DNA from: Veillonellaceae bacterium
Lineage (GTDB): Bacteria > Bacillota_C > Negativicutes > UBA1444
Assembly: GCA_012798135.1 (NCBI GenBank)
Contig: JAAZNU010000019.1
Location: forward strand, 1 to 64,000
Direction of reading: 5' to 3'
DNA: 64,000 nt
Positions 1 through 64,000 of this stretch are shown here, one piece after another. A program made the translations under genes and the position numbers. The notes under the pieces are model-generated. The model was not told where the DNA came from and searched no databases. It saw only the letters and a program-made list of their open reading frames with translations. Position 1 is the stretch's first letter. Each line of letters opens with the position of its first letter.

Positions 1-1111
1 AAATCAGGGTCAACGCGCCGAGAACCAGAACCGAGCCTTTCGTGACCAGCAGCAGATTTTTCTCGCTGGTTGACGGGTGGATCATCCGCTTGTAAATGTC
101 CTGCGAAAACAACGTCGCGGAACTGAGCAGCAAGTTGCAGGCGGTGGAAATGTCGGCGGCCCAGAGCGCGGCGAGTGTGACCCCGGACAGGATCGGATTC
201 AGGGACATGATCATCAGCGGCAGCGCCATCGCCGCGCTGACATTGGGATAGTCGGCCCGGGCGATGATCCCGGTCAAGGCGCAGATGAAGCCGATCGGCA
301 ACATAATTGCGCCGCCGATGATGAAGCCGCGCTGGGCGGTGGCGACATCTTTGGCGCCGAGCGAAATCTGGATGATGCTTTGCAGGGAAAGATTCACGGT
401 GACGAGCACCAAAATCCAGCCCAGGATCCCCATGGGGCCGACCCCGGCGATTAAGCTCGTATACGGAACGGCCGGCGGCAACTTGGCAATCACCGTGGCC
501 AGTCCACCGTGCTGGACGACGCTGACGACGGTTGCGGCCACAATGCCGACGTAAATCAGGACCACATTCAGGATGTTGGACAAACTGGCCGACCACATGC
601 CGCCGATGAAGGTGATCCCGATGAAGACGACGGCGCTGGTGAGCATGCCGGTGGTGAAACTGAAGATTTCAGGCAGCATGGCGTGCAGGATGGTGCCGCC
701 GGCGATATACTGCAGGGAAGTAATGACCAGCTGGATAATGATCTGGCAAAAGACGCCGATGACCATGCCTTTTTTATCATAGAAACGTTCCAGTAACTCG
801 GGAATGGTGGAAATGCAAAGTTGGCGATACTTTTTGGCGACCAGCAGGCCCATGCAGATGGCGCCGATGCCCCAGGCGGCGGTGTACCAGCCGGCGGAGA
901 GGCCGACTTTATAAGCCTGTTCGGATACGCCGATGGTCGAGGCGCCGCCGACGGCAAGCCCAACGATGGAGACGGTGACCAGGGTCGTGGTTAGTTTCCG
1001 GCCGGCCAGCACATAGTTTTCGACGCCGCCCCGCGCCCTTTTCTCCGCCCAGAAACTGATCAGGAACAGCACAACGATGTACAGCAGGACGATAATCAAA
1101 GGAATATTCAT
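1..1111 (-). CDS. Sodium:solute symporter (SSS family), 3' end outside window
   Basis: Membrane transporter of the sodium:solute symporter family, which couples Na+ entry to uptake of a small solute. About 370 residues are visible and the reading frame stays open to the window edge, so the C-terminus is missing. The N-terminus is a hydrophobic helix (MNIPLIIVLLYIVVLFLIS) followed by ENYVLAGRKLTTTLVTVSIVG and GGASTIGV, the usual TM1-loop-TM2 layout of the family. The ATG is chosen because an AGGAGG lies nine bases upstream; a second ATG five bases further upstream is out of frame. The gene sits directly behind a T-box leader, so it is probably induced when a particular tRNA is uncharged, which suggests an amino acid as substrate. 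Family call firm; substrate unknown. Confidence 0.85.
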   Translation of the reverse strand, partial: MNIPLIIVLLYIVVLFLISFWAEKRARGGVENYVLAGRKLTTTLVTVSIVGLAVGGASTIGVSEQAYKVGLSAGWYTAAWGIGAICMGLLVAKKYRQLCISTIPELLERFYDKKGMVIGVFCQIIIQLVITSLQYIAGGTILHAMLPEIFSFTTGMLTSAVVFIGITFIGGMWSASLSNILNVVLIYVGIVAATVVSVVQHGGLATVIAKLPPAVPYTSLIAGVGPMGILGWILVLVTVNLSLQSIIQISLGAKDVATAQRGFIIGGAIMLPIGFICALTGIIARADYPNVSAAMALPLMIMSLNPILSGVTLAALWAADISTACNLLLSSATLFSQDIYKRMIHPSTSEKNLLLVTKGSVLVLGALTLI

Positions 1112-1157
1112 AACATGAGACCTCCTGAAAAAATGTTCCGGGAATGAATTTTGGGGC

Positions 1158-1189
1158 AAAAAAAATCGTCCCCCGGACAGGGACGATTT
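1158..1189 (-). terminator. Second T-box terminator
   Basis: A perfect ten-base-pair hairpin (AAATCGTCCC / GGGACGATTT) with a seven-base loop and a T run on the minus strand. CGTCCC in the 5' arm is also the 3' side of the second antiterminator, so the two structures compete in the classical T-box way. Confidence 0.8.
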
Positions 1190-1227
1190 ACTCGCGGTAC
1201 CACCCAAATAGATCAACGTCCAGAAAT

Positions 1228-1266
1228 AAAAAAAGATACCGGACAGGGGCGAATTGTCGCGGTACC
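1228..1266 (-). terminator. First T-box terminator
   Basis: On the minus strand GGTACCG pairs with CGGTATC (one G-U pair) and GACA with TGTC, followed by seven T. The 5' arm is the 3' half of the first T-box core, so the hairpin and the antiterminator exclude each other. Confidence 0.7.
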
Positions 1267-1465
1267 ACCCTTTTAAGGACGTTTGATCCTCTCGAAGCCG
1301 GTAACGTCGGCGGACGGCGCAGCCTACTATTGGTTCAGCCTGCTGTTCGGGAAGGAACTTCAGCTTGCTTCCTCAACCGGCTCGCACCAACCGCCGGCTC
1401 TCTGATGATTCCCCATGCTTACTTTCTTCCGTCATCACATTTTATGATTTACAATTATGTATAGA

Positions 1466-1494
1466 ATTATGGCGGAAGAAGTTGGCTTTGTCAA
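1466..1494 (-). promoter_or_regulatory. Sigma-70-type promoter of the T-box leader
   Basis: Reading the minus strand, TTGACA and CATAAT are separated by 17 bases just upstream of the T-box leader. Transcription would start near 1459 and run through the leader into the SSS gene. The -35 box is perfect; the -10 box has one mismatch. Confidence 0.55.
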
Positions 1495-1533
1495 CAGCCA
1501 AATGAAAAATTGTGAATGAAAGGAAGGAAAACG

Positions 1534-2784
1534 ATGACAACAACGTATGAGGTTTCGGCAAAGGTTGGATCGGTTTTTGAAAAGCTTCGGGCCGAACCGA
1601 AGATTCAGCACGGACTGGTTTTTTTGGCGGAGGATCACTCAAATACCATTGCGGAACAAATCGCGATTAACGAAGTACCGGCGCCACCGTTTCAGGAACA
1701 GGAACGGGCGCAATTCTACAAGGCCAAGCTGGCGGCTCTGGGCCTGTCGGATGTGACGGAGGACGCCGAAGGCAATGTGTCCGGCGTTTTCAAAGGGATC
1801 GGCAATGGCCCCAAAGTTTTTATTTCGGCACATTTGGACACGGTGTTCGCAGCCGGAACGGATGTCAAGGTTCGGGAAAAAGAGGGAAAATTGTACGCCC
1901 CGGGCATTGCCGACAATGCACGGGGGCTGGCGGCCATTCTGTCGGTAATCCGGGCCTTGCGGGAATCGGGGATTCAAACGGTCGGCGACATTGTGTTCGG
2001 CGCCGATGTCGGCGAGGAAGGACTGGGCGATTTGCGGGGGGTCAAGGCATTCTTCCGGGACCGCGACGATATCGACGGTTACATTGCCGTGGATGGCGTC
2101 AAGGAACAAATCATCACCTATCTGGCGACTGGCAGCCGGCGCTATGAAATCACGTACCGGAGCCCGGGCGGGCATAGCTGGAACGCATTTGGGTTGCCTA
2201 GCGCCATCCACGCCTTGGGCCGGGCCATCGCCAAAATCGGCGATATTGAAACGCCGAGCCAACCCAAGACGACTTTTACCGTTGGCACGATTACCGGCGG
2301 GACTTCGGTGAATTCCATCGCCGCGACGGCCACAATGCTGTTGGATATGCGCTCGGCCAGCGAAGCCGAACTGAAAAAACTGGAAACGAAAGTGCTGGGA
2401 CTGCTCGACGAAGCTGCCAACGAAGAGAATGCCCGGTGGAACAGCACCGCCATCAAAGTGGAAATCAAACTGGTCGGCGATCGGCCGGCCGGCCAGCAGG
2501 AACCGACAGCGCCGATTGTCCAGGCGGCCTGGGCGGCCACCGAGGCGGCAAACCTGACGCCGGAGTTCGGACCGGCCAGCAGCACCGACGCCAACCTGCC
2601 GATGAGTCTGGGTATTCCGGCAATCCGCCTGTGCGGCGGCGGCGCGGAAGGCAACAATCATTCCCTGGATGAGTGGTACGATCCGACCGATGGCTATCGC
2701 GGTCCCCAGAAGCTGTTCATGACGGTATTGGGGTTGGTGGGTGTGGCTGGCCTCAGCGAACCGCTGTTGCCGAAACGCAAATAG
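1534..2784 (+). CDS. M20 family metallopeptidase
   Basis: Zinc-dependent exopeptidase or amidohydrolase of the M20 family, 416 residues, with no signal peptide, so cytoplasmic. Metal-site motifs are in order: HLDTV (His100, Asp102), ADNARG with the bridging Asp near 127, VGEEGLGD with the catalytic Glu pair near 161-162, and a late His in EGNNHSLDEW. The middle (THIS region about 200-315, with GGTSVNSIA) is the dimerisation or lid domain. The ATG at 1534 is preceded by AGGAAGG seven bases away; an in-frame ATG eighteen bases earlier lies before this ribosome site and is less likely. The gene stands alone between the T-box leader and a convergent ClC gene. Exact substrate unknown; tripeptidase or acylamino-acid hydrolase are both possible. 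Confidence 0.85.
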   Translation: MTTTYEVSAKVGSVFEKLRAEPKIQHGLVFLAEDHSNTIAEQIAINEVPAPPFQEQERAQFYKAKLAALGLSDVTEDAEGNVSGVFKGIGNGPKVFISAHLDTVFAAGTDVKVREKEGKLYAPGIADNARGLAAILSVIRALRESGIQTVGDIVFGADVGEEGLGDLRGVKAFFRDRDDIDGYIAVDGVKEQIITYLATGSRRYEITYRSPGGHSWNAFGLPSAIHALGRAIAKIGDIETPSQPKTTFTVGTITGGTSVNSIAATATMLLDMRSASEAELKKLETKVLGLLDEAANEENARWNSTAIKVEIKLVGDRPAGQQEPTAPIVQAAWAATEAANLTPEFGPASSTDANLPMSLGIPAIRLCGGGAEGNNHSLDEWYDPTDGYRGPQKLFMTVLGLVGVAGLSEPLLPKRK

Positions 2785-2806
2785 CAGGAATGACAGAGGC
2801 GACTGG

Positions 2807-4366
2807 CTATTCGGCCAGTCGCCTCAGGGTTTCCAGGTGCTCGCTCGGCGTGAGTACGAACAGATAATCGCCGACCATCATCCGGGCATCGCCTTTGGGA
2901 ACCAAATCGTGGTCTCCCCGGCGGATGCTGACCAGCAAACAATCCGGCGGCCATTCGATATCCCGGATGAATTTTCCGTCCAATTTCGAACCCATGCAAA
3001 CCGGCAGCTCGATGACCTGACGCTTTTCAGCTGGCGTGGCTGCGACAAAGCGCCCTTGCCGGTTTAGTGAGCGGGCCAGCAGGTCTTCATAAATCGGTCC
3101 GGTTTTGGCTAGGTCGGCAACCAGATAAGCGGTGATGGAAACGATGATGAGCGGCAACATATGGTTGAAGGAAGCGGTCATTTCCATGATTAGGATGCTG
3201 CCGGTGACCGGCGATTTGACAACTGCCGAAAAGTAGGCGGCCATGGCCAGAATAATGATGTTGGTCCGGTAGGCGGCATCCAGGAGACCGAATTGAATGT
3301 ATGAGTCGCCGCAAATGGCTCCAGTCAAAGCGCCGACAACCAACAGAGGCAGAAAAATTCCGCCAGGAACGCCGGAACCATAACTAAGCATGGTGAACAT
3401 AAATTTGGCGATCAGCAGCAACAATAGCAAGGACAAGCTCATTGGCGCCACCGCCAATTTATTGACCAATTCGTTGCCGCCGCCGAGAATGTCCGGCAGG
3501 AAAAATCCCAGGACGCCGGCCGTGAACAGCGCCAGCGCCGCCTTGCCCATCCCGGTCGCCCAAGTCTGTCGGTCCAGAAAATCCAGTGCAAAGACCAGCC
3601 CGCGATTAAAGGGAACAGCAGCGGCGCCGACGATCAATCCCAACAGGATGACTAGCAAATAGTAGCGGGCGGGCAGGATGGGCAAACCCACAAACTGAAA
3701 GACCGGACTGGGGCCGAAAAAATACTGGGAGATTACGTCGGCGGTCAAAGCGGCAGCAATGGCCGGCAATAAAACCGCCGACGAGAAATTTTTGTGCAGC
3801 TCTTCCAGCGAAAAAATGACGCCGGCCAGCGGGGCATTGAAGGCGGCGGCCAAACCGGCGCTGGCACCGCTGGTAATCAGGTACCTCTCTTCCATGCGGG
3901 TTCGTCCCGACAAGCGGCTCAACCCCTGGCCGATGACCGCACCCAACTGTACGGAGGGACCTTCCCGGCCCAGCGACAAACCGGCGCCGATCGCCAGGAC
4001 GCCGCCGACGAACTTGCCAACCAGAATTTTGAGCCAATGCATCCGCATTACGCCAAGTATCGTGCCCTTCACCTGCGGAATCCCGCTGCCGGCGGACATC
4101 GGTTCGATGGCGACAATTCGGTGCAGGATAAAGGCGATAAAAAACAGCAGCAAAAACCAGAGCCCAACCGGCAGCCAGTCACCGGCGGACAAACGGCTAT
4201 ATGCGGCTGATCTTAACGATTCCGCCACTTCCAGGGCATAGCGAAAGCCGACGATGATCAGGCCGGAACAAGCGCCAACGACAATCCCCTCGCCAAACAG
4301 ACGGAACTGGAATTTGCGCCAATTCGCCAAGGTGGCGTATACTTTGCTGATTTTACGGGTTTTCAT
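2807..4366 (-). CDS. ClC-type Cl-/H+ antiporter with TrkA-C domain
   Basis: Integral membrane ClC protein, 519 residues. Selectivity motifs are GSGIPQVKG (about 93-101), GREGPSVQLG (133-142, carrying the gating glutamate) and GVPGGIFLP in the second half. SLEELHKNF keeps the acidic pair that conducts protons in exchangers, so a Cl-/H+ antiporter is more likely than a passive channel. The last 80 residues (from about VIELPVCMGSKLDGKFI) form a soluble TrkA-C/RCK-C-like domain that may bind a regulator. AGGAGG lies seven bases before the ATG. The gene converges with the M20 peptidase gene with only 22 bases between stops. Confidence 0.9.
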   Translation of the reverse strand: MKTRKISKVYATLANWRKFQFRLFGEGIVVGACSGLIIVGFRYALEVAESLRSAAYSRLSAGDWLPVGLWFLLLFFIAFILHRIVAIEPMSAGSGIPQVKGTILGVMRMHWLKILVGKFVGGVLAIGAGLSLGREGPSVQLGAVIGQGLSRLSGRTRMEERYLITSGASAGLAAAFNAPLAGVIFSLEELHKNFSSAVLLPAIAAALTADVISQYFFGPSPVFQFVGLPILPARYYLLVILLGLIVGAAAVPFNRGLVFALDFLDRQTWATGMGKAALALFTAGVLGFFLPDILGGGNELVNKLAVAPMSLSLLLLLLIAKFMFTMLSYGSGVPGGIFLPLLVVGALTGAICGDSYIQFGLLDAAYRTNIIILAMAAYFSAVVKSPVTGSILIMEMTASFNHMLPLIIVSITAYLVADLAKTGPIYEDLLARSLNRQGRFVAATPAEKRQVIELPVCMGSKLDGKFIRDIEWPPDCLLVSIRRGDHDLVPKGDARMMVGDYLFVLTPSEHLETLRRLAE

Positions 4367-4575
4367 AACTGCCTCCTGATGTTATACCAAAAAGCCTAGG
4401 ACTTTTTTGACGAAATGTCAAGTTCGGGCGAGGCGTCTGGCGAGTCCGCAGCTGTTTGTTTGCGACAAGATTTTTATCGTAAGTTGCATTGCCGCGGCAG
4501 GGAAAAATCTGCACGAAGTGGAAGCAGTATGAAAGGGAGCGCGATGGCGACGAAACATTCAGCAAAGAAAGCGAG

Positions 4576-5046
4576 ATGGCGATGATGAAACTGGCGAACA
4601 TTTTTCTCTTGGCGGTGGCGATACTGCTTCTGGGCGTAGGATTGGGCGAGGCGCAGGCGGCGCCGGCCAATCGGTATGCGGTGGCGGGAATCGAAAATGC
4701 CGCGGAATTCGAAACGGCATTCGCCGAATTGCAAAAAGCCGTCGCGGCGAACGACCGCAGCCGGGTCGCCGACTTTGTGCTGTACCCGCTACGAGTCAAT
4801 GGTTGGTGGGATGAACTCAAGGGCAAAGGCACATTCATGTTTGCGACCAAACCGGAGTTCCTCGACAATTACGATGACATCATGACGCCGCAGGTCCGCG
4901 CAGCCATTGTGCAACAGAAAGTGGCGAACCTGTTCGTGAACTGGCAGGGGGTCATGGTTGGAAATGGCGAAGCCTGGTTGTCGGTTTCGGCCAAAGATCC
5001 GAAACGTTACGGGTTGAGCGCGATCAATCTGGGCATCGAAAAATGA
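4576..5046 (+). CDS. Secreted hypothetical protein
   Basis: Small protein of about 156 residues with a clear signal peptide (MAMMKLANIFLLAVAILLL, then an AQA-AP cleavage site), so exported. The mature part has an amphipathic helix (FETAFAELQKAVAANDRSRV) and FVLYPLRVNG, a pattern seen in small NTF2-like secreted proteins of unknown role. The start is uncertain: the frame is open upstream to 4489, and neither 4576 nor 4585 has a strong ribosome site; the signal peptide decides for 4576. Its stop overlaps the start of the DUF523 gene (ATGA), so the two are co-transcribed and probably translationally coupled. Confidence 0.65.
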   Translation: MAMMKLANIFLLAVAILLLGVGLGEAQAAPANRYAVAGIENAAEFETAFAELQKAVAANDRSRVADFVLYPLRVNGWWDELKGKGTFMFATKPEFLDNYDDIMTPQVRAAIVQQKVANLFVNWQGVMVGNGEAWLSVSAKDPKRYGLSAINLGIEK

Positions 5047-5510
5047 TCGCGGTCAGCGCCTGCCTGGCGGGAATTGCCTGCCGTTATGACGGAACGGCGT
5101 TTGTCTGCCCGGAACTCGCGGCGATGATGGAGACCGGCCAGGCAATTGCGGTCTGCCCGGAAGTGCTCGGCGGGTTGACGATTCCCCGGCCGCCGGCAGA
5201 AATCCAAACCGGACGGGTCGTGACCATTGACGGGCAGGACGTGACAGAGGCCTATCGGCGGGGCGCCTTGGCCGCCTTGGCGATTGTGCGGGAACACGGC
5301 TGTGATTTGGCGGTGCTAAAAGCTCGGTCGCCCTCCTGCGGGGCGGGGCAAATTTATGACGGCGGTTTTGCCGGCCGACTGGTCGCCGGTAACGGCTTCT
5401 TTGCCGAATTGTTGCGTCAGGCGGGAATTCCGGCATACACCGAACAAGAATTTAAATTGCGCAGCGGGGAATTGCCGGGGCGCGGGAAAGCTTCAATTCG
5501 GAAAAAGTAA
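5043..5510 (+). CDS. DUF523 family protein
   Basis: Member of DUF523, 155 residues, close to the family's usual length. Diagnostic elements: N-terminal VSACLAGIACRYDG, CPEVLGGLTIPRPPAEI, GxDVTEAYRRGA, and VLKARSPSCGAGQIYDG with conserved cysteines, ending in GFFAELLRQAGI. The four conserved cysteines suggest a metal or iron-sulfur site, but the biochemical function is not known. The ATG overlaps the stop of the upstream secreted-protein gene in an ATGA, a sign of coupling. Confidence 0.85.
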   Translation: MIAVSACLAGIACRYDGTAFVCPELAAMMETGQAIAVCPEVLGGLTIPRPPAEIQTGRVVTIDGQDVTEAYRRGALAALAIVREHGCDLAVLKARSPSCGAGQIYDGGFAGRLVAGNGFFAELLRQAGIPAYTEQEFKLRSGELPGRGKASIRKK

Positions 5511-5524
5511 AGAGAGGGACTATA

Positions 5525-6010
5525 ATGTTGCAACCCGGTTATTTTATCGACCATTTGGGTCTGAAACCGCATGTGGAGGGCGGATATTACAAGGAGTTAT
5601 ACAAAAACGGCCAGCTTGCTGACGGCCGCCCGCTGGCGTCCACGATCTATTATCTGCTGAAATCCGGGCAGACTTCCCGGTTTCATCGCCTGAAATCCGA
5701 TGAGATCTGGGTTTATCATTATGGTTCGCCGCTGCGGATCGTCCACCTGAATGCCGACGGGACTTTGGGCATGCAAGTCTTAGGCCTGGCGGTAGCCCGG
5801 GGGGAACGGCCGCAGATCACGGTTCCCGGCGGCGCCATTTTCGGGGCGGAGGTCGTGGAGCCGGCTTCTTTCTGTTTAGTAAGCTGCCTGGTTTCACCGG
5901 GCTTCGACAAACGGGATTTCGAGTTGTTTTCGGAGGCCGAGCTGGAACGGCAGTTCCCGCAGCAGAGCCAGATCATCCGGCGCTTCAGCGGGACAGAAAA
6001 CTTCCTTTGA
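5525..6010 (+). CDS. Cupin family protein (DUF985, cupin_5)
   Basis: Single-domain cupin of 161 residues. The family pattern is complete: FIDHLGLKPHVEGGYYKELY, STIYYLLKSGQTSRFH and KSDEIWVYHYGSPL, then the second half of the barrel with VPGGAIFGAEV and FCLVSCLVSPGFD. It is a soluble beta-barrel protein; the family is structurally known but has no agreed substrate. AGAGAGGG stands eight bases before the ATG. It lies 14 bases behind the DUF523 gene and probably shares its transcript. Confidence 0.85.
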   Translation: MLQPGYFIDHLGLKPHVEGGYYKELYKNGQLADGRPLASTIYYLLKSGQTSRFHRLKSDEIWVYHYGSPLRIVHLNADGTLGMQVLGLAVARGERPQITVPGGAIFGAEVVEPASFCLVSCLVSPGFDKRDFELFSEAELERQFPQQSQIIRRFSGTENFL

Positions 6011-6099
6011 TTTTTTGGCAGAACCGTAGCAGGAATCGCCGGCAGCACGACGAACTTTCTCATGACAAGACGACCACAAAAAAATAAGGAGGCGTTCAC

Positions 6100-6537
6100 A
6101 TGCTGAAGGACTTCAAAGAATTCATCATGCGCGGCAATGTCCTGGATTTGGCGGTCGGCATCATCATCGGGGGCGCCTTTGGGAAAATTGTCTCCTCGTT
6201 TGTCAGTGACATTTTAATGCCTCCGCTGGGGCTCATCATGGGTAAAGTAAATTTTGCCGATTTGTTTATCAACCTATCCGACAAACCGTATCCGACAGTT
6301 GCCGCCGCGAAAGCCGCCGGGGCGCCGACTATCAACTACGGGATGTTTATCAACACGGTGATTGATTTTGTCATCGTGGCGTTTGCCATCTATCTGATGA
6401 TCCAACAGGTCAATCGATTCAAAAAGAAGCCGGGGGAAGCTCCGCCGGCGACCAAGGACTGCCCGTTCTGCTGCACCGCGGTTCCCATTAAGGCGATCCG
6501 CTGCCCGAATTGCACATCCAGCCTGGAATCAAACTAA
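6100..6537 (+). CDS. mscL: Large-conductance mechanosensitive channel with C-terminal zinc ribbon
   Basis: MscL, the osmotic emergency valve that opens under membrane tension. The N-terminus [20 protein letters not shown] and the pore helix [19 protein letters not shown] are canonical; TM2 is about residues 85-108. The E. coli protein is 136 residues and this one is 145. The extension after PGEAPPATK is a rubredoxin-like knuckle with two CxxC pairs (CPFCC and CPNC), likely to bind zinc. AAGGAGG precedes the ATG. A strong hairpin follows the stop at once. Confidence 0.95.
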
Positions 6538-6576
6538 CAAGGAAAGGGTACTGCCTGCGGCAGTACCCTTTCCTTG
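6538..6576. terminator. Bidirectional terminator between mscL and osmC
   Basis: A perfect 18-base-pair inverted repeat (CAAGGAAAGGGTACTGCC and its complement) with a three-base loop fills the whole gap between the two convergent stop codons. It can serve both genes. Confidence 0.85.
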
Positions 6577-6577
6577 T

Positions 6578-6988
6578 TCAATCGGTGTAAACGAAAGTGA
6601 CGGTCTTCTTCAGATCCGGATGCAGGCTGTTGAACACCGGACATTCTTTGGCGGCCAACTCAAGGATCTTTTTATGCTTGGCGCTGTAGTTGTTGGGCGG
6701 AAAGGTAAACTGCGTGATCAGCTCGACAATGCGTCGGGGTTCGGTTCCCATGACTTTTGAGGTTTCCACGGTGGCGCCATCGATACTGAACCCGTGGGTT
6801 TTGGCGGCGATCCCCATGATGGTGAATACGCAGGCGCCGTAAGCGGTCGCCACCAAGTCGGTGGGAGAGAAAGCTTCGCCTTTCCCCTGATTGTCGGTGG
6901 GGGCATCCGTAATCAGCTTGCTGCCGGACTGCAGATGAACGGATTCGGTGCGCAGGTCGCCGAGATAAGTGGTATGAACGGTTGCCAA
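6578..6988 (-). CDS. OsmC family peroxiredoxin-like protein
   Basis: OsmC/Ohr-type protein, 136 residues, which in this family reduces organic hydroperoxides through two cysteines. YGACVFTIMGIAAKTHG holds the first (peroxidatic) cysteine and ECPVFNSL the second, with HPDLKKTVTF at the end. FSPTDLVATAYG is the usual substrate-pocket helix. The start is TTG, followed by ATVHTTYLGDL; GAGGAG lies ten bases upstream and no ATG is in a better place. Single gene facing mscL. Confidence 0.9.
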   Translation of the reverse strand: MATVHTTYLGDLRTESVHLQSGSKLITDAPTDNQGKGEAFSPTDLVATAYGACVFTIMGIAAKTHGFSIDGATVETSKVMGTEPRRIVELITQFTFPPNNYSAKHKKILELAAKECPVFNSLHPDLKKTVTFVYTD

Positions 6989-7066
6989 AATCAGAACACT
7001 CCTCTGTCAATAAGATTATCCTGACTTCTATTTCAACAGCCGGGGTCGATCTTCCTGCCGTTAACA

Positions 7067-7096
7067 TTGACGCGTCCGACCGCCGGTTGTTATAAT
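7067..7096 (+). promoter_or_regulatory. Sigma-70-type promoter of the cobalamin riboswitch transcript
   Basis: TTGACG and TATAAT with an 18-base spacer, placing the RNA start near 7103, a few bases before the riboswitch. Confidence 0.6.
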
Positions 7097-7104
7097 GGCA
7101 ATAG

Positions 7105-7300
7105 CTGAATAGACCGCACTTGGATTGGGGTGCCCCGCAACGCGCGGGGAGAATAGGGAAGTCCGAGCATGGCGACATGCTTCGGCGCGGGCCCGCCACT
7201 GTACCGGGGAGACTTTGCACGGCCACTCGCAAGGGGAAGGCGCAAACCGTCGAGGAACCGGGAGCCAGGAGACCTGCCGCAATCCTGATGAATCCTTCGT
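7105..7300 (+). ncRNA. Cobalamin riboswitch
   Basis: Adenosylcobalamin-class aptamer in the leader of the cobT pair. Conserved blocks are in order: GGTGCC, GGGAA, GCCCGCCACTG (7191-7201) and the B12 box AGCCAGGAGACCTGCC (7263-7278). It is followed by an intrinsic terminator, so control is by premature transcription stop when cobamide is plentiful. This fits downstream genes for the last steps of cobamide synthesis. Confidence 0.95.
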
Positions 7301-7304
7301 GGAC

Positions 7305-7357
7305 AAGAAGGCTTCTTTTGGAGTTAAATCCAAAGAGAGGTCTTCTTATTTTTTTGG
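7305..7357 (+). terminator. Riboswitch expression-platform terminator
   Basis: AAGAAG...CTTTTGG pairs with CCAAAGA...CTTCTT around a short A/T loop, followed by a run of seven T. It lies between the B12 box and the ribosome site of cobT. Confidence 0.75.
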
Positions 7358-7380
7358 CACACAACCAAGGGGAGGCTGAC

Positions 7381-8445
7381 ATGGGAATTTTATTGGAGCA
7401 GACCTTGAAAAAAATAACCGCGCCGGATCCGCGTATCGATAGAATCGTCCGGCGAAACTTGACGACGATTGTTCCGGCGCAACGAAGTCTGGGCCGTCTG
7501 GATGAAATGCTTCGAAAGTATGCGTCGATCCTGGGAAACGTTGTCCCGGAGGACCCCAAACCTTGCATGGTGGTTGCCTGCGCGGATCATGGCGTGGCCC
7601 GCAACGGAGTCAGCGCCTATCCGCCGGACACGACACGGCAGATGACCGTCAATTATGTTTTGTCCAAGGGGGCCAGCGCCAACGCGTTTGCGAATTATTC
7701 CGGGTCGGATATGGTGGTGGCCGATGTCGGCGTGGCCGGGGATTTATCAGGTGTGCCGGGCCTGTGGCGCCGTAAAATCGCCGCGGGAACCCAGGATTTC
7801 ACCCGGGGCGCGGCGATGACCGGCGAGCAGGCGATTCAGGCGGTTGAAACCGGTATCGAAATTGTTGCCGACCGGGTTCGGCAGGGCTATAATTGTTTTA
7901 CGCTGGGTGAAATGGGGATCGGCAACACGACGGCCAGCGCCGTGATCGTTGCGGCGTTCACCGGCTTGCCGCCGGCCGAGGTGACCGGTCGGGGGACCGG
8001 AATTTCCGATGCAAAATTGCAGGTGAAAACCGAAATTGTGCGGCGGGCGCTGACGATCAACCGGCCGGACCGGACCGACGGGCTGGATGTGCTCGCCAAG
8101 GTCGGCGGGTTTGAAATTGGCGCTTTGGCCGGGGTGGTCCTGGGGGCAGCGGCGCACCGCCGGGCGGTTGTCGTGGATGGGCTGAACACGACGGCGGCGG
8201 CGATGATTGCAGCGGCGATCCATCCCTTGAGCCGGCAATATCTGCTGGCATCGCACCTGTCGGGCGAACCGGCCCATATCACCGCCCTGGGCTATCTCGA
8301 TCTTGCACCCTGTCTGGATATGGGAGTGCGGCTGGGCGAAGCCGTGGGCGCTTCGGTCGTAATCGAACTTTTGAAAATGTCGGTGCGGCTACTGCAGGTG
8401 AACGATCCGGCTGATGCCGCAGGAGGACAATGCCATGCCTGCTGA
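7381..8445 (+). CDS. cobT: CobT-family NaMN:base phosphoribosyltransferase (ArsA-like)
   Basis: Activates the lower-ligand base of cobamides by transferring phosphoribose from nicotinate mononucleotide, giving an alpha-riboside phosphate. 354 residues, the normal CobT length. Visible motifs are ACADHGVARNGVSAYP (67-82), GEMGIGNTTASA, and RLGEAVGA near 317-324, whose Glu320 stands where the catalytic Glu317 of Salmonella CobT is. GGGGAGG precedes the ATG; the open frame runs further upstream only through the riboswitch. A shorter CobT-like gene overlaps its 3' end. That pairing is the ArsA/ArsB arrangement of Sporomusa ovata, whose heterodimer attaches phenol or p-cresol. Enzyme family certain; phenolic specificity inferred. 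Confidence 0.9.
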   Translation: MGILLEQTLKKITAPDPRIDRIVRRNLTTIVPAQRSLGRLDEMLRKYASILGNVVPEDPKPCMVVACADHGVARNGVSAYPPDTTRQMTVNYVLSKGASANAFANYSGSDMVVADVGVAGDLSGVPGLWRRKIAAGTQDFTRGAAMTGEQAIQAVETGIEIVADRVRQGYNCFTLGEMGIGNTTASAVIVAAFTGLPPAEVTGRGTGISDAKLQVKTEIVRRALTINRPDRTDGLDVLAKVGGFEIGALAGVVLGAAAHRRAVVVDGLNTTAAAMIAAAIHPLSRQYLLASHLSGEPAHITALGYLDLAPCLDMGVRLGEAVGASVVIELLKMSVRLLQVNDPADAAGGQCHAC

Positions 8446-9283
8446 ATGCATACCGGTGATAAGACCGTTGGACGCAGTCGCCATGGCCCGCTGTCAGACC
8501 CGTCTCGACAACCTGACCAAGCCCTTGGGCAGCTTAGGGTCGTTTGAGGAATTGGCCCGAAAGATGGCGGGAATTACCGGACAAGCACGCCTCCGGGCGC
8601 TGCAGCCGCAAATCATTCTGGTCAATGGCAACCGGCGCAGCCCCGGCCTTTTGGATATATTCGCCGGCCATGTGGGTGCCGGGATCGAGGAATTCAACAT
8701 TCCCTGCGAGGCTGTCGCCGATCCGGCCGAACTGCGATACATTTTGCATCGGGGGATTGCCGTCGGCAAGGCCGCCGCTGCCGCTGGCGCGCGGGCGGTG
8801 GGTCTGGGGGCGACAGGGGAAATCGATTCCGCCACGGCGAGTATGATTATCGAGTGGTCCCGCTCCGGTGCCGAAGAGCCGGTTGACTTGTTGGCGAAAA
8901 TCGGGAATGTTGAGCTGGCCGCGCTGACCGGACTTGTTCTGGGACTGGCCGCAGGCGGCGCGGCGGTGGTGCTGGACGGTCTGGCTACCAGTCTGGCGGC
9001 GCTGATTGCGGTTCGGCTGGCGCCACTGTCGCGGGAATATCTGATCGGCTCGCATTTTCCCACCGAATCCGGCCATGCCGAAGGGCTGAGACTGCTCGAT
9101 GTGCCAGCGTATCTGTTTCTGGAAATGAATATCGGCGAGGGAGTGGGAGCCGCGCTGGGGTTGTCGTTGCTGCAGGCATCGCTGCATATGCTGAACGATA
9201 TGAAAACCTTCGGTGAAGCGCAGGTACATGTCGCGGAGGACGGTCCCGGCGCGCTGGTGCAAACCAGTGAAGTGCGGGACTAG
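8435..9283 (+). CDS. Short CobT-like paralogue (ArsB-like subunit)
   Basis: A second, shorter member of the CobT family, 282 residues. It keeps the core (TKPLGSLGSFEELA, GLGATGEID, LIGSHFPTESGHAEG, NIGEGVGAALG with Glu235). The substrate loop that reads ADHGVA in full-length CobT is replaced by VNGNRRSP, and about 70 residues are missing around it. It is therefore unlikely to be a complete CobT alone; a heterodimer with the gene just upstream is the natural reading, as for ArsB with ArsA. AGGAGG lies eight bases before the chosen ATG, and the gene overlaps the upstream stop by 11 bases, so the two subunits are probably made in step. Confidence 0.8.
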   Translation: MPAECIPVIRPLDAVAMARCQTRLDNLTKPLGSLGSFEELARKMAGITGQARLRALQPQIILVNGNRRSPGLLDIFAGHVGAGIEEFNIPCEAVADPAELRYILHRGIAVGKAAAAAGARAVGLGATGEIDSATASMIIEWSRSGAEEPVDLLAKIGNVELAALTGLVLGLAAGGAAVVLDGLATSLAALIAVRLAPLSREYLIGSHFPTESGHAEGLRLLDVPAYLFLEMNIGEGVGAALGLSLLQASLHMLNDMKTFGEAQVHVAEDGPGALVQTSEVRD

Positions 9284-9777
9284 TCCAGGATTTTCTGGCA
9301 GACGATGATGTCGAGCCACTGTCCGAATTTCCGGCCAACTTCCCGGAAATGGGCGCACTGGCTGAAACCGTTGCGGCTGAACAGTTGCAGGCTGGCTTGA
9401 TTCTGACCGCAAATGGTCGCCAACAGCACATGAAACCCGTGCGCCTTGGCGTGTTCTTCCAGGTGGCGTAGCGCCATACTTCCCAAGCCTTTGTTTTCAT
9501 ACCCGGGTTTCAGATAGACACTCACCTCGCCGGTAAAATCATAAGCTTCCCGCGGTTTATGCCGGGCGATGAATGCATAGCCGCAGACGGTCTCGCCTTC
9601 GAGAATTACGAAGGCGCGGTGGCGGGGGTCCGGGAAAAAGACCAGTTCAGCCATTTCTTCATGGGTCAGCGGTCGGGCATGAAAGGTGGCGGTGCTGTTC
9701 AGGATATAATGGTTGTAAATCTGCCGGACCGCCTCCAGATGGGTTTCCACCAGTTTTTCCAGTCGATGGTGATTCAT
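9280..9777 (-). CDS. GNAT family N-acetyltransferase
   Basis: 165-residue acetyltransferase of the phosphinothricin-acetyltransferase-like branch: YNHYILNSTATF at the start, GYAFIARHKPREAYDFTGEVSVY in the middle strands, and GLGSMALRHLEEHAKAHG as the acetyl-CoA binding loop and helix. It ends in GRKFGQWLDIIVCQKIL. Substrate may be an amino-acid-like amine or a herbicide-type compound; unknown. AGGAGG precedes the ATG by seven bases; a TTG further upstream is before that site. The stop shares the CTAG with the stop of the ArsB-like gene on the other strand. Confidence 0.85.
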   Translation of the reverse strand: MNHHRLEKLVETHLEAVRQIYNHYILNSTATFHARPLTHEEMAELVFFPDPRHRAFVILEGETVCGYAFIARHKPREAYDFTGEVSVYLKPGYENKGLGSMALRHLEEHAKAHGFHVLLATICGQNQASLQLFSRNGFSQCAHFREVGRKFGQWLDIIVCQKILD

Positions 9778-9950
9778 TGCCGATCCTCCTTGTTGCAATA
9801 TTTGCCATCATTCTCCTACATTTTAGAAAAAAAATCCAGTGCGGGGTCGCTGGGCAAAGGAGTTGCCGCCCCCAGCGGCGAAAATACCAATATTGAACTT
9901 CTGACGGGATTGCTCGCCTGAAATCGGCAATTGCAGCAGGAGGGACGACG

Positions 9951-11651
9951 GTGTCTGCCTGTTGGCTGAAACGTTCCATCCAGACCTTCCATAACTTTAG
10001 CCTGCGCCAGAAATTGAGCCTGGCGTTTTTTGTCATGACTTTGGCGCCGCTACTGTTCGCCACTTCGCTCGCCGAACGGCAGGCGGAGGAAATCCTGCGT
10101 CATTCGATTTTCGAACAGAACAAGGAGTTGGCGATGGATATCGCCCACGATCTGGATGGGTTGTTACAGAATAAAATCCGGTTGCTGAAGATCATGGCGC
10201 TCAATCCAGATGTACGATCCACGGAACCGATTCGGCTGACGCCGGTGTTGGAACGGGTCGCCAGGCAGTATCCCGAGTTTCAGGTGGTGGTGGCGACGGA
10301 CGCCAGCGGCCGCCAGATTGCCCGTTCCGACGGAGTTGTGGCCGATGGGGCGATCAACTACCATGACCGGGACTATTTTCGGCAGGCGATGCAGACCGGG
10401 ACGACGGTGATTTCCGATGTCCTGACTTCCAAAAGCACCGGTATGCCAGGATTGGTTATTGCTGAACCGATTCGCGGCGATTCCGGAACGATAGTCGGTT
10501 TGCTGATTTTCAATCTGGAACTGGATAATTTGCGCTGGTACGCTGCACATGTTCAGCTGGGCGATCATGCTTATGTCTATGCCATCAATCAGAACGGCCG
10601 CGTTATTTTCCACACCGACCCGACCGACATGGACAGCCCGGCCGACTTGTCGGACCGGGAGCCGGGTCGGCAGGCGGCGGCCGGCTTTACCGGCTGGCTG
10701 GAATACGCGCACGGCGGGCAGAGGTTTTTGACGGGCTACAGCCATATTCCCAGTGTTTCCTGGGGATTGGTGGTGGAACAGCCGCTCCATTTCGCCATGG
10801 CGGAGGTGGCCAACTTTCGCCGGCTCAATCTGCTGGTTTTGTTGACCGCGGCGGTGCTGGCGATTTTGCTGAGCCTGGCGATCGCCAGGTACATCGCCGC
10901 TGCGATTGTGAATCTGTCGGCGGCGGCGAATCGACTGGCAGCCGGAGATTTGCAAACGCGCCTACAGATGAATCGAACGGATGAACTCGGCCAGCTGGCG
11001 GCGAATTTCAATCGAATGGCGACACAACTGGCTCGGCGCGACGAAGCCCTGCAGCAGGCCAAAGCTGAACTGGAACAGCAAGTGACCGAGCGAACCCGGG
11101 AACTGACGGCGGCCAACCTGGAGCTGCAACGCTTGTCGTTGCTGGATGGGCTGACCTGCATCGGCAACCGTCGTTATCTGGACGAGTTCCTAGAGCGGGA
11201 GTGGCGGCGAGCCATGCGCGACAGGACTCCGCTGGCGGTGTTGATGTTGGATATCGATTATTTCAAATTGTACAATGACACTTATGGTCATTTGGCGGGC
11301 GATGAATGCCTGAAACGGGTCGCCGGCGTTTTACGGGATTCGATTCAGCGGACGACGGACTTTGTATCCCGCTATGGCGGTGAAGAATTCGTCGTGGTGT
11401 TGCCGGCTACCAACGAACACGGGGCATTGACGGTCGCGGAAAAATTGCGGCGCGGCGTGGCGGATCTGGCAATACCGCACGGCTTGTCACCCTTGGGCGG
11501 TATTGTCACTGTCAGTATTGGAGTTGCCGTTGCCGTGCCAACACCTGAAACTGATGCTGCTACGTTGCTGACGGCAGCAGATCGAGCCTTGTATCAGGCG
11601 AAGGCCGCTGGTCGCAACCAGGTCGGATCGACCGGTGAATTGTTGACGTGA
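9951..11651 (+). CDS. Membrane diguanylate cyclase with Cache, HAMP and GGDEF domains
   Basis: Makes c-di-GMP in response to an extracellular signal. 566 residues: TM1 about 23-41, extracytoplasmic double-Cache domain about 42-285 (with VVATDASGRQIARSDG and YHDRDYF), TM2 about 288-308, HAMP to about 362, a coiled coil, then GGDEF from about 408. The active site is RYGGEEF, and an RTTD product-inhibition site lies five residues before it, so a working, feedback-inhibited enzyme is expected. Start is GTG behind AGGAGGG. The Cache domain suggests sensing of a small organic acid or amino acid; the ligand is unknown. Confidence 0.9.
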   Translation: MSACWLKRSIQTFHNFSLRQKLSLAFFVMTLAPLLFATSLAERQAEEILRHSIFEQNKELAMDIAHDLDGLLQNKIRLLKIMALNPDVRSTEPIRLTPVLERVARQYPEFQVVVATDASGRQIARSDGVVADGAINYHDRDYFRQAMQTGTTVISDVLTSKSTGMPGLVIAEPIRGDSGTIVGLLIFNLELDNLRWYAAHVQLGDHAYVYAINQNGRVIFHTDPTDMDSPADLSDREPGRQAAAGFTGWLEYAHGGQRFLTGYSHIPSVSWGLVVEQPLHFAMAEVANFRRLNLLVLLTAAVLAILLSLAIARYIAAAIVNLSAAANRLAAGDLQTRLQMNRTDELGQLAANFNRMATQLARRDEALQQAKAELEQQVTERTRELTAANLELQRLSLLDGLTCIGNRRYLDEFLEREWRRAMRDRTPLAVLMLDIDYFKLYNDTYGHLAGDECLKRVAGVLRDSIQRTTDFVSRYGGEEFVVVLPATNEHGALTVAEKLRRGVADLAIPHGLSPLGGIVTVSIGVAVAVPTPETDAATLLTAADRALYQAKAAGRNQVGSTGELLT

Positions 11652-11669
11652 AGGGAAGCCGGAGCTGTT

Positions 11670-12587
11670 ATGACAACGGATGAGATTTTGTTTAAGATGG
11701 CCGTGCGGTCGCGCCGGGCCTATGCGGAGAAAATGGCGGCGGACGCGGAGAAAAGTGACTTTCCGCTGGTGAAGGCAGAAGCGGTGCAATTGGAAACTTC
11801 CGCCGGGAAAACGCCGGTCATCCTGTATCGACCGGTTAACTCGAACGCGACGGAAGCCTTGCCGGTGTTTGTCGACATTCATGGCGGCGGCTTCATTCAA
11901 GGCAGCCCGGCCGATGATGACCCCTGGTGCCGGCGTATTGCCGATGCGGTTCGCTGCGCCGTGGTAAGTATTGACTATCATCTGGCACCGGAGCGCCGTT
12001 TCCCGGTCGCTCTCTATGAGTGCTACGATGTTGTGAAATGGGTGCATGACCAAGCCGACATACAGGATTTCGATTCCCGGCGGATTGCGGTGGGCGGGCA
12101 TAGCGCCGGCGGCAACCTGGCGGCGGCGATTACCTTGCTGGCCCGGGAGCGTCGGGATTTCTCACTGATTTTTCAGGTCTTGAACTATCCGGTGCTGGAT
12201 TTTGTGACGGACCCCTATCAAAAGACAACGCGGGACACGTTGCTGACCGCGAAGGCGCAAAGTTTTTTCTCCGCCTGCTATCTCGGCGACGCGGCGGTGA
12301 AAAACAACCCACTGGCGTCGCCGTTGCTGGCGGATTCGCTTGCCGGCCTGCCGTCGGCTTTGGTGATTGCGGCGGAGTATGATCCGCTTCAGACGGAAAA
12401 CCGGCGTTATGCCGAAGCCCTGGCTGCGGCGGGCGTCTCAGTCACTTACCGGATGTTTGCCGGTTGTATGCATGCGTTTACTCATTTCGGACCGGCTGCG
12501 GCTGCCAACGAAGCCTGGGGACTGATTCAGGCGCAGTTGCGGCAGGCATTTTGGGAAAAGGGGGATAGCCCGGATGGAAGTCGTTAA
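11670..12587 (+). CDS. Alpha/beta hydrolase, hormone-sensitive-lipase type
   Basis: Carboxylesterase-like enzyme, 305 residues. HGGGF forms the oxyanion hole, GHSAGGN carries the nucleophilic serine (GxSxG), YDPLQTEN the aspartate, and MHAF the catalytic histidine near the C-terminus. No signal peptide, so cytoplasmic. It lies 18 bases after the cyclase stop and its own stop overlaps the P1 peptidase start, so the three genes may form one transcript although their functions are not obviously linked. Natural substrate unknown. Confidence 0.88.
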   Translation: MTTDEILFKMAVRSRRAYAEKMAADAEKSDFPLVKAEAVQLETSAGKTPVILYRPVNSNATEALPVFVDIHGGGFIQGSPADDDPWCRRIADAVRCAVVSIDYHLAPERRFPVALYECYDVVKWVHDQADIQDFDSRRIAVGGHSAGGNLAAAITLLARERRDFSLIFQVLNYPVLDFVTDPYQKTTRDTLLTAKAQSFFSACYLGDAAVKNNPLASPLLADSLAGLPSALVIAAEYDPLQTENRRYAEALAAAGVSVTYRMFAGCMHAFTHFGPAAAANEAWGLIQAQLRQAFWEKGDSPDGSR

Positions 12588-13566
12588 GATTACAGATTTC
12601 CCGGGCGTTCGGTTGGGCAACGCCCAAGACTTTCAGGCGGCCACGGGTTGTACAGTGGTGCTGTGCCCGGAGGGGGCGGTAACCGGCGTGGATGTGCGGG
12701 GCGGTGCGCCCGGCACCCGGGAAACGGATCTGTTGCGGCCGGAAAACTACGTGGAGAAAATACAGGGGGTTTTGTTGGCAGGCGGTAGCGCTTTCGGTCT
12801 GGATGCCGCCGGCGGGGTCATGCAGTACCTCGAAGAACGAGGAATCGGCTTTGATGTTGGGGTTGCCAAAGTGCCGATTGTCGCGGCGGCGGTATTGTTT
12901 GACCTTCCCTGCGGCGATGCGGCGGTGCGCCCGGATCGTAACATGGGCTATCGGGCTTGCCAGGCGGCGGAAACCGAGAAGTTCCGCACCGGTTCGGTCG
13001 GCGCCGGCGCCGGTGCGACTGTCGGCAAGATGTTCGGCATGGAACGGGCCATGAAAGGCGGACTCGGCGCCTGTTGCCTCAAACTGGGGGAACTGATGGT
13101 CGGAGCCGTGGTGGCGGTCAATTGCCTCGGTGATGTGGTGGATCCGGCAACGGGCGATATTTTGGCCGGCGCCTATTGCGCGGAGCCATTCCGGTTCCTG
13201 AACAGCGAGGCGGAATTGTTGCAACAGTGCGACCGGACGGGCAACCGTTTCGCCGGCAACACCACGATCGGCGTTATCCTGACCAATGCGCAGCTGACCA
13301 AAGCCCAGGCCACCAAGGTTTCATCCATGGCGCACGATGGGTATGCCCGGACGATGAGGCCGGCGCATACCATGCTCGATGGCGACGCGATTTTCACGAT
13401 GTCGGTGGGAGGGATCGTAGCGGACATTTCGGCAGTGGGGACCCTGGCGGCCGAGGTCATGGCCCGGGCGGTTCTGTCCGCCGTCAGAGATGCCGCTTCG
13501 TTGGCCGGATTTAAAGCAATGGTTGACTTGAATCCGAAAAACGAATGTATTTCGTCGGACAAATGA
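12574..13566 (+). CDS. P1 family peptidase (DmpA/NylC-like, S58)
   Basis: N-terminal-nucleophile hydrolase of the DmpA/P1 family, 330 residues, which matures by cutting itself before the nucleophile. Signs: N-terminal ITDFPGVRLGNAQD, GGAPGTRETDLL, LLAGGSAFGLDAAGGV, GAGAGATVGKM, and the cleavage site in FAGNTTIGVILTN with Thr230/Thr231 as probable nucleophile. The family contains aminopeptidases on short D- or beta-peptides and nylon-oligomer hydrolases. The ATG overlaps the upstream esterase stop by 14 bases. A hairpin follows the stop. Confidence 0.85.
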   Translation: MEVVKITDFPGVRLGNAQDFQAATGCTVVLCPEGAVTGVDVRGGAPGTRETDLLRPENYVEKIQGVLLAGGSAFGLDAAGGVMQYLEERGIGFDVGVAKVPIVAAAVLFDLPCGDAAVRPDRNMGYRACQAAETEKFRTGSVGAGAGATVGKMFGMERAMKGGLGACCLKLGELMVGAVVAVNCLGDVVDPATGDILAGAYCAEPFRFLNSEAELLQQCDRTGNRFAGNTTIGVILTNAQLTKAQATKVSSMAHDGYARTMRPAHTMLDGDAIFTMSVGGIVADISAVGTLAAEVMARAVLSAVRDAASLAGFKAMVDLNPKNECISSDK

Positions 13567-13613
13567 AAAAACAGAACCGATCCGGTAGGAAGGTCCGGAC
13601 GGTTCTGTTTTTT
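13567..13613. terminator. Bidirectional terminator
   Basis: CAGAACCG-TCCGG pairs with CCGGA-CGGTTCTG around a short loop, flanked by A and T runs on both sides. It separates the convergent P1 peptidase and ctp genes. Confidence 0.8.
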
Positions 13614-13629
13614 AGTTCCTGAATACCGC

Positions 13630-14874
13630 TTATTTTTTCATCAAAGATTCTTTCAGAACTTCGACAGCTTTGTCGAGCTGCGGGTCCTGCTTCGATTCTT
13701 TGTCAAAATCCTTGGGGATTTCCACGACCACGTCGGGAACAATTCCCTTGCCATGGATGGAGCGGTCGCTGGGTGTGTGGTATTCGGCGATGGTGATTTT
13801 CAGCGCGGAATCCTTATCGAGGGGAACCAAACGCTGCACGGAGCCCTTGCCGAAAGTTTTAACCCCGACCAGTTTGCCGGCGCCGCGATCCTGGATGGCT
13901 CCGGCGACAATTTCCGAAGCGCTGGCGCTACCGCCGTTGACCAGCACGACCAGCGGCAACGGTGTGGATTTCAGGGAGGACTGGTAGGTTTCACGTCCGC
14001 CGTCCTTACCAATCACCGACACGATCGGGCCTTGTGGAACCAGCAGTTCCGCCACTTTGACGCATTGGTCGATCAACCCGCCGGGATTGTTGCGCAGATC
14101 CAGAACCAGCGAAGTCATTCCCTGCTCTTTCAACTCGTCCAGCTTCTGAACAAAATCTTTGCTGGTGGTTTCGCTGAACATCGAAATTCGGACGTAACCC
14201 ATCTGCTTGTCCAGCATTTTGCCACTGACGGATTTGATCACGATCGTAGCCCGGGTAAGGGGGAACTCCCGCAGCTCTTTACCGGTACGTTCAATGGTCA
14301 GGGTCACTTTACTGCCTTCCGGCCCGCGGATTTTACCCACGGCTTCGTCCAGGGTCATATCTTTGGTATCGGCGGCGTCAATGCGGACGATCTGGTCGCC
14401 GCTCAGAATTCCGGCCGCTTCCGCCGGCGTTCCCTCGATGGGGGCCACGACGGTCAGCTTTTTGTCCTTCACGCCGAGGACAATGCCGACTCCGCCGAAA
14501 GATCCTTTGGTCTCCAACATCAGTTCACTGAACATCTTGGGGTCCATATATACGGAGTAAGGATCGCCGAGCGAATTCACCATTCCTTTGACCGAGCCGG
14601 TCAGCAGGTTGACGCCGTCGACGCTTCCAACGTAGTTCGTTTTGACGGCCTGAACAGCCCGAAACAGTTTCAGCGTAGCGGCCAGTTCTTCCGGACTCAT
14701 TTTGGAAAGATAATAGTTGATTTCCATGGCGGCGATTTTTTCCGTCAGGGACATGGTGGGGGCGGCTTCCTGAGTTTGTTCAGCCCAGCCGGTCACCGGG
14801 ATGATCATCAGCTGAATCATTACCAAGGCGGCAATGACTTGGCAAAGCAGGGCTCTCTTCTTAATCGGTAGCAT
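13630..14874 (-). CDS. S41 family C-terminal processing protease
   Basis: Exported carboxyl-terminal protease, 414 residues. It has a signal peptide (about 1-31, KKRALLCQVIAALVMIQLM), a PDZ domain (about 100-185, GSFGGVGIVLGV and GDQIVRIDAADTKD), and the Ser/Lys core: LDLRNNPGGLIDQ, VNGGSASASEIVAGA with the nucleophilic serine, and KTFGKGSVQ with the general-base lysine. These enzymes trim or degrade envelope proteins and are used in sporulation signalling in spore formers. AGGAGGA lies before the ATG. Single gene. Confidence 0.93.
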   Translation of the reverse strand: MLPIKKRALLCQVIAALVMIQLMIIPVTGWAEQTQEAAPTMSLTEKIAAMEINYYLSKMSPEELAATLKLFRAVQAVKTNYVGSVDGVNLLTGSVKGMVNSLGDPYSVYMDPKMFSELMLETKGSFGGVGIVLGVKDKKLTVVAPIEGTPAEAAGILSGDQIVRIDAADTKDMTLDEAVGKIRGPEGSKVTLTIERTGKELREFPLTRATIVIKSVSGKMLDKQMGYVRISMFSETTSKDFVQKLDELKEQGMTSLVLDLRNNPGGLIDQCVKVAELLVPQGPIVSVIGKDGGRETYQSSLKSTPLPLVVLVNGGSASASEIVAGAIQDRGAGKLVGVKTFGKGSVQRLVPLDKDSALKITIAEYHTPSDRSIHGKGIVPDVVVEIPKDFDKESKQDPQLDKAVEVLKESLMKK

Positions 14875-15109
14875 GCTGTTTCCTCCTATATTGCGCGGTT
14901 GCCGCGAAAATGCAGACAGCCGCAGTGAATCATGCAGTCTATTTCACATTATAACTCATTTTTTCGCCGGTGCGGGGATTTTTTTTGCAGATGCTGGAGA
15001 GTTATTTCGGAGTGTGCTAAGGTATAGATGGATTATTCAGCAGCGCCGGCCCGATGGTCATCATCGGGCGGCGTGAGAAAACGGAAGTTTTGACGAGCGG
15101 GAGGAAGCC

Positions 15110-15319
15110 ATGCCGCATACCCAACGGAAAAATATTGCGCCGGGATTGCCGGTTCAAGTGGTTCAAAAGCAGCATCAGCGTACCGGTCAGCTAACCGAGG
15201 GCGTTGTGAAGGACATCCTGACCTCCAGTCCGGTTCATTCCCGCGGGATCAAAGTGCGTCTGGAATCCGGCGTTGTGGGACGGGTGCAGCGGATTTTGAC
15301 GCCGCCGCAAGGAGGCTGA
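15110..15319 (+). CDS. YwbE family small protein (DUF2196)
   Basis: 69-residue basic protein matching the YwbE family end to end: NIAPGLPVQVVQKQHQRTG, LTEGVVKDILTSSPVHSRGIKV and GVVGRVQRIL. It is thought to be a small nucleic-acid- or ribosome-associated beta-barrel protein, but no function is established. GGGAGGAAG precedes the ATG. The leader carries a good hairpin (CCCGATG/CATCGGG near 15049-15067) without a T run. Nine bases separate it from the regulator gene. Confidence 0.85.
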   Translation: MPHTQRKNIAPGLPVQVVQKQHQRTGQLTEGVVKDILTSSPVHSRGIKVRLESGVVGRVQRILTPPQGG

Positions 15320-15328
15320 AGCCTGGCC

Positions 15329-16195
15329 ATGGGAATGATGATCGGCTTAATCGCCCCCTACGCGGAACTGGCCGGGGTTGCTTCGGAAGTGCGCGACTCA
15401 TTGGGGCTGGATTTTCCAATTGCCGTGGGAATTTTGGAAAGTGCGGTCGGAGTTGCCGAAACTCTGATCCATCAAGGGGCGGAGGTCATTGTCAGCCGCG
15501 GCGGAACGGCGGCTTTGCTGCGCAACGTACTACCCGTGCCGGTTGTCGAAATCAAGGTTACCGGCTATGATGTGATGCGGGCGCTGCATCCCTATATCGG
15601 GCAGGAACGCAAGATTGCCATTGTCGGTTACCAAAACGTGGTGCAAGGCTGCCGGATTTTTGGCGATTTGTTCGGTCTGTCCACCCAAGAATTGACCATT
15701 CCGGCCGATGAGATCAATAAGGACTGGGATGCGGCGCAGCAGGCAGTGCGGCGCCTGGTGGCGGAAAACGGGATCGACGTGGTCATCGGCGACTCCCTGG
15801 TCCGGGGGCGGCTGAAAGTCGAGAACACTGCCATTCAAATGGTTGAATCCGGCAAAGAGGCGATTGCCCAGGCGATCGAAGAGGCGAAACACATTGCCCT
15901 GGTACGGGAAAATGAACGCCGGGCCTATGAACGCCTGCGGACCATCATCCATTCCGTGCATGACGGAGTGGTGGCCACCGACGAGAATGGACGCATTACG
16001 GCGGTGAATCTGGTGGCCGAGGAAATCTTCGGGTTTCGGGAAAAAGAGGTCCTGGGGATGCCCATTGGGCAGGCGATTCCCAATACCCGGATCGATAAGG
16101 TGTTGCAGACCGGTCAGGCCGAACTGGAACAATTGCAGCAAACGCCCAAGGGGTACATTGTCACCAACCGGGTGCCGATTAAACTCGCAGGCTAG
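15329..16195 (+). CDS. PrpR-N/PAS part of a sigma-54 activator, ended by in-frame TAG
   Basis: Sensor half of a PrpR-like enhancer-binding protein. Residues 1-185 form the PrpR_N receptor domain (ESAVGVAETLIHQGAEVIVSRGGTAAL is its core region), and about 195-288 a PAS domain (RTIIHSVHDGVVATDENGRI). The frame stops at TAG after VPIKLAG, yet continues in the same frame with VQGVVATFQEVAKIQ, exactly as the intact paralogue at 36194-38080 continues. The stop aligns with a Glu there, so one G-to-T change (GAG to TAG) explains it. The AAGGAGG site is 13 bases from the ATG, rather far. Whether the protein is lost, made as two pieces, or read through cannot be told from sequence. Confidence 0.75.
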   Translation: MGMMIGLIAPYAELAGVASEVRDSLGLDFPIAVGILESAVGVAETLIHQGAEVIVSRGGTAALLRNVLPVPVVEIKVTGYDVMRALHPYIGQERKIAIVGYQNVVQGCRIFGDLFGLSTQELTIPADEINKDWDAAQQAVRRLVAENGIDVVIGDSLVRGRLKVENTAIQMVESGKEAIAQAIEEAKHIALVRENERRAYERLRTIIHSVHDGVVATDENGRITAVNLVAEEIFGFREKEVLGMPIGQAIPNTRIDKVLQTGQAELEQLQQTPKGYIVTNRVPIKLAG

Positions 16196-16207
16196 GTTCA
16201 GGGCGTT

Positions 16208-17242
<1,035 letters not shown>

Positions 17243-17251
17243 AATATCATG

Positions 17252-17297
17252 AAAAATTCAGCATGTGGTTATTTTTTCACCACATGCTGAATTTTTT
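17252..17297 (+). terminator. Terminator of the sigma-54 activator gene
   Basis: Perfect 18-base-pair inverted repeat (AAAAATTCAGCATGTGGT and its complement) with a nine-base T-rich loop, ending in a T run. It insulates the regulator gene from the sigma-54 operon. Confidence 0.85.
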
Positions 17298-17334
17298 GTG
17301 CCCGAAATCAGGGGGGAAACTTTGGGTTTTTTAG

Positions 17335-17350
17335 TGGCATGGAATTTGCA
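17335..17350 (+). promoter_or_regulatory. Sigma-54 (-24/-12) promoter of the larA-like operon
   Basis: TGGCATG-N4-TTGCA matches the -24/-12 consensus with the GG and GC at exact spacing; only one consensus base differs. The RNA would start near 17361, 55 bases before the first gene. It lies directly downstream of a sigma-54 activator gene, which supports the call. Confidence 0.82.
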
Positions 17351-17415
17351 TTACTTAAGAAAGGCATTGTTGCTATCAAAAAAGTGTCACAAATATGGCT
17401 GGAGGATGCGGCTAC

Positions 17416-18687
17416 GTGAAAAAACGAATTGAGATTCCCTACGGCAAAGAAATGCTGGCGTTTGAAATCAATGAACAAAATTTGGTGGGTGTATATTCCC
17501 CGAAAAACATTCATGGAGTTTCGGATGTTGCGGCGGCAATTCACCGCGCGTTGGCAACTCCCATTGGGACAAAACCGTTGCGGGAACTGGCCCGGGGTGC
17601 AAAAAAAGTGGTGTTGGTAGCGGATGACAATACCCGGTTGACGCCGGCTGACAAGATCATTCCGATTCTGCTGGACGAGCTGAATGCCGCCGGAATCCGG
17701 GACGAGCAAGTTACGGTGATTATAGCGCTCGGTACCCATCGACCGATGACGCAGGAAGAGATTCTGGACAAATACGGTCCGGAAGTGGTGCGGCGGGTTC
17801 CGGTCAAAAATCATAATTTTCGGGATCCGGACATGATGGTGGATTTGGGGACTACGCCTAACGGTACGCATATCAGAGTGAATCGGGAAGCCTACGAAGC
17901 CGATTTCAAAATTGGCATCGGCAGCATCGTACCCCATTACATTCCGGGATTCGCCGGCGGCGCTAAGATCGTCCAGCCGGGGATTTCCGCCGAGCAGACG
18001 ACGGCGGAAACCCACCTGCTCAGTACCTGTGAACCGCGTTCCTTCCTCGGCATTCGCGACAATCCTGTGCGGATTGAGCTGAATAGTATTGCCCGGGCCG
18101 TCAAGCTGAATACCATCGTCAATACGGTTCTCAATTGCCATGGCGAGGTCGTGGGCGTTTTTTACGGCGATGTGGTGGAAGCGTTCAATGCCGGCGTGGA
18201 ACTTTCCCGGGAGGTTTATTCCGTAGAGATGCCGGAAGTCGCCGACATCGTGGTGGCCAGTTCCTATCCCTGCGACATTGAGTTCTGGCAGGCGCATAAG
18301 GCGCTGTATCCGGCCGATCTGGCCGTGAAGGCAGGTGGCGTGATCGTGCTGGCGACTCCCTGTTGTGAGGGCGTTTCCGTGACCCATGACGATATTCTGG
18401 ACATTACCGGCGAAACGATGCAGGGCTTGAAAGACCGGGTAGCGCGCAAGGATGTTCATGATGAAGTCGCGGCTTCCCTGGCGATCGGCTGGGCGCAGGT
18501 AAAAGAACGGGAAGCGGTCTACATGGTATCGTCGGGCATCACCGATGAAGCGGCGCGCCGATTGGGGTTCACCCCGTTTCCGGCCATTCAGGCGGCGCTG
18601 GACGCTGCGCTGGAACGCACAGGCTCAGCAGCCCGGATCGCGGTTTTGACGCATGCGCCGGATATGCTGCCGGTGATCGGGAAATAG
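17416..18687 (+). CDS. LarA-like nickel-pincer 2-hydroxyacid racemase/epimerase
   Basis: Member of the lactate racemase LarA family (DUF2088), 423 residues, which interconverts 2-hydroxyacid stereoisomers with a nickel pincer nucleotide. Counting from the GTG start, His108 (GTHRP), His174 and Lys184 (VPHYIPGFAGGAK) and His200 (TAETHLL) fall at the same numbers as the catalytic histidines, the cofactor-tethering lysine and the nickel ligand of Lactiplantibacillus LarA. QAHK near 292-295 matches the conserved Gln/Lys pair. The GTG is chosen because GGAGG lies ten bases before it; an ATG upstream precedes that site. First gene of the sigma-54 operon. The substrate is probably not lactate: the context points to a larger hydroxy acid. 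Confidence 0.85.
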   Translation: MKKRIEIPYGKEMLAFEINEQNLVGVYSPKNIHGVSDVAAAIHRALATPIGTKPLRELARGAKKVVLVADDNTRLTPADKIIPILLDELNAAGIRDEQVTVIIALGTHRPMTQEEILDKYGPEVVRRVPVKNHNFRDPDMMVDLGTTPNGTHIRVNREAYEADFKIGIGSIVPHYIPGFAGGAKIVQPGISAEQTTAETHLLSTCEPRSFLGIRDNPVRIELNSIARAVKLNTIVNTVLNCHGEVVGVFYGDVVEAFNAGVELSREVYSVEMPEVADIVVASSYPCDIEFWQAHKALYPADLAVKAGGVIVLATPCCEGVSVTHDDILDITGETMQGLKDRVARKDVHDEVAASLAIGWAQVKEREAVYMVSSGITDEAARRLGFTPFPAIQAALDAALERTGSAARIAVLTHAPDMLPVIGK

Positions 18688-18722
18688 ACACTAATCATTG
18701 CATCAGAGAAGGAGATGTATCC

Positions 18723-19886
18723 ATGCAGTTCAAAGGCTACAGACGGCCCGACGGCAAAGTGGGAATTCGCAATCATGTGCTGGTATTGCCGAGCGTGGTG
18801 TGCGCCAATCGGGCCGCCCGGGGGATTTCACAGGCGGTGGCGGGGACGACCTGGGTCGAGCATCAGCACGGCTGCACGCAGTTGGGGGCGGACGCGGAAC
18901 TGACGGCCCGAGTGCTGGTTGCCCATGGAACCCATCCCAATGTGGCCGGCGTCATCGTGGTCGGACTCGGCTGTGAAACGATCAGGGCTCAGGATATTGC
19001 GGCGGAGATCAAACAGCAGTGCCCGTACAAAAATGTGGCGACCGTCATCATTCAGGATGAAGGCGGTTCGGTGAAAGCCATTGCCACCGGCGCCGGCTTT
19101 GCCCGGAAGTTTGTCGGCGAAGCTTCGGCGATGGAACGGGAGTGGATCGATGCTTCCGAGTTGATATTGGGCACGGAATGCGGCGGCTCGGACGCCTGCT
19201 CCGGTATTTCCGCCAACCCCGCACTGGGCGTCACCAGCGACCTGCTCATCGATGCCGGCGGCAGCGTGATTCTGGCGGAGACGACGGAGATCATCGGCGC
19301 CGAGCATTTGATTGCGGCCCGGGCCATAAATTCGCAAGTGGCCCGCAAGTGTTTCGACGTGATCAACGCTTGCGAGGCATCGGCCAACAAGATGGGCGTC
19401 GACATGCGCGGCGGACAGCCGACTCCCGGCAACATCGCCGGTGGGCTGTCCTCCATTGAGGAAAAGTCGCTGGGCTGCATTTACAAGGCGGGCAGCCGGC
19501 CGTTGCAGGACGTGATCGACTATGCCGCACCGGTCACGCAAAAGGGACTGGTCTGGATGGATACGCCGGGCCAGGACATCGAACAGCTGACCGGCATGGT
19601 AGCCGGTGGCTGCCAGCTGGTGGTGTTCACCACCGGTCGCGGGACTTGCTGCGGTTCACCGATCGCGCCGACGATCAAAGTGTCTACCAATACGGCATTG
19701 TTTGATAAAATGAACGACAACATCGACATCAACGCGGGTACGGTGATCACCGGTGAGGAGAATGTGGAGCAAGTCGGTCGCCGAATCTTCGACGAGATGC
19801 TGGAAGTTGCCTCCGGCAAGCTGGCCAAGGCGGAAATCCTCGGCTTCAACGATTTCGCCATTCGGCGGATCGGGCCGACGATGTAA
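18723..19886 (+). CDS. UxaA family lyase, large subunit (altronate dehydratase/SuyB-like)
   Basis: Large catalytic subunit of a split UxaA-type hydro-lyase or sulfo-lyase, 387 residues. Family marks are FKGYRRPDGKVGIRNHVLVL at the start, HGCTQLG, TECGGSDACSGISANPALG, ETTEIIGAEHLIAARA, PTPGNIAGGLSSIEEKSLG, and TTGRGTCCGSPIAPTIKV. In this family such enzymes dehydrate altronate or galactarate, or remove sulfite from sulfolactate (SuyAB), using an iron-containing centre. AAGGAGATG precedes the ATG. The matching small subunit is next door. The substrate cannot be read from the sequence. Confidence 0.85.
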   Translation: MQFKGYRRPDGKVGIRNHVLVLPSVVCANRAARGISQAVAGTTWVEHQHGCTQLGADAELTARVLVAHGTHPNVAGVIVVGLGCETIRAQDIAAEIKQQCPYKNVATVIIQDEGGSVKAIATGAGFARKFVGEASAMEREWIDASELILGTECGGSDACSGISANPALGVTSDLLIDAGGSVILAETTEIIGAEHLIAARAINSQVARKCFDVINACEASANKMGVDMRGGQPTPGNIAGGLSSIEEKSLGCIYKAGSRPLQDVIDYAAPVTQKGLVWMDTPGQDIEQLTGMVAGGCQLVVFTTGRGTCCGSPIAPTIKVSTNTALFDKMNDNIDINAGTVITGEENVEQVGRRIFDEMLEVASGKLAKAEILGFNDFAIRRIGPTM

Positions 19887-19921
19887 CGGAACCGGATTCA
19901 AAGACAGGGGTGGTTGTAAAA

Positions 19922-20212
19922 ATGGCCAGACTTCAGGCAATCGTAATGAAACCGAAAGACAATGTATGTACCGTGGTCGAGGCGATCCCGGCCGGCGTGG
20001 AAGTGGGAATGGAAGTTGGCGGAGAAGTCGTCCGGATAAAATCCGCGGAAGCGATTCCGGTCGGGCATAAGCTGGCGATCCGCGATATCGGCCAGGGCGA
20101 GATCATCATGAAATACGGCGAGGTAATCGGTCGCGCCACAAAAAATATCAGCGTCGGGCAGCATGTCCATGTGCATAACCTGGAGAGTTGCCGCGGCCGT
20201 GGCGACCGGTAG
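19922..20212 (+). CDS. UxaA family lyase, small SAF-domain subunit (SuyA-like)
   Basis: 96-residue SAF-domain protein matching the N-terminal part of altronate dehydratase and the SuyA subunit: RLQAIVMKPKDNVCTVVEAI, then VRIKSAEAIPVGHKLAI, GEIIMKYGEVIGRA and SVGQHVHVHNLES, whose histidines are a family feature. It would complete the active enzyme with the upstream large subunit. In fused UxaA proteins this domain comes first, whereas here its gene comes second. AGGGGTGG lies before the ATG. Confidence 0.85.
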   Translation: MARLQAIVMKPKDNVCTVVEAIPAGVEVGMEVGGEVVRIKSAEAIPVGHKLAIRDIGQGEIIMKYGEVIGRATKNISVGQHVHVHNLESCRGRGDR

Positions 20213-20238
20213 GAAAAAGGAAGGAGAGGTTTTCTAGC

Positions 20239-21201
20239 ATGGGGAAGCAATGGACTGTATATGTTACCCGGATGATTCCGCAGGAAGTGCTCGACGAACT
20301 GGCGCAACACTGTGAGGTGGAAGTGAATCCGGAAAATCGGCCGCTGACGAAAGCGGAGCTACTGGAAAAAGTGCGGGGGCGGGATGCGGTGCTGACGCAA
20401 GCTGGCGATATCGTCGACGACGCGGTGCTAGCGGCGGCCGGTCCGCAGTGCAAAATTTTCGCCAACTATGCCGTCGGCTACAACAATTTCGATCTGACGG
20501 CGGCGGCGCGCCATAACGTGATGTTGTCGAATACTCCGGACGTGGTGACCGACTCGACCGTGGAGATGGCCTGGACGTTGTTGTTCGCCGTTGCCCGGCG
20601 GCTGATCGAGGCTGATGCTTATGTCCGGGCCGGGAAGTTCAAGGGTCTGGACCCGATGCTGCTTTTGGGCACCGGCCTGACCGGCAAAACCCTTGGCGTG
20701 ATCGGCGCCGGCAGGATCGGCAGCAAGTTTGCCCAGAAAGGCCGGGCGTTCGATATGAAGATCATTTATAATGACGTGGCGCCCAATGCCCGGTTTGAAA
20801 AGGAGACCGGCGCCGCTTATGTGGATAAGGACACCCTGTTGGCGCAGGCTGACTTTTTGTCGCTGCATGTGCCGTTGCTGCCGGCTACTCGACATTTGAT
20901 CGGCGCCCGGGAACTGAAGCTGATGAAAAAAACGGCGATTCTGATCAACTCATCCCGCGGCCCGGTCGTCAACGAAACGGATCTGGTCCAGGCACTGAAG
21001 GACGGCGAAATTCGGGGAGCAGGACTGGATGTATTTGAAAATGAGCCGGCATTGGCGCCGGGGTTGAGTGATCTGCCCAATGTCGTGTTGGCGCCGCACT
21101 TGGGTACGGCGACCCATGAAACCCGCCTGGGAATGGGCCGAGTGGCGCTGACCAACATCCTGGCCGCTTTGCGGGGCGAAACCCCGCCCAACAAATTGTA
21201 A
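20239..21201 (+). CDS. D-isomer-specific 2-hydroxyacid dehydrogenase (GyaR-like)
   Basis: NAD(P)-dependent oxidoreductase, 320 residues, of the glyoxylate/hydroxypyruvate reductase branch. It has the nucleotide-binding fold LGVIGAGRIGSKFAQKGRAF, the catalytic Arg in INSSRGPVVNE, Glu in GLDVFENEP, and the catalytic His in LAPHLGTATHETR. It would oxidise a D-2-hydroxyacid to the 2-keto acid or the reverse. AAGGAGAGG lies nine bases before the ATG; the frame runs further upstream without a start signal. Its place between the lyase and the transporter suggests it handles the stereoisomer made by the LarA-like enzyme. Confidence 0.88.
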   Translation: MGKQWTVYVTRMIPQEVLDELAQHCEVEVNPENRPLTKAELLEKVRGRDAVLTQAGDIVDDAVLAAAGPQCKIFANYAVGYNNFDLTAAARHNVMLSNTPDVVTDSTVEMAWTLLFAVARRLIEADAYVRAGKFKGLDPMLLLGTGLTGKTLGVIGAGRIGSKFAQKGRAFDMKIIYNDVAPNARFEKETGAAYVDKDTLLAQADFLSLHVPLLPATRHLIGARELKLMKKTAILINSSRGPVVNETDLVQALKDGEIRGAGLDVFENEPALAPGLSDLPNVVLAPHLGTATHETRLGMGRVALTNILAALRGETPPNKL

Positions 21202-21292
21202 TCATTTTACGGCTGTAGTCTGGAGAGGAGGGACGCTGGTTCATTCGGTTTTTCACAGGGAACAGCAGAAAAAAAGTGTGAGGGGGAGAATC

Positions 21293-22333
21293 ATGTCAAA
21301 ATTATCAACTCGGATCGTTGCACTGGGAGTCGCCGTTTTCATGATGTCCATGCTGTTAGTCGGCTGCAGCGGCGGTAACAAGAGCGCTGGCGGCGACAAG
21401 ACGGCACCGCAGAAAGTCGTCCTGAAACTGGGCACCGAAACGGCCACGTCCCATCCGGAAACCAAAGGATCGCAGAAACTCGCGGACCTCGTCAAGGAGA
21501 AATCCAAGGGCACTCTGGAAATCCAGGTGTTTGACAGTGCCAAGATCGGCAGTATGAAGGAACGGACCGAAGGCATGCGTCTCGGCACCGTCGACATCTC
21601 CACTTCTTCCGTCGGGTTCCTGGCCTCTTATGTTCCGGTTCTCGGCGTTTTTGACCTTCCCTACATTTATAAGGACAAAGCCCATGAGTTTCGCGTGTTT
21701 GACGGCGAAATCGGCAAAGAGATTGACAAGAAGATGCAGGAAAAAGGCTTCCGCGTCGTTTGCTATTTCGATATGGGATCCCGGCAGATCACCAATAACC
21801 AGAAGCCCATTAACACACTGGCCGACATCAAAGGCATGAAGATCCGCGTGCCGCAGACCGAAGCCAGCATCGAAGGCTTCAAGGCCCTCGGCGCCGCTCC
21901 CACCCCGATGGCTTTCAGCGAAGTGTACATGGCGTTGCAGCAAAAAGTCGTCGATGGCCAGGAAAATCCGTTGTCGGTCATTGTGTCCGCAAAATTCAAC
22001 GAAGTGCAAAAATATCTGTCTTTGACCAACCATCAGTTGTTTATCCAGGTGCTGTCCATCAGCGAAAAAACCTGGAAGAAACTTTCGCCGGAACATCAGA
22101 AAATCCTGATGGAAGCCGCCAAAGAAGCCCAGGCTTATGAACGGGAAATCGCCGCCAAGGAAGAGATTGACCTGATCAAGACCCTCAAGGATAAAGGCAT
22201 GGCGATCAATGAAATCAAGGACGTCGCACCGTTTGCCGAAGCCGCCAAACCGTTGCGGGAGATCTACATCAAGAAGTTGGGCAAAGACGCCCAGGATATG
22301 TTCGGCAAGATCGACTCGGTACGCAACAAATAA
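21293..22333 (+). CDS. TRAP transporter substrate-binding lipoprotein, DctP family
   Basis: Extracytoplasmic solute receptor of a TRAP transporter, 346 residues. The N-terminus is a lipoprotein signal (hydrophobic stretch ending LLVGC, Cys25), so it is anchored to the membrane. Mature motifs are KLGTETATSHPETKG, VDISTSSVGFLASYVP, DIKGMKIRVPQTEA (with the carboxylate-binding Arg of the family), and FSEVYMALQQKVVDGQENP. AGGGGGAG precedes the ATG. With the next two genes it forms a complete importer for the operon's substrate, presumably a carboxylate. Confidence 0.92.
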   Translation: MSKLSTRIVALGVAVFMMSMLLVGCSGGNKSAGGDKTAPQKVVLKLGTETATSHPETKGSQKLADLVKEKSKGTLEIQVFDSAKIGSMKERTEGMRLGTVDISTSSVGFLASYVPVLGVFDLPYIYKDKAHEFRVFDGEIGKEIDKKMQEKGFRVVCYFDMGSRQITNNQKPINTLADIKGMKIRVPQTEASIEGFKALGAAPTPMAFSEVYMALQQKVVDGQENPLSVIVSAKFNEVQKYLSLTNHQLFIQVLSISEKTWKKLSPEHQKILMEAAKEAQAYEREIAAKEEIDLIKTLKDKGMAINEIKDVAPFAEAAKPLREIYIKKLGKDAQDMFGKIDSVRNK

Positions 22334-22436
22334 GACCTGACCCACGGAACTTCTCCGGTGTCGCTGGCCGACGCCGGAGAAGTCGGCCGTCTTTGCCCCG
22401 TGAACGGAAGAAAGTGTTCTGAAGGAGCATGGAGTA

Positions 22437-22877
22437 ATGAAGGTTAACAAAATTCTGGACGGGATATCCGTTCTGTGCATGGTCCTGATTCTGCTTCTCG
22501 TGGTGGCGCAGGTTGCGATGCGCTATATTTTCAATTCACCGTTGACATGGTCGGAAGAGTTGGCAGTGTTCGTAATGATTTGGCTGACCTTTATCGGCTC
22601 GTTGATCTGCATGCGGGACAAGGAACATATCGAAGTGACGATTCTCGTCGATCATTTGCCGCACACGCTCCAGCGGATGGTTGTCGTGTTCAGCCGGCTG
22701 GCTTCGATCTTTTTCTTGTTGATTGTGGCGTATTATGGTTTGGAACTGGTCAGGGAAAACATGACGGTAACTTCGCCGGCCAACAAGCTCAGTATGGGCC
22801 TGGTTTATACGATCATCCCGCTGAGTTCGCTCGGTATGGTATTCTATCTGGTCAAAGCCATTGCGAAGGGGGAATAG
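22437..22877 (+). CDS. TRAP transporter small permease, DctQ family
   Basis: Four-helix small membrane subunit of the TRAP transporter, 146 residues. VAQVAMRYIFNSPLTWSEEL is the classic DctQ signature, followed by WLTFIGSLICMRDKEHIEV. GAAGGAG stands upstream of the ATG. It lies 103 bases after dctP; that gap holds an imperfect hairpin (CTTCTCCGG/CCGGAGAAG) that may tune the high expression of the binding protein over the permease. Confidence 0.9.
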   Translation: MKVNKILDGISVLCMVLILLLVVAQVAMRYIFNSPLTWSEELAVFVMIWLTFIGSLICMRDKEHIEVTILVDHLPHTLQRMVVVFSRLASIFFLLIVAYYGLELVRENMTVTSPANKLSMGLVYTIIPLSSLGMVFYLVKAIAKGE

Positions 22878-22883
22878 AGTCCG

Positions 22884-24170
22884 GTGGAAGTCGTAATCAT
22901 CTTTTTTGTCATGCTGGGGCTGATGCTGCTGCGGGTGCCGGTTGCCTTTTCCATGGGGCTGGCGGCGGTAGTGGCGCTGATCATCGGCGATATCCCGCTT
23001 ACGCTCGTTCCCCAGCGTATGTTCGGGGCGCTGGATTCGTTTCCGCTATTGGCCATTCCGTTGTTTGTATTCGTGGGCGAAGCCATGAACACAGGCGGAA
23101 TCACTCACCGCATCTTCAATTTTGCCCGGGAATATGTCAAGCATATTACCGGCAGTCTGGGCCATGTGAATGTCATTTCCAACATTATCGTCGCCGGCAT
23201 GTCCGGTTCGGCGGTGGCGGACGCTTCCGCCATCGGTGTCGTTGAAATCAAAGCAATGGAAAAAGACGGATTTGACCGAAGCTGGTCTGCCGCACTGACG
23301 GCTGCGTCGTCCACGATCGGTCCGATCATTCCGCCCAGTATTCCATTGGTGGTCTATGCCATCATCACCGAAACTTCCATCGGCCGCCTGTTTTTGGGGG
23401 GAGTGGTTCCCGGCTTTTTGATGGGCGTTTCCCTGATGGTCATGGTATATATTATGTCCAAACAGCGGGGGTACAAAGTAGAACCCAAAGCGACCTGGAG
23501 CGAACGGCTGAATGCCACCTGGAAAGCCATTCCTTCCTTATTGACGCCGATTATCATGTTTTCGGGGATTGTCTTCGGGATCGTCACGCCGACCGAGGGC
23601 GCCGGCATCGCCGCCGCTTACGCGATTTTCCTCGGCTTTGTCATTCACCGGGAAATGACGATCGCGGAACTGTACCACATTTTGCTCCGCACCGTGCATT
23701 GCACGGCGGTCATTCTAATGATCATCTGCAGCGCCTCGGCCATCACCTGGGTCGTCCAGACATCCGGCCTGCCCAATATGGTGGCGGGGTGGCTGCTGTC
23801 GGTCACCGACAGCAAAACGCTGCTGCTGATCATGATCAATGTGGTGCTGCTGATTATGGGCTGCCTTCTGGAAAGCAACTCGATCATCATGATTATGGTA
23901 CCGGTCTTGATGCCGTTAATCAAAGCCTTGCACATCGATCCGGTCCATTTTGGCGTATTTTTCATCCTGAACGTCATGATTGGCCTGATCACGCCACCTG
24001 TCGGCATGTGCCTGTATGTGATCACTAACATCTCCGAAGTCTCGTTTGACCAATTGTCGAAAGCGATTATTCCGTTTTTGATTCCGTTGATAGTTGTACT
24101 GTTCCTGATTACGTTCATTCCGGACTTGGTGATGTTTCTGCCCAACCTGGTGATGGGGCTGGACAAATAA
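22884..24170 (+). CDS. TRAP transporter large permease, DctM family
   Basis: Large membrane subunit, 428 residues with about a dozen hydrophobic segments. Signatures include PLLAIPLFVFVGEAMNTGGI, GSAVADASAIGVVEIKAM, STIGPIIPPSIPLVVYAII, and LGLITPP-type NVMIGLITPPVGMCLYV. Start is GTG, six bases after the DctQ stop. It forms the Na+-driven translocation unit with the small subunit. Confidence 0.92.
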   Translation: MEVVIIFFVMLGLMLLRVPVAFSMGLAAVVALIIGDIPLTLVPQRMFGALDSFPLLAIPLFVFVGEAMNTGGITHRIFNFAREYVKHITGSLGHVNVISNIIVAGMSGSAVADASAIGVVEIKAMEKDGFDRSWSAALTAASSTIGPIIPPSIPLVVYAIITETSIGRLFLGGVVPGFLMGVSLMVMVYIMSKQRGYKVEPKATWSERLNATWKAIPSLLTPIIMFSGIVFGIVTPTEGAGIAAAYAIFLGFVIHREMTIAELYHILLRTVHCTAVILMIICSASAITWVVQTSGLPNMVAGWLLSVTDSKTLLLIMINVVLLIMGCLLESNSIIMIMVPVLMPLIKALHIDPVHFGVFFILNVMIGLITPPVGMCLYVITNISEVSFDQLSKAIIPFLIPLIVVLFLITFIPDLVMFLPNLVMGLDK

Positions 24171-24229
24171 ATCCGGCGTTGCCAAGGTTGCCCGTCAGGA
24201 CGCGAAACAGAGAGAAAGAAGGGGTACTC

Positions 24230-24904
24230 ATGAAAACTGTGGTGGCGATTTATACGGCGATGGCCATTGGTTTGATGAATGACATCAAACAACTGGTGGC
24301 CGAAGAAATTCCGGACTGCCGTCTCATCAATATCGCCGACGACTGTCTGATCCAGGATGTGATTAAGGCTGGTGGGCCGACCGTCGGCGTTACCCGGCGC
24401 TTGCTCGCCTACTATCACGCAGCGGAGGATGCCGGCGCCGATGTGATCCTCAATACTTGCTCCTCCATCGGCGAGGTGGCCGATATCGGCAAAAAATGCG
24501 CCAAAGTCCCTCTCGTGAAAATCGACGACGCCATGGCACTGAAAGGCGTGCAAATGGGCGAGCGGGTCGGTGTCATCGCTACCTTGCCGACCACGCTGGG
24601 GCCGACAGTCCGGTTGGTTCAGCGCAAGGCCGACGAGATCGGCAAGAAAGTGTCGGTAGTCGAGGGATTGGCCAAAGGCGCTTTTGAGGCGTTGATGGCG
24701 GGCAAGGCCGACGAGCATGACGCTTTGATTTTGCAGACCGCCAAAGATATCGCGGGGAAGGTCGATGTGATCGTCCTGGCGCAGGGTTCGATGGCCAAGA
24801 TGCAGGATAAGCTGGCTGATGCGACCGGCAAACCGGTATTGTCCAGCCCGCGGCTGGGCGTGCAGGAAGTACGGGACATCCTTCTTAAGGGGGCGGCGAA
24901 ATGA
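24230..24904 (+). CDS. Aspartate/glutamate racemase family protein
   Basis: 224-residue protein of the Asp/Glu racemase superfamily (two similar half-domains). The two cysteine positions expected of racemases are partly visible: NTCSSIGE keeps the first, while the second site reads LAQGSMAK, with no cysteine. A cofactor-free two-base racemase is therefore doubtful; isomerase or decarboxylase relatives (hydantoin-racemase, arylmalonate-decarboxylase-like) use only one. AAGGGG precedes the ATG. The stop overlaps the next start (ATGA), tying it to the transketolase pair. Role in the pathway unknown. Confidence 0.75.
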   Translation: MKTVVAIYTAMAIGLMNDIKQLVAEEIPDCRLINIADDCLIQDVIKAGGPTVGVTRRLLAYYHAAEDAGADVILNTCSSIGEVADIGKKCAKVPLVKIDDAMALKGVQMGERVGVIATLPTTLGPTVRLVQRKADEIGKKVSVVEGLAKGAFEALMAGKADEHDALILQTAKDIAGKVDVIVLAQGSMAKMQDKLADATGKPVLSSPRLGVQEVRDILLKGAAK

Positions 24905-25731
24905 GCGCTGACGTGGCCTATCTGAACAATCAGGCGCGATTGCTGCGCCGAGACGTGGTCAATACCGTATATCTGGCGAAGGACGGGCATCCGAGTCCGG
25001 CCCTGTCCTGCGCCGATATCGTGGCGGCCCTGTTCTTCAGGGTATTGAATATCGACCCGGCCAATCCCAAATGGGCGCAGCGGGACCGGTTCGTATTGTC
25101 CAAGGGGCATGCCTGCCCCGTGCTGTACGCGGCTCTGGCGCGGCGGGGCTATTTCTCCCGCGACGAACTGCCCGGTCTGCGCAGCCTCGGTTCCAAATTG
25201 CAGGGACACCCCTGCATGCGCAAGACTGTCGGTATTGATATGACCTCCGGTTCACTGGGCAATGGCGTTTCGATCGGCGTCGGCATGGCGATCGCCGGCA
25301 GATACCAGAAACAGGACTATTATACCTATGTCATCACCGGCGACGGCGAACTGGGCGAAGGCATCGTCTGGGAAGCGGCCATGTCCGCCGCCAAGCACAA
25401 ACTGGGCAAGCTGATCGTATTCGTCGACAACAACGGCCTGCAGAGCGGCGGCCGCGTCGAAGAGGTCGGCGGCGTGACGCCGATCCTCGAAAAATGGCAG
25501 GCATTCCGGTGGCATTGCCAGGAGATCGACGGGCACAACATGGAGCAGATTCTGGCCGCCATTGACGCCGCCAAACTGGAAACTGAACGTCCTTCGATGA
25601 TTTTGGCGCATACCGTCAAGGGCAAGGGCATTCCCTACATGGAAAAGGATAATGCCTGGCACAAAAAGGTGCCGACGGAGGCGGAATGGCGCGAGGCCAT
25701 GGAATTGTTAGGGGGGATTGACGGTGAGTAA
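24901..25731 (+). CDS. Transketolase, N-terminal subunit
   Basis: TPP-binding half of a split transketolase, 276 residues. It has GHPSPALSCADIVAAL, LSKGHACPVLYAAL, GHPCMRKTVGIDMTSGSLG, and the TPP/Mg motif GDGELGEG...DNN. Split transketolases move two-carbon ketol units and occur in pentose and in specialised sugar pathways such as apulose phosphate cleavage. The ATG overlaps the upstream stop, and the next gene starts before this one ends. In this operon it would cleave a keto acid or keto sugar derived from the imported substrate; that is inference. Confidence 0.9.
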   Translation: MSADVAYLNNQARLLRRDVVNTVYLAKDGHPSPALSCADIVAALFFRVLNIDPANPKWAQRDRFVLSKGHACPVLYAALARRGYFSRDELPGLRSLGSKLQGHPCMRKTVGIDMTSGSLGNGVSIGVGMAIAGRYQKQDYYTYVITGDGELGEGIVWEAAMSAAKHKLGKLIVFVDNNGLQSGGRVEEVGGVTPILEKWQAFRWHCQEIDGHNMEQILAAIDAAKLETERPSMILAHTVKGKGIPYMEKDNAWHKKVPTEAEWREAMELLGGIDGE

Positions 25732-26680
25732 CTATACGGGTTCCCGGGAAGCGTTCGCGGCAGCGATGATGAAACTAGCGGCGGAAGACAGCCGCTACAT
25801 GATCATATCGCCGGACTCGATGAAAGCCATGCGGGTGGTCGGGTTCGCCGAAAAATATCCGGACCGGCTGATTGAACTGGGCATTGCCGAACAAAACGCC
25901 GTGGCCTGTGCGGCCGGCATGGCCACCTGCGGGCTGGTCCCCTTTGTGGCCACCTATTCCGGCTTCATTACCATGCGGGCCTGCGAACAGGTCCGCACCT
26001 TCGTGGCCTATCCCAAAGTCAATGTCAAACTGGTCGGCGCGAATGGCGGCCTGTTCGGCGGGGAGCGGGAAGGCGTTACGCATCAGTTCTTCGAAGATTT
26101 GGGCATCCTGCGCTGCATTCCCGATATGACGATCGTCGTTCCGTCGGATCCGTCCCAGGTGTTTGCCGCCACCCTGGCTATCGCCAAGTATGAAGGTCCG
26201 GCGTTCCTGCGGGTTTCCAGCGGCCGTGAACATGTGATCTTTGATCACGAGATTCCGTTTGAGCTGGGCAAGGCCAGAACTCTGGCCGACAATGGCAAGG
26301 ATGTTGCGTTGATAGGTTGCGGCTTCATCATGAGCCGGGTGCTGGAAGCGGCGGAAAAACTGCAACAACAGGGAATCAAAGCGACGGTGCTGGAAGTGCA
26401 CACGCTGAAACCGCTCGACTCGGCGGCTATCGCTGCGCTGGCAACGGCAACCGGCGCCGTCGTGACAGTGGAAGACCATAATGTCATTGGCGGTCTGGGC
26501 AGCGCGGTGGCGGAAGTCATCGCCGAACAGGCGCCGGCGGCGCTGGTGCGGGTCGGCTTGCAGGATGTATTCCCCGAATCCGGTCCGGCGGAGGCGCTGT
26601 TGGATTACTACCATATGGGCGTCGACGATATCGTGACCGCCGCCAAGGCCGCGATGGGCAGGCGGGACGCCCGCAAATAA
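25724..26680 (+). CDS. Transketolase, C-terminal subunit
   Basis: Pyrimidine-binding plus C-terminal domains of the split transketolase, 318 residues: RLIELGIAEQNAVACAAGMA (with the catalytic Glu), FSGFITMRACEQ-type SGFITMRACEQVRTF, HQFFEDLGILRCIPDM, and VVTVEDHNVIGGLGSAVAEV. Start is GTG, seven bases after AGGGGGG; a TTG six bases earlier is too close to it. Last gene of the sigma-54 operon; an inverted repeat surrounds its stop codon. Confidence 0.9.
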   Translation: MSNYTGSREAFAAAMMKLAAEDSRYMIISPDSMKAMRVVGFAEKYPDRLIELGIAEQNAVACAAGMATCGLVPFVATYSGFITMRACEQVRTFVAYPKVNVKLVGANGGLFGGEREGVTHQFFEDLGILRCIPDMTIVVPSDPSQVFAATLAIAKYEGPAFLRVSSGREHVIFDHEIPFELGKARTLADNGKDVALIGCGFIMSRVLEAAEKLQQQGIKATVLEVHTLKPLDSAAIAALATATGAVVTVEDHNVIGGLGSAVAEVIAEQAPAALVRVGLQDVFPESGPAEALLDYYHMGVDDIVTAAKAAMGRRDARK

Positions 26681-26690
26681 ATTGCGGGCG
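26668..26690 (+). terminator. Hairpin over the operon's last stop codon
   Basis: Perfect nine-base-pair stem (CGCCCGCAA/TTGCGGGCG) with a five-base loop; the TAA lies in the loop region. There is no T run after it, so it may be an mRNA 3'-end stabiliser or a weak terminator rather than a classic one. Confidence 0.5.
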
Positions 26691-26699
26691 GTCCTTCGG

Positions 26700-26729
26700 T
26701 TGACAATGCAATGGCAGACAGGCTATATT
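26700..26729 (+). promoter_or_regulatory. Sigma-70-type promoter of tyrS
   Basis: Perfect TTGACA and TATATT with an 18-base spacer. The RNA would start near 26736, leaving a leader of about 95 bases before tyrS. Confidence 0.7.
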
Positions 26730-26756
26730 TATTATGCGGTCTGCGCTGGGTCAAGA

Positions 26757-26790
26757 CCCGTCCCTGACTGGGGATGGGTTTTCCCTTTTT
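26757..26790 (+). terminator. Attenuator-like hairpin in the tyrS leader
   Basis: An eight-pair stem (CCCGTCCC/GGGATGGG, one G-T pair) with a six-base loop is followed by TTTTCCCTTTTT. A smaller stem just upstream (GGGT/ACCC) uses the same bases and would exclude it. There is no T-box core, so the control, if any, is of another kind. Confidence 0.45.
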
Positions 26791-26829
26791 AGAAAGGCGC
26801 AGCCTGATGCGTAAGGAGGGTTTTCCACG

Positions 26830-28047
26830 ATGTCTGTACTGGATACGCTGGTTGAGCGCGGTTTTGTTCATCAACTGACGCACGAAGAAGAGATCGCCGA
26901 ATTATTGGCGAAGGAGAAGATAACTTTTTATATCGGCTTTGACCCGACCGCGGACAGCCTGCATGTCGGCCACTTCCTGGGAATGATGGTTATGGCGCAC
27001 ATGCAGCGGGGCGGTCATCGGCCGATTTGCCTGATCGGCGGCGGAACCGCCATGGTGGGCGATCCGTCCGGCAAAACCGACATGCGCAAGATGATGACGC
27101 GGGAGACCATCCAGCATAATGGCGAATGCTTCAAAAAGCAGATGCGGCGCTTTATCGACTTCAGCGATGACAAAGCGTTGATGCTGAATAATGCGGATTG
27201 GTTGCTGCAACTCAATTATGTCGACATGCTGCGCGATGTTGGCGCGAATTTTTCCGTCAACCGGATGCTGACGGCCGAGTGTTACAAGCAACGGCTGGAG
27301 CGCGGCCTGACTTTCCTTGAGTTCAATTACATGATCATGCAGGCGTACGATTTTCTGGAGTTGCACCGCCAAACCGGCTGTGTCATGCAGATGGGCGGCG
27401 CGGACCAGTGGTCGAATATTTTGGCGGGCGCCGATTTGATCCGCCGCAAGGAGAGCAAGCCGGCGTATGGTTTGACATTCACTCTGCTGACCACGAGCGA
27501 CGGCCGGAAAATGGGCAAGACGGAAAAAGGCGCCCTCTGGCTCGACCCCGAAAAAACTTCACCGTATGATTTTTATCAGTACTGGCGGAATGTCGATGAC
27601 GCGGATGTGCAAAAGTGCCTGGCCTTGCTCACTTTCTTGCCGATGGCGGAAGTACGTCGTCTGGGTGCGTTGAAGGATCAGGAAATCAACACCGCGAAAA
27701 AAGTTCTGGCCTATGAAGTGACGCAGCTGGTGCATGGCCAGGAAGCTGCCGACAAGGCGCGGCAGGCGGCCGAAGCCTTATTTGGCGGCGCAGGTGCTCT
27801 GGACAATGCACCTACAGTGACTATTTCCCGGGAAATGATCGGATCGAAACTGGTCGACGTGTTGGCGGCCGCCGGGATTTTTGCGTCCAAGGGTGAAGGC
27901 CGGCGATTGATCCAGGGCGGCGGCCTGTATGTAGCCGATGTGAAGGTGGCCGACCCCGAGTATGTGTTGGGCGTGGATTTGTTTGACGGCAATAGTGTGT
28001 TGATCCGCAAAGGCAAGAAGAGTTACTATCGGCTTATGCTGGCCTAG
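26830..28047 (+). CDS. tyrS: Tyrosyl-tRNA synthetase
   Basis: Class I aminoacyl-tRNA synthetase that charges tRNA-Tyr; 405 residues. It has the HIGH-type motif HVGH (45-48), [19 protein letters not shown] [16 protein letters not shown] in the tyrosine pocket, GGADQWSNI, the KMSKS-type motif KMGKT, and an S4-like RNA-binding C-terminus ([20 protein letters not shown] to GKKSYYRL). AAGGAGGG precedes the ATG. Monocistronic, with its own promoter and terminator. Confidence 0.97.
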
Positions 28048-28086
28048 AATGCGCAATGATCGGGATTCATGGATGGTGGAATAAAA

Positions 28087-28116
28087 TGTGGATAATTGTG
28101 TGGAAACTGTGGACAA
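28087..28116 (+). other. Cluster of DnaA-box-like 9-mers
   Basis: Three 9-mers in the same direction: TGTGGATAA (a perfect DnaA box read on the minus strand as TTATCCACA), TGTGGAAAC (two mismatches) and TGTGGACAA (one mismatch), starting at 28087, 28099 and 28108. No AT-rich unwinding element, dnaA or dnaN gene is nearby, so this is not a replication origin. It could be a DnaA-binding or titration site. Confidence 0.5.
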
Positions 28117-28162
28117 TGCCTGAGTTGTGCGCTTAGATGGTGTCGGCACGTAACAGTCCTCA

Positions 28163-28206
28163 AAAAAATACCCGCACGGCGATTTTTCGCCGGCGGGTAT
28201 TTTTTC
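28163..28206. terminator. Bidirectional terminator between tyrS and the leuD-like gene
   Basis: AAAAAATACCCGC..GGCGA and TCGCC.GCGGGTATTTTTT form a long hairpin with a four-base loop and A/T runs on both sides. Confidence 0.85.
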
Positions 28207-28283
28207 AGTTGCGATGGAGGAATCAGCGGAAAAGTCATCCGGCATCCAGACGACTTTGGCCATGGATACGGACCGTTATCGGT

Positions 28284-28769
28284 TTATACCCGTTTCTTCA
28301 AATAGGGAACCAAGCCGCCATCCAAGACCAATTCCATGATGTGCGGCGGAATTTTGCTGCATTTATAACTTTCATTTTTGGTCAGATTGTGAATCATTCC
28401 GTTCGACAGATCAATTTCGATTTCATCCTGGTCGGCGATTTTGTCGGTTTCGGCGCACTCGATGACCGGGATGCCCAGATTGATCGCATTGCGATAAAAA
28501 ATCCGGGCGAAAAACTTTGCCACAATGGCGCCGATGCCGAGGTGGCGAAGGGTGAGCGGGGAAGTTTCGCGGCTCGATCCGGAACCGAAGTTGACGCCCG
28601 CCACCATGATGTCGCCTCGCTTAACTTTTGAGAAAAAATCTGGATCCACCGCGCTCATGGCATATTTTGCGGCGTCGGCAATGCTCAGTTCCATGTACTG
28701 CGGCGGGGAAATGATGTCGGTATTGATGTTGTCGCCATATTTGAGGGCGCGGCCTTTAATGTTGCTCAT
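28284..28769 (-). CDS. Aconitase-family hydro-lyase, small subunit (LeuD-like)
   Basis: Swivel-domain subunit of a two-part aconitase-type dehydratase, 161 residues: GRALKYGDNINTDIISP at the start, VNFGSGSSRETSPL (substrate-binding loop), AKFFARIFYRNAINLGIPV. The family includes isopropylmalate isomerase, citraconate/citramalate hydro-lyase, homoaconitase and 2,3-dimethylmalate dehydratase. No other leucine genes (leuA, leuB) are near, while a CoA-transferase and an HMG-CoA-lyase-like gene lie upstream, so a catabolic hydro-lyase acting on citraconate or citramalate is favoured. It is 12 bases behind the large subunit. Confidence 0.88.
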   Translation of the reverse strand: MSNIKGRALKYGDNINTDIISPPQYMELSIADAAKYAMSAVDPDFFSKVKRGDIMVAGVNFGSGSSRETSPLTLRHLGIGAIVAKFFARIFYRNAINLGIPVIECAETDKIADQDEIEIDLSNGMIHNLTKNESYKCSKIPPHIMELVLDGGLVPYLKKRV

Positions 28770-28781
28770 ATCGGCTCCTCC

Positions 28782-30044
28782 TTACAAGTATTCGCGGGGA
28801 TCGGCGATTGTCCCGGCGATGGCGCTGGCGGCAACCGTCATGGGCGATCCCAGATAGATTTGGGCTTTTTTACTGCCCATGCGGCCGATAAAGTTTCGGT
28901 TTGTCGACGAAATGCAGACTTCGCCATCGGCCAGCAACCCCGAGTGCAAACCTACGCATACCCCGCAGGTCGGGGCCAGGATGACGGCGCCGGCTTCCGC
29001 CAGGGTAGCCAGGAGCCCGTCGCGCGAGGCCTGCATCCAGATATCCTGGGAGGCGGGGGAAACCAGAAGTCTGGTTCCTGGCTTGACTTTACGGCCTTTC
29101 AGAACTTTTGCCGCAGCGGCCAGGTCGTTATAGCGGCCGCCGGTGCAGGACCCGATATAGGCCTGGTCGATCCTGGTTTCGGCAAGCTGCTCGATGGCGG
29201 CGACATTGTCAACCTCATGCGGACAGGAAACCATCGGCGACAGATTGGCGGCGTCAAACGTAAGTGTCTGGCAATAAACGGCGTCCGGGTCGCTTTCCAG
29301 CATGGTATAGGGGGTGGTAACCTTATGAGCGGTCAGGTATTCGACGACTTTTTCATCCGGTTTCATCAGGCCGGCCTTGGCCCCCATTTCGACCGCCATA
29401 TTGGTGATGGCCAGGCGCTCGTCCATGGACAAGCCGCTGATGGTATTTCCCTGATATTCGACGGTTTTATAAGTGGCGCCGGCGTGGCCGATGGCGCCGA
29501 TGGTCTTCAGTGAAATATCCTTGGCCATGACTCCGGGCTTGAGGCTGCCGCTCCAGATTACCTGGATAGTTTCCGGCACTCGCAGCCACGTTTTGCCAGT
29601 GATCAAAACGCCAAGCATTTCTGTCGATCCCACGCCGGTGGCGAAAGCACCCATGGCCCCGCCCATGCAGGTGTGGGAGTCGGTGCCGAGAACTACGGTT
29701 CCCGGCAACACATGGCCTTTTTCCGCCATAATCTGATGGCAGGGGCCAATAAATTCATAGTAGTTGTCCACGCCATATTTTTTGGCCCAGTCACGCGTAA
29801 ACTTGACAATCTCGGCTTGATTAATCGATGCCGGCGGCGTGTAGTGGTCGGAAATGACCACTACTTTTGAAGGATCCCAGATTTGATCCTTGATTTCTTT
29901 CATCCGTTCGGCGATTTCCACCCGGGGGCCGAGAATATCATCCAGCATCGCTTTGTCGATGTTTACCCACAGAATATCGCCGGCGCTGGCTTCAGGAATG
30001 CCGGCGCCTATCGCCAGAATTTTTTCCGACATGGTTTTGCCCAT
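28782..30044 (-). CDS. Aconitase-family hydro-lyase, large subunit (LeuC-like)
   Basis: Catalytic [4Fe-4S] subunit, 420 residues. Cluster cysteines are in GSCTGGRYND and in CGVC; GTDSHTCMGGAMGAFATGVG holds the third region. Other landmarks: VISDHYTPPASINQA at the start and FIGRMGSKKAQIYLGSP near the end. AAGGAGG precedes the ATG by seven bases. Together with the small subunit it would add or remove water from a methyl-branched dicarboxylic acid; see the operon context for the citraconate proposal. LeuC-type, but not necessarily leucine synthesis. Confidence 0.88.
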   Translation of the reverse strand: MGKTMSEKILAIGAGIPEASAGDILWVNIDKAMLDDILGPRVEIAERMKEIKDQIWDPSKVVVISDHYTPPASINQAEIVKFTRDWAKKYGVDNYYEFIGPCHQIMAEKGHVLPGTVVLGTDSHTCMGGAMGAFATGVGSTEMLGVLITGKTWLRVPETIQVIWSGSLKPGVMAKDISLKTIGAIGHAGATYKTVEYQGNTISGLSMDERLAITNMAVEMGAKAGLMKPDEKVVEYLTAHKVTTPYTMLESDPDAVYCQTLTFDAANLSPMVSCPHEVDNVAAIEQLAETRIDQAYIGSCTGGRYNDLAAAAKVLKGRKVKPGTRLLVSPASQDIWMQASRDGLLATLAEAGAVILAPTCGVCVGLHSGLLADGEVCISSTNRNFIGRMGSKKAQIYLGSPMTVAASAIAGTIADPREYL

Positions 30045-30080
30045 ACAAAAACCTCCTTCATGGTAGTGGCTCTGCAAGAA

Positions 30081-31337
30081 TTACAGACCCCAGATACGAT
30101 ATAGTCCCAGACCGGCCAAGGCCGACACGACGGCTACGCCGCAGGCGGCTACGATAAACATCTGAATAAACAGTTTGTTTTGTTGTTCCGGAGTGATATG
30201 GGCATTGGCGGCATAAGCGGCCATGGCCAGGGCACCGCCGGTCGAGGCGGGACTGGTGCCGGCGGTATGGGCCGAATTTGTGATTGCCGAGACCAAGTCC
30301 AGTGCGGATACGTTGCCAACCACCGACTGCAAGGAAGAGACCGTCGGAATCAAGGTCGGCATTACGACGCCGGAAGTGCTGGAGAACCAGGACATGATTC
30401 CCGCGGTAAGGCCAATGATAAACGAGGCGGTGCTTTCGGTCATCAAGGTGGACAGGAACTTCGCCAACAATTCGATTCCTTTGAGTTTAATCGCCAGATT
30501 CATCAATACGCCGACACCACAGACCAAAATCAGGGTGCCCCAGGGGATACAAGAAATCGATTTTCGTTCGTCTGCAACTTTCAATAAAAGAAGAATCGCG
30601 CCGATCAAAAAGGCGATCAGACCAACATTGGCCTTGGTGATGAGAACAATCAGGACCATGGCGATAACCCCGACCATGGTGATCCACTGGTCGCGGTTAA
30701 ACGCGGGCAGATCCGATTGGCGCAGGATCTTTTGCGTTTTCAGTTTATGACCGCCCAACGCGAGGTAGAGGATAATGGCCCAGATGGTTTCCGCCATCAG
30801 CGAATTATAGAAATAAGGCATGTCGATTCCTTTGATACCCTGCGCTGCCGACAGCGTGATCCCGATAATACCGGTCGGTGCAATCGGCGAAATGCCGCCG
30901 GCCGCCGAACCTAAGACCGTAATTGGCGCCAATAGCAATGGCGATATGCCGGTTTCGGCGGCCAACGCCATCGAAATTGGCATAGTGAGCGCCATGACCG
31001 GAATCGTACCCGGTCCGATGGCTGCCAGGAAAGTCGTCATCAAGTAGATGGCGATGGGAATCATTTTTGTTTGTTTGCCGGACAGGGCTACGACTTTGCG
31101 GGCGAATAACTCCAATGTTCCGTTGCTTTGCGCAATGCTGAACAAAAATGTAACGCCCAGAAGCATGAGAAAGAGGCTGGTACTCCAGCCGGCCATGACA
31201 TTGGCCTCCTTGAACCCGGCCAAGCGTCCCAGAACCACCGCAAAGGCCATGCAAAGCAGGCCGACGTTCAACTTGCGGAAGAAACCGAGCGCAATAGCGA
31301 CAACCAACATGATTAATGAAATAAGTCCCCAGTTCAT
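30081..31337 (-). CDS. MatC-type dicarboxylate carrier (SLC13-like permease)
   Basis: Polytopic membrane protein, 418 residues with about twelve helices. The N-terminus (MNWGLISLIMLVVAIALGFF, LNVGLLCMAFAVVLG) has the MatC_N pattern of malonate/dicarboxylate carriers, and the second half has NSAHTAGTSPASTGGALA and GIMSWFSSTSGVVMP. It would import the dicarboxylic acid used by the neighbouring enzymes. The gene lies 36 bases upstream of the leuC-like gene and probably shares its transcript; an inverted repeat stands in its own leader. Confidence 0.85.
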   Translation of the reverse strand: MNWGLISLIMLVVAIALGFFRKLNVGLLCMAFAVVLGRLAGFKEANVMAGWSTSLFLMLLGVTFLFSIAQSNGTLELFARKVVALSGKQTKMIPIAIYLMTTFLAAIGPGTIPVMALTMPISMALAAETGISPLLLAPITVLGSAAGGISPIAPTGIIGITLSAAQGIKGIDMPYFYNSLMAETIWAIILYLALGGHKLKTQKILRQSDLPAFNRDQWITMVGVIAMVLIVLITKANVGLIAFLIGAILLLLKVADERKSISCIPWGTLILVCGVGVLMNLAIKLKGIELLAKFLSTLMTESTASFIIGLTAGIMSWFSSTSGVVMPTLIPTVSSLQSVVGNVSALDLVSAITNSAHTAGTSPASTGGALAMAAYAANAHITPEQQNKLFIQMFIVAACGVAVVSALAGLGLYRIWGL

Positions 31338-31393
31338 CAGTCATCATCCTTTCAATCCTGTTTACAGCGCGATGCGAAATTTGCGGTTTAGGT

Positions 31394-31421
31394 CAGTAAT
31401 TTGGTGCATCTGAAATTACTG
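31394..31421. promoter_or_regulatory. Inverted repeat upstream of the MatC-type carrier gene
   Basis: CAGTAATTT and AAATTACTG, a perfect nine-base inverted repeat with a ten-base spacer, 57 bases before the carrier gene and without a T run. It looks like an operator for a dimeric repressor or activator rather than a terminator. The cognate regulator is unknown. Confidence 0.5.
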
Positions 31422-31490
31422 GCAAGGGTTATGAAATAAAGGAAAAGACTTCACCTCCCAGTGCTTCGGCGTGATTTCACTGGTTCCGTG

Positions 31491-32339
31491 CTAGTTGTTG
31501 TCGTCCATCAGCTGATTGGCGAATTGATCCAACTTCAACGCCATGGCGTTAATCTGTTGCACCGAGGCGGCGACATGGCCGACGGCTTCCGCAATCTGAT
31601 TTATGCCGCCTTCGATTTGCGTAGTCTGCTGGTAGGAGGCCTCACTGCTTTCCTGAATCAGCTTCATGATTTGTTCCACTTTTTTGATGGATTCGGCGCT
31701 TCCGGAAGCCAGTTTGCGAATTTCTTCGGCAACCACGCCGAATCCGCGCCCCTGTTCTCCGACCCGCGCCGCTTCAATGGCGGCATTCAGTCCCAATAGG
31801 TTGGTTTGGGAGGATATGTTTCGAATCAGACCCAGCACTTGATCCGTTTCTTGGGCCTGTTTCTGAGATTCCTGCGAGTACTGTGTCACCTTGTGACTGA
31901 GGGCGGCGATTTCTTCCGCCTGGGCCGATATTTGTTCGCTGGTGCTGGCCAAAGTCGAAATAGAATCGGTGAGACTGGTGGCCATTTCCCGGAAACTGTC
32001 ATAGCGTTCGATCGATTCGCTGATTACAATGCTGCCGATGACTTCGTTGCGATCATTGAAAATGGGATTGGCCAAAGCGACATACGGAATTCCCCGGACC
32101 GATTTGTCGATTTTATTAAAAAAGCGTTTCTTTTCCGTGATGGCTTTGTGGGTGGCGCTGCCCGGGCGGATCGCATCGCCGACGGTGACTTTCAGGTCAA
32201 GGGTTTTTGCCGGCTTATACAGCAGGTATTTTTCGCAGTCGGCAATAGTGACGCCATAGTCGGCGGGAACAAAGTCGTTCAGCCTGGCCATGACATAAAG
32301 ATACTTTTCCATTACTTCCTGATCGTTTGGTTGCAACAT
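31491..32339 (-). CDS. Cytoplasmic methyl-accepting chemotaxis protein (YfmS-like)
   Basis: 282-residue chemoreceptor with no membrane segment. Residues 1-115 form a small sensor domain ([40 protein letters not shown], a PAS/Cache-like half), followed by the signalling hairpin with its conserved tip [20 protein letters not shown]. Its length and layout match B. subtilis YfmS-type soluble receptors. GGGAGAA precedes the ATG. Sitting inside the dicarboxylate cluster, it may steer the cell by an internal metabolite of that pathway. Confidence 0.88.
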
Positions 32340-32488
32340 TGCTTCTCCCTTGCATGAATTTTTATCGGTGATCCGGAATGATGTTCCTGAAAAGAGTATA
32401 AAACGTGGAAAACCCAAAGAAGCCGGCGCCAAAAGGGTCTATACCCGGCTTCTTTGGATTATGTTTGGTTATGGCCGAAGATGAACTG

Positions 32489-33902
32489 TTACCACAGGCC
32501 CAGCACTTTCCACCAGATGCCGCCGACGCCGACCCAGATAATCATATTGACCACTGAGGCACCGAACCCGAGCTTCCACCAAGTGCCCTGATCGACATAG
32601 CCGGCCCCAAAATAGATCGGCGCCGTGCCGGTGGAATAATGGGTCAAGCCGCCGCAAAGGTTGGATAAAAAAGCCAACCGCAAGCGCAGCCAGAAAGGCG
32701 GGTGCGCCGGCCGCGACCGCCACCGCGACGAATGCCGGATACATGGCGGTGACGTGGGCGGTCAGGCTGGCAAAACCGTAGTGCGCGTACATATAAACCA
32801 CGAGCAGAATAACCAAGGCAGGTACCCAGGCAATACCGCCGAGGCTGGCGGCAACGGTTTTGGCAAACCAGGGGATAAAGCCAAGTTTGTTCAGGAAACC
32901 GGCCATGCCGACCAAGCCGCCCATCCACATGAGGGTATCCCAGGGGCCTTTGTCGTCAAGGACATCTTTCCAGGTAAGTACTCCCGACACCAACATCACA
33001 CAAACGGCCATCAGCGCCACCAGAGTGGCGTTCAGTTTGGTGAAGCTGGAGGTGGCCCAGAGAACCAGTGCGCCAATAAACAGAGCTAAGACGATTTTTT
33101 CGTCCCGGCTCATGGAACCGCGTTTAATCAGCTCCTGGGTTGCCAGTTCCTTGGCTTCGGGTGTGTGTTTTAGTTCAGGCGGGTAGATTTTGTAAAGAAA
33201 ATAAGGCATGACAACCAAGGCGACGATTCCGGGAACGGATGCCGCTAATGCCCAGAGGCCCCAGCTGATGTCGATTTTCAGTACTTGTTTGGACAAAACG
33301 GCAACCAATGGATTGGCCGCCATCGCGGTCATGAACATGGCTGATGTGATGCAGTTGCACTGAAATTGTGTTACCATCAGATAAGAGCCGATGCGACGGG
33401 AAGATTTGCCGTCGGGTTCGGAACTGAATGCCGAACAAAGACTTCTGACGATCGGGTACAGTACGCCACCGCCACGGGCGGTATTGGAAGGAGTGGCCGG
33501 CGCCAGAATCAGGTCGCTGATGCACAGGACATAACCCAACTTCAAAGTTTTATCACCAATCGCCCGCATCAGCATATAAGCGATTCGACTGCCCAGGCCG
33601 GTTTTGATAAAACTGCGGGCAAACAGGAAGGCGCATACGATCAACCAGATGGTTGCATCCGAAAAACCGGATAGGGCCTGCGGCACCGTCAATGTGTTTG
33701 TCAGTGCGCAGACGGTGATGCCAATCAAGGCCATGGCGCCCATCGGAAGCGGGTTCATGATGATGCCGACAATCGTAGCGACAAAAATCGCCAACAAGTG
33801 CCAAGCTTGCGGTTTTAGTCCGGCAGGAACGGGTAGAAACCAAATGATGGCGCCGAGTATGGTTACCAGAAGAAAAGATTTCCCTTTACCCATCCGAGTC
33901 AC
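32489..33902 (-). pseudogene. DASS/SLC13 anion transporter, frameshifted near the C-terminus
   Basis: Divalent anion:sodium symporter family carrier (CitT/YbhI-like), about 471 residues when repaired. Good family features include NPLPMGAMALIGITVCALT, RGGGVLYPIVRSLC and LAPATPSN. After ALAVGFF the frame shifts: the protein would end in about 70 unrelated residues, whereas the genuine end (LSNLCGGLTHYSTGTAPIYF to WWKVLGLW) lies in the next frame. The break is at a run of six A (32667-32672, plus strand); five would restore the frame. It could be a sequencing or assembly error, a true mutation or slippage-based switching. Without the last helices transport is unlikely. Confidence 0.82.
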
Positions 33903-33920
33903 TCCTTGTTATTTATTTTT

Positions 33921-34835
33921 TTAGTTTAAGCATTCATAGAGCTTCGCTTTGGCGAGATGGCTATTGATCGGCGCCTCCACCTTTTCGCCGACCAGACCGA
34001 CGACATCCAATAGCTTTTCACGGGAAACTCCGGTAGCGATGTTCATATCCCGCATCATGTTGATCATGTCTTCGGTGGCGGTGTTGCCGGCGGCGCCCGG
34101 CGCAAACGGACATCCGCCTAGTCCGGCGATGGAGGTTTCAAATGCGGTGATTCCGGCCATCAAGCCAGCCAAAGTATTTGACAGCCCCATGCCCCGGGTA
34201 TCGTGTAGGTGCAGCGCCAAGTCAACATCCGGGAAATTTTGCCGCATATAAGTTGACAAAGCATAGACACGATCCGGGGTGGCCACGCCGATCGTATCGG
34301 CCAGCACTATTTTTTTGACGCCAAGCTGATGAATCCGTTTTGCCAGCGCACCGACCGCTTCCGGTTGCACCCAACCTTCAAAGGGGCAGGCAAAAGCGGT
34401 GGCCAGGTCAACCCGAACGGTCATCCCCGGCAGCGAGTCGAGCATTTTTGCCAAGTCGGCGATCGACTCGTCGTGGGTTCGATTGATGTTGGCCCGGTTA
34501 TGGGAAGTGGAAACCGAGATCACGCAGGCTACTTCCCGAATTCCCGCATCCCAGGCCGACTGTGCCCCCCGCAGGTTGGGGACGAGCGCGCTGCCGTTTA
34601 TTTGGCCGTTATATTTTGCCAAAATCGTTCGGCAAACATCGGCGGCATCCGCCAATTGGGGGATTGCTTTCGGTGAAACAAACGAAGTTAATTCGAAATT
34701 TTTTAGTCCCGCCGCAATGAGCCCTTCAATGATGGCGACTTTATCGGCGGTTGGGATGAAAGTCTTCACATTCTGGAACCCATCCCGTGGTCCGACTTCC
34801 GTGATGGAAACGCTTGCCGGCAAATTTTTGAACAC
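33921..34835 (-). CDS. HMG-CoA lyase family protein (possible citramalyl-CoA lyase)
   Basis: TIM-barrel lyase of the HMGL family, 304 residues. It has EVGPRDGFQN (metal- and substrate-binding), NLRGAQSAWDAGI, HLHDTRGMG, and the full active-site loop GLGGCPFAPGAAGNTATED with its catalytic cysteine. The reaction class is splitting a branched hydroxyacyl-CoA into acetyl-CoA and an oxo acid. Next to a class III CoA-transferase and an aconitase-type hydro-lyase, citramalyl-CoA to acetyl-CoA plus pyruvate is the simplest fit; ordinary HMG-CoA lyase is the alternative. Only one base lies between its start and the CoA-transferase stop. Confidence 0.88.
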   Translation of the reverse strand: MFKNLPASVSITEVGPRDGFQNVKTFIPTADKVAIIEGLIAAGLKNFELTSFVSPKAIPQLADAADVCRTILAKYNGQINGSALVPNLRGAQSAWDAGIREVACVISVSTSHNRANINRTHDESIADLAKMLDSLPGMTVRVDLATAFACPFEGWVQPEAVGALAKRIHQLGVKKIVLADTIGVATPDRVYALSTYMRQNFPDVDLALHLHDTRGMGLSNTLAGLMAGITAFETSIAGLGGCPFAPGAAGNTATEDMINMMRDMNIATGVSREKLLDVVGLVGEKVEAPINSHLAKAKLYECLN

Positions 34836-34836
34836 G

Positions 34837-36033
34837 TTACAGAACTCCTTCCTGTTTCAACGCCTCAATTTCATCCTTGGTCATGCCCAGCATCGATGAC
34901 AGCACCTCTTCATTATGCTCGCCGAGCGCAGGAGAAGGTGTGCGGATACTGGGTTTCGTGTCGGAAAGTTTGATGTGCGGGCCGGTGATTTTAATGGGGC
35001 CCGCTTTGGGATGGACAATATCGACGAACATTTCGCGGGCGCCAGCGATGTGTGGATCGGCGGCAACCTGAGCGATATTGTAGATCGGCGCCGCTGGCAC
35101 GCCTATGGCCAGAAGCTCATCGACGATCTCGGCGACGGTCTTGGTTTTCGTCCATTCTTCCACAAACTGTTTGACGGCGGCGTGGTTTTTCACACGATCC
35201 CGTGTTTTGGCATAGTCGGGGTGATCAACCAGCTCCGGCTTGCCGATGTGCTTGGCGAATAATCCGAACAGCTTGTCATTGCCGGCGCCGATAATAACCA
35301 GATCATCCTTGGCCTGGAACGAGTCGTAGGGATAGACCGATTCATAGCGATTGCCGATTCGTTGCGGCAGGCGGTTTTCCACCAGATAAATCATGTTGAT
35401 GATTTCGAGACTGGCGACTGCCGAATCAACCAATGCGACATCCACAACCTGACCAAGCCCGGTATGGGATCGATTGTAAATTGCTGCCAATACACCGATG
35501 GTGACGGACAAACCTCCCAGTACGTCGCCCATGGCGGTGCCGCTACGAGTGGGGTCACCGCCCGGCCAGCCGGTGGTGCTCATCAGGCCGCTCATTGCCT
35601 GACTGATGATGTCATAGCCGGGTCGTTTGGTATATGGCCCATATTGACCAAAGCCGGAAACTGCGGCATAAATAATTCCGGGGTTGATTTCTTTCAGCAC
35701 GTCGTATCCCAATCCCAGTTTGGCCATCGTGCCGGGCCGATAGTTTTCCAGCACCACGTCGGCTTTTTTCACCAGATCCTTAAAAATTTGTTTGCCTTTT
35801 GGCGCTTTCAGGTTCAAGGTCATGCCTTTTTTGTTGCGGTTGAGGTTCATGTAGTAGGCGCTTTCCCCGTTCTTAAACGGTCCCATTTGCCTGCAGTCGG
35901 CTCCTTTGCCGGCTTCCTCGATTTTGATGACGTTGGCGCCCATATCCGCCATCATCATGCTGGCAAATGGTCCCGCCAGCACGCGCGTCAGGTCGAGTAC
36001 GGTGATTCCCTCCAGAGCTCCCAGTCGTTGCAT
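34837..36033 (-). CDS. CaiB/BaiF family CoA-transferase (class III)
   Basis: Transfers CoA between carboxylic acids through an aspartyl-CoA intermediate; 398 residues. It has VLDLTRVLAGPFASMMMADMG, NRNKKGMTLNLK, ENYRPGTMAKLGLGYD, YAAVSGFGQYGPY, and the catalytic aspartate Asp170 in GTAMGDVLGG, one off from Asp169 of formyl-CoA transferase. AAGGAGG stands six bases before the ATG. First gene behind a minus-strand sigma-54 promoter, followed by the lyase gene. By context it could be a succinyl-CoA:citramalate CoA-transferase; the acid cannot be told from sequence. Confidence 0.88.
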   Translation of the reverse strand: MQRLGALEGITVLDLTRVLAGPFASMMMADMGANVIKIEEAGKGADCRQMGPFKNGESAYYMNLNRNKKGMTLNLKAPKGKQIFKDLVKKADVVLENYRPGTMAKLGLGYDVLKEINPGIIYAAVSGFGQYGPYTKRPGYDIISQAMSGLMSTTGWPGGDPTRSGTAMGDVLGGLSVTIGVLAAIYNRSHTGLGQVVDVALVDSAVASLEIINMIYLVENRLPQRIGNRYESVYPYDSFQAKDDLVIIGAGNDKLFGLFAKHIGKPELVDHPDYAKTRDRVKNHAAVKQFVEEWTKTKTVAEIVDELLAIGVPAAPIYNIAQVAADPHIAGAREMFVDIVHPKAGPIKITGPHIKLSDTKPSIRTPSPALGEHNEEVLSSMLGMTKDEIEALKQEGVL

Positions 36034-36079
36034 TTGTGTTCCTCCTTTAAGCATTCCGGTAATATGTTGAAATATATTA

Positions 36080-36095
36080 TGCAATTTTCATGCCA
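36080..36095 (-). promoter_or_regulatory. Sigma-54 (-24/-12) promoter of the CoA-transferase operon
   Basis: On the minus strand TGGCATG-N4-TTGCA matches the consensus with exact GG-GC spacing, preceded by TTT. The RNA would start near 36069, some 35 bases before the CoA-transferase gene. The divergent neighbour is a sigma-54 activator. Confidence 0.85.
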
Positions 36096-36193
36096 AAAAT
36101 CGGTGAAAAAACTTGGCGTTCCGGGCGGGAATGGTTACAATCAAAGGTGGACCGGTATTCTGAAATGAAATGGAAGATGAGGATGCGGAAAAA

Positions 36194-38080
36194 ATGAGTC
36201 GGATTGTTATGATTTCACCGTTCAAAGATCTGGAAGAAGCCGCGCTGGACATCGCTCGGGAACTGAACATTCCGCTGGAAGTATACAAGGGCGGGATGGA
36301 TTCGGCGGGAGAAGCGATTGACCGGCTTGGCGGACCGGAAGTGGATGTTTTTATCAGCCGGGGGGGAACCTCGGATTATATTGCCCAACATTATAATGTA
36401 CCGGTGGTAAATATCAGTACCGGTTTATATGATATTATGGAATCATGCGAAGAGGCGCGGAAAATCTCGCGCCGAATAGCGATAACCTCCTTCGCCAAGC
36501 CTTTTGTCGGCATGCGGTTGCTTGAAAAAGCTATGGATATTACGATTACCGAGTTGGTTTTTCATAGTCAGGCGAATCTGGAAAAGCTAATTGCCGATTT
36601 GTCGCAAGAAGGTGATTATTGCGTTGTCGGCGGTGGGCAAACTGTGCCGGAAGCCCAGAAAAATGGGTTGCCTGCGGTCTTCTTGCGAGCCAGCCGCGAC
36701 ACGATCCGCGAAACCTTGTTGCAGGCGGTAGAGGTAGCCCGGCTGCGGCGGGAAGAGAAACGCCGGGCCTATCGCCTAAAAGCGATTCTGGATAGCGTGT
36801 ATGACGGTATTATTGCGGTGGATGCGGCAGGAAGATTGGAAATTTTGAATCCTGCCGCCGAACGAATGTTGAATGTCAAAGCCAGCCAGTCTATTGGCAA
36901 GCAGGCCAAACAAATTATTCCCAATTCCCAGCTGCATGAAATACTCCACACCGGCAAGGCGGAGATTGGCGAATTACAAGACTTGGGCGGCGGGATGCAG
37001 ATTGTCACCAACCGGGTTCCGATCAAAGATGAAACTGAGATCATGGGCGCCGTTGCCACGTTTCAGGACGCTTCGCGCCTGATTCAAGTCGAACACCGGC
37101 TGCGGCGGGAAATGGTGAAAAATCGGTTTGCCGCAAAATACCGTCTGAATGATATTGTCGGCGAGTCGCCACGATTGCTCGAAACCAAGGCAATGGCGGC
37201 CAAGTATGCCTTGTCTGATTTGACGTTGTTGATTTTTGGACCGTCCGGCAGCGGCAAAGAAATGTTCGCCCAGGGAATCCATGCGGCGGGGCGACGCAAC
37301 AACCATCCGTTTGTAGCGATTAACTGTGCCGCGCTGCCGCCGACCTTGCTGGAGAGTGAGCTGTTCGGCTATGACGAGGGAGCCTTTACCGGCGCCAAGC
37401 GGAAAGGGAAACTTGGCCTGTTTGAGATGGGGCACGGCGGGACCGTGTTTCTCGACGAAATTGACGCTTTACCGATCGAACTGCAGGGACGGTTGCTGCG
37501 GGTGCTGCAGGAAAAGGAAGTTCTGCGGGTAGGCGGCGACACGATCATTCCCGTCGACATCCGGGTTATTGCTGCCGCCAACAAATTGCCGCATGAATTG
37601 GTCACGGCGGGCAAATTGCGTGAAGACCTGTATTATCGCCTCAATGTTCTATATTTGGAAATTCCGAGCCTGCAAGAGCGCCTGCAGGATATCCCTCTGC
37701 TGTGCCGCCATTTTTTGACGACTTTACAATCCGGAGCCAACTGGCAGTTTATCGAAGCAATCCTACCCTATTTGTTAAGATACAGCTGGCCAGGCAATGT
37801 GCGGGAATTGGTCAACTTTTGCCAGCGTTTGTCGTTTTACGGGGAAGAGGTATTGCAGACCAACGATGCGGAACAGTTGTTGCGGCGAATTGCCCCCAAT
37901 ATGATGGCGGCGCTGACCTCCCGATCGTCAGCGGAAGCTTTGTCGGCGCGGGTGAATGAGTTTGAAACGCGCCTTATCCGGGATGCGGTGCAAGCGACGG
38001 GGAGTTTGCGCAAGGCGGCTGAAAAGTTGGGGGTTCCCAAATCGACGTTGGCGCGAAAAGTGAAGGAAAGCCGGCAGTGA
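36194..38080 (+). CDS. PrpR-like sigma-54-dependent transcriptional activator
   Basis: Enhancer-binding protein of 628 residues. Order: PrpR_N receptor domain (about 1-185, with DVFISRGGTSDYIAQHYNVP), PAS (about 195-310, LKAILDSVYDGIIAVDAAGR), AAA+ (about 325-555) with GPSGSGKEMFAQ, the sigma-54 loop GAFTGAKRKG and GTVFLDEIDA, and a Fis-type HTH at the end (LRKAAEKLGVPKSTLARKV). An ATG 24 bases upstream is possible, but the family normally begins near MSRIVMISPF. Divergent from the CoA-transferase operon, whose promoter is -24/-12, and followed by a second such promoter for dctQM: it may switch on both. Inducer probably an acyl-CoA or carboxylate. Confidence 0.9.
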   Translation: MSRIVMISPFKDLEEAALDIARELNIPLEVYKGGMDSAGEAIDRLGGPEVDVFISRGGTSDYIAQHYNVPVVNISTGLYDIMESCEEARKISRRIAITSFAKPFVGMRLLEKAMDITITELVFHSQANLEKLIADLSQEGDYCVVGGGQTVPEAQKNGLPAVFLRASRDTIRETLLQAVEVARLRREEKRRAYRLKAILDSVYDGIIAVDAAGRLEILNPAAERMLNVKASQSIGKQAKQIIPNSQLHEILHTGKAEIGELQDLGGGMQIVTNRVPIKDETEIMGAVATFQDASRLIQVEHRLRREMVKNRFAAKYRLNDIVGESPRLLETKAMAAKYALSDLTLLIFGPSGSGKEMFAQGIHAAGRRNNHPFVAINCAALPPTLLESELFGYDEGAFTGAKRKGKLGLFEMGHGGTVFLDEIDALPIELQGRLLRVLQEKEVLRVGGDTIIPVDIRVIAAANKLPHELVTAGKLREDLYYRLNVLYLEIPSLQERLQDIPLLCRHFLTTLQSGANWQFIEAILPYLLRYSWPGNVRELVNFCQRLSFYGEEVLQTNDAEQLLRRIAPNMMAALTSRSSAEALSARVNEFETRLIRDAVQATGSLRKAAEKLGVPKSTLARKVKESRQ

Positions 38081-38091
38081 CCAAGAAGAAC

Positions 38092-38133
38092 CGTCCTGTT
38101 TTTGGGACGAATCGTATCAAAAACGGGACGAAT
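38092..38133 (+). promoter_or_regulatory. Probable enhancer sites for the sigma-54 activator
   Basis: GGGACGAAT occurs at 38104-38112 and again at 38125-38133, 21 bases apart, which is two helical turns. An inverted half-site CGTCC (38092-38096) faces the first copy. They lie 40 to 80 bases before the predicted start of the dctQM transcript, just after the activator gene. Confidence 0.55.
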
Positions 38134-38144
38134 GTATGATCCGC

Positions 38145-38160
38145 CGGCAGGGAAAATGCA
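38145..38160 (+). promoter_or_regulatory. Sigma-54 (-24/-12) promoter of the dctQM pair
   Basis: CGGCAGG-N4-ATGCA keeps the essential GG and GC at exact spacing but differs from the consensus at the first base of each box and at one inner base. Predicted start near 38172. The repeats upstream and the position behind a sigma-54 activator support it. Confidence 0.6.
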
Positions 38161-38214
38161 ATCGTTGATGAACTATTACACTATCTTGCAAACCGGACGA
38201 AGGGGGGAGTTTTT

Positions 38215-38703
38215 CTGTCGCTGTTACGTAATTTCAATTCCGCGTTGCTGAAAGTGGCGGGATGGAGTGTCATGCTGTCGATGGCCGCAATTGCTGTAGT
38301 GATCCCGTATGAAGTGTTTGGTCGCTACGTTTTGGGCAGAATGTCGACCTGGACCGGCGAATTTTCCCAGTATGCATTGGTATGGGCTTCGATGATGGGT
38401 GGAGCTGTCGGACTGAAACGAGGCTATCAGGTTGGAATCACCGCTCTTACCGATCGCCTTGCTCCAGGGTCGGCGCGTTTTCTGCAAGGAATCGGCTATT
38501 TGTGCATGTTGGCTTTTTTTGCGCTTATGACGTATTATGGCATAGATCAGATGTTGATGAATGCACATCAGACGTCGGCCACCATGGGAGTCCGGATGAG
38601 CATTCCTTATTCGGCGTTGCCCATCGGTTTTTTGGTCATGTTTTTTGTCACGCTGGAACAGTGGCTGGATTTTTGGCTGGTTTTGCCGTCGAGGAGGGAA
38701 TAA
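38215..38703 (+). CDS. TRAP transporter small permease, DctQ family (probable CTG start)
   Basis: Small TRAP membrane subunit, about 162 residues with four helices; IPYEVFGRYVLGRMSTWTGE is the family signature. There is no ATG, GTG or TTG in frame near the only strong ribosome site (AGGGGGGAG at 38201-38209). A CTG five bases after it, or another six bases later, gives the expected N-terminus (LLRNFNSALLKVAGWSVML); the first TTG, at 38245, is 35 bases away. A rare CTG start is therefore proposed. No DctP gene accompanies this pair. Confidence 0.78.
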   Translation: MSLLRNFNSALLKVAGWSVMLSMAAIAVVIPYEVFGRYVLGRMSTWTGEFSQYALVWASMMGGAVGLKRGYQVGITALTDRLAPGSARFLQGIGYLCMLAFFALMTYYGIDQMLMNAHQTSATMGVRMSIPYSALPIGFLVMFFVTLEQWLDFWLVLPSRRE

Positions 38704-38704
38704 G

Positions 38705-39979
38705 GTGCTAATCGCGTTTATTGCCGGATTCGTTGTGCTATTGGCGCTCGGCATTCCCATCACGATTGGCTTGGGTGGGTCAGCCATGCTGTATGTATTG
38801 CTGCAGGGAGATTTATCACCAACCATGCTGATTCAGACCACCTTTGCCGGGATGGCTTCTTTCCCGCTGCTGGCTATTCCTTTGTTCATGTTGGCCGGCA
38901 ATTTTATGAACGAGGGCGGTCTGACCCGCGACCTCGTAAAATTTGCCCGGTTGATCCTGGGACATATCAACGGCGGACTGGGACTGGCCACGATTTTGGC
39001 CAGCGCAATTTTTGCGGCGATTTCCGGCGCGGCGGTAGCCACGGCGGTGGCAATCGGTATGGTGATGATTCCGGCAATGAAGGAAGCCGGCTACGACGAA
39101 GAAATATCGGCGGCGGTGACCGCGACGGCATCCTGCATGGGTCCGATCATTCCACCGAGCATTCCGTTCATTATGTACGGGGTCATTGCCAATGTGTCAA
39201 TTGGCGCCCTGTTCCTGGGCGGAGTAGTGCCGGGATTGTTGTTGGCCGCCGGACTGATGCTGTACATGTATTATGTTGCCAAAACCAGAAACTATCCACG
39301 GGAGAACCGGGCCACGTTTTCCGAAATGGTCGCCGGAACGCGCCAAGCCTTGCCGGCGTTGCTCATGCCGATCATCATCATGGGCGGAATTTTGGGCGGT
39401 GCCTTTACACCGACCGAAGCAGCCGGCGTGGCGGCGTTATACGCATTGATTGTTGGCGGACTTTTTTTTCGCAAAATTAAATGGGCACGATTGCCGCATC
39501 TTCTGTTGGAGTCCGGGGTTGAATCCGCGATGGTCATGCTGTTGCTGGGATTGTCCGAACCGTTTTCCTGGATTATCGCCGTCGAGCAGATTCCTCAGTT
39601 GATCATCGACGCTATCGGTCAAATCAGCTCTTCTCCCTATGTCATCCTTTTGTTGATCAATGTTTTGCTGCTGCTGGTGGGCATCCCGCTGGAGACGGCG
39701 CCGGCCATTACGATTGTGACTCCGGTCCTGGCGCCAATGGCGGTGAAGTTGGGAATCGATCCGATTCACCTGGGTATTGTGGTGTGTTTCAATCTTGTTC
39801 TGGGTCTGATTACGCCGCCGGTAGGGGCCGTTTTGTTTGCGATCTGCAGCCTGTCCGGACTCAGCGTGGAGAGGTTGAGCAAGGGGATCTGGATTCCGTT
39901 CCTCATTGCGCTGGTCGTGTTAGCCTTGATTACCTATATTCCGGCGTTGACGACTTTTTTGCCCAGAGCTTTAATGTAG
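38705..39979 (+). CDS. TRAP transporter large permease, DctM family
   Basis: Large TRAP subunit, 424 residues and about twelve helices: FPLLAIPLFMLAGNFMNEGG, GAAVATAVAIGMVMIPAMKE, CMGPIIPPSIPFIMYGVI, LVLGLITPPVGAVLF. Start is GTG, one base after the DctQ stop and behind GAGGAGGGA. A strong terminator follows. It presumably shares a binding protein encoded elsewhere, or the one on the opposite strand at 41927-42937. Confidence 0.9.
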   Translation: MLIAFIAGFVVLLALGIPITIGLGGSAMLYVLLQGDLSPTMLIQTTFAGMASFPLLAIPLFMLAGNFMNEGGLTRDLVKFARLILGHINGGLGLATILASAIFAAISGAAVATAVAIGMVMIPAMKEAGYDEEISAAVTATASCMGPIIPPSIPFIMYGVIANVSIGALFLGGVVPGLLLAAGLMLYMYYVAKTRNYPRENRATFSEMVAGTRQALPALLMPIIIMGGILGGAFTPTEAAGVAALYALIVGGLFFRKIKWARLPHLLLESGVESAMVMLLLGLSEPFSWIIAVEQIPQLIIDAIGQISSSPYVILLLINVLLLLVGIPLETAPAITIVTPVLAPMAVKLGIDPIHLGIVVCFNLVLGLITPPVGAVLFAICSLSGLSVERLSKGIWIPFLIALVVLALITYIPALTTFLPRALM

Positions 39980-40004
39980 CAGGATGCCGCTTGCCAATGA
40001 ACAT

Positions 40005-40043
40005 AAAAAAGCCGGCTGGCTCGTAACGGAGCAGCCGGCTTTT
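40005..40043. terminator. Bidirectional terminator between two TRAP operons
   Basis: AAAAGCCGGCTG and CAGCCGGCTTTT with an inner GCTC/GAGC-type extension form a strong hairpin with A and T flanks. It serves both convergent dctM genes. Confidence 0.82.
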
Positions 40044-40067
40044 GATATCCAGGGGTTTGGTTCCGGG

Positions 40068-41348
40068 CTATTTCCCAAATACCAGAGCGGGCAGCCACAA
40101 AGTGACTTGCGGTACGTAACTGACGAGGAGCAGCACGACCAGGGTTACGCAGATGAAAGGCAACAGCGCCCAAGTCAGTTTGCCGACGGACACTTTGGCA
40201 ATCGATGAAGCCACAAACAGGCAGACTCCGACGGGCGGCGTGGTTAGGCCGATGACCAGATTCAGTACGCACATCAGGGAGAACTGAATCGGATCGATAC
40301 CGAGCTGCAACGCCGGTTTCAAAAGGATTGGCATCAAAATCATCAGCGCCGCGATGGTTTCCATGAACATGCCGACAAAGATGAGCAAAATATTGACCAA
40401 CAGAATGTAAACCAGGGGGTTTTTGGAGATATCCAGCATGGCCGTGGTGACCATGAGCGGAATTTCCTCGCTGGTCAAAATCCAGGCAAACACATTGGCA
40501 AAGCCGACCAACACCATTAGCGAGGCGGTAGTGACTGCCGATTCAAAAAAGATTTTTGGCAGCATGGAGGGCTTCAGTTCCTTATAGACGAAGAATCCGA
40601 CGATGATGGCGTAAAATACCGCCACCATGGAGGCTTCGGTCGGCGTGAAGATACCGCCCATAATGCCGCCAAGAATAATCAGTGTCATTAAGATCGCCCA
40701 GAACGCGCCGAAAAAATTGGTGACCACTTCTTTGAACGGTAGGCGTTCATCTTTAGGATAGCCGCGCTTGGCAGAAATAAAATAGGCCACGCCGCCGATG
40801 CCGAGCCCGAGCAGCAAACCCGGGATGATGCCGCCAACCAGCAAGCGGCTGACGGAAAGACCGGTTACGGTTCCGGCGATGACCATCGGCAGACTGGGGG
40901 GGATGATCGGCCCCATCGTGGATGCCGCGGCGGTGACGGCGCCGGAAAATTCCTTGCCGTAGCCTCGTTTGACCATGGCCGGGATCATAATGGTACCGAT
41001 ACTCACCGCATCCGATACTGCGGTTCCGCTGATGCCGGCAAAGACCATGGACGCGCCGACATTGGCCAAAGCCAGGCCGCCCCGGATGTGACCGACTACG
41101 GCCAGACAAAATTTGATGATTCGTTCGGTGATTCCGCCGACATTCATCAGATTGCCGGCGAGAATAAACCCGGGAACGCACAGGATGACGAAGCTGTCGA
41201 TGCCGGAAAACATCCGCTCCGGGATGATACTGAGCGGAATATCGGAAAACGCTATATAGACGAAGGAGGAAAATCCCAAGCTAAAAGCGATGGGCATTCG
41301 AAGGATGACGCACCCCAGGAAGACGGCGAACAAGACATAGACCATCAT
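40068..41348 (-). CDS. TRAP transporter large permease, DctM family
   Basis: Large TRAP subunit, 426 residues: DSFVILCVPGFILAGNLMNVGG, GTAVSDAVSIGTIMIPAM, STMGPIIPPSLPMVIAG, NLVIGLTTPPVGVCLFVASS. It ends in VSYVPQVTLWLPALVFGK. The ATG overlaps the stop of the DctQ gene by four bases. Last gene of a complete dctPQM operon on the minus strand. Confidence 0.92.
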   Translation of the reverse strand: MMVYVLFAVFLGCVILRMPIAFSLGFSSFVYIAFSDIPLSIIPERMFSGIDSFVILCVPGFILAGNLMNVGGITERIIKFCLAVVGHIRGGLALANVGASMVFAGISGTAVSDAVSIGTIMIPAMVKRGYGKEFSGAVTAAASTMGPIIPPSLPMVIAGTVTGLSVSRLLVGGIIPGLLLGLGIGGVAYFISAKRGYPKDERLPFKEVVTNFFGAFWAILMTLIILGGIMGGIFTPTEASMVAVFYAIIVGFFVYKELKPSMLPKIFFESAVTTASLMVLVGFANVFAWILTSEEIPLMVTTAMLDISKNPLVYILLVNILLIFVGMFMETIAALMILMPILLKPALQLGIDPIQFSLMCVLNLVIGLTTPPVGVCLFVASSIAKVSVGKLTWALLPFICVTLVVLLLVSYVPQVTLWLPALVFGK

Positions 41349-41854
41349 AACGCCTCGCCTCCCTTGCTGCCCGCATCCTCGTTCTTGATGCTCCCGGTTT
41401 GGATCATCCGGGCAACGGAGCGGGCGAGGTACAAAGTGAGCATGATGGTTTGCAGCCCAATCGCTGCATAAAAGACTTTCATCGGCCAGATCAAGGCGGC
41501 CGAAGTCTGCCCTTCCACCGCAATGGTCAGTTTAGTCGCTTCATAGGCCATGACACCGCAAAAAAACATTAGTATCGCATCCAATAATATCGCCAGCCAT
41601 ATCTGTGCTTTCTGCGGCAGATGCACAGTAAAAGAATCCACATCGACATAGGCTTGTTCACGCACGGCCGGCCCGGCGGCAAAGCCGACGGCCCACATGA
41701 AGAAGAAGCGGGACGCTTCTTCCGTCCAGGCCGGAACCTGCGGCAGGGCAACCCGGGCAAAGACCTGTAGCAGCACGACGCCAACCAGCATAAACATGTT
41801 CAGCACCGAACCCAGCCACATGAATTGATCGAGAATTTTAAACAATTTGTTCAC
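41345..41854 (-). CDS. TRAP transporter small permease, DctQ family
   Basis: Small TRAP subunit, 169 residues: VLLQVFARVALPQVPAWTEEA is the family signature, followed by FFFMWAVGFAAGPAVREQAY. Start is GTG behind GGAGG; the frame continues upstream but without another signal. It lies 72 bases after the dctP stop. In that gap, CGGAGGATG and CATCCTCCG form a hairpin that may protect the dctP message or reduce readthrough. Confidence 0.9.
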   Translation of the reverse strand: MNKLFKILDQFMWLGSVLNMFMLVGVVLLQVFARVALPQVPAWTEEASRFFFMWAVGFAAGPAVREQAYVDVDSFTVHLPQKAQIWLAILLDAILMFFCGVMAYEATKLTIAVEGQTSAALIWPMKVFYAAIGLQTIMLTLYLARSVARMIQTGSIKNEDAGSKGGEAL

Positions 41855-41926
41855 GTGAGACCTCCAGCTAAAGAACGGAGGATGCCGTTGTACGGACATC
41901 CTCCGTTCGGATTCCTGTGGGCGGGC

Positions 41927-42937
41927 CTATTTCATGTTGACGATTTTGTTGTACAAAGCCTTTTGATCTGCGTCAAATTTGGCTAGCACCGCATCTTTCG
42001 ATTTGGCCTGGAAGGCCGCCATATCGACGTCGACAAAGGTCATTTTGCTTTTCAGGAAAGTTTCCAGGGCTTTTTCATCTTTGACGAACAATTCATTTTC
42101 ATATTTCTGCATTTCTTTGGCAGCGTCCAGAATGACTTTTTGCAGGTCTTCCGGCAAAGATTTGAAGCGTTTTTCGCCGATGCAGACATAGATCCAGGAG
42201 CGGACGTGACTGGTTTTGTTCAGGTATTTCTGGACTTCAAAGAAGTTGGCGCTTTTGATCAGGGCATAGGGGTTTTCCTGGCCGTCGATGGCGCCTTGCT
42301 GCAGACTGGTGAATACTTCCGAGAAGGCCATCGGGATCGGTTTGGCGCCGAGGGCCTGCCAAGTGTCGACGAACAGCGGGACGTTGGGAACGCGGACTTT
42401 GAGGCCTTTCAAGTCGTCCGGAGTTTTAATGGGGCGATTCGAGGTCAGGTCGCGGGGTCCTCGCTCAAAGTAGGCAATGGGTCGAATCTTGACTTTTTCG
42501 AGAACCTGGGCTTCGATTTCTTTGCCGATTTCGCCGCCGGCCACTTTATGCAACTGGGCGGAATCGCGCAACAGGTAGGGAGTCGCCATCAAAATTGTTT
42601 TGCTGGCGCCGAACGTGGTCAACGTTTCACCGAAAATGCCGATGTCGGCGGTGCCGTTCTGAATGCTGGTGACCAGATCTTTTTCTTTACCGAGCTGTTC
42701 GTTGGGATAGACTTTGACCTCAATACGGCCTTTGGAATTTTTCTCGACGATTTCTTTAAATTTCAGTGCGCCGAGATGCCAAGTGTTCTTTTCATCCGCC
42801 AGGTGACCGAATTTCAGGGTGATTTTGTCCGGGGTTTTGGGCGCATCCGCTTTTTTGGCGCCGCCGCCGCAACCTGCGGATACGAGGAGGGCGAGGCCAA
42901 GTACAGCTACACTCGCCAGTTTGACCATCTGTTTCAT
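41927..42937 (-). CDS. TRAP transporter substrate-binding lipoprotein, DctP family
   Basis: Solute receptor, 336 residues, with lipoprotein signal MKQMVKLASVAVLGLALLVS ending in AGC (Cys near 23). Mature marks are LKFGHLADEKNTWHLGA, YFERGPRDLTSNRPI, LKGLKVRVPNVPLFVDTW, and FSEVFTSLQQGAIDGQENP. The ATG was chosen for AAAGGA and the signal peptide; the open frame extends 231 bases upstream with no such features. First gene of dctPQM. A 15-base palindrome lies 47 bases upstream. Confidence 0.92.
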   Translation of the reverse strand: MKQMVKLASVAVLGLALLVSAGCGGGAKKADAPKTPDKITLKFGHLADEKNTWHLGALKFKEIVEKNSKGRIEVKVYPNEQLGKEKDLVTSIQNGTADIGIFGETLTTFGASKTILMATPYLLRDSAQLHKVAGGEIGKEIEAQVLEKVKIRPIAYFERGPRDLTSNRPIKTPDDLKGLKVRVPNVPLFVDTWQALGAKPIPMAFSEVFTSLQQGAIDGQENPYALIKSANFFEVQKYLNKTSHVRSWIYVCIGEKRFKSLPEDLQKVILDAAKEMQKYENELFVKDEKALETFLKSKMTFVDVDMAAFQAKSKDAVLAKFDADQKALYNKIVNMK

Positions 42938-42983
42938 GCGTTCACGGTCCTTTCCTTTTTTGAATTTCCCGTACTTATTGTCA

Positions 42984-42998
42984 CACTGCCGGGCAGTG
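42984..42998. promoter_or_regulatory. Palindrome upstream of dctP
   Basis: CACTGCC-G-GGCAGTG, perfect seven-base arms around one central base, within the dctP leader and too compact for a stable RNA hairpin. Likely a protein-binding site; the regulator is not identified. Confidence 0.4.
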
Positions 42999-43213
42999 GA
43001 CCGGGCGGATTTCAGATACCTACCATAATTCGATTTAGGAGCACGGATTCCTGCTGCGACGACGGAAAAAATTACGCTATTTGTGATAGGCGGTAGCCTG
43101 CATCCGGAGTTTCGACTGATATGTCCTATAATGCGGTCCGCTGAAATGATATAATGGATCTTGCTCAAGGGCTTCCGTCAATGCGCAACCAATGTCGGTA
43201 AGAAGGAGAATCC

Positions 43214-44383
43214 ATGCAAACTTCATTTGAACAGCTTGGCCTTGATAAAAGGCTGATCGCCGGTCTTGCCAAAACCGCGATTACCGTTCCGACTCCAGTT
43301 CAGACGGCAACAATACCGGCGATTTTGAACGGCCAGGATGCTATCGGCGACTCCGCCACGGGAACCGGCAAAACCTTGGCCTATCTGCTGCCCTTGTTTC
43401 AGAAGGTTGTAATTGACCGGCGGGAGGTTCAGGGGATCATTCTGGCGCCGACGCATGAGCTGGTCATGCAGATTTTTCAACAGGCCGAGTTGTTGGCAAA
43501 AAATTCGGGAGTGCCTGTCGCAACGGCGGCCATCGTCGGCAATGCGAATGTGGTCCGGCAACTGGAGAAGCTCAAGGAAAAACCGCATCTTTTGGTCGGT
43601 TCGGCCGGTCGCCTGTTGGAGTTGATCCAGAAACGAAAAATCAATGTCCAGACGGTCAAGACCATTGTGCTGGACGAAGCGGATCGGTTGTTGGACGAAA
43701 AGAATCTGGCAACTGTGGCTGCTGTGATCAAAACAACCCAAAAGGATCGGCAACTGCTCCTGTTTTCGGCTACCATCAATGCCAAAACGATTGCCGTTGC
43801 CGGGCAATGGCTGAAAGAACCGTTTCAGGCCGAACTCCGTCAGGCGGCGCCGGTGCCGGCCGGAATCCTTCATATGTATTTTCCGACCGAGACCAGGGAT
43901 AAAATTGCGGTTCTGCGCAAACTTTTGGCCAGTATCCGCGCGGAGCGATCATTGGTGTTCGTGAATACGGCCCCGGCCATTGCGGAGACCGTTTCCAAGC
44001 TTAATTTTCACGGGGTCGCCGCGGCCGGCCTCCACGGCAGCGCCGACAAGCGGGATCGTCAGCAAGCCCTGGCCGATTATCGCGCCGGGCGGGTTCGGGT
44101 ACTGGTCGCGTCGGACCTGGCGGCCCGCGGCTTGGACATCGCCGATTTGGATAACGTCATCAACCTGGACTTGCCGGAAACTCCGGACGACTATCTGCAC
44201 AGGGCGGGCCGGACCGGCCGGTGCGACGCACCGGGACGGGTTTTTTCGATTGTGGACCGCAGTGAACTTCGACAAATCCGGCAGCTGCAAAAAAAGTTGC
44301 GGATCGATATGGCCGCCAAACAAATGTCTTTCGGCAAGATTGTCGAAGCTTCGTTTCAACCGGCGGGAGCCAATAAGCAGTAG
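43214..44383 (+). CDS. DEAD-box ATP-dependent RNA helicase
   Basis: RNA-unwinding ATPase, 389 residues. Motifs in order: Q-motif region TVPTPVQTATIPA, motif I ATGTGKT (SATGTGKTLAYLLP), Ia APTHEL, Ib GSAGRLLEL, II DEAD (VLDEADRLLD), III SATIN, IV LVFVNTA, V SDLAARGLDI and VI HRAGRTGR. The C-terminal extension is short. Homologues of this size help ribosome assembly or RNA decay, especially in the cold. The ATG follows AAGGAG. Two TATAAT-like boxes lie upstream, without a good -35 box. Confidence 0.93.
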   Translation: MQTSFEQLGLDKRLIAGLAKTAITVPTPVQTATIPAILNGQDAIGDSATGTGKTLAYLLPLFQKVVIDRREVQGIILAPTHELVMQIFQQAELLAKNSGVPVATAAIVGNANVVRQLEKLKEKPHLLVGSAGRLLELIQKRKINVQTVKTIVLDEADRLLDEKNLATVAAVIKTTQKDRQLLLFSATINAKTIAVAGQWLKEPFQAELRQAAPVPAGILHMYFPTETRDKIAVLRKLLASIRAERSLVFVNTAPAIAETVSKLNFHGVAAAGLHGSADKRDRQQALADYRAGRVRVLVASDLAARGLDIADLDNVINLDLPETPDDYLHRAGRTGRCDAPGRVFSIVDRSELRQIRQLQKKLRIDMAAKQMSFGKIVEASFQPAGANKQ

Positions 44384-44391
44384 GCAAAAAG

Positions 44392-44445
44392 AATGAGAAG
44401 GGGTGGTGCGGGATTGGTTACCCGGCACCACCCCTTCTCATTGCA
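44392..44445. terminator. Bidirectional terminator
   Basis: A perfect 18-base-pair stem (AATGAGAAGGGGTGGTGC and its complement) with a 15-base loop between two convergent genes. T-rich sequence follows on the plus side. Confidence 0.85.
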
Positions 44446-44448
44446 TTT

Positions 44449-46902
44449 TTAGTGCTGGCCCAGTAAACGGGTAAAAGTATCGACCAGTTCCGGGTCGAAT
44501 TGAGTGCCGGCGCACCGCTGCAACTCGGCCGCCGCCACCGCCGGCGCCAGTGCCTTGCGGTATGGCCGGTCGCTGGTCATGGCGTCGAAGGCATCGGCAA
44601 TCGCTAAGATTCGGCATTCCAGCGGAATGCTTTTCCCCTGGATTCCCAGCGGGTAACCTCGGCCGTTCCACCATTCCTGATGCTTGAGAATCCAGTCGGC
44701 AATCGGCATGAGATCCGGCGTGGAATTGGCGATGCGGTGACCGATTTCGCAGTGTTTCCGCATGATCTTCCATTCATCGTCGGTCAACGGGCCGGTCTTG
44801 AACAAGATGCGATCGGGGATTCCCACCTTGCCGATGTCGTGGAAATGAGCCAGCAGCCGCAAGTCGGGCAAATTGTGTTCCGGGACTGCCAGGGCCCGGG
44901 CAAATACTTCGACCAAATTTTGCAGTCGATCCCCATGCCCTTCCGTGATGAAATCCCGGGCTTCCAAAGCTTTGACCAAACCCTGAACGATGGCGCTGCG
45001 GGCGCTGTTTTTTTGATGCAGTTTTTCCCGGTACATATTGTTGTCCGCTTCCTTGAACAATGCGCTTATATCGACCGGCGCCCTTCGTCCGACGGCGTAG
45101 CCGAGGGACAGGCTGATGGGGCGGGTTGGCTGGTTGACATTATAGTCCTGCAGATTTTTTCTGATCTGGGAACAGGCCGCCACCATGATTTTTTCAGAGC
45201 CGACGGGCAGCAACACGACAAATTCGTCGCCGCCGATCCGGGCGATGAGATCGCTGGGGCGGAAGGAAGCCCGCAAAATATCGGCCACGTTTTTCAGAAT
45301 CGCATCGCCGGCATCGTGACCGAACGAGTCGTTCACGATTTTCAGCCCATCGACATCGCACATCAACAGGGACACTTGCGAATCGCGCAACTTGCCGAAC
45401 CGATGCATTTCTTCCTCGAAGAACGTCCGGTTGTAGCAATCCGTGAGTGCGTCATGCAAGCTCAAATGCTTCAACTGGTCTTCCATGCGTTTGCGGTCCG
45501 TAACATTGCGGCAGATCACCAAGGCTTCGTGCTTGCCGCTGGCGGCGATTCGCGTTTCGTAGTATTCAATTTCCCCGCCGTGGGGCAGTAAATATTCGAC
45601 CTGTTGGAGTACGCCGGTGTCAAGGGCCCGGGAGATGAGGGAACGGAGAGAGGCAGCGATGGCGGAAGGAAAAATCTGCTCAATGTTTTTGCCGATGAAA
45701 AAACTGCGCGGGAGGTTGAAGAACCCTTTGCCGGCATTGCAGTCTACGAATCTTCCTTTCTCATCTAAAACGAACATGGTGTCCGGAATGGCGTCGATCA
45801 TGGCCTGCAGAGATTTTTCGGCGCTGCGGCGCTCAGCGAGTTCATGCGAATAGGACTCAAAGAGGTTGGCATTGTCGAGCGCGATGGAAGCCATTTCCGC
45901 AAAGGGCAACAGCGTTGCCAGTTCTTCTTCGCCAAATTTTCGATCAGAGTCGCAATACGTCACCCCGATGGTGCCGATCACTTTTGCGGCCGATTTCAAT
46001 GGAACTTGCAGCACGGCTTGGATTTCATCGGATTGTACCGAATCGGGATTGCGGACTTTCCAGGCCGGATAATCGTTGATGGCCGCGGGGTTGCCAGTCC
46101 GGCGGACCAAGCCGACAATGCCGTGGGACGCCGAAATTTCCCGGCCGATATCGTGTTCATAGATGCCGAGACCATGCGTCCGCCGAAACACTTTGCCGGT
46201 TGCGTCCAATAGATAGATGAAGCCATGGTCGGTGCCGATTAATCGGGTAGCGTCGGCCACGATGGCGGATAAAACTTCATGGGGATTCTGGCGCTGCATC
46301 AGACCAATGGCGGTTTCCTGCAAGGAGAAAAGGATGGAGTTTTGCCGTCGGATTTTCGATTCTTTCGCCAACAATTCCTCGAACTGCTGGCGCAGGTTTT
46401 CCTCGGACTGGCTCAACTCTTCGTTCGTGGCGGTCAATTCTTCATTGGCCGCCCGCAATTCCTCGTTCAGGCACTGTTCTTGCTGCTGACTGGTCAATAT
46501 GGAATTTTCGGCGGCAACCGTGTCGGTGATGTCGCGGATAATGCTGACTACCGCCTCGAAGTCGGCTCCGTGCAGTTTCTGCGAACTGACTTCCACCGGA
46601 AATTGGTCGCCATTTTTGCGTTGGTGCATTGAGCGAAAAGATATTCCCTGGGTAAAAGCTGTAGTTAGCTGGGGCTGTACCAGGGAAACCTGATCCGGCG
46701 CCCGCAGATCCTGCACGGACATGGCAAGAAGTTCCGCCACAGTATGTCCATAGGCGTCCGTAGCGGCCTGATTGGCATAGAGGATTCGCGTATCCGCCGC
46801 GACAACCAACACAATGTCCCGGGCCTGGTTCAGAATATGCCGGAATGGCATGGAGTCGCCGAGGCTGGCGAGCGTCGCCGGTTGGTTGGACTGAATGTTC
46901 AT
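44449..46902 (-). CDS. PAS-GAF-PAS-GGDEF-HD-GYP c-di-GMP signalling protein
   Basis: Soluble 817-residue sensor with both synthesis and breakdown modules. PAS about 22-130, a glutamate-rich coiled coil (LNEELRAANEELTATNEELS), GAF about 200-345, PAS about 360-480, GGDEF about 490-645 with intact IGGDEF and an RPSD inhibition site five residues before it, and HD-GYP about 655-817 with HFHDIGKVGIPD and NGRGYP. Both enzyme sites look complete, so it may make or degrade c-di-GMP depending on signal. No membrane segment. Start supported by GGGGTGA. Single gene. Confidence 0.92.
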   Translation of the reverse strand: MNIQSNQPATLASLGDSMPFRHILNQARDIVLVVAADTRILYANQAATDAYGHTVAELLAMSVQDLRAPDQVSLVQPQLTTAFTQGISFRSMHQRKNGDQFPVEVSSQKLHGADFEAVVSIIRDITDTVAAENSILTSQQQEQCLNEELRAANEELTATNEELSQSEENLRQQFEELLAKESKIRRQNSILFSLQETAIGLMQRQNPHEVLSAIVADATRLIGTDHGFIYLLDATGKVFRRTHGLGIYEHDIGREISASHGIVGLVRRTGNPAAINDYPAWKVRNPDSVQSDEIQAVLQVPLKSAAKVIGTIGVTYCDSDRKFGEEELATLLPFAEMASIALDNANLFESYSHELAERRSAEKSLQAMIDAIPDTMFVLDEKGRFVDCNAGKGFFNLPRSFFIGKNIEQIFPSAIAASLRSLISRALDTGVLQQVEYLLPHGGEIEYYETRIAASGKHEALVICRNVTDRKRMEDQLKHLSLHDALTDCYNRTFFEEEMHRFGKLRDSQVSLLMCDVDGLKIVNDSFGHDAGDAILKNVADILRASFRPSDLIARIGGDEFVVLLPVGSEKIMVAACSQIRKNLQDYNVNQPTRPISLSLGYAVGRRAPVDISALFKEADNNMYREKLHQKNSARSAIVQGLVKALEARDFITEGHGDRLQNLVEVFARALAVPEHNLPDLRLLAHFHDIGKVGIPDRILFKTGPLTDDEWKIMRKHCEIGHRIANSTPDLMPIADWILKHQEWWNGRGYPLGIQGKSIPLECRILAIADAFDAMTSDRPYRKALAPAVAAAELQRCAGTQFDPELVDTFTRLLGQH

Positions 46903-47111
46903 TGTATCACCCCATCAGGCAAAGTTTCGCCAACTGGCGGTAAGTCCGGCGCGCCGGGGGATTTTTATGGAATAATTCGACTAATTGCGATTTATCCCCT
47001 GCTATCAGGAATTTATTTGTCTATTTGAAAGGATTTTCTCCGACGGAGGTCAAATACAAATAACTAATAAACCGCGACATTATGGATGCTCTACGGAAAG
47101 GGGAAAAGCAT

Positions 47112-48347
47112 ATGTACGCCATGGGAAACGTGACCCGCAACACGATCGCGATGGTATTGGCCGGCGGCAAGGGCGAACGCCTGGGGCAGATCACCACGAA
47201 TCGGCCGAAACCTTGCGTCGATTTTGGCGGCAAATACAAGATTATTGATTTTGTTCTCAGCAACCTGTTTAATTCCGGCATCAAGCGGGTATATGTCCTG
47301 ACCCAATACCGGGCCTATCCTCTGAATAAACATATCAAGGAATTTTGGTCGCGGATGGTGGGAATGGGCGAGTTTTTCGACACCATTTCGCCGGAAACGA
47401 ACAGCGAGAGCGAAGAATGGTTCAAGGGAACGGCAGACGCCATTTACCAGTTCCTGCGGTTCGTGGAGTCTACCGACGCCGATTATGTGGCGATTTTTGG
47501 CGGTGACCACATTTATAAAATGGATATCAGTCAGATGATCAGTTACCATATCATGAACCGTGCCGACATCACTGTCGCTGCGCTGGAGGTTCCGGTCGCC
47601 GACGCCTCCCGGTTCGGTATCTTTGCCGTGGACGAGGACTATCGGGTCAGCTCGTTTGAGGAAAAACCGGTGAACCCCCAGTGCATTCCGGAACGAGATA
47701 CTTGCTTCGCCTCGATGGGGAACTACATATTTTCCACCCGTAAATTGATCGAGGTGTTGAAGGAAGGAAAGAAAAAACACGCGGACCTGGACTTTGGCAA
47801 GCATGTCATTCCGATGATGCTGGCCAATGGCGACCGCGTGTTCACGTATAATTTCACGGACAACATGATCCCCGGCATGAAGCCGGAGGAGCGGGGTTAT
47901 TGGAAAGATGTAGGTACTATCGATTCCTATTACGAGGCCAATATGGACCTGGTGAATGTGGCTCCGCAATTGAATCTGTACAACTACCGCTGGCCGATCC
48001 TGACGAATCAGGGGAATCTGCCGCCGGCGAAAACCGTCTTTGACGAAGAAGGGCGCCGGGGCGAAAATATCAGTTCGTATGTCTGCGGTGGTTGTATCAC
48101 TAGCGGCAGTACGGTGCGCCGCTCCATCATCGGACCACGGTGCAAGATAAACAGTTACAGCCTGGTGGAAGACTCCATTCTGTTCAACAGTGTGGAAATC
48201 GGCCGACATGTCAGAATCAAGCGGGCGATCATCGACGAAGGCCTGCGGATTCCGGAAGGAATGGAGATCGGCTTTAATCATGAAGCCGACAGGGCCCGCG
48301 GTTATACCGTGACGGATTCTGGTATTGTTATCGTGACCAAACCTTAA
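47112..48347 (+). CDS. glgC: Glucose-1-phosphate adenylyltransferase
   Basis: Makes ADP-glucose for glycogen, 411 residues. It has VLAGGKGERLGQITTNRPKP (nucleotide-binding and regulatory region), GTADAIYQFL, GGDHIYKMD (metal and substrate), EKP in FEEKPVNP, and YWKDVGTIDSYYEANMDL. The C-terminal left-handed helix is present (GGCITSGSTVRRSIIGPRC). AAAGGGG precedes the ATG at a usable distance. No other glg gene is in the window. It ends seven bases from the convergent PEPCK-like gene, with no terminator between. Confidence 0.95.
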   Translation: MYAMGNVTRNTIAMVLAGGKGERLGQITTNRPKPCVDFGGKYKIIDFVLSNLFNSGIKRVYVLTQYRAYPLNKHIKEFWSRMVGMGEFFDTISPETNSESEEWFKGTADAIYQFLRFVESTDADYVAIFGGDHIYKMDISQMISYHIMNRADITVAALEVPVADASRFGIFAVDEDYRVSSFEEKPVNPQCIPERDTCFASMGNYIFSTRKLIEVLKEGKKKHADLDFGKHVIPMMLANGDRVFTYNFTDNMIPGMKPEERGYWKDVGTIDSYYEANMDLVNVAPQLNLYNYRWPILTNQGNLPPAKTVFDEEGRRGENISSYVCGGCITSGSTVRRSIIGPRCKINSYSLVEDSILFNSVEIGRHVRIKRAIIDEGLRIPEGMEIGFNHEADRARGYTVTDSGIVIVTKP

Positions 48348-48354
48348 TAATTGC

Positions 48355-50127
48355 TCAGGAGCGGCTGCGGATCATGGCCAACAGTGCTGCCGCCGCTTCT
48401 TCGGGGCCTTGTTGCTCCCAGCCCGAAATGCTCAGACGGGTTCGCATCTGGCCGACGAAAATTCCGGCAGCCGCAAAGGCCCGGAAGTATCGCTCGGCCA
48501 GTTTGTCATGTATGGACTGATACTGCATGGGCCCAAAGACATTGGCGAAATAGCAGTGAGTCAGGCCGGTGGAGGAGGTAGTGCCCTTGCTCATGGAAGC
48601 ACCGGCGCGGAAAATTGGCAAGGCCTGGTCGGTGGACTCGAATTGCTGCAATACCGGCGTAGTCGGGCCGACATGATCGAAGTTATTGCAATAGAGAACG
48701 ATGTCGATGGGATAGCCCCGCACTACGTGACGATAGGTGGTGACCGGCACCACGATGCGGGCATTGACCTGGCCGGCGTTGAGCATGATCGTGCGGTCGA
48801 TCTGTCCAAAGGCGTAACCGGGCGGCAAATCATCGAGACGGACGAAAGCGCCGACTTCGGTGCCGTAGCCGAGTACCCGGCCCCGTTCGTCGATATCCAG
48901 TGAACCCATGTCATCAGCAATGACAATAACATCCTGGATTTCGTCGGCGCCCAAAATGCGGAACGCCTCCAGGGTTTCCGACTTGCCGGCGCCGGTATCG
49001 CCCATGACCAGAATGGTCGACCTTTTGCCGCCCTTCAGCGTGATCTGAAACAGCGCGCCATGGAACGGCAGGCGGTTTCCCTTCATCACGCAGATGTTGT
49101 GCAGGGTCAGGGCCATTTTTTTCAGATAGCCGAAATAGCCGAATTCCGGGCGGCCCGGAATGGCGCCAATCAGCATTCCGTTGTCTTCGTCGTCATAAAA
49201 CACCGTGGGGAAAACGCCATAGCCGTCCAGGGACTGTCCCGGCGCGCCATACAGGAACACCGCGTCGGGCCGTTGACGATCCAAGGCCTGGTCGTCCGCC
49301 AACTCGAACAGGTTGGCCAGGGTGAAGCCCAGCTCGTAAAACATTTCATGAAAGTAAATATTGATCAGCATCTTGCCGACCCGGGCCGGATAGCAGAGCC
49401 ATTCGCCCGGATCCAGCGGCATATTTTCGAGCGGGTTCCGGGATATTCGTTCAAAACTGCCGGTGCGTTTGTTCATGGGCGGATTGATGACAACCGGTGG
49501 ATACATCATCACATCCCGGATGAGGGGGATTTCGTTCAGCACTTCGTATCCGGACGGATAGGCGAACGATTTTTTGTCGATGATGGCGGAAAAGCCGGCG
49601 CCGGCGCTGACCTGACGGTAAATGTTGGGGTGCAGGCCGCTGATGTTGGCGTCGACATCCCGAAATGTATGCCTGATAACGTGCATCAACTGCTCGGCGC
49701 TCGTCTGAAAGGTGCGGTAGGGCCGGTGGTTCAAAGCATCGTCACTGGAGTCGCAAATCAGGAAGCGATCAAAACTGCGCCAAAAGTCGTAGACATAAAA
49801 TACGAATTCCGCCAGCAAGTCCGGATTTTTGGTGAACTGACGGGAACCGGGCAGCAGTTGCTCCACTTGATGAATGGGCATTTTGGTCAGGTATTGGATG
49901 GTTTCCAGCAACTGTGAAAATTCGTCGGCGGAAATATGCCGTTTGTCCGGGAACATGTCCAGCAACCGGGACTGGCGACGGCCCAGCTCGGCCAGAACCT
50001 GTTTCAGAATCCGACGGAACAATTCGCTGCCCAGCAGTTCTTCCGATGTTTCGCAAACCCGGTCCTTTAAACGGATCACGACTTTGCGGTCGAATACTTT
50101 ACTTGATAAAATGTTAATGATACTCAC
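48355..50127 (-). CDS. PEPCK-like P-loop ATPase of unknown function
   Basis: 590-residue soluble protein. The C-terminal half resembles the nucleotide-binding core of ATP-dependent phosphoenolpyruvate carboxykinase and HPr kinase: Walker A GDTGAGKSE, a kinase-2-like VIADDMGSLD, a preceding LPFHGALFQITLKGGKRS strand region, and later GPTTPVLQQFESTDQALPIF. The N-terminal half (about 1-330, helical, with LLGSELFRRILKQVLAEL) is not familiar. It is longer than PEPCK (about 530) and the usual PEPCK substrate motifs were not found, so it may phosphorylate or sense something else. Start is GTG with a weak AAAAGG. Next to glgC, convergent. Confidence 0.6.
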   Translation of the reverse strand: MSIINILSSKVFDRKVVIRLKDRVCETSEELLGSELFRRILKQVLAELGRRQSRLLDMFPDKRHISADEFSQLLETIQYLTKMPIHQVEQLLPGSRQFTKNPDLLAEFVFYVYDFWRSFDRFLICDSSDDALNHRPYRTFQTSAEQLMHVIRHTFRDVDANISGLHPNIYRQVSAGAGFSAIIDKKSFAYPSGYEVLNEIPLIRDVMMYPPVVINPPMNKRTGSFERISRNPLENMPLDPGEWLCYPARVGKMLINIYFHEMFYELGFTLANLFELADDQALDRQRPDAVFLYGAPGQSLDGYGVFPTVFYDDEDNGMLIGAIPGRPEFGYFGYLKKMALTLHNICVMKGNRLPFHGALFQITLKGGKRSTILVMGDTGAGKSETLEAFRILGADEIQDVIVIADDMGSLDIDERGRVLGYGTEVGAFVRLDDLPPGYAFGQIDRTIMLNAGQVNARIVVPVTTYRHVVRGYPIDIVLYCNNFDHVGPTTPVLQQFESTDQALPIFRAGASMSKGTTSSTGLTHCYFANVFGPMQYQSIHDKLAERYFRAFAAAGIFVGQMRTRLSISGWEQQGPEEAAAALLAMIRSRS

Positions 50128-50315
50128 GCCTTTTCTTTTGATAATTACCGCAGTTTTTCCTCATGCAGTATTCGCTGCAGCAAGCTCACTGTTTGAATAT
50201 TTACACTTTGCCAAAATTATGGCCGCGAAAATAGCAGCATTGTTAAGTATTGGCTGTTGATCGGGAAAATCCTGTCGATTTGAAAAATAATGTGCATGAA
50301 TTTTGGAGGGATTAT

Positions 50316-51581
50316 ATGGTTGCTCGCCGCTGGCCGCGCCGGCTGACCGGAATCATACTGCTGTTCTTGCTGTGTTGCGGGAGCATAGCCGACGCCCTGT
50401 CGGCGGAACCGGACCATATCACCCTGACTTGGGAGGGCGATCCACGGACCAGCCAAACGATTACCTGGCGCACGGACGTGTCGGCGCCGGCCGGGCAGAT
50501 TCGGACCTGGGAAGCGGGATCGGGGGCTGCCGACTCGGCGACGTTGCTGGTGTTGCCGGCGACAACCCGGCTTTTGGCAACCGAGGACGCTGACATGAAA
50601 CTGCATACAATAACCGTGTCCGGCCTGAAACCCGGCACACTCTACCAGTATCAGGTCGGCGGCGGGGATGCCTGGGCCGGACCCTATTCCTTCAAAACGG
50701 CGCCGCTAAAGCCTGAACCGTTTTACTTCGTAATTTTCGGCGATTCGCAAAGTCTGGATTACAATGTATGGCGCGGGACTCTGTGGCAGGCATATCGGGA
50801 CAATCCAGCGGCCGCATTTTTTATCAGCATGGGCGACCTGGTGGACGTGGGACAGGACTATGCGGAATGGGAAGCCTGGTTCGCCGCAACGGCCGGTGTG
50901 ATGGAATCATGGCCGATTCTGCCGGTGGTCGGCAATCATGAGTGCTATACCCCCGAACGGGTTTTCTCCCGCCCGCGGTATTTTACCGCGCAGTTCAGCG
51001 TGCCGGAAAATGGCCCGGCCGGGTTGGAACGGCAGGTGTATTCCTTTGATTACGGCGAGGTTCATTTTGTTGTACTGGACTCACAGGCGGGAGAGCAGAA
51101 GCAGTTTTTGCCGGATCTGCTGGAGCAGCAGCGGCAATGGTTGGCGCAGGACTTGGCCGGAACGGACCGAAAGTGGAAAGTGGCGCTCATTCACCGCCCG
51201 CTGTTCGGCAATAAGCCCAATGGCGTGAATGAACAACTGCGGCAGGTATTTGCGCCATTGTTCGCCGAATATAAAGTGGATGTGGTGTTCACGGCCCACG
51301 ACCATGTGATCGCCCGGACGGCGCCGATCAACGCGGACGCAGCGACGGCGCCGCCAGGGTCCGGGACGATCCATGCGGCGACCGGGCGTAGCGGCACGAA
51401 GACGTATCAAAATGTCGACGCCAAAGAGTGGGACGCCTTTTTTGAAAATCCGGCGGACGAGCCAAACTATCTGGTGGTGGCAGTGACCGGAAACGCACTG
51501 AAAGTCCGGACGATCAGCGTAAGCGGCTCGGTGGTTGACGAATGGGCAGTTGAAAAAAATGTTCCCCAGGCAACGGAATGA
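50316..51581 (+). CDS. Secreted metallophosphoesterase with purple-acid-phosphatase N-domain
   Basis: 421-residue exported phosphoesterase. A signal peptide (about 1-28) is followed by a fibronectin-III-like purple acid phosphatase N-terminal domain (LTWEGDPRTSQTITWRT, VSGLKPGTLYQYQVG). The calcineurin-like catalytic domain carries its metal ligands in order: FGDSQS, SMGDLVD, VVGNHE, IHRP and TAHDHV. Such enzymes release phosphate from organic esters outside the membrane. GGAGGG precedes the ATG by six bases. It lies 19 bases upstream of a c-di-GMP enzyme gene. Confidence 0.88.
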   Translation: MVARRWPRRLTGIILLFLLCCGSIADALSAEPDHITLTWEGDPRTSQTITWRTDVSAPAGQIRTWEAGSGAADSATLLVLPATTRLLATEDADMKLHTITVSGLKPGTLYQYQVGGGDAWAGPYSFKTAPLKPEPFYFVIFGDSQSLDYNVWRGTLWQAYRDNPAAAFFISMGDLVDVGQDYAEWEAWFAATAGVMESWPILPVVGNHECYTPERVFSRPRYFTAQFSVPENGPAGLERQVYSFDYGEVHFVVLDSQAGEQKQFLPDLLEQQRQWLAQDLAGTDRKWKVALIHRPLFGNKPNGVNEQLRQVFAPLFAEYKVDVVFTAHDHVIARTAPINADAATAPPGSGTIHAATGRSGTKTYQNVDAKEWDAFFENPADEPNYLVVAVTGNALKVRTISVSGSVVDEWAVEKNVPQATE

Positions 51582-51600
51582 GCGCGAGGAGAGACAACAC

Positions 51601-54174
51601 ATGGATTCGGCAATTATGAACAATTTTTTGAGTCAACTCTGGCAGGACCAGGCCTTGTTCATCCTGGCGCTGGATGTCAATGGCCGGGTTACGTACGCCA
51701 ATGCCAAGGCGCAACAGCGATTCGGCGATCCGGCGGGAACGCTGGTCGGTGCCAATTGGTTCGACATTGCGGTGCTGCCGGAAGACCAATCGACGGTCCG
51801 GCGACGGTTCCGGGCCATGATGGACGGCGAAATGGAAAATTTGCTGCAGATCAGCGACGTCGACGTGATGGCCGCCGATGGAGCGCGATTGCGGATTTTG
51901 TGGAGCAACCATCTGTTGCGGGACAGTCGGGGCGCAGTAACTGGTCTGCTCAGTTTTGGTCAGGATATTACCGAACAGCGGCGGACCCAGTTCCGGTTGG
52001 AACTGCAGCAGGCCACAGCCAAGATTGTAGATGAAAGCGAGACTTTTCCCGCGGCTATGGAAAAGTTTTTGCATTTGGCCTGTGAGCAATTCGACTGGGA
52101 TTTTGGCGAAGTCTGGCTGTACGAGAAAAGCCGACAGGCAATGGTCTGGCAGTCCTGTTTCGAACATGGAACCGGTGATTATCGACGGTTCTGCGAACTC
52201 AGCCAAAACTTCGAATACGCAATGGGACAGGGAGTTCCCGGCATTGTCTGGCAGTCCGGCAACCCGTTGTGGATTGAAAATGTCGCCGACAATCCAACTT
52301 TTCTTCGTCGCGAAGAAGCCAAGCGAATTGGTCTGCACTGCGCGTTTGGCTTTCCTGTCCGGGTCGGCGATACTATTGCCGGCGTGATCAATTTTTTGAG
52401 CCGCCGGATTCAGCCGCCCGACGAAGGTCTAATCAAGCTGTTTGACAGCATCGGCAGTCAGCTGGGGAATTATTACCAACGCAAGGCAATGGAAGCGCAG
52501 ATGCAAATCTGGACCGAGCTGTTCCGCAACAGCGGCGAACCCATCATGGTCCTGGATACCGCCACACGTATTTTGGCGGTGAATGAAGCCTTTACCCGTC
52601 TTACCGGCTATCCGGCGGCGGAGATCGTCGGCGAGAATCCCGGCCGGCTTTGGGTGGAACAGCGACAAGCCTTTGCCTCGCCGGAGTTTTGGGCCGATCT
52701 GAACCAAACCGGCAGTTGGCAGGGCGAACTGCGCTGCCGCCAAAAAGATGGTACGGAATATCTGCGGGGCATCAGCGCGGCCCGGATTCGGGACGCGCAG
52801 GGCTTGCCGGCACATTACATTGTGACTTTTACGGATGACCGGGAACGTAAGGCGGCCGAGGAACGCATCCGCTATCTGGTCTATCACGATACTTTGACGG
52901 GACTGCCCAACCGGGCCTTGCTGTTTGAGCGCATTAACATGGCGGTGGCGCAGGCGGGCCGCAGTAAAAAGCTGGTGGTTCTGTTTTCCATCGACATCGA
53001 TCGCTTCAAAGTAATCAATGATTCACTGGGGCATCAAATCGGCGACGAGCTCTTGCGGCAGGTGGCGCAAGGACTTCGACAATGTCTGCGGGAAGAAGAT
53101 ACCTTGAGCCGGCCGGGCGGCGACGAATTTGTCATCCTGTTTCCCAATATCGGGGAATTGAATGCGGTTGTTCCCATCGCCGAAAAGGTGGCCCGGAGCG
53201 TACGCCAGCCCATCCGGGTCAATGGCCGTGAATTCAATCTGACCGCCAGCATCGGCATCAGTGTTTATCCCAACGATGGGGCGGACCGGGATGCTTTGCT
53301 CAAAAATGCCGATGCCGCGATGAACTTCGCCAAGGAAACCGGCCGCAACCAGTATCATTTTTTTACCAAAGATTTAAGCCGGATTGTCACCGAACGTCTG
53401 AAAACCGAGATCAATCTTCGTCAAGCCTTGGAACGACAGGAATTCCTGCTGCATTATCAACCGCAGATCGACATCCGGACCCGGCGGGTGGTCGGTCTGG
53501 AGGCGCTGATCCGTTGGAATCAGCCGGACGAAGGCTTGATTCCCCCCGGAAAATTCATTCCGTTGGCGGAAGAAAGCGGCCTGATTTTGCCGGTGGGCGA
53601 CTGGATTTTGGGCGAAGCGGCCCAACAGTGGCGGCAATGGAGTCAGGTCGGACTGCCGCCGGTGACCATGGCGGTCAATATTTCCGCCATTCAATTCTAC
53701 CAACACGATTTCCTCGAGAAAATTTCCCGGTTGGTCAAAGAATGCGGACTGGAATCATATCTGGAAATCGAAGTGACGGAAGGCGTCATGATGAAAGATA
53801 TTGCCGTTACGCTGGATATCATGCACAAGCTGAAAGCGATCGGCTGCAAACTGTCCATTGACGATTTCGGTACCGGTTATTCCAGCCTGGGCTATATCAG
53901 CCGGTTCCCCCTGGATAAACTGAAAATCGACCAATCCTTCGTCCGGGCAATGCTGACGTCGCAAACCAACATGGCGATTGTCGACACGATCATCAGGCTG
54001 GCCAACAACCTCCATTTGCGCGTCATCGCCGAAGGGGTTGAAACCGCTGAAGAAATGGCGGCTTTGGCGGCGAGACGCTGCGACGAGGTTCAGGGCTATT
54101 ATTTTGCCAAACCGATGCCGGCGGAGGAACTGAGCCGGTGGTGGTCGGACTGGAACCGGGCGGTGCGGGCGTAA
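51601..54174 (+). CDS. PAS-GAF-PAS-GGDEF-EAL c-di-GMP signalling protein
   Basis: 857-residue cytoplasmic sensor with cyclase and phosphodiesterase modules. PAS about 10-125, GAF about 140-295, PAS about 300-425, GGDEF about 430-590 (RPGGDEF, with REED inhibition site five residues before), EAL about 600-855. The EAL site is complete: LEALIRW, NISAIQF, EVTEGVMM, DDFGTGYSSLGY and EGVET, so c-di-GMP hydrolysis is expected. GAGGAG stands before the ATG. It probably shares a transcript with the phosphoesterase upstream and the FliB-like gene just four bases downstream. Confidence 0.92.
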   Translation: MDSAIMNNFLSQLWQDQALFILALDVNGRVTYANAKAQQRFGDPAGTLVGANWFDIAVLPEDQSTVRRRFRAMMDGEMENLLQISDVDVMAADGARLRILWSNHLLRDSRGAVTGLLSFGQDITEQRRTQFRLELQQATAKIVDESETFPAAMEKFLHLACEQFDWDFGEVWLYEKSRQAMVWQSCFEHGTGDYRRFCELSQNFEYAMGQGVPGIVWQSGNPLWIENVADNPTFLRREEAKRIGLHCAFGFPVRVGDTIAGVINFLSRRIQPPDEGLIKLFDSIGSQLGNYYQRKAMEAQMQIWTELFRNSGEPIMVLDTATRILAVNEAFTRLTGYPAAEIVGENPGRLWVEQRQAFASPEFWADLNQTGSWQGELRCRQKDGTEYLRGISAARIRDAQGLPAHYIVTFTDDRERKAAEERIRYLVYHDTLTGLPNRALLFERINMAVAQAGRSKKLVVLFSIDIDRFKVINDSLGHQIGDELLRQVAQGLRQCLREEDTLSRPGGDEFVILFPNIGELNAVVPIAEKVARSVRQPIRVNGREFNLTASIGISVYPNDGADRDALLKNADAAMNFAKETGRNQYHFFTKDLSRIVTERLKTEINLRQALERQEFLLHYQPQIDIRTRRVVGLEALIRWNQPDEGLIPPGKFIPLAEESGLILPVGDWILGEAAQQWRQWSQVGLPPVTMAVNISAIQFYQHDFLEKISRLVKECGLESYLEIEVTEGVMMKDIAVTLDIMHKLKAIGCKLSIDDFGTGYSSLGYISRFPLDKLKIDQSFVRAMLTSQTNMAIVDTIIRLANNLHLRVIAEGVETAEEMAALAARRCDEVQGYYFAKPMPAEELSRWWSDWNRAVRA

Positions 54175-54178
54175 AGCG

Positions 54179-55129
54179 ATGTTGTTTATTTACCTGGATA
54201 TTGTTGAAAAATTTTCTTGCAGTCAGTGCGGCCGCTGCTGCCGAAACGATTGGCTGGTGACGGTCGATGAAGCAGGCTATCGGCGCAATCGGGAGTTGTT
54301 TGCAAAACTCGGTCGGGACGAAGAATTCCGGCAGGCATTTATTCCGCTGCAAGGGGAAGCCGATTACGGTGAATATGCGAGAATTGCCAAACGGGCGTCG
54401 GGCGGCTGCTGGTTTTTGACCGACGACCATTTGTGCCGGCTCCAGCAATGGGCGGGGCATGCGCATTTGGACACAGTGTGCCAATGGTTTCCCCGCTATC
54501 CGATGGACACGGAACGGGGGATTGAATTATCCCTGAGTTTCAGCTGCCCGACGGCGTTGCAGCTGGCGCGGCGGGAAGAACCGCTGCGAATCGTGCGAAG
54601 CGGGCAGCCGCCGTTAAGCGTGCTGCCGCCGGATTTTGTCACCTATGCGTATCCGTCCCAATACTCGGTACAGCATTGGCAACATTTCTATTTTGCACTG
54701 GAAGAGCATTTGATCGATGTTTTGCAGGCGCGGCGGATTTCCTGGCAAGACCGTCTTGGCATCGTACGCCGTTCTCTGGAATGTCTGACCGGCTGGGTAC
54801 GGTCAGATTCCGTGGATCAGCAATTGGCGAAGCTGTTTCAGGACAATTACGAGCGGCTGGATACTCTGCCGGCGACGTCCGGCGATGAAAACACCCCGGA
54901 TTATTGGCTGGTGGAGAATTGTTTTGTAAACTTTCTGTTCCGCAAAAACCTGTATAGTCACGGCCTGACGGAAACCCTGCAACAACTGGAACTGATGCAG
55001 GAGCGCCTGCAAACTTTGATGCGAAGGGGATCTGGCCGGTGTCTGGGAACAGAAACCGTGTTTGAAGCGATTGTGCAGCTGGAAATGGAGTATAATCATA
55101 AAAGCAGCAAGAATAGTCGGTGTAAATGA
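54179..55129 (+). CDS. FliB-like cysteine-cluster protein (flagellin lysine-N-methylase family)
   Basis: 316-residue protein of the YkgJ/FliB type. The N-terminal cysteine cluster FSCSQCGRCCRNDW, followed by GGCWFL, LCRLQQWAGHAHLDTVCQWF and PRYP, matches FliB, which methylates lysines of flagellin in Salmonella. A further cysteine is in FSCPTAL. The cluster may bind iron-sulfur or zinc. Start is ATG four bases after the c-di-GMP gene, with a poor ribosome site, suggesting translational coupling. No flagellar genes lie in the window, so the methylase role is inferred from family only. Confidence 0.72.
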   Translation: MLFIYLDIVEKFSCSQCGRCCRNDWLVTVDEAGYRRNRELFAKLGRDEEFRQAFIPLQGEADYGEYARIAKRASGGCWFLTDDHLCRLQQWAGHAHLDTVCQWFPRYPMDTERGIELSLSFSCPTALQLARREEPLRIVRSGQPPLSVLPPDFVTYAYPSQYSVQHWQHFYFALEEHLIDVLQARRISWQDRLGIVRRSLECLTGWVRSDSVDQQLAKLFQDNYERLDTLPATSGDENTPDYWLVENCFVNFLFRKNLYSHGLTETLQQLELMQERLQTLMRRGSGRCLGTETVFEAIVQLEMEYNHKSSKNSRCK

Positions 55130-55147
55130 GAAAGGAGCGGATGAATC

Positions 55148-55984
55148 ATGGAGAAAGTCTTGCAGAATAAAGTCGCGGTGGTAACGGGCGGCGGCGGCGT
55201 ATTGGGCAGCGCCTTTGCCAAAGAGCTGGCCAGGGTCGGTGCGAAAGTGGCCATCATGAACCGGACTGCGGCAACCGCCCAGGCCGTTGTTGACGCCATC
55301 GAAGCCGCCGGCGGCAAAGCCATCGCCGTGCCGTGCGATGTGCTGGACAAAGCGGCCGTGGAAAAGGCGGCGGCAGAAATTCTGGCCAAACTGGGCCCGT
55401 GCGATATCCTGCTAAATGCGGCCGGCGGCAATCACCCCGCCGCTACCTCCAGCAAGGAGCTTTTCGATCCGGCGGCGGATGATTCAATGGCGGGCACTTT
55501 TTTTGACCTGAAGGCCGAAGGCTTCAATGCCGTTTTCCAGCTGAATTTTATGGGAACCTTTATTCCCACGCAGGTTTTTGCCCAACAAATGTTGGGGCGG
55601 CAAGGGGCTACCGTTATCAATATATCTTCCATGAGCGCCTATCATCCGTTGACCAAGGTCGCCGCCTACAGCGCCGCCAAGGCAGCGATCAGCAACTTCA
55701 CCGAATGGCTGGCGGTGCATCTGGCGCCGGCAGGAATCCGGGTCAACGCCATTGCGCCGGGATTCTTCCTGACTGAACAAAACCGGACGCTGTTGACCAA
55801 TCCCGACGGTTCCCTGACGCCAAGAGCGAACAAAATCATCAGTCACACTCCCATGAAGCGCTTTGGCGATCCCCGGGATCTGTTGGGGACGTTGCTCTGG
55901 TTGGCGGACGAAAATGCCGCCGGTTTTGTGACCGGCATTGTGGTGCCGGTTGACGGCGGCTTTAACGCTTATGCCGGCGTGTGA
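55148..55984 (+). CDS. SDR family oxidoreductase (D-mannonate oxidoreductase/UxuB-like)
   Basis: Short-chain dehydrogenase, 278 residues. Cofactor motif TGGGGVLGSAFAKEL, NAAGGNHP, active-site Ser in NISSMSAYHP, YSAAKAA with Tyr and Lys, and PVDGGFNAYAGV at the end. The N-terminus LQNKVAVVTGGGGVLG and the GFFLTEQNRTLL segment resemble the SDR-type fructuronate reductase UxuB (YjmF) of Bacillus and Thermotoga. Such an enzyme reduces fructuronate to mannonate. No other hexuronate gene is close, so the substrate stays open. AAAGGAG precedes the ATG. Confidence 0.87.
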   Translation: MEKVLQNKVAVVTGGGGVLGSAFAKELARVGAKVAIMNRTAATAQAVVDAIEAAGGKAIAVPCDVLDKAAVEKAAAEILAKLGPCDILLNAAGGNHPAATSSKELFDPAADDSMAGTFFDLKAEGFNAVFQLNFMGTFIPTQVFAQQMLGRQGATVINISSMSAYHPLTKVAAYSAAKAAISNFTEWLAVHLAPAGIRVNAIAPGFFLTEQNRTLLTNPDGSLTPRANKIISHTPMKRFGDPRDLLGTLLWLADENAAGFVTGIVVPVDGGFNAYAGV

Positions 55985-55992
55985 ACCGAAGT

Positions 55993-56607
55993 TTATTTTG
56001 CAAACAGGCTGACCAAGCCGAATGATACCAGGATGGCGCCGGACACGTGCTGCACCAGACGGAGATTGCCGGGGCCGAGCCGGGAACGAAAACGGCTGAC
56101 GGTCGCGGCGAGAATGCACCACCAAAGCAACGAACCGCAGAACACGCCGCCAACCATGAAGGTGGACGCTGCATAGTCACCCGGCCTGCCACCGATGCCC
56201 AGCCCGGCAAAAATCGCCGTGAACGATAAAATCGTCATCGGGTTGGCCAAGGTCAAGAACAGGGTGGCGCCGAAGTCGGCCAGCCGGCCGGCGATAGGAG
56301 CAGCGGTCGGTTCGAGGGATGCCGGCGGGGCGAGAAATGTCCTTCCCCCCAGATAGAGCAAAAACAGACCGCCGACCAGGCGCAGTTCGTGCTGATAGGT
56401 CAGCAGGATGCCGGATAATGCACTTAGGCCGAAGGCTGCGATCGAGCCATAGACACTGTCGGCGCAGGCGGCGCCGAGGCCAGAGCATAGCCCGGCCGGC
56501 CGACCGGCGCTTAGTGTCCGGCGGATGCAGAGAACACCGATGGGGCCGACCGGCGCGGCTATGGAGAAGCCGAGCAAGCATCCCTGAATGAAAAATGGAA
56601 CCTCCAT
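55993..56607 (-). CDS. LysE family amino-acid exporter
   Basis: 204-residue membrane protein with six helices. FSIAAPVGPIGVLCIRRTL with the conserved PxGP, GLGAACADSVYGSIA, and LANPMTILSF are LysE/RhtB marks. It would export an amino acid or analogue. Three bases upstream ends an Lrp/AsnC-type regulator gene, the classic regulator partner of such exporters, so the two form an operon that responds to an amino acid. Confidence 0.9.
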   Translation of the reverse strand: MEVPFFIQGCLLGFSIAAPVGPIGVLCIRRTLSAGRPAGLCSGLGAACADSVYGSIAAFGLSALSGILLTYQHELRLVGGLFLLYLGGRTFLAPPASLEPTAAPIAGRLADFGATLFLTLANPMTILSFTAIFAGLGIGGRPGDYAASTFMVGGVFCGSLLWWCILAATVSRFRSRLGPGNLRLVQHVSGAILVSFGLVSLFAK

Positions 56608-56610
56608 GCT

Positions 56611-57075
56611 TCAGTCCCCCGCCGGTGCGAGGGGAAGTAGGGAGGTTTCTTTGATGGTGGACAGGATGACGGTGGTTCGCGTGCGGCAAACTCCGCTGAT
56701 TGATTTCAGGGTGCAACTGATTAACTGTTCCAGCTCACGAGTGTCGCGACAGCGGACCTTGAGCACATAGTCGTCGTCGCCGGCTACATGGTGGCATTCC
56801 AATACTTCCGGTAAGGTCCGGACTTGTGACAAGAACCTCTCACGGGCGGCGGCGCTGGACAGCGAAACGGCAATCAGGGCGGCCATGCCGATTCCGACCG
56901 AATCGGGATCGACTGCGGCATGGTAGCCCTTAATGATTCCTTTTTCCTCCAGGCGTCGAACCCGGTCGGCGGCGGCGGGCGCCGACAATCCCAACATGGT
57001 TCCCAGTTCTGTCCAAGTGGTTCGCCCCTGGGACATCAAACGGGCCACAATTTTAAAATCGATGGAATTTATCAT
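56611..57075 (-). CDS. Lrp/AsnC family transcriptional regulator
   Basis: 154-residue regulator with an N-terminal winged HTH (TWTELGTMLGLSAPAAADRVRRL) and a RAM ligand-binding domain (SLSSAAARERFLSQVRTLPE, CHHVAGDDDYVLKVRCRD). Ligand probably an amino acid. AAAGGAG precedes the ATG by nine bases; the frame is open further upstream without support. It is followed by lysE and probably controls it and itself. Confidence 0.9.
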   Translation of the reverse strand: MINSIDFKIVARLMSQGRTTWTELGTMLGLSAPAAADRVRRLEEKGIIKGYHAAVDPDSVGIGMAALIAVSLSSAAARERFLSQVRTLPEVLECHHVAGDDDYVLKVRCRDTRELEQLISCTLKSISGVCRTRTTVILSTIKETSLLPLAPAGD

Positions 57076-57153
57076 AGAAATAACTCCTTTATTAAGTTTT
57101 ATATAAATTATACTTAATAAAATTATTATTTCAAGCGGAAATTGCAAGGTCTT

Positions 57154-57191
57154 GACAAAAAAGAGACGCCGGCCGGCGTCTCTTTTTTGTC
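57154..57191. terminator. Palindromic terminator downstream of the HTH/GIY-YIG gene
   Basis: A 38-base perfect palindrome with 19-base arms (GACAAAAAAGAGACGCCGG and its complement) and no spacer, with A and T runs inside the arms. It lies seven bases after the stop of the minus-strand gene. Confidence 0.75.
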
Positions 57192-57197
57192 AGGACC

Positions 57198-58355
57198 TTA
57201 TTGTTTTTGTCGATGGTAACCGGCCTCGCCGTAGGGTTGCAGTTGCTCCAGCCATAATTTCAACAGCTCGGCGACGGCAGACGGCCATTGTTCGGGGGGA
57301 TAGTCAGCCGGCTTGATCGTGGCAAGGGTTTCAAACACAAACGCGTCCTCACCGTATTTGTTCCAGTCGGCCTGCAATTCATGGTTGCGGTGTCCGCCCC
57401 GGCGCAGTTCCATGAGTCGTCCGTTCATAATGCCGGGGATATTCAAAGCCTTGACTAAAAGAAGTTTGCCGTTGACGGTGTTTTTGATCTGGAAGACGCC
57501 CATCGGCGGCGGCGTCTCTTTATATTGGCGAATCAGTTCTTTTTTTCGTTCATTCATCGGTTCTTCCTCACTTTCGTCTGCCGGGGACGCCGGCGATGTT
57601 TCGGACGGCGTTTCTTCGCCGCCGTTGGTGCGCCAATATTCGCTGCCATCGGCCCGCCGCGCCAAAAATCCATAATCGATCAGTAGGCGCCGCAGCAGGA
57701 CATGGTCGTGATATATCGCGTTTAAAATAGAATTCACTTCGGGCTCGGTATAGCGCCGCCCCGGCGTAAATCGGGTTGAAATTTGTCGTAACAAAATTAA
57801 CCGGCGTTTCTCCCGGGTTGGGAAAGTTGAAAGCGGGCCGTTCATTCCTTGCGGGAAATAAGTCGACAATATCTTCCGCGCTTCCGTGCCGTTGCCGCCA
57901 TCGGTTCCCGCACCGGCGGGGGACGGTTGCGTGGATTTCATTTCCATGAGCTCGGCGATGGCCAGAAAGACCTTGGCCTGTTTTTGTTTTTCTCTGAGCA
58001 GGAAACGATGGTTACGGATGGTGGAAATGCTGCCGGCATTGACGGTGGCGGCGATTTCCGAATCGCTGATTCCGGCTGTGAACAATGAGATTAGACGGGT
58101 CTGCAGCTCGCTCAGTCCCGTCCAGCGTTTATCCAATGCCAGCAGCATGTGCAGCGGCGACTGGTGATGCTCGCGAATATGGGCCCGCATTGCGGCCTCG
58201 GCGTCGAACAGACCGTCGCCGAGGGGGTAGATTCGGCCCGGTTCGGTGCGAAAATGACAGCCGAGGCAAGCGAAACGTTGATCTAGCTCGACAAAAATAT
58301 ACCCTTGTTGAAGTTCCTGAATGGTTGCGTCTTTAATATGAGTGTTTGCTTTCAT
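57198..58355 (-). CDS. HTH-DUF2087-GIY-YIG-like fusion protein
   Basis: 385-residue protein made of recognisable parts. Residues 1-70 hold a Cys/His cluster (FACLGCHF...HIREHH); 75-140 a LuxR-type HTH (LSELQTRLISLFTAGISDSE, ISTIRNHRFLLREK); 170-245 a DUF2087 domain (RRLILLRQISTRFTPGRRYT, LRRLLIDYGFLARRADG); 285-385 a GIY-YIG-like region (GVFQIKNTVNGKLLLVKAL, HNELQ-type NHELQADWNKYGEDAF). The GIY-YIG tyrosine pair is altered to GVFQI and LLLVKA, so nuclease activity is doubtful. Probably a transcription factor with a sensing domain. AAGGACGG precedes the ATG. Confidence 0.72.
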   Translation of the reverse strand: MKANTHIKDATIQELQQGYIFVELDQRFACLGCHFRTEPGRIYPLGDGLFDAEAAMRAHIREHHQSPLHMLLALDKRWTGLSELQTRLISLFTAGISDSEIAATVNAGSISTIRNHRFLLREKQKQAKVFLAIAELMEMKSTQPSPAGAGTDGGNGTEARKILSTYFPQGMNGPLSTFPTREKRRLILLRQISTRFTPGRRYTEPEVNSILNAIYHDHVLLRRLLIDYGFLARRADGSEYWRTNGGEETPSETSPASPADESEEEPMNERKKELIRQYKETPPPMGVFQIKNTVNGKLLLVKALNIPGIMNGRLMELRRGGHRNHELQADWNKYGEDAFVFETLATIKPADYPPEQWPSAVAELLKLWLEQLQPYGEAGYHRQKQ

Positions 58356-58470
58356 GACGATTCCGTCCTTAATAATATTTTCATAGATATAATATAAAAT
58401 TATCTATTTAAAATCAAGCAAAAAAATAAATAATCTATAAAATATTTTAAGATGTGTAAAAAAGCTTTCC

Positions 58471-58499
58471 TTTACAAATCGGTCGGCCGGGCATACAAT
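58471..58499 (+). promoter_or_regulatory. Sigma-70-type promoter of the thiC leader
   Basis: TTTACA and TACAAT with a 17-base spacer, giving an RNA start near 58506, a few bases before the TPP aptamer. Confidence 0.6.
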
Positions 58500-58517
58500 A
58501 TAGGCAAATGAATACGG

Positions 58518-58605
58518 CAGTGAGCTGGGGGGGCCGCAAGGCTGAGAGGACGAGTCCGACCCTTGGAACCTGACGTGGTTAGTACCACCGTAGGGAAGCG
58601 TTGAT
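58518..58605 (+). ncRNA. TPP riboswitch (THI element)
   Basis: All conserved blocks are present: GGGGGGCC, GCTGAGAGGA, CCCTTGGAACCTGA, the GTGGTTAGTACCAC stem and GTAGGGAAGCG. It is followed by an intrinsic terminator and then thiC, so thiamine pyrophosphate would stop transcription early. Confidence 0.95.
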
Positions 58606-58610
58606 GATCG

Positions 58611-58644
58611 AGAAGCAAGCTTTTCTGCGTTTGCTTCTTTTTTT
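58611..58644 (+). terminator. TPP-riboswitch terminator
   Basis: AGAAGCAA pairs with TTGCTTCT around a twelve-base loop, followed by seven T, between the aptamer and the thiC ribosome site. Confidence 0.85.
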
Positions 58645-58680
58645 ATGCAAGGACGGAAACAAAAGCTGGGGGGATGAATA

Positions 58681-59982
58681 ATGAATTACACGACTCAAAT
58701 GGATGCCGCCAAAAAGGGAATCGTCACGCCGCAGATGCAGATTGTGGCGACTAAAGAGAAAATGGACCCACAGCGCTTGCGGGAGTTGGTGGCAGGGGGA
58801 CAGGTCGTTGTCCCTGCCAACAAAAATCATGGCCGACTGGACCCGGAAGGGGTCGGCGCTGGCCTCCGGACCAAAATCAATGTCAACCTGGGCGTTTCGA
58901 AAGATTGCTGCGACATGGACCTGGAGATGGCTAAAGCCAAGAAGGCGGTTGAGCTGAAAGCGGAAGCAATCATGGATTTAAGCTGTTTTGGCAAGACTCA
59001 GCCATTCAGGCGTCGCCTGATTGATTTTTCACCGGCGATGATTGGCACGGTGCCCATGTATGATGCGGTGGGACTGTTGGACAAGGCGCTGAAAAAAATC
59101 ACGGTGGATGAATTTTTCAAAGTTGTGGAAACGCACGCCGAAGACGGCGTTGACTTTATGACCATCCACTGCGGCATGAATCGGGCAACTGCCGAGCGGA
59201 TTAAACGCAACAAACGACTGACCAATATTGTCTCCCGCGGCGGCTCGCTGTTGTTCGCGTGGATGGAGCTGAACCATCAGGAAAATCCTTTCTACGAGTA
59301 TTATGACCGACTGTTGGACATCTGCGAAAAATACGACGTCACGCTGAGTCTGGGCGATGCCTGCCGACCCGGTTCGCTGCATGATGCCACGGATGCTTCG
59401 CAGGTGGAAGAGCTGATTACTTTGGGCGAGTTGACCAAACGGGCGTGGGCCCGCAACGTTCAGGTCATGATCGAAGGCCCCGGCCATATGGCGTTAAATG
59501 AGATCGCCGGCAATATGATGATGCAGAAGCGCTTATGCCATGGGGCGCCGTTTTATGTGCTGGGGCCGATCGTTACCGATGTTGCACCGGGTTACGATCA
59601 TATCACCAGCGCGATCGGCGGCGCGGTCGCCGCGGCCAATGGCGCGGATTTTCTCTGCTATGTGACGCCGGCCGAGCATTTGCGGTTGCCGGATCTCAAC
59701 GACATCAAGGAAGGAATCATCGCGTCCCGGATTGCCGCTCATGCCGCGGATATCGCCAAGGGTCTTCCCGGTGCCCGCGATTGGGATGATGCCATGAGTG
59801 CGGCCCGGGCGGAAGTGGATTTTCCCCGGATGATCGAGTTGGCAATGGACCCCGAAAAGGCCAGCCAATATCGGGCGTCGTCAAAACCGGAACATGAAGA
59901 CACCTGCACCATGTGCGGAAAAATGTGCCCGATGAAAAACATGAAAAAAATCCTGAACGGCGAAGATTTGGAAATTGACTAA
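58681..59982 (+). CDS. thiC: Phosphomethylpyrimidine synthase ThiC
   Basis: Radical SAM enzyme that rearranges aminoimidazole ribotide to the pyrimidine of thiamine, 433 residues (the short, anaerobe-type form without the long N-terminal domain). It has [68 protein letters not shown] and the C-terminal cluster motif [17 protein letters not shown] is upstream of the ATG. Controlled by the TPP riboswitch; a terminator follows. Confidence 0.97.
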
Positions 59983-60009
59983 ACCGTAATCGGTGCTGCA
60001 GGGAAAATA

Positions 60010-60054
60010 TATAGTGCAAAAACACCGGACAAGGTGATTTTGCACTATAATTTT
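60010..60054 (+). terminator. Terminator of thiC
   Basis: TATAGTGCAAAA with CACC, and GGTG with TTTTGCACTATA, form a long stem with a six-base loop, followed by four T. Confidence 0.78.
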
Positions 60055-60086
60055 ATCAGGAGACCGATTTAAGATAGGGTGGCGGA

Positions 60087-61319
60087 GTGGTGGAGTTGAC
60101 GGCGAATATGATATGGGCTGGCGCAATTATGACGGCGGTATTGATTATCTTTACCCTGGGTAAAAGCCCGGTCTTCCGGGTGGATCGAGCTGGCGCCGCC
60201 GTAATCGGTTCAGTGCTGATGATTGGCGCCGGCGTGCTGACATTTGACGAAGCCAGTGCGGCGATTGATCACCGGACCGTCGTGATTCTGTTTTCCTTAA
60301 TGGTTGTTGTGGCTAATTTAAAGCTGGCTGGCTTTTTTGAAAAACTTGGCGACATTGTGGAACGGAGTGTTCACAACCAGCATCAATTGTTGGCGGCGAC
60401 CATTGCGGTCAGCGGGCTTGTTTCGGCTGTCGCCATCAACGATATCGTGTGCCTGCTGTTCACGCCGGTGGTGGTGCTGCTGTGCCGAAAATTTCAATGC
60501 GATCCTCTGCCGCACCTATTAGCGGTCGCGTTGGCCTCCAATATGGGCAGTGCCGCTACGCTGATCGGAAATCCCCAGAATATTTTGGTTGGCGGACTGT
60601 CGGGACTCTCTTTCCTCGACTATTTGGGAACGGCGGCGCCAATTGCCGGCGTTGGCATGCTTGGGCTCTATGCGATCCTGAGATACATATATCGGACGGA
60701 ATTGGCAAAACCTCTGAATGCGGGAACTAATGGCGCCTTGCTTATACATGGATATCTGATCGGCAAAAGCCTGCTGACCTTGGCGGCGGTCATTCTCGCA
60801 TACATCAACGGAATTGATCTTGCGTTGGCCGCTGCCGCCGGCGGCGCCTTCTTGCTGGTTACCCGCAGGGTGAAGCCCAACAAGATATACACCAGTATAG
60901 ATTTTAATCTGTTGGTGATCTTTATCGGCTTGTTTGTAGTCGTAGCGGGAGTGGAAAAAAGCGGCCTGATGAACTATATCCTCCGGCAATTTTCGTTTGC
61001 CGGCTTTGACAGCATGGGCGTTTTTGCCGGTATTACCGTCGTAGTGTCCAATTTGGTCAGCAACGTACCGGCGGTATTGTTGTTGAAGTTTTTTATTCCC
61101 CAGCATGATCCGGCCATCTGGTGGAAAGGGTTGGCCTTGTTTTCCACCTTGGCCGGCAATCTTACGATTACAGGCTCCATCGCCAATTTGATTGTGGCGG
61201 AAATTGCCCTTGGCCAAAAGGTGCGGATTACAGCCTGGCAATATTTTCGGGCCGGGTTTCCGCTTACGGTCGGCATGACACTGCTGAGCGTCGTCTGGCT
61301 TCGTTTTTGGATGATTTAA
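60087..61319 (+). CDS. ArsB/NhaD-type anion or Na+/H+ permease (SLC13-like)
   Basis: Polytopic membrane protein of 410 residues and about eleven helices from the ion-transporter superfamily. VDRAGAAVIGSVLMIGAGVL, INDIVCLLFTPVVVLL, LASNMGSAATLIGNPQNILV (the NxGSAATxIGNPxN hallmark) and LVSNVPAVLLL mark it; these are shared by arsenite exporters, NhaD antiporters and anion carriers, so the substrate is open. Start is one of two adjacent GTG codons behind AGGGTGGCGGA. Its last codons lie inside a 28-base-pair inverted repeat. Confidence 0.85.
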   Translation: MVELTANMIWAGAIMTAVLIIFTLGKSPVFRVDRAGAAVIGSVLMIGAGVLTFDEASAAIDHRTVVILFSLMVVVANLKLAGFFEKLGDIVERSVHNQHQLLAATIAVSGLVSAVAINDIVCLLFTPVVVLLCRKFQCDPLPHLLAVALASNMGSAATLIGNPQNILVGGLSGLSFLDYLGTAAPIAGVGMLGLYAILRYIYRTELAKPLNAGTNGALLIHGYLIGKSLLTLAAVILAYINGIDLALAAAAGGAFLLVTRRVKPNKIYTSIDFNLLVIFIGLFVVVAGVEKSGLMNYILRQFSFAGFDSMGVFAGITVVVSNLVSNVPAVLLLKFFIPQHDPAIWWKGLALFSTLAGNLTITGSIANLIVAEIALGQKVRITAWQYFRAGFPLTVGMTLLSVVWLRFWMI

Positions 61320-61382
61320 TCGCCAATGAAAAAAGGTCTACGCCGTTGGGCGCGGACCTTTTTTCATTGGCGATTAAATCAT
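61311..61382. terminator. Very long inverted repeat/bidirectional terminator
   Basis: Perfect 28-base arms (61311-61338 and 61355-61382) around a 16-base loop. The left arm contains the last two codons and the stop of the permease gene. A and T runs inside the arms give terminator signals in both directions, for the permease and for the facing DUF190 gene. Confidence 0.8.
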
Positions 61383-61392
61383 CTTCGTGAAG

Positions 61393-61740
61393 TTATTCTT
61401 TGGGTGGTTTTCTACCATATTTGATGACGTCTACATCGTCGATCGTTACCAACCCTTCTTTGAGCATTGTGTCAAGGTAGGGCAAAAATTTTTGAATGTA
61501 CTCCTCGCTATCGATGATTTCAATCAAGATGGGGAGATCGGCGGACAAATCGATTAGGCTGGCCGAATGAATCCGGCTGTTGGCGCCATAGCCCATACGG
61601 CCATGAAATACAGTAGCGCCGGCGAGGTCAAGCTCTTTTGCCTTGAGAACGAGTTCACGGTAGAGCGACTTTCCGTGCCAGGAATCCGCTTCGCCGATAT
61701 AGATGCGAAGACGTTTGGCGTGCGCGTGAAGTTTCGGCAT
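61393..61740 (-). CDS. DUF190 family protein
   Basis: 115-residue cytoplasmic protein of the DUF190 family, related in fold to PII-like signalling proteins: RLRIYIGEADSWHGKSLYRE, LAGATVFHGRMGYGANSRIH and LPILIEIIDSEEYIQKFLPY. These proteins often accompany ion-transport genes such as CrcB fluoride channels; here the neighbour across a shared terminator is an ArsB/NhaD-type permease, but the genes are convergent, not in an operon. AAAGGGG precedes the ATG. Function unknown. Confidence 0.88.
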   Translation of the reverse strand: MPKLHAHAKRLRIYIGEADSWHGKSLYRELVLKAKELDLAGATVFHGRMGYGANSRIHSASLIDLSADLPILIEIIDSEEYIQKFLPYLDTMLKEGLVTIDDVDVIKYGRKPPKE

Positions 61741-61952
61741 CAGCTTTCACCCCTTTGCGATTATAAATTGATTGTTGCGGAATATTCGGTATTTATTTCA
61801 TTCGACGGCGGTAAGGGAAGTCCCTGTCGTTTTTGGAAAAAATGCTAAGTCGGCAACTTGCAAAATTTTCAGTCTTAAAAGGATGTTTTAGAAACTAAGG
61901 CGGCAGGATAGAAAGTAACAGGGTCGAATAATAAAAATGAAATTCAAATATT

Positions 61953-61981
61953 TTGACAGTGCACAACGGAAGCCCTAATTA
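61953..61981 (+). promoter_or_regulatory. Sigma-70-type promoter
   Basis: Perfect TTGACA and a fair TAATTA with a 17-base spacer, about 60 bases before the small secreted-protein gene. The rest of the 299-base gap after DUF190 shows no clear feature. Confidence 0.55.
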
Positions 61982-62039
61982 GGCTGGGTAGAGGGAACGG
62001 TTGCGGCAAACGATACTGGCAATAGCGGGGGTGGCGATC

Positions 62040-62465
62040 GTGAAACGACGGAGTGGAATGTTCATGGCCGGTGTTCTGATATGGGCAATGTTCAGCTTTT
62101 GTGGATTGGCACTGTCGGCGTCGCCGGAACCCACCGAATTCATCTTCAACCGGTCCGCGGCCGTGTTGCATGGGCGGGCGGCGGTCGAAGATTTTGGGGC
62201 TTTGATGATGAAAGAACAGCCGCTTGCTAAATTTGACTTTGAGCATCCCCGGGTCGCCGGACTCCGGGGTCGGGACTGCGCCGATCAGGAAATTTATGTT
62301 GTTTTAGTTGCCTTCCCTGGCAAAAAAACTGACGGTTGGGCATATTCATACTGGGAACGCAACAGAGACGGGCTTATCAGCCGCCTGTTATCAGTGGGTT
62401 TTTCCGTGGAATCCTTAGAATACCTGATCGAACAGGGACGGTCCGGCGGATCGCTTTGTCGTTAA
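62040..62465 (+). CDS. Small exported hypothetical protein
   Basis: About 141 residues from a GTG behind GGGGGTGG; an upstream TTG at 62001 is also possible. The N-terminus is basic then hydrophobic (KRRSGMFMAGVLIWAMFSF, then ALSASPEP), a signal peptide. The mature part has no familiar domain; it holds two cysteines (GRDCADQE and SLCR) that might form a disulfide. No homologue recognised. It stands alone in front of the hydrogenase-type genes. Confidence 0.6.
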   Translation: MKRRSGMFMAGVLIWAMFSFCGLALSASPEPTEFIFNRSAAVLHGRAAVEDFGALMMKEQPLAKFDFEHPRVAGLRGRDCADQEIYVVLVAFPGKKTDGWAYSYWERNRDGLISRLLSVGFSVESLEYLIEQGRSGGSLCR

Positions 62466-62500
62466 CATCCGCCCTTGAAAACAAGCGGGTTAATACTCTT

Positions 62501-62526
62501 TTATAAGTGAATTATTTCACTTATAA
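62501..62526. promoter_or_regulatory. Rex-like operator
   Basis: TTATAAGTGAA-TTAT-TTCACTTATAA, a perfect inverted repeat with eleven-base arms and a four-base spacer. Its core GTGAA-N4-TTCAC is the core of known Rex (NADH-sensing repressor) sites. Two extra TTCACAAA half-sites lie further downstream. It precedes NADH-linked enzyme genes, which fits redox control. Confidence 0.6.
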
Positions 62527-62616
62527 TTAAAGAAAAAATTCACAAATTTGGTTAATTTCAAAAATTGCATTAAAATAGAGAAAGTTAAAAATTTCACAAA
62601 CAATGGAGGTCTTGTC

Positions 62617-63108
62617 GTGAAAGCAACGGTTGACTTCAGGGACATGGACGAAATACTCGCAAAGTATCGGTATTCACCTGGCAGCATCATTGCCATACTG
62701 CAGGATATTCAGGCGAAGTATCGATATATTCCGAAAGAAGTGTTTCCTTTCCTTTCGGAAAAGTTGCACATGAGTACAGCGAAAATTTATAGCGTTGCCA
62801 CTTTTTATGAGAACTTTTCATTACAGCCCAAAGGGAAATATGTAATCAGGGTCTGTGACGGAACTGCCTGCCATGTCCGAAAATCGATTCCCATGCTGGA
62901 GCGGCTGCGAAAAGAGTTGAACCTTTCGGAAACGAAAGTGACCACTGACGATTTGATGTTTACGGTTGAGACCGTGTCCTGCTTGGGTGCGTGCGGGTTG
63001 GCGCCGGTATTGACGGTGAACGATAAGGTGTATCCGTCCATGACTCCGGACAAAGCAAGTGAACTACTGGTGAAACTCAGGGGGGACGCTGAAAATGCTG
63101 TTGAATAG
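62617..63108 (+). CDS. NuoE-type [2Fe-2S] subunit (NADH dehydrogenase/bifurcating hydrogenase)
   Basis: 163-residue thioredoxin-like ferredoxin subunit. The four cluster cysteines are Cys80 and Cys85 (CDGTAC) and Cys122 and Cys126 (CLGAC). The N-terminal helical part has IIAILQDIQAKYRYIPKEV and STAKIYSVATFYENFSL, both typical. It passes electrons between the flavin subunit and the rest of a NADH-linked complex. GTG start eight bases after GGAGG. It overlaps the NuoF-type gene by 14 bases. HndA/HydC-like subunits of electron-bifurcating [FeFe] hydrogenase look the same, and that is the likely setting in an anaerobe. Confidence 0.9.
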   Translation: MKATVDFRDMDEILAKYRYSPGSIIAILQDIQAKYRYIPKEVFPFLSEKLHMSTAKIYSVATFYENFSLQPKGKYVIRVCDGTACHVRKSIPMLERLRKELNLSETKVTTDDLMFTVETVSCLGACGLAPVLTVNDKVYPSMTPDKASELLVKLRGDAENAVE

Positions 63109-64000
63109 AGAAGAACTGCAAGAAGCCCGGGAGCATTACAAAACGGCCTGGGAGGCCCAAAAGAAAAAAATATTGGTGTGTGCCGGTACCGGCTGCGTGG
63201 CCGGAGGATCTCTCGGCATTTACGCTGAGTTGGTGCGACTTATTGAAGAAAAGGGGATCCCCTGCGCGGTCAGTTTGGAAAAGGAACCGCACGACGACTC
63301 AGTTGGCGTCAAGAAAAGCGGTTGCCATGGGTTTTGCGAAATGGGTCCGCTGGTGCGGATTGAGCCGCGCGGATGGTTGTATATCAAGGTGAAGCTGGAA
63401 GACTGCGCGGAAATTGTCGAGCAATCGATTGTGCACGATAAGGTGGTGGAACGGCTCACTTATCGAAAAGACGGGCAGCAGTATCCGACCCAGGAGGAAA
63501 TACCTTTCTATAAAAAACAAACCCGGATGGTACTGGAGCATTGCGGGCACATTGATGCGACCTCGCTGCAGGAGTACTTGGCGATTGGCGGCTACAAGGC
63601 GTTTGAAAAAGCCTTGTTTGAGATGACTCCGGATGAAATTGTCAAAGTCATTGATGAGTCGAATTTGCGTGGCCGTGGCGGCGGCGGCTATCCGGCAGGG
63701 CGGAAATGGTCCCAGGTCAAACGACAAAAATCGGAAGTGAAGTTTGTGGTATGCAATGGGGATGAAGGCGATCCCGGCGCATTCATGGACCGGAGCGTGA
63801 TGGAAGGCGATCCCCACCGGATGTTGGAGGGGATGATGATCGCTGGCATCGCCTGCGGGGCAATGTATGGGTATATTTATGTCCGGGCCGAGTATCCGCT
63901 GGCAATCAGCCGGTTGGAGGAAGCTATCGCTCAGAATCGGGCGTTTGGACTGTTGGGAAATAACATTCTCGGCTCGGGACGTTCCTTTGACATTCATATC
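63095..64000 (+). CDS. NuoF-type flavoprotein subunit (HydB/HndC-like), 3' end outside window
   Basis: NADH- and FMN-binding subunit; about 302 residues are visible. An extra N-terminal [2Fe-2S] thioredoxin-like domain is present (residues 25-115, CAGTGC and GCHGFCEMGP), which is a mark of hydrogenase-type HydB/HndC rather than plain NuoF. Then RGRGGGGYPAGRKW binds FMN/NADH and GDEGDPGAFMDRSVMEGDPH is the flavin-site signature. The frame is open to the window end. Overlaps the NuoE-type gene; the catalytic hydrogenase subunit would be expected just beyond the window. Confidence 0.9.
   Translation, partial: MLLNREELQEAREHYKTAWEAQKKKILVCAGTGCVAGGSLGIYAELVRLIEEKGIPCAVSLEKEPHDDSVGVKKSGCHGFCEMGPLVRIEPRGWLYIKVKLEDCAEIVEQSIVHDKVVERLTYRKDGQQYPTQEEIPFYKKQTRMVLEHCGHIDATSLQEYLAIGGYKAFEKALFEMTPDEIVKVIDESNLRGRGGGGYPAGRKWSQVKRQKSEVKFVVCNGDEGDPGAFMDRSVMEGDPHRMLEGMMIAGIACGAMYGYIYVRAEYPLAISRLEEAIAQNRAFGLLGNNILGSGRSFDIHI

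Follow-up and report, generated by a model that had tools for sequence, protein, structure and literature searches.

Which compound is handled by an operon that sets a LarA-like epimerase, a split UxaA-type lyase, a 2-hydroxyacid dehydrogenase, a TRAP importer, a racemase-like protein and a split transketolase (TK) side by side? The question is raised by a 64,000-nucleotide stretch of a Veillonellaceae bacterium genome (contig JAAZNU010000019.1), the whole of which is called the window here. A preliminary description had placed this gene set at 17416..26680. Pfam finds all of the families named there, in ten genes on one strand between 17395 and 26680, forming one tight run in which neighbours overlap or lie no more than about 0.1 kb apart. 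The end given earlier is right, while the start falls 21 bases inside the LarA open reading frame, which begins at 17395. A tyrosyl-tRNA synthetase gene lies downstream of the run at 26830, and a regulator gene upstream belongs with the operon picture. The features, with Pfam scores, are:

15329..17242, + strand: sigma-54-dependent PrpR_N/PAS-type regulator (PrpR_N 138 bits, Sigma54_activat 226 bits, its two pieces scanned apart)
17395..18687, + strand: LarA-family (nickel-pincer nucleotide) 2-hydroxyacid epimerase/racemase (Lar_N 220 bits)
18723..19886, + strand: UxaA/GarD/SuyB-type dehydratase large subunit (GD_AH_C 334 bits, GD_AH_second 132 bits)
19910..20212, + strand: SAF-domain small subunit of the dehydratase (SAF PF08666 32 bits, cut-off 21)
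20188..21201, + strand: D-2-hydroxyacid dehydrogenase, glyoxylate/hydroxypyruvate-reductase-like (2-Hacid_dh_C 199 bits)
21278..22333, + strand: TRAP solute-binding protein DctP (307 bits; lipoprotein-like start)
22437..22877, + strand: TRAP small membrane subunit DctQ (PF04290 114 bits)
22884..24170, + strand: TRAP large membrane subunit DctM (PF06808 414 bits)
24179..24904, + strand: one-cysteine Asp/Glu-racemase-fold protein (Race, PF01177, 71 bits)
24901..25731, + strand: split TK, N (ThDP-binding) subunit (Transketolase_N 212 bits)
25718..26680, + strand: split TK, pyrimidine/C-terminal subunit (Transket_pyr 109 bits, Transketolase_C 111 bits)

The regulator frame is cut by an in-frame stop into pieces 15329-16195 and 16208-17242, whereas the copy in L001, a locus of Negativicutes UBA1444, is unbroken. 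L001 shows the identical gene order at 88.9% DNA identity to the window; its TK N half is spread over two reading frames and its contig terminates within the TK C half. Since the order is repeated there, the juxtaposition of these genes is not by chance. The genome-neighbourhood search proposed in the preliminary description recovered the complete set in L001 alone among the 80 loci opened. Five times, a UxaA match and a window-type TK match lie on equally long contigs (73815, 71533, 70031, 422329 and 101795 bp), which suggests, though it is not proof, that the set is inherited as a unit. Neighbour counts in fetched loci are recounts over all ORFs, and the neighbour genes relied on were checked by Pfam or phmmer, save those marked "by eye".

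The TK looks central, as had been proposed, and in its phosphate-pocket residues it looks unlike a pentose-phosphate TK. The ThDP domain is on one chain and the pyrimidine and C-terminal domains are on the product of the adjacent gene; the nearest solved chain to the N subunit is 6yak, a split TK N component (284 bits). Aligned to E. coli TktA, the ThDP and catalytic residues H26, H66, H100, H261, E411 and H473 are all conserved, along with the metal ligands D155/N185. The canonical phosphate-orienting motif is RSFHR, according to an excerpt of PMC11659671. In the window C subunit the corresponding positions (358, 385, 434, 461 and 520) are R358, A385, Y434, N461 and S520, giving R-A-Y-N-S, with E469 accompanied by one inserted Arg. 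In the 120 nearest TK homologues listed, Y434, N461, E469, S or N at 520 and the inserted Arg beside E469 are present in 120/120, and at position 385 A occurs 75 times, V 44 times and I once; the clade motif is R[A/V]YN[S/N] in place of RSFHR. In a tree of 59 rows the clade forms a single branch, supported at 100/100. By contrast, of the 20 split-TK loci that come next in the Negativicutes results (L172-L191), 15 keep H461, D469 and R520, as do three of four Race-linked split TKs, the fourth having Y461.

An ordinary pentose-phosphate TK, encoded in a sugar-acid operon and feeding triose and pentose phosphates, would account for the retention of R358 and of all six ThDP and catalytic residues. 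The replacement of H461, D469 and R520 in 134/134 clade rows examined, and of S385 in 133/134, makes this quite improbable. A TK that has lost most of the usual residues for orienting phosphate fits the cutting of unphosphorylated 3-oxo acids. Because R358 is kept and the inserted Arg is conserved, the acceptor may nevertheless be phosphorylated. Against plasmids the C half matched 358 records, all below 60% identity, and the one opened (Shinella) has a different TK context.

How might the other enzymes be ordered around this TK? The preliminary description had envisaged epimerisation, then dehydration or desulfonation, then cleavage by the TK. A TK donor requires a CH2OH-CO-CHOH unit. UxaA-type dehydration gives a 2-keto-3-deoxy acid without this unit, so that dehydration followed by TK is chemically doubtful, and we rejected it as a linear route. 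SuyAB-like desulfonation finds nothing in the operon to support it. SuyAB is a split UxaA-family enzyme, and on that basis LarA could be a sulfolactate racemase and UxaA/SAF a sulfo-lyase; no sulfite-handling gene is among the ten genes, a TK is not needed for such a pathway, and the LarA and Race relatives are linked to sugar acids. A sulfolactate pathway is therefore extremely improbable.

The sister loci of the TK clade offer another kind of order. In 13/13 opened clade loci outside the window type (L192-L201, L211-L213) the genes for TKN and TKC adjoin one for PGDH_C (PF16896 by Pfam, D-apionate-oxidoisomerase-like), whose product matched no NCBIfam model at E 1e-20. A 2-hydroxyacid dehydrogenase is present in nine of the 13 and a glycerate kinase in six, and L212 brings together FadR, TK, PGDH_C, TRAP, dehydrogenase and glycerate 2-kinase genes. 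Residue rows for the PGDH_C context cover nine of ten loci (the TK of L196 was left out), and of four N461-type TK loci with lower identity, all but G160 were opened wide. PGDH_C relatives matched 251 plasmid records, of which four loci were opened. On a Rhizobium sp. K102 plasmid the relative adjoins an oiaX-annotated gene, a four-carbon acid sugar kinase and a Gfo/Idh/MocA oxidoreductase, and this neighbourhood is an apionate cluster; the Salipiger plasmid locus has a four-carbon acid sugar kinase, and the Erwinia and Pantoea plasmid loci have a dihydroxyacetone-kinase/TIM-barrel set. None of these four loci has a split TK. In the sister loci, the apionate-oxidoisomerase-like enzyme would form 3-oxo-isoapionate, from which a TK of the same clade would leave hydroxypyruvate, to be converted to phosphoglycerate by a reductase together with a glycerate kinase.

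By Pfam the window operon has no PGDH_C gene, and the sister-type TKN-TKC-PGDH_C adjacency is absent from it. Even so, the window TK could cut a 3-oxo-isoapionate-like donor, with the dehydrogenase forming D-glycerate and LarA and UxaA/SAF racemising and dehydrating it to pyruvate in place of glycerate kinase. This would give nearly every operon gene a place, and it draws on the dehydrogenase and kinase counts near the same TK clade; the window has no kinase, yet LarA-UxaA-SAF adjoin the dehydrogenase. Some LarA enzymes racemise glycerate, as stated in an excerpt of PMC11770544. The window LarA does not carry the residues given for lactate/glycerate racemases, the operon has no apionate oxidoisomerase, and the close UxaA relatives adjoin genes for DUF1537 (L002, L004) and KdgT (L002, L005). 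We also know of no UxaA-family glycerate dehydratase. All in all this route is unlikely.

LarA itself carries the superfamily residues, H115 and H181 as the catalytic histidines and R81, K191 and H207 for binding the NPN cofactor (motif and HMMER alignment to Mar2). Its best NCBIfam and PDB matches are malate racemases, and Sporomusa LarAH62 is active on malate and tartrate (excerpt of PMC11770544), from which LarA could be a malate/tartrate racemase and UxaA a tartrate dehydratase. The scores stay below the equivalog cut-offs for both LarAH6, the best model (354 vs 500 bits), and LarAH5 (302 vs 462 bits), and the W358/T359 positions read L362/A363, not the H/Q then K of the malate-racemase signature. 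On that signature the malate/tartrate racemase reading of LarA was rejected; such a pathway, which would also leave the TK without a role, is very improbable. LarA relatives point elsewhere: of the 21 loci opened, 17 have PdxA2 no more than 4 kb away and 13 have DUF1537 (four-carbon-acid-sugar kinase), leaving four without PdxA2 and eight without a DUF1537 call. These come from 24 places, among which G003 and G061 were not opened wide and L117 is a 3.1 kb contig only. The F175-equivalent is Y in the window, H in 19/19 printed orthologues and I in the UxaA-linked L156 (the LarA of L121 was left out of this comparison by the motif filter). The window LarA also differs from other LarAs near this position, and its substrate may thus differ from theirs. 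The nearest relative of the window is a Negativicutes MAG. Its genome (G001), probably incomplete, gave no match to LarC.

The PF01177 protein, with a likely start at about 24230, keeps one of the two catalytic cysteines of Asp/Glu racemases, an AQxSM motif replacing the second, and was accordingly rejected as a two-cysteine racemase. For the same reason the "two or three stereochemistry-changing enzymes" of the preliminary description is too strong. Arylmalonate decarboxylase has Gly at the first site and Cys at the second (excerpt of PMC4996985); Race is reversed, with Cys first and AQxSM second, the sites being matched by motif order and not by superposition. Among the matches listed for the Race model, a fold search returned mostly racemases and maleate isomerases. 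Race relatives adjoin DUF1537 kinases (L108, L109, L214, L215) or split TK (L104-L107), and ten further relatives adjoin an SBF-family transporter instead. Race is accompanied by a TIM-barrel (AP_endonuc_2) isomerase-type gene in L107 and L214, and by eye also in L215; in L108 its neighbours form a tetronate set of the three-step type (3-hydroxyisobutyrate-dehydrogenase family, DUF1537, F_bP_aldolase). On these four loci, Race as an obligatory OtnI replacement was rejected. Since Race occurs beside such genes, it need not be an isomerase and could equally well be a decarboxylase or epimerase.

The UxaA large subunit reaches 258 bits against the GarD equivalog cut-off of 730.85 (NCBIfam), while Pfam places it in the superfamily. 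At least 8000 homologues were scored, the best 120 of these being at 77-95% identity, and 318 plasmid records match. LarA-UxaA-SAF occur without TK in L156, and Race-TK without LarA/UxaA matches in L104-L106. The operon might therefore consist of two modules, LarA-UxaA-SAF epimerising a C4-C6 aldonic acid and dehydrating it to a 2-keto-3-deoxy acid and Race-TK-dehydrogenase acting on another compound. The gapless run and the single importer argue for one substrate or close stereoisomers, and we consider the split rather unlikely, if a serious alternative.

For the dehydrogenase, which likely starts at an internal ATG near 20239, the best of 22 NCBIfam models listed is glyoxylate reductase (PRK13243, 347 bits, below the cut-off of 455). 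Across the loci fetched for other operons, the dehydrogenase finds its closest match (456 bits) in L193, a PGDH_C-type TK operon of G001. In the importer, DctP conserves Arg169, which we take to be the usual carboxylate-binding Arg of TRAP binders.

The reading as a hydroxy-acid or sugar-acid operon is supported, and the gene contexts of the relatives suggest sugar acids of four carbons (and branched ones of five), a class that the preliminary description had not named. We tentatively propose that a small aldonic acid is taken up and fermented by way of this operon, a tetronate (erythronate/threonate) being the most likely, with 3-oxo-tetronate as the TK donor. The TRAP system would take up the acid, and LarA would epimerise C2, making both C2 epimers usable. 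Oxidation of the acid to 2-oxo-tetronate might fall to the D-2-hydroxyacid dehydrogenase or to an enzyme whose gene lies elsewhere, and 2-oxo-tetronate might become 3-oxo-tetronate (CH2OH-CO-CHOH-COOH), plausibly through Race. The TK would transfer CH2OH-CO from unphosphorylated 3-oxo-tetronate to an aldose (phosphate), giving a ketose (phosphate) and glyoxylate, and the dehydrogenase would reduce glyoxylate to glycolate, closing the redox balance with no kinase step. UxaA/SAF would form a parallel dehydration branch. In favour of the tetronate proposal are, at the level of sequence, the gene set, the TK clade, the LarA and Race relatives in four-carbon-acid-sugar operons and the glyoxylate/hydroxypyruvate-type dehydrogenase. 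Against it, UxaA/SAF does not fit into the TK branch, the operon lacks PGDH_C, the LarA substrate may differ, Race need not be an isomerase, and some LarA loci are without PdxA2 or DUF1537. As the dehydrogenase is the sole oxidoreductase in the operon, it must serve two steps, or another gene helps.

More broadly, and as a possibility held with some caution, there may be a kinase-free, redox-neutral TK pathway that serves C4 and branched C5 sugar acids, in which a dedicated split-TK subfamily with R[A/V]YN[S/N] uses unphosphorylated 3-oxo-aldonate ketol donors and yields glyoxylate or hydroxypyruvate for a 2-hydroxyacid reductase. The window would be a variant in which the LarA epimerase and a one-cysteine racemase-fold isomerase replace apionate oxidoisomerase. 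If true, such use of unphosphorylated 3-oxo acids would be a further type of reaction for TK, would account for a conserved subfamily that at present carries no label beyond "transketolase", and would allow substrates to be predicted for those LarA, PF01177 and split UxaA proteins that lack a known function. Apiose, from the plant cell wall, and threonate, from ascorbate breakdown, are both carbon sources of plant origin.

How does this compare with known systems? The earlier statement that no known pathway has this set holds in that no paper describing it was found in the open-licence PMC literature, judged from listings. The L-threonate, D-threonate and D-erythronate pathways (LtnD-OtnI-OtnK-OtnC; DtnK-PdxA2; three-step 2-OtnK/2-OtnC) share the four-carbon acid sugars, uptake by TRAP or GntP in some loci, and operons in which the LarA and Race relatives sit. 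Pfam finds no DUF1537 kinase, PdxA2 or OtnC in 17395-26680; with TK in place of the DUF1537 kinase, PdxA2 and OtnC, no ATP step is evident. Pathways with altronate/galactarate dehydratase (UxaA, GarD) and KDG share the UxaA-type large subunit and SAF subunit, but the ten genes include no aldolase, KDG kinase, uronate isomerase or uronate reductase.

D-Apiose/D-apionate catabolism involves ApnO, OiaC, OiaK-OiaX, OiaK-OiaT and the apulose-4-phosphate transketolase AptAB. Known apionate branches use a kinase and a RuBisCO-like protein, or a decarboxylase, and the apulose branch employs a transketolase, the substrate of AptAB being a phosphorylated ketose. Part of this content is covered in an excerpt of PMC11747546. 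The likeness lies in a small branched aldonic acid and in the ApnO-like PGDH_C of sister loci in the window's TK clade, the difference in the lack of ApnO, a kinase and a RuBisCO-like protein in the window.

In the sulfoquinovose pathway, the split TK SqwGH offers a precedent: its motif is altered to RAFDR and its substrate is an unphosphorylated sulfo-sugar (excerpts of PMC11659671 and PMC9594981), and in clostridia the by-product aldehyde of the sulfo-TK pathway is reduced as an electron sink (excerpt of PMC9594981). The ten genes have no sulfoquinovose isomerase, SqwI or sulfonate genes. A split TK, an unphosphorylated anionic ketose and a changed phosphate motif are common to both, but the motif is R-A-F-D-R in SqwGH and R-A-Y-N-S, within R[A/V]YN[S/N], in the window, and the substrate class differs.

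The hydroxy-acid operon proposed in the preliminary description, which groups LarA, a split UxaA lyase, a dehydrogenase and a TRAP transporter with a racemase-like protein and a split transketolase (TK), was borne out by ORF and domain profile searches. All ten genes are present at 17395-26680, in one direction and almost without gaps.

15329-17242, upstream of the operon: PrpR-type sigma-54 regulator, its reading frame cut in two by an in-frame stop
17395-26680, the operon: in order, LarA, UxaA/GarD-type large subunit, SAF small subunit, D-2-hydroxyacid dehydrogenase, DctP, DctQ, DctM, PF01177 protein, TKN (ThDP-binding half of the TK), TKC (pyrimidine and C-terminal half)
28782-31337, minus strand: tandem genes for an aconitase-family protein and a MatC/CitMHS dicarboxylate carrier, next to the tyrosyl-tRNA synthetase gene on its downstream side

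The last pair is possibly a separate acid-utilisation unit. The nearest relative is UBA1444 (locus L001), with a UxaA 98% identical and DNA 88.9% identical over 18.6 kb. Its copy of the sigma-54 regulator is unbroken; given the in-frame stop, the window genome may have an inactive regulator gene or a deregulated operon. Among the 80 loci compared, the whole gene set was seen in L001 only, and no publication describing it was found among the best-ranked matches in the open-licence PMC literature. LarC had no match in the relative's genome, which is probably incomplete, and was found in all four of the other genomes in the same search.

Parts of the operon also occur in other surroundings. One-cysteine relatives of the PF01177 protein in L083, L085, L091, L092, L093, L095, L096, L097, L098 and L102 adjoin a small protein and a conserved membrane protein of ~323 aa, assigned to the SBF family (PF01758) by profile in L096 and by eye in the other loci. 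In L106, an acetolactate-synthase-like ThDP enzyme (13526-15301) lies downstream of the PF01177 protein, TKN and TKC, with an HMGL-like gene (PF00682) in between and, by eye, an aldehyde-dehydrogenase-like gene beyond.

Upon alignment to E. coli TktA, all ThDP and catalytic residues checked are kept in the window TK, while S385 is replaced by A, H461 by N, D469 by E with one inserted Arg, and R520 by S. The canonical phosphate-orienting motif RSFHR reads RAFDR in the split sulfofructose transketolase (PMC11659671), and the same positions read RAYNS in the window TK. All 120 nearest homologues (best 120 of 7297) carry N461, E469 and S or N at 520. In the 134 rows of this N461 type examined, position 434 is always Y, 385 is A (88), V (44), I (1) or S (1), 520 is S (106) or N (28), with an insertion of Arg (131) or Lys (3) ahead of E469. 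The next 20 split-TK loci from Negativicutes (L172-L191) comprise 15 with H461/D469/R520, four of the N461 type and one that is different. A tree of 59 rows places the N461 type on a single branch of 38 rows, within which the window type (six rows) is nested, each with support of 100/100. Taken together, these residues lead us to infer that the natural donor would be unphosphorylated and bear a carboxylate; the acceptor may be phosphorylated, since R358 is kept. Laboratory TK variants selected for non-phosphorylated acceptors are also altered at 385, 469 and 520, as described in PMC5073344.

With TKC as query, 204 of 380 Negativicutes genomes matched at E 1e-60. Thirteen loci of the same TK clade were opened, namely the ten top-ranking sites other than the window operon and three of the four lower-identity N461-type loci. 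TKN-TKC is followed in every one (10/10 and 3/3) by PGDH_C, an apionate-oxidoisomerase-like gene (PF16896). A 2-hydroxyacid dehydrogenase is found in nine of the 13, a glycerate kinase in six (PF02595 type in L197, L200 and L211; MOFRL type in L198, L199 and L212) and TRAP genes in five. In Rhizobium sp. K102, a relative of PGDH_C (40% identity) has as neighbours oiaX and genes for a four-carbon acid sugar kinase and for a Gfo/Idh/MocA oxidoreductase. Three other plasmid relatives were opened, accompanied by a four-carbon acid sugar kinase in Salipiger and by dihydroxyacetone-kinase/TIM-barrel sets in Erwinia and Pantoea. By family assignment, we take the activity matching PGDH_C-type proteins in such clusters to be D-apionate oxidoisomerase. 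In these 13 loci, established chemistry predicts that D-apionate would be converted to 3-oxo-isoapionate (CH2OH-CO-C(OH)(CH2OH)-COOH). The TK would then take off CH2OH-CO and leave hydroxypyruvate, which would be reduced to glycerate and phosphorylated, a carbon route predicted to be redox neutral. D-apionate oxidoisomerase is included in the apionate enzymes listed in PMC11747546. A transketolase route of apionate could be tested most cleanly on the compact L212 locus (6598-15896; FadR-TKN-TKC-PGDH_C-DctPQM-dehydrogenase-glycerate 2-kinase). L213 (5039-9656) holds a tandem pair of split-TK gene pairs, the second of which, of the N461 type, is followed by PGDH_C.

One PGDH_C-type locus, L193, lies in the genome of the nearest relative and is syntenic with window 34668-43719, with flanks ~83% identical. 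Compared with L193, the window site is without ~5 kb (FadR, TKN, TKC, PGDH_C and DctP) and without the 2-hydroxyacid dehydrogenase gene, the positions concerned being 38059-38227 and 39985-40068. It retains the sigma-54 regulator (36170-38080) and DctQ/DctM (38245-39979), with no DctP beside them. Therefore, the relative has a PGDH_C-type TK operon at the place that in the window sits ~11 kb downstream of the studied operon. In the window genome, this PGDH_C-type operon was apparently either lost from the site or never acquired there.

For the window operon, our tentative reading, possible rather than probable, is that a linear tetronate is the substrate. Once oxidised at C2, such an acid would need a single ketol shift to give 3-oxo-tetronate, which would share the CH2OH-CO-C(OH)-COOH head of 3-oxo-isoapionate, and a TK of the same type would leave glyoxylate. 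The operon dehydrogenase scores best as a glyoxylate reductase, at 347 bits and below the cut-off of 455; its closest counterpart among the fetched loci of other operons is in L193 (456 bits). A route from hydroxypyruvate through glycerate to pyruvate is improbable. The absence from the window operon of PGDH_C, the defining gene of the other loci, counts against the tetronate reading, and confidence in it is held down because UxaA/SAF is its weak point, the predicted product of that pair being no TK donor. That the operon instead comprises two modules is rather unlikely. Relatives of UxaA are highly abundant as well as conserved (at least 8000 scored; the best 120 at 77-95% identity), and their contexts are mixed, with DUF1537 in L002 and L004, KdgT in L002 and L005 and further contexts judged by eye. 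DctP resembles many binders, including those of sugar acids and sialic acid. A free-standing LarA-UxaA-SAF trio occurs in another Negativicute (L156, 8852-11640), with no TK, kinase or PdxA2 match within 4 kb. As outlined in PMC12540250, a 3-oxo acid of this kind is made in the four-step L-threonate route and is then phosphorylated. Under the tetronate reading, the window TK would cut 3-oxo-tetronate in its unphosphorylated form.
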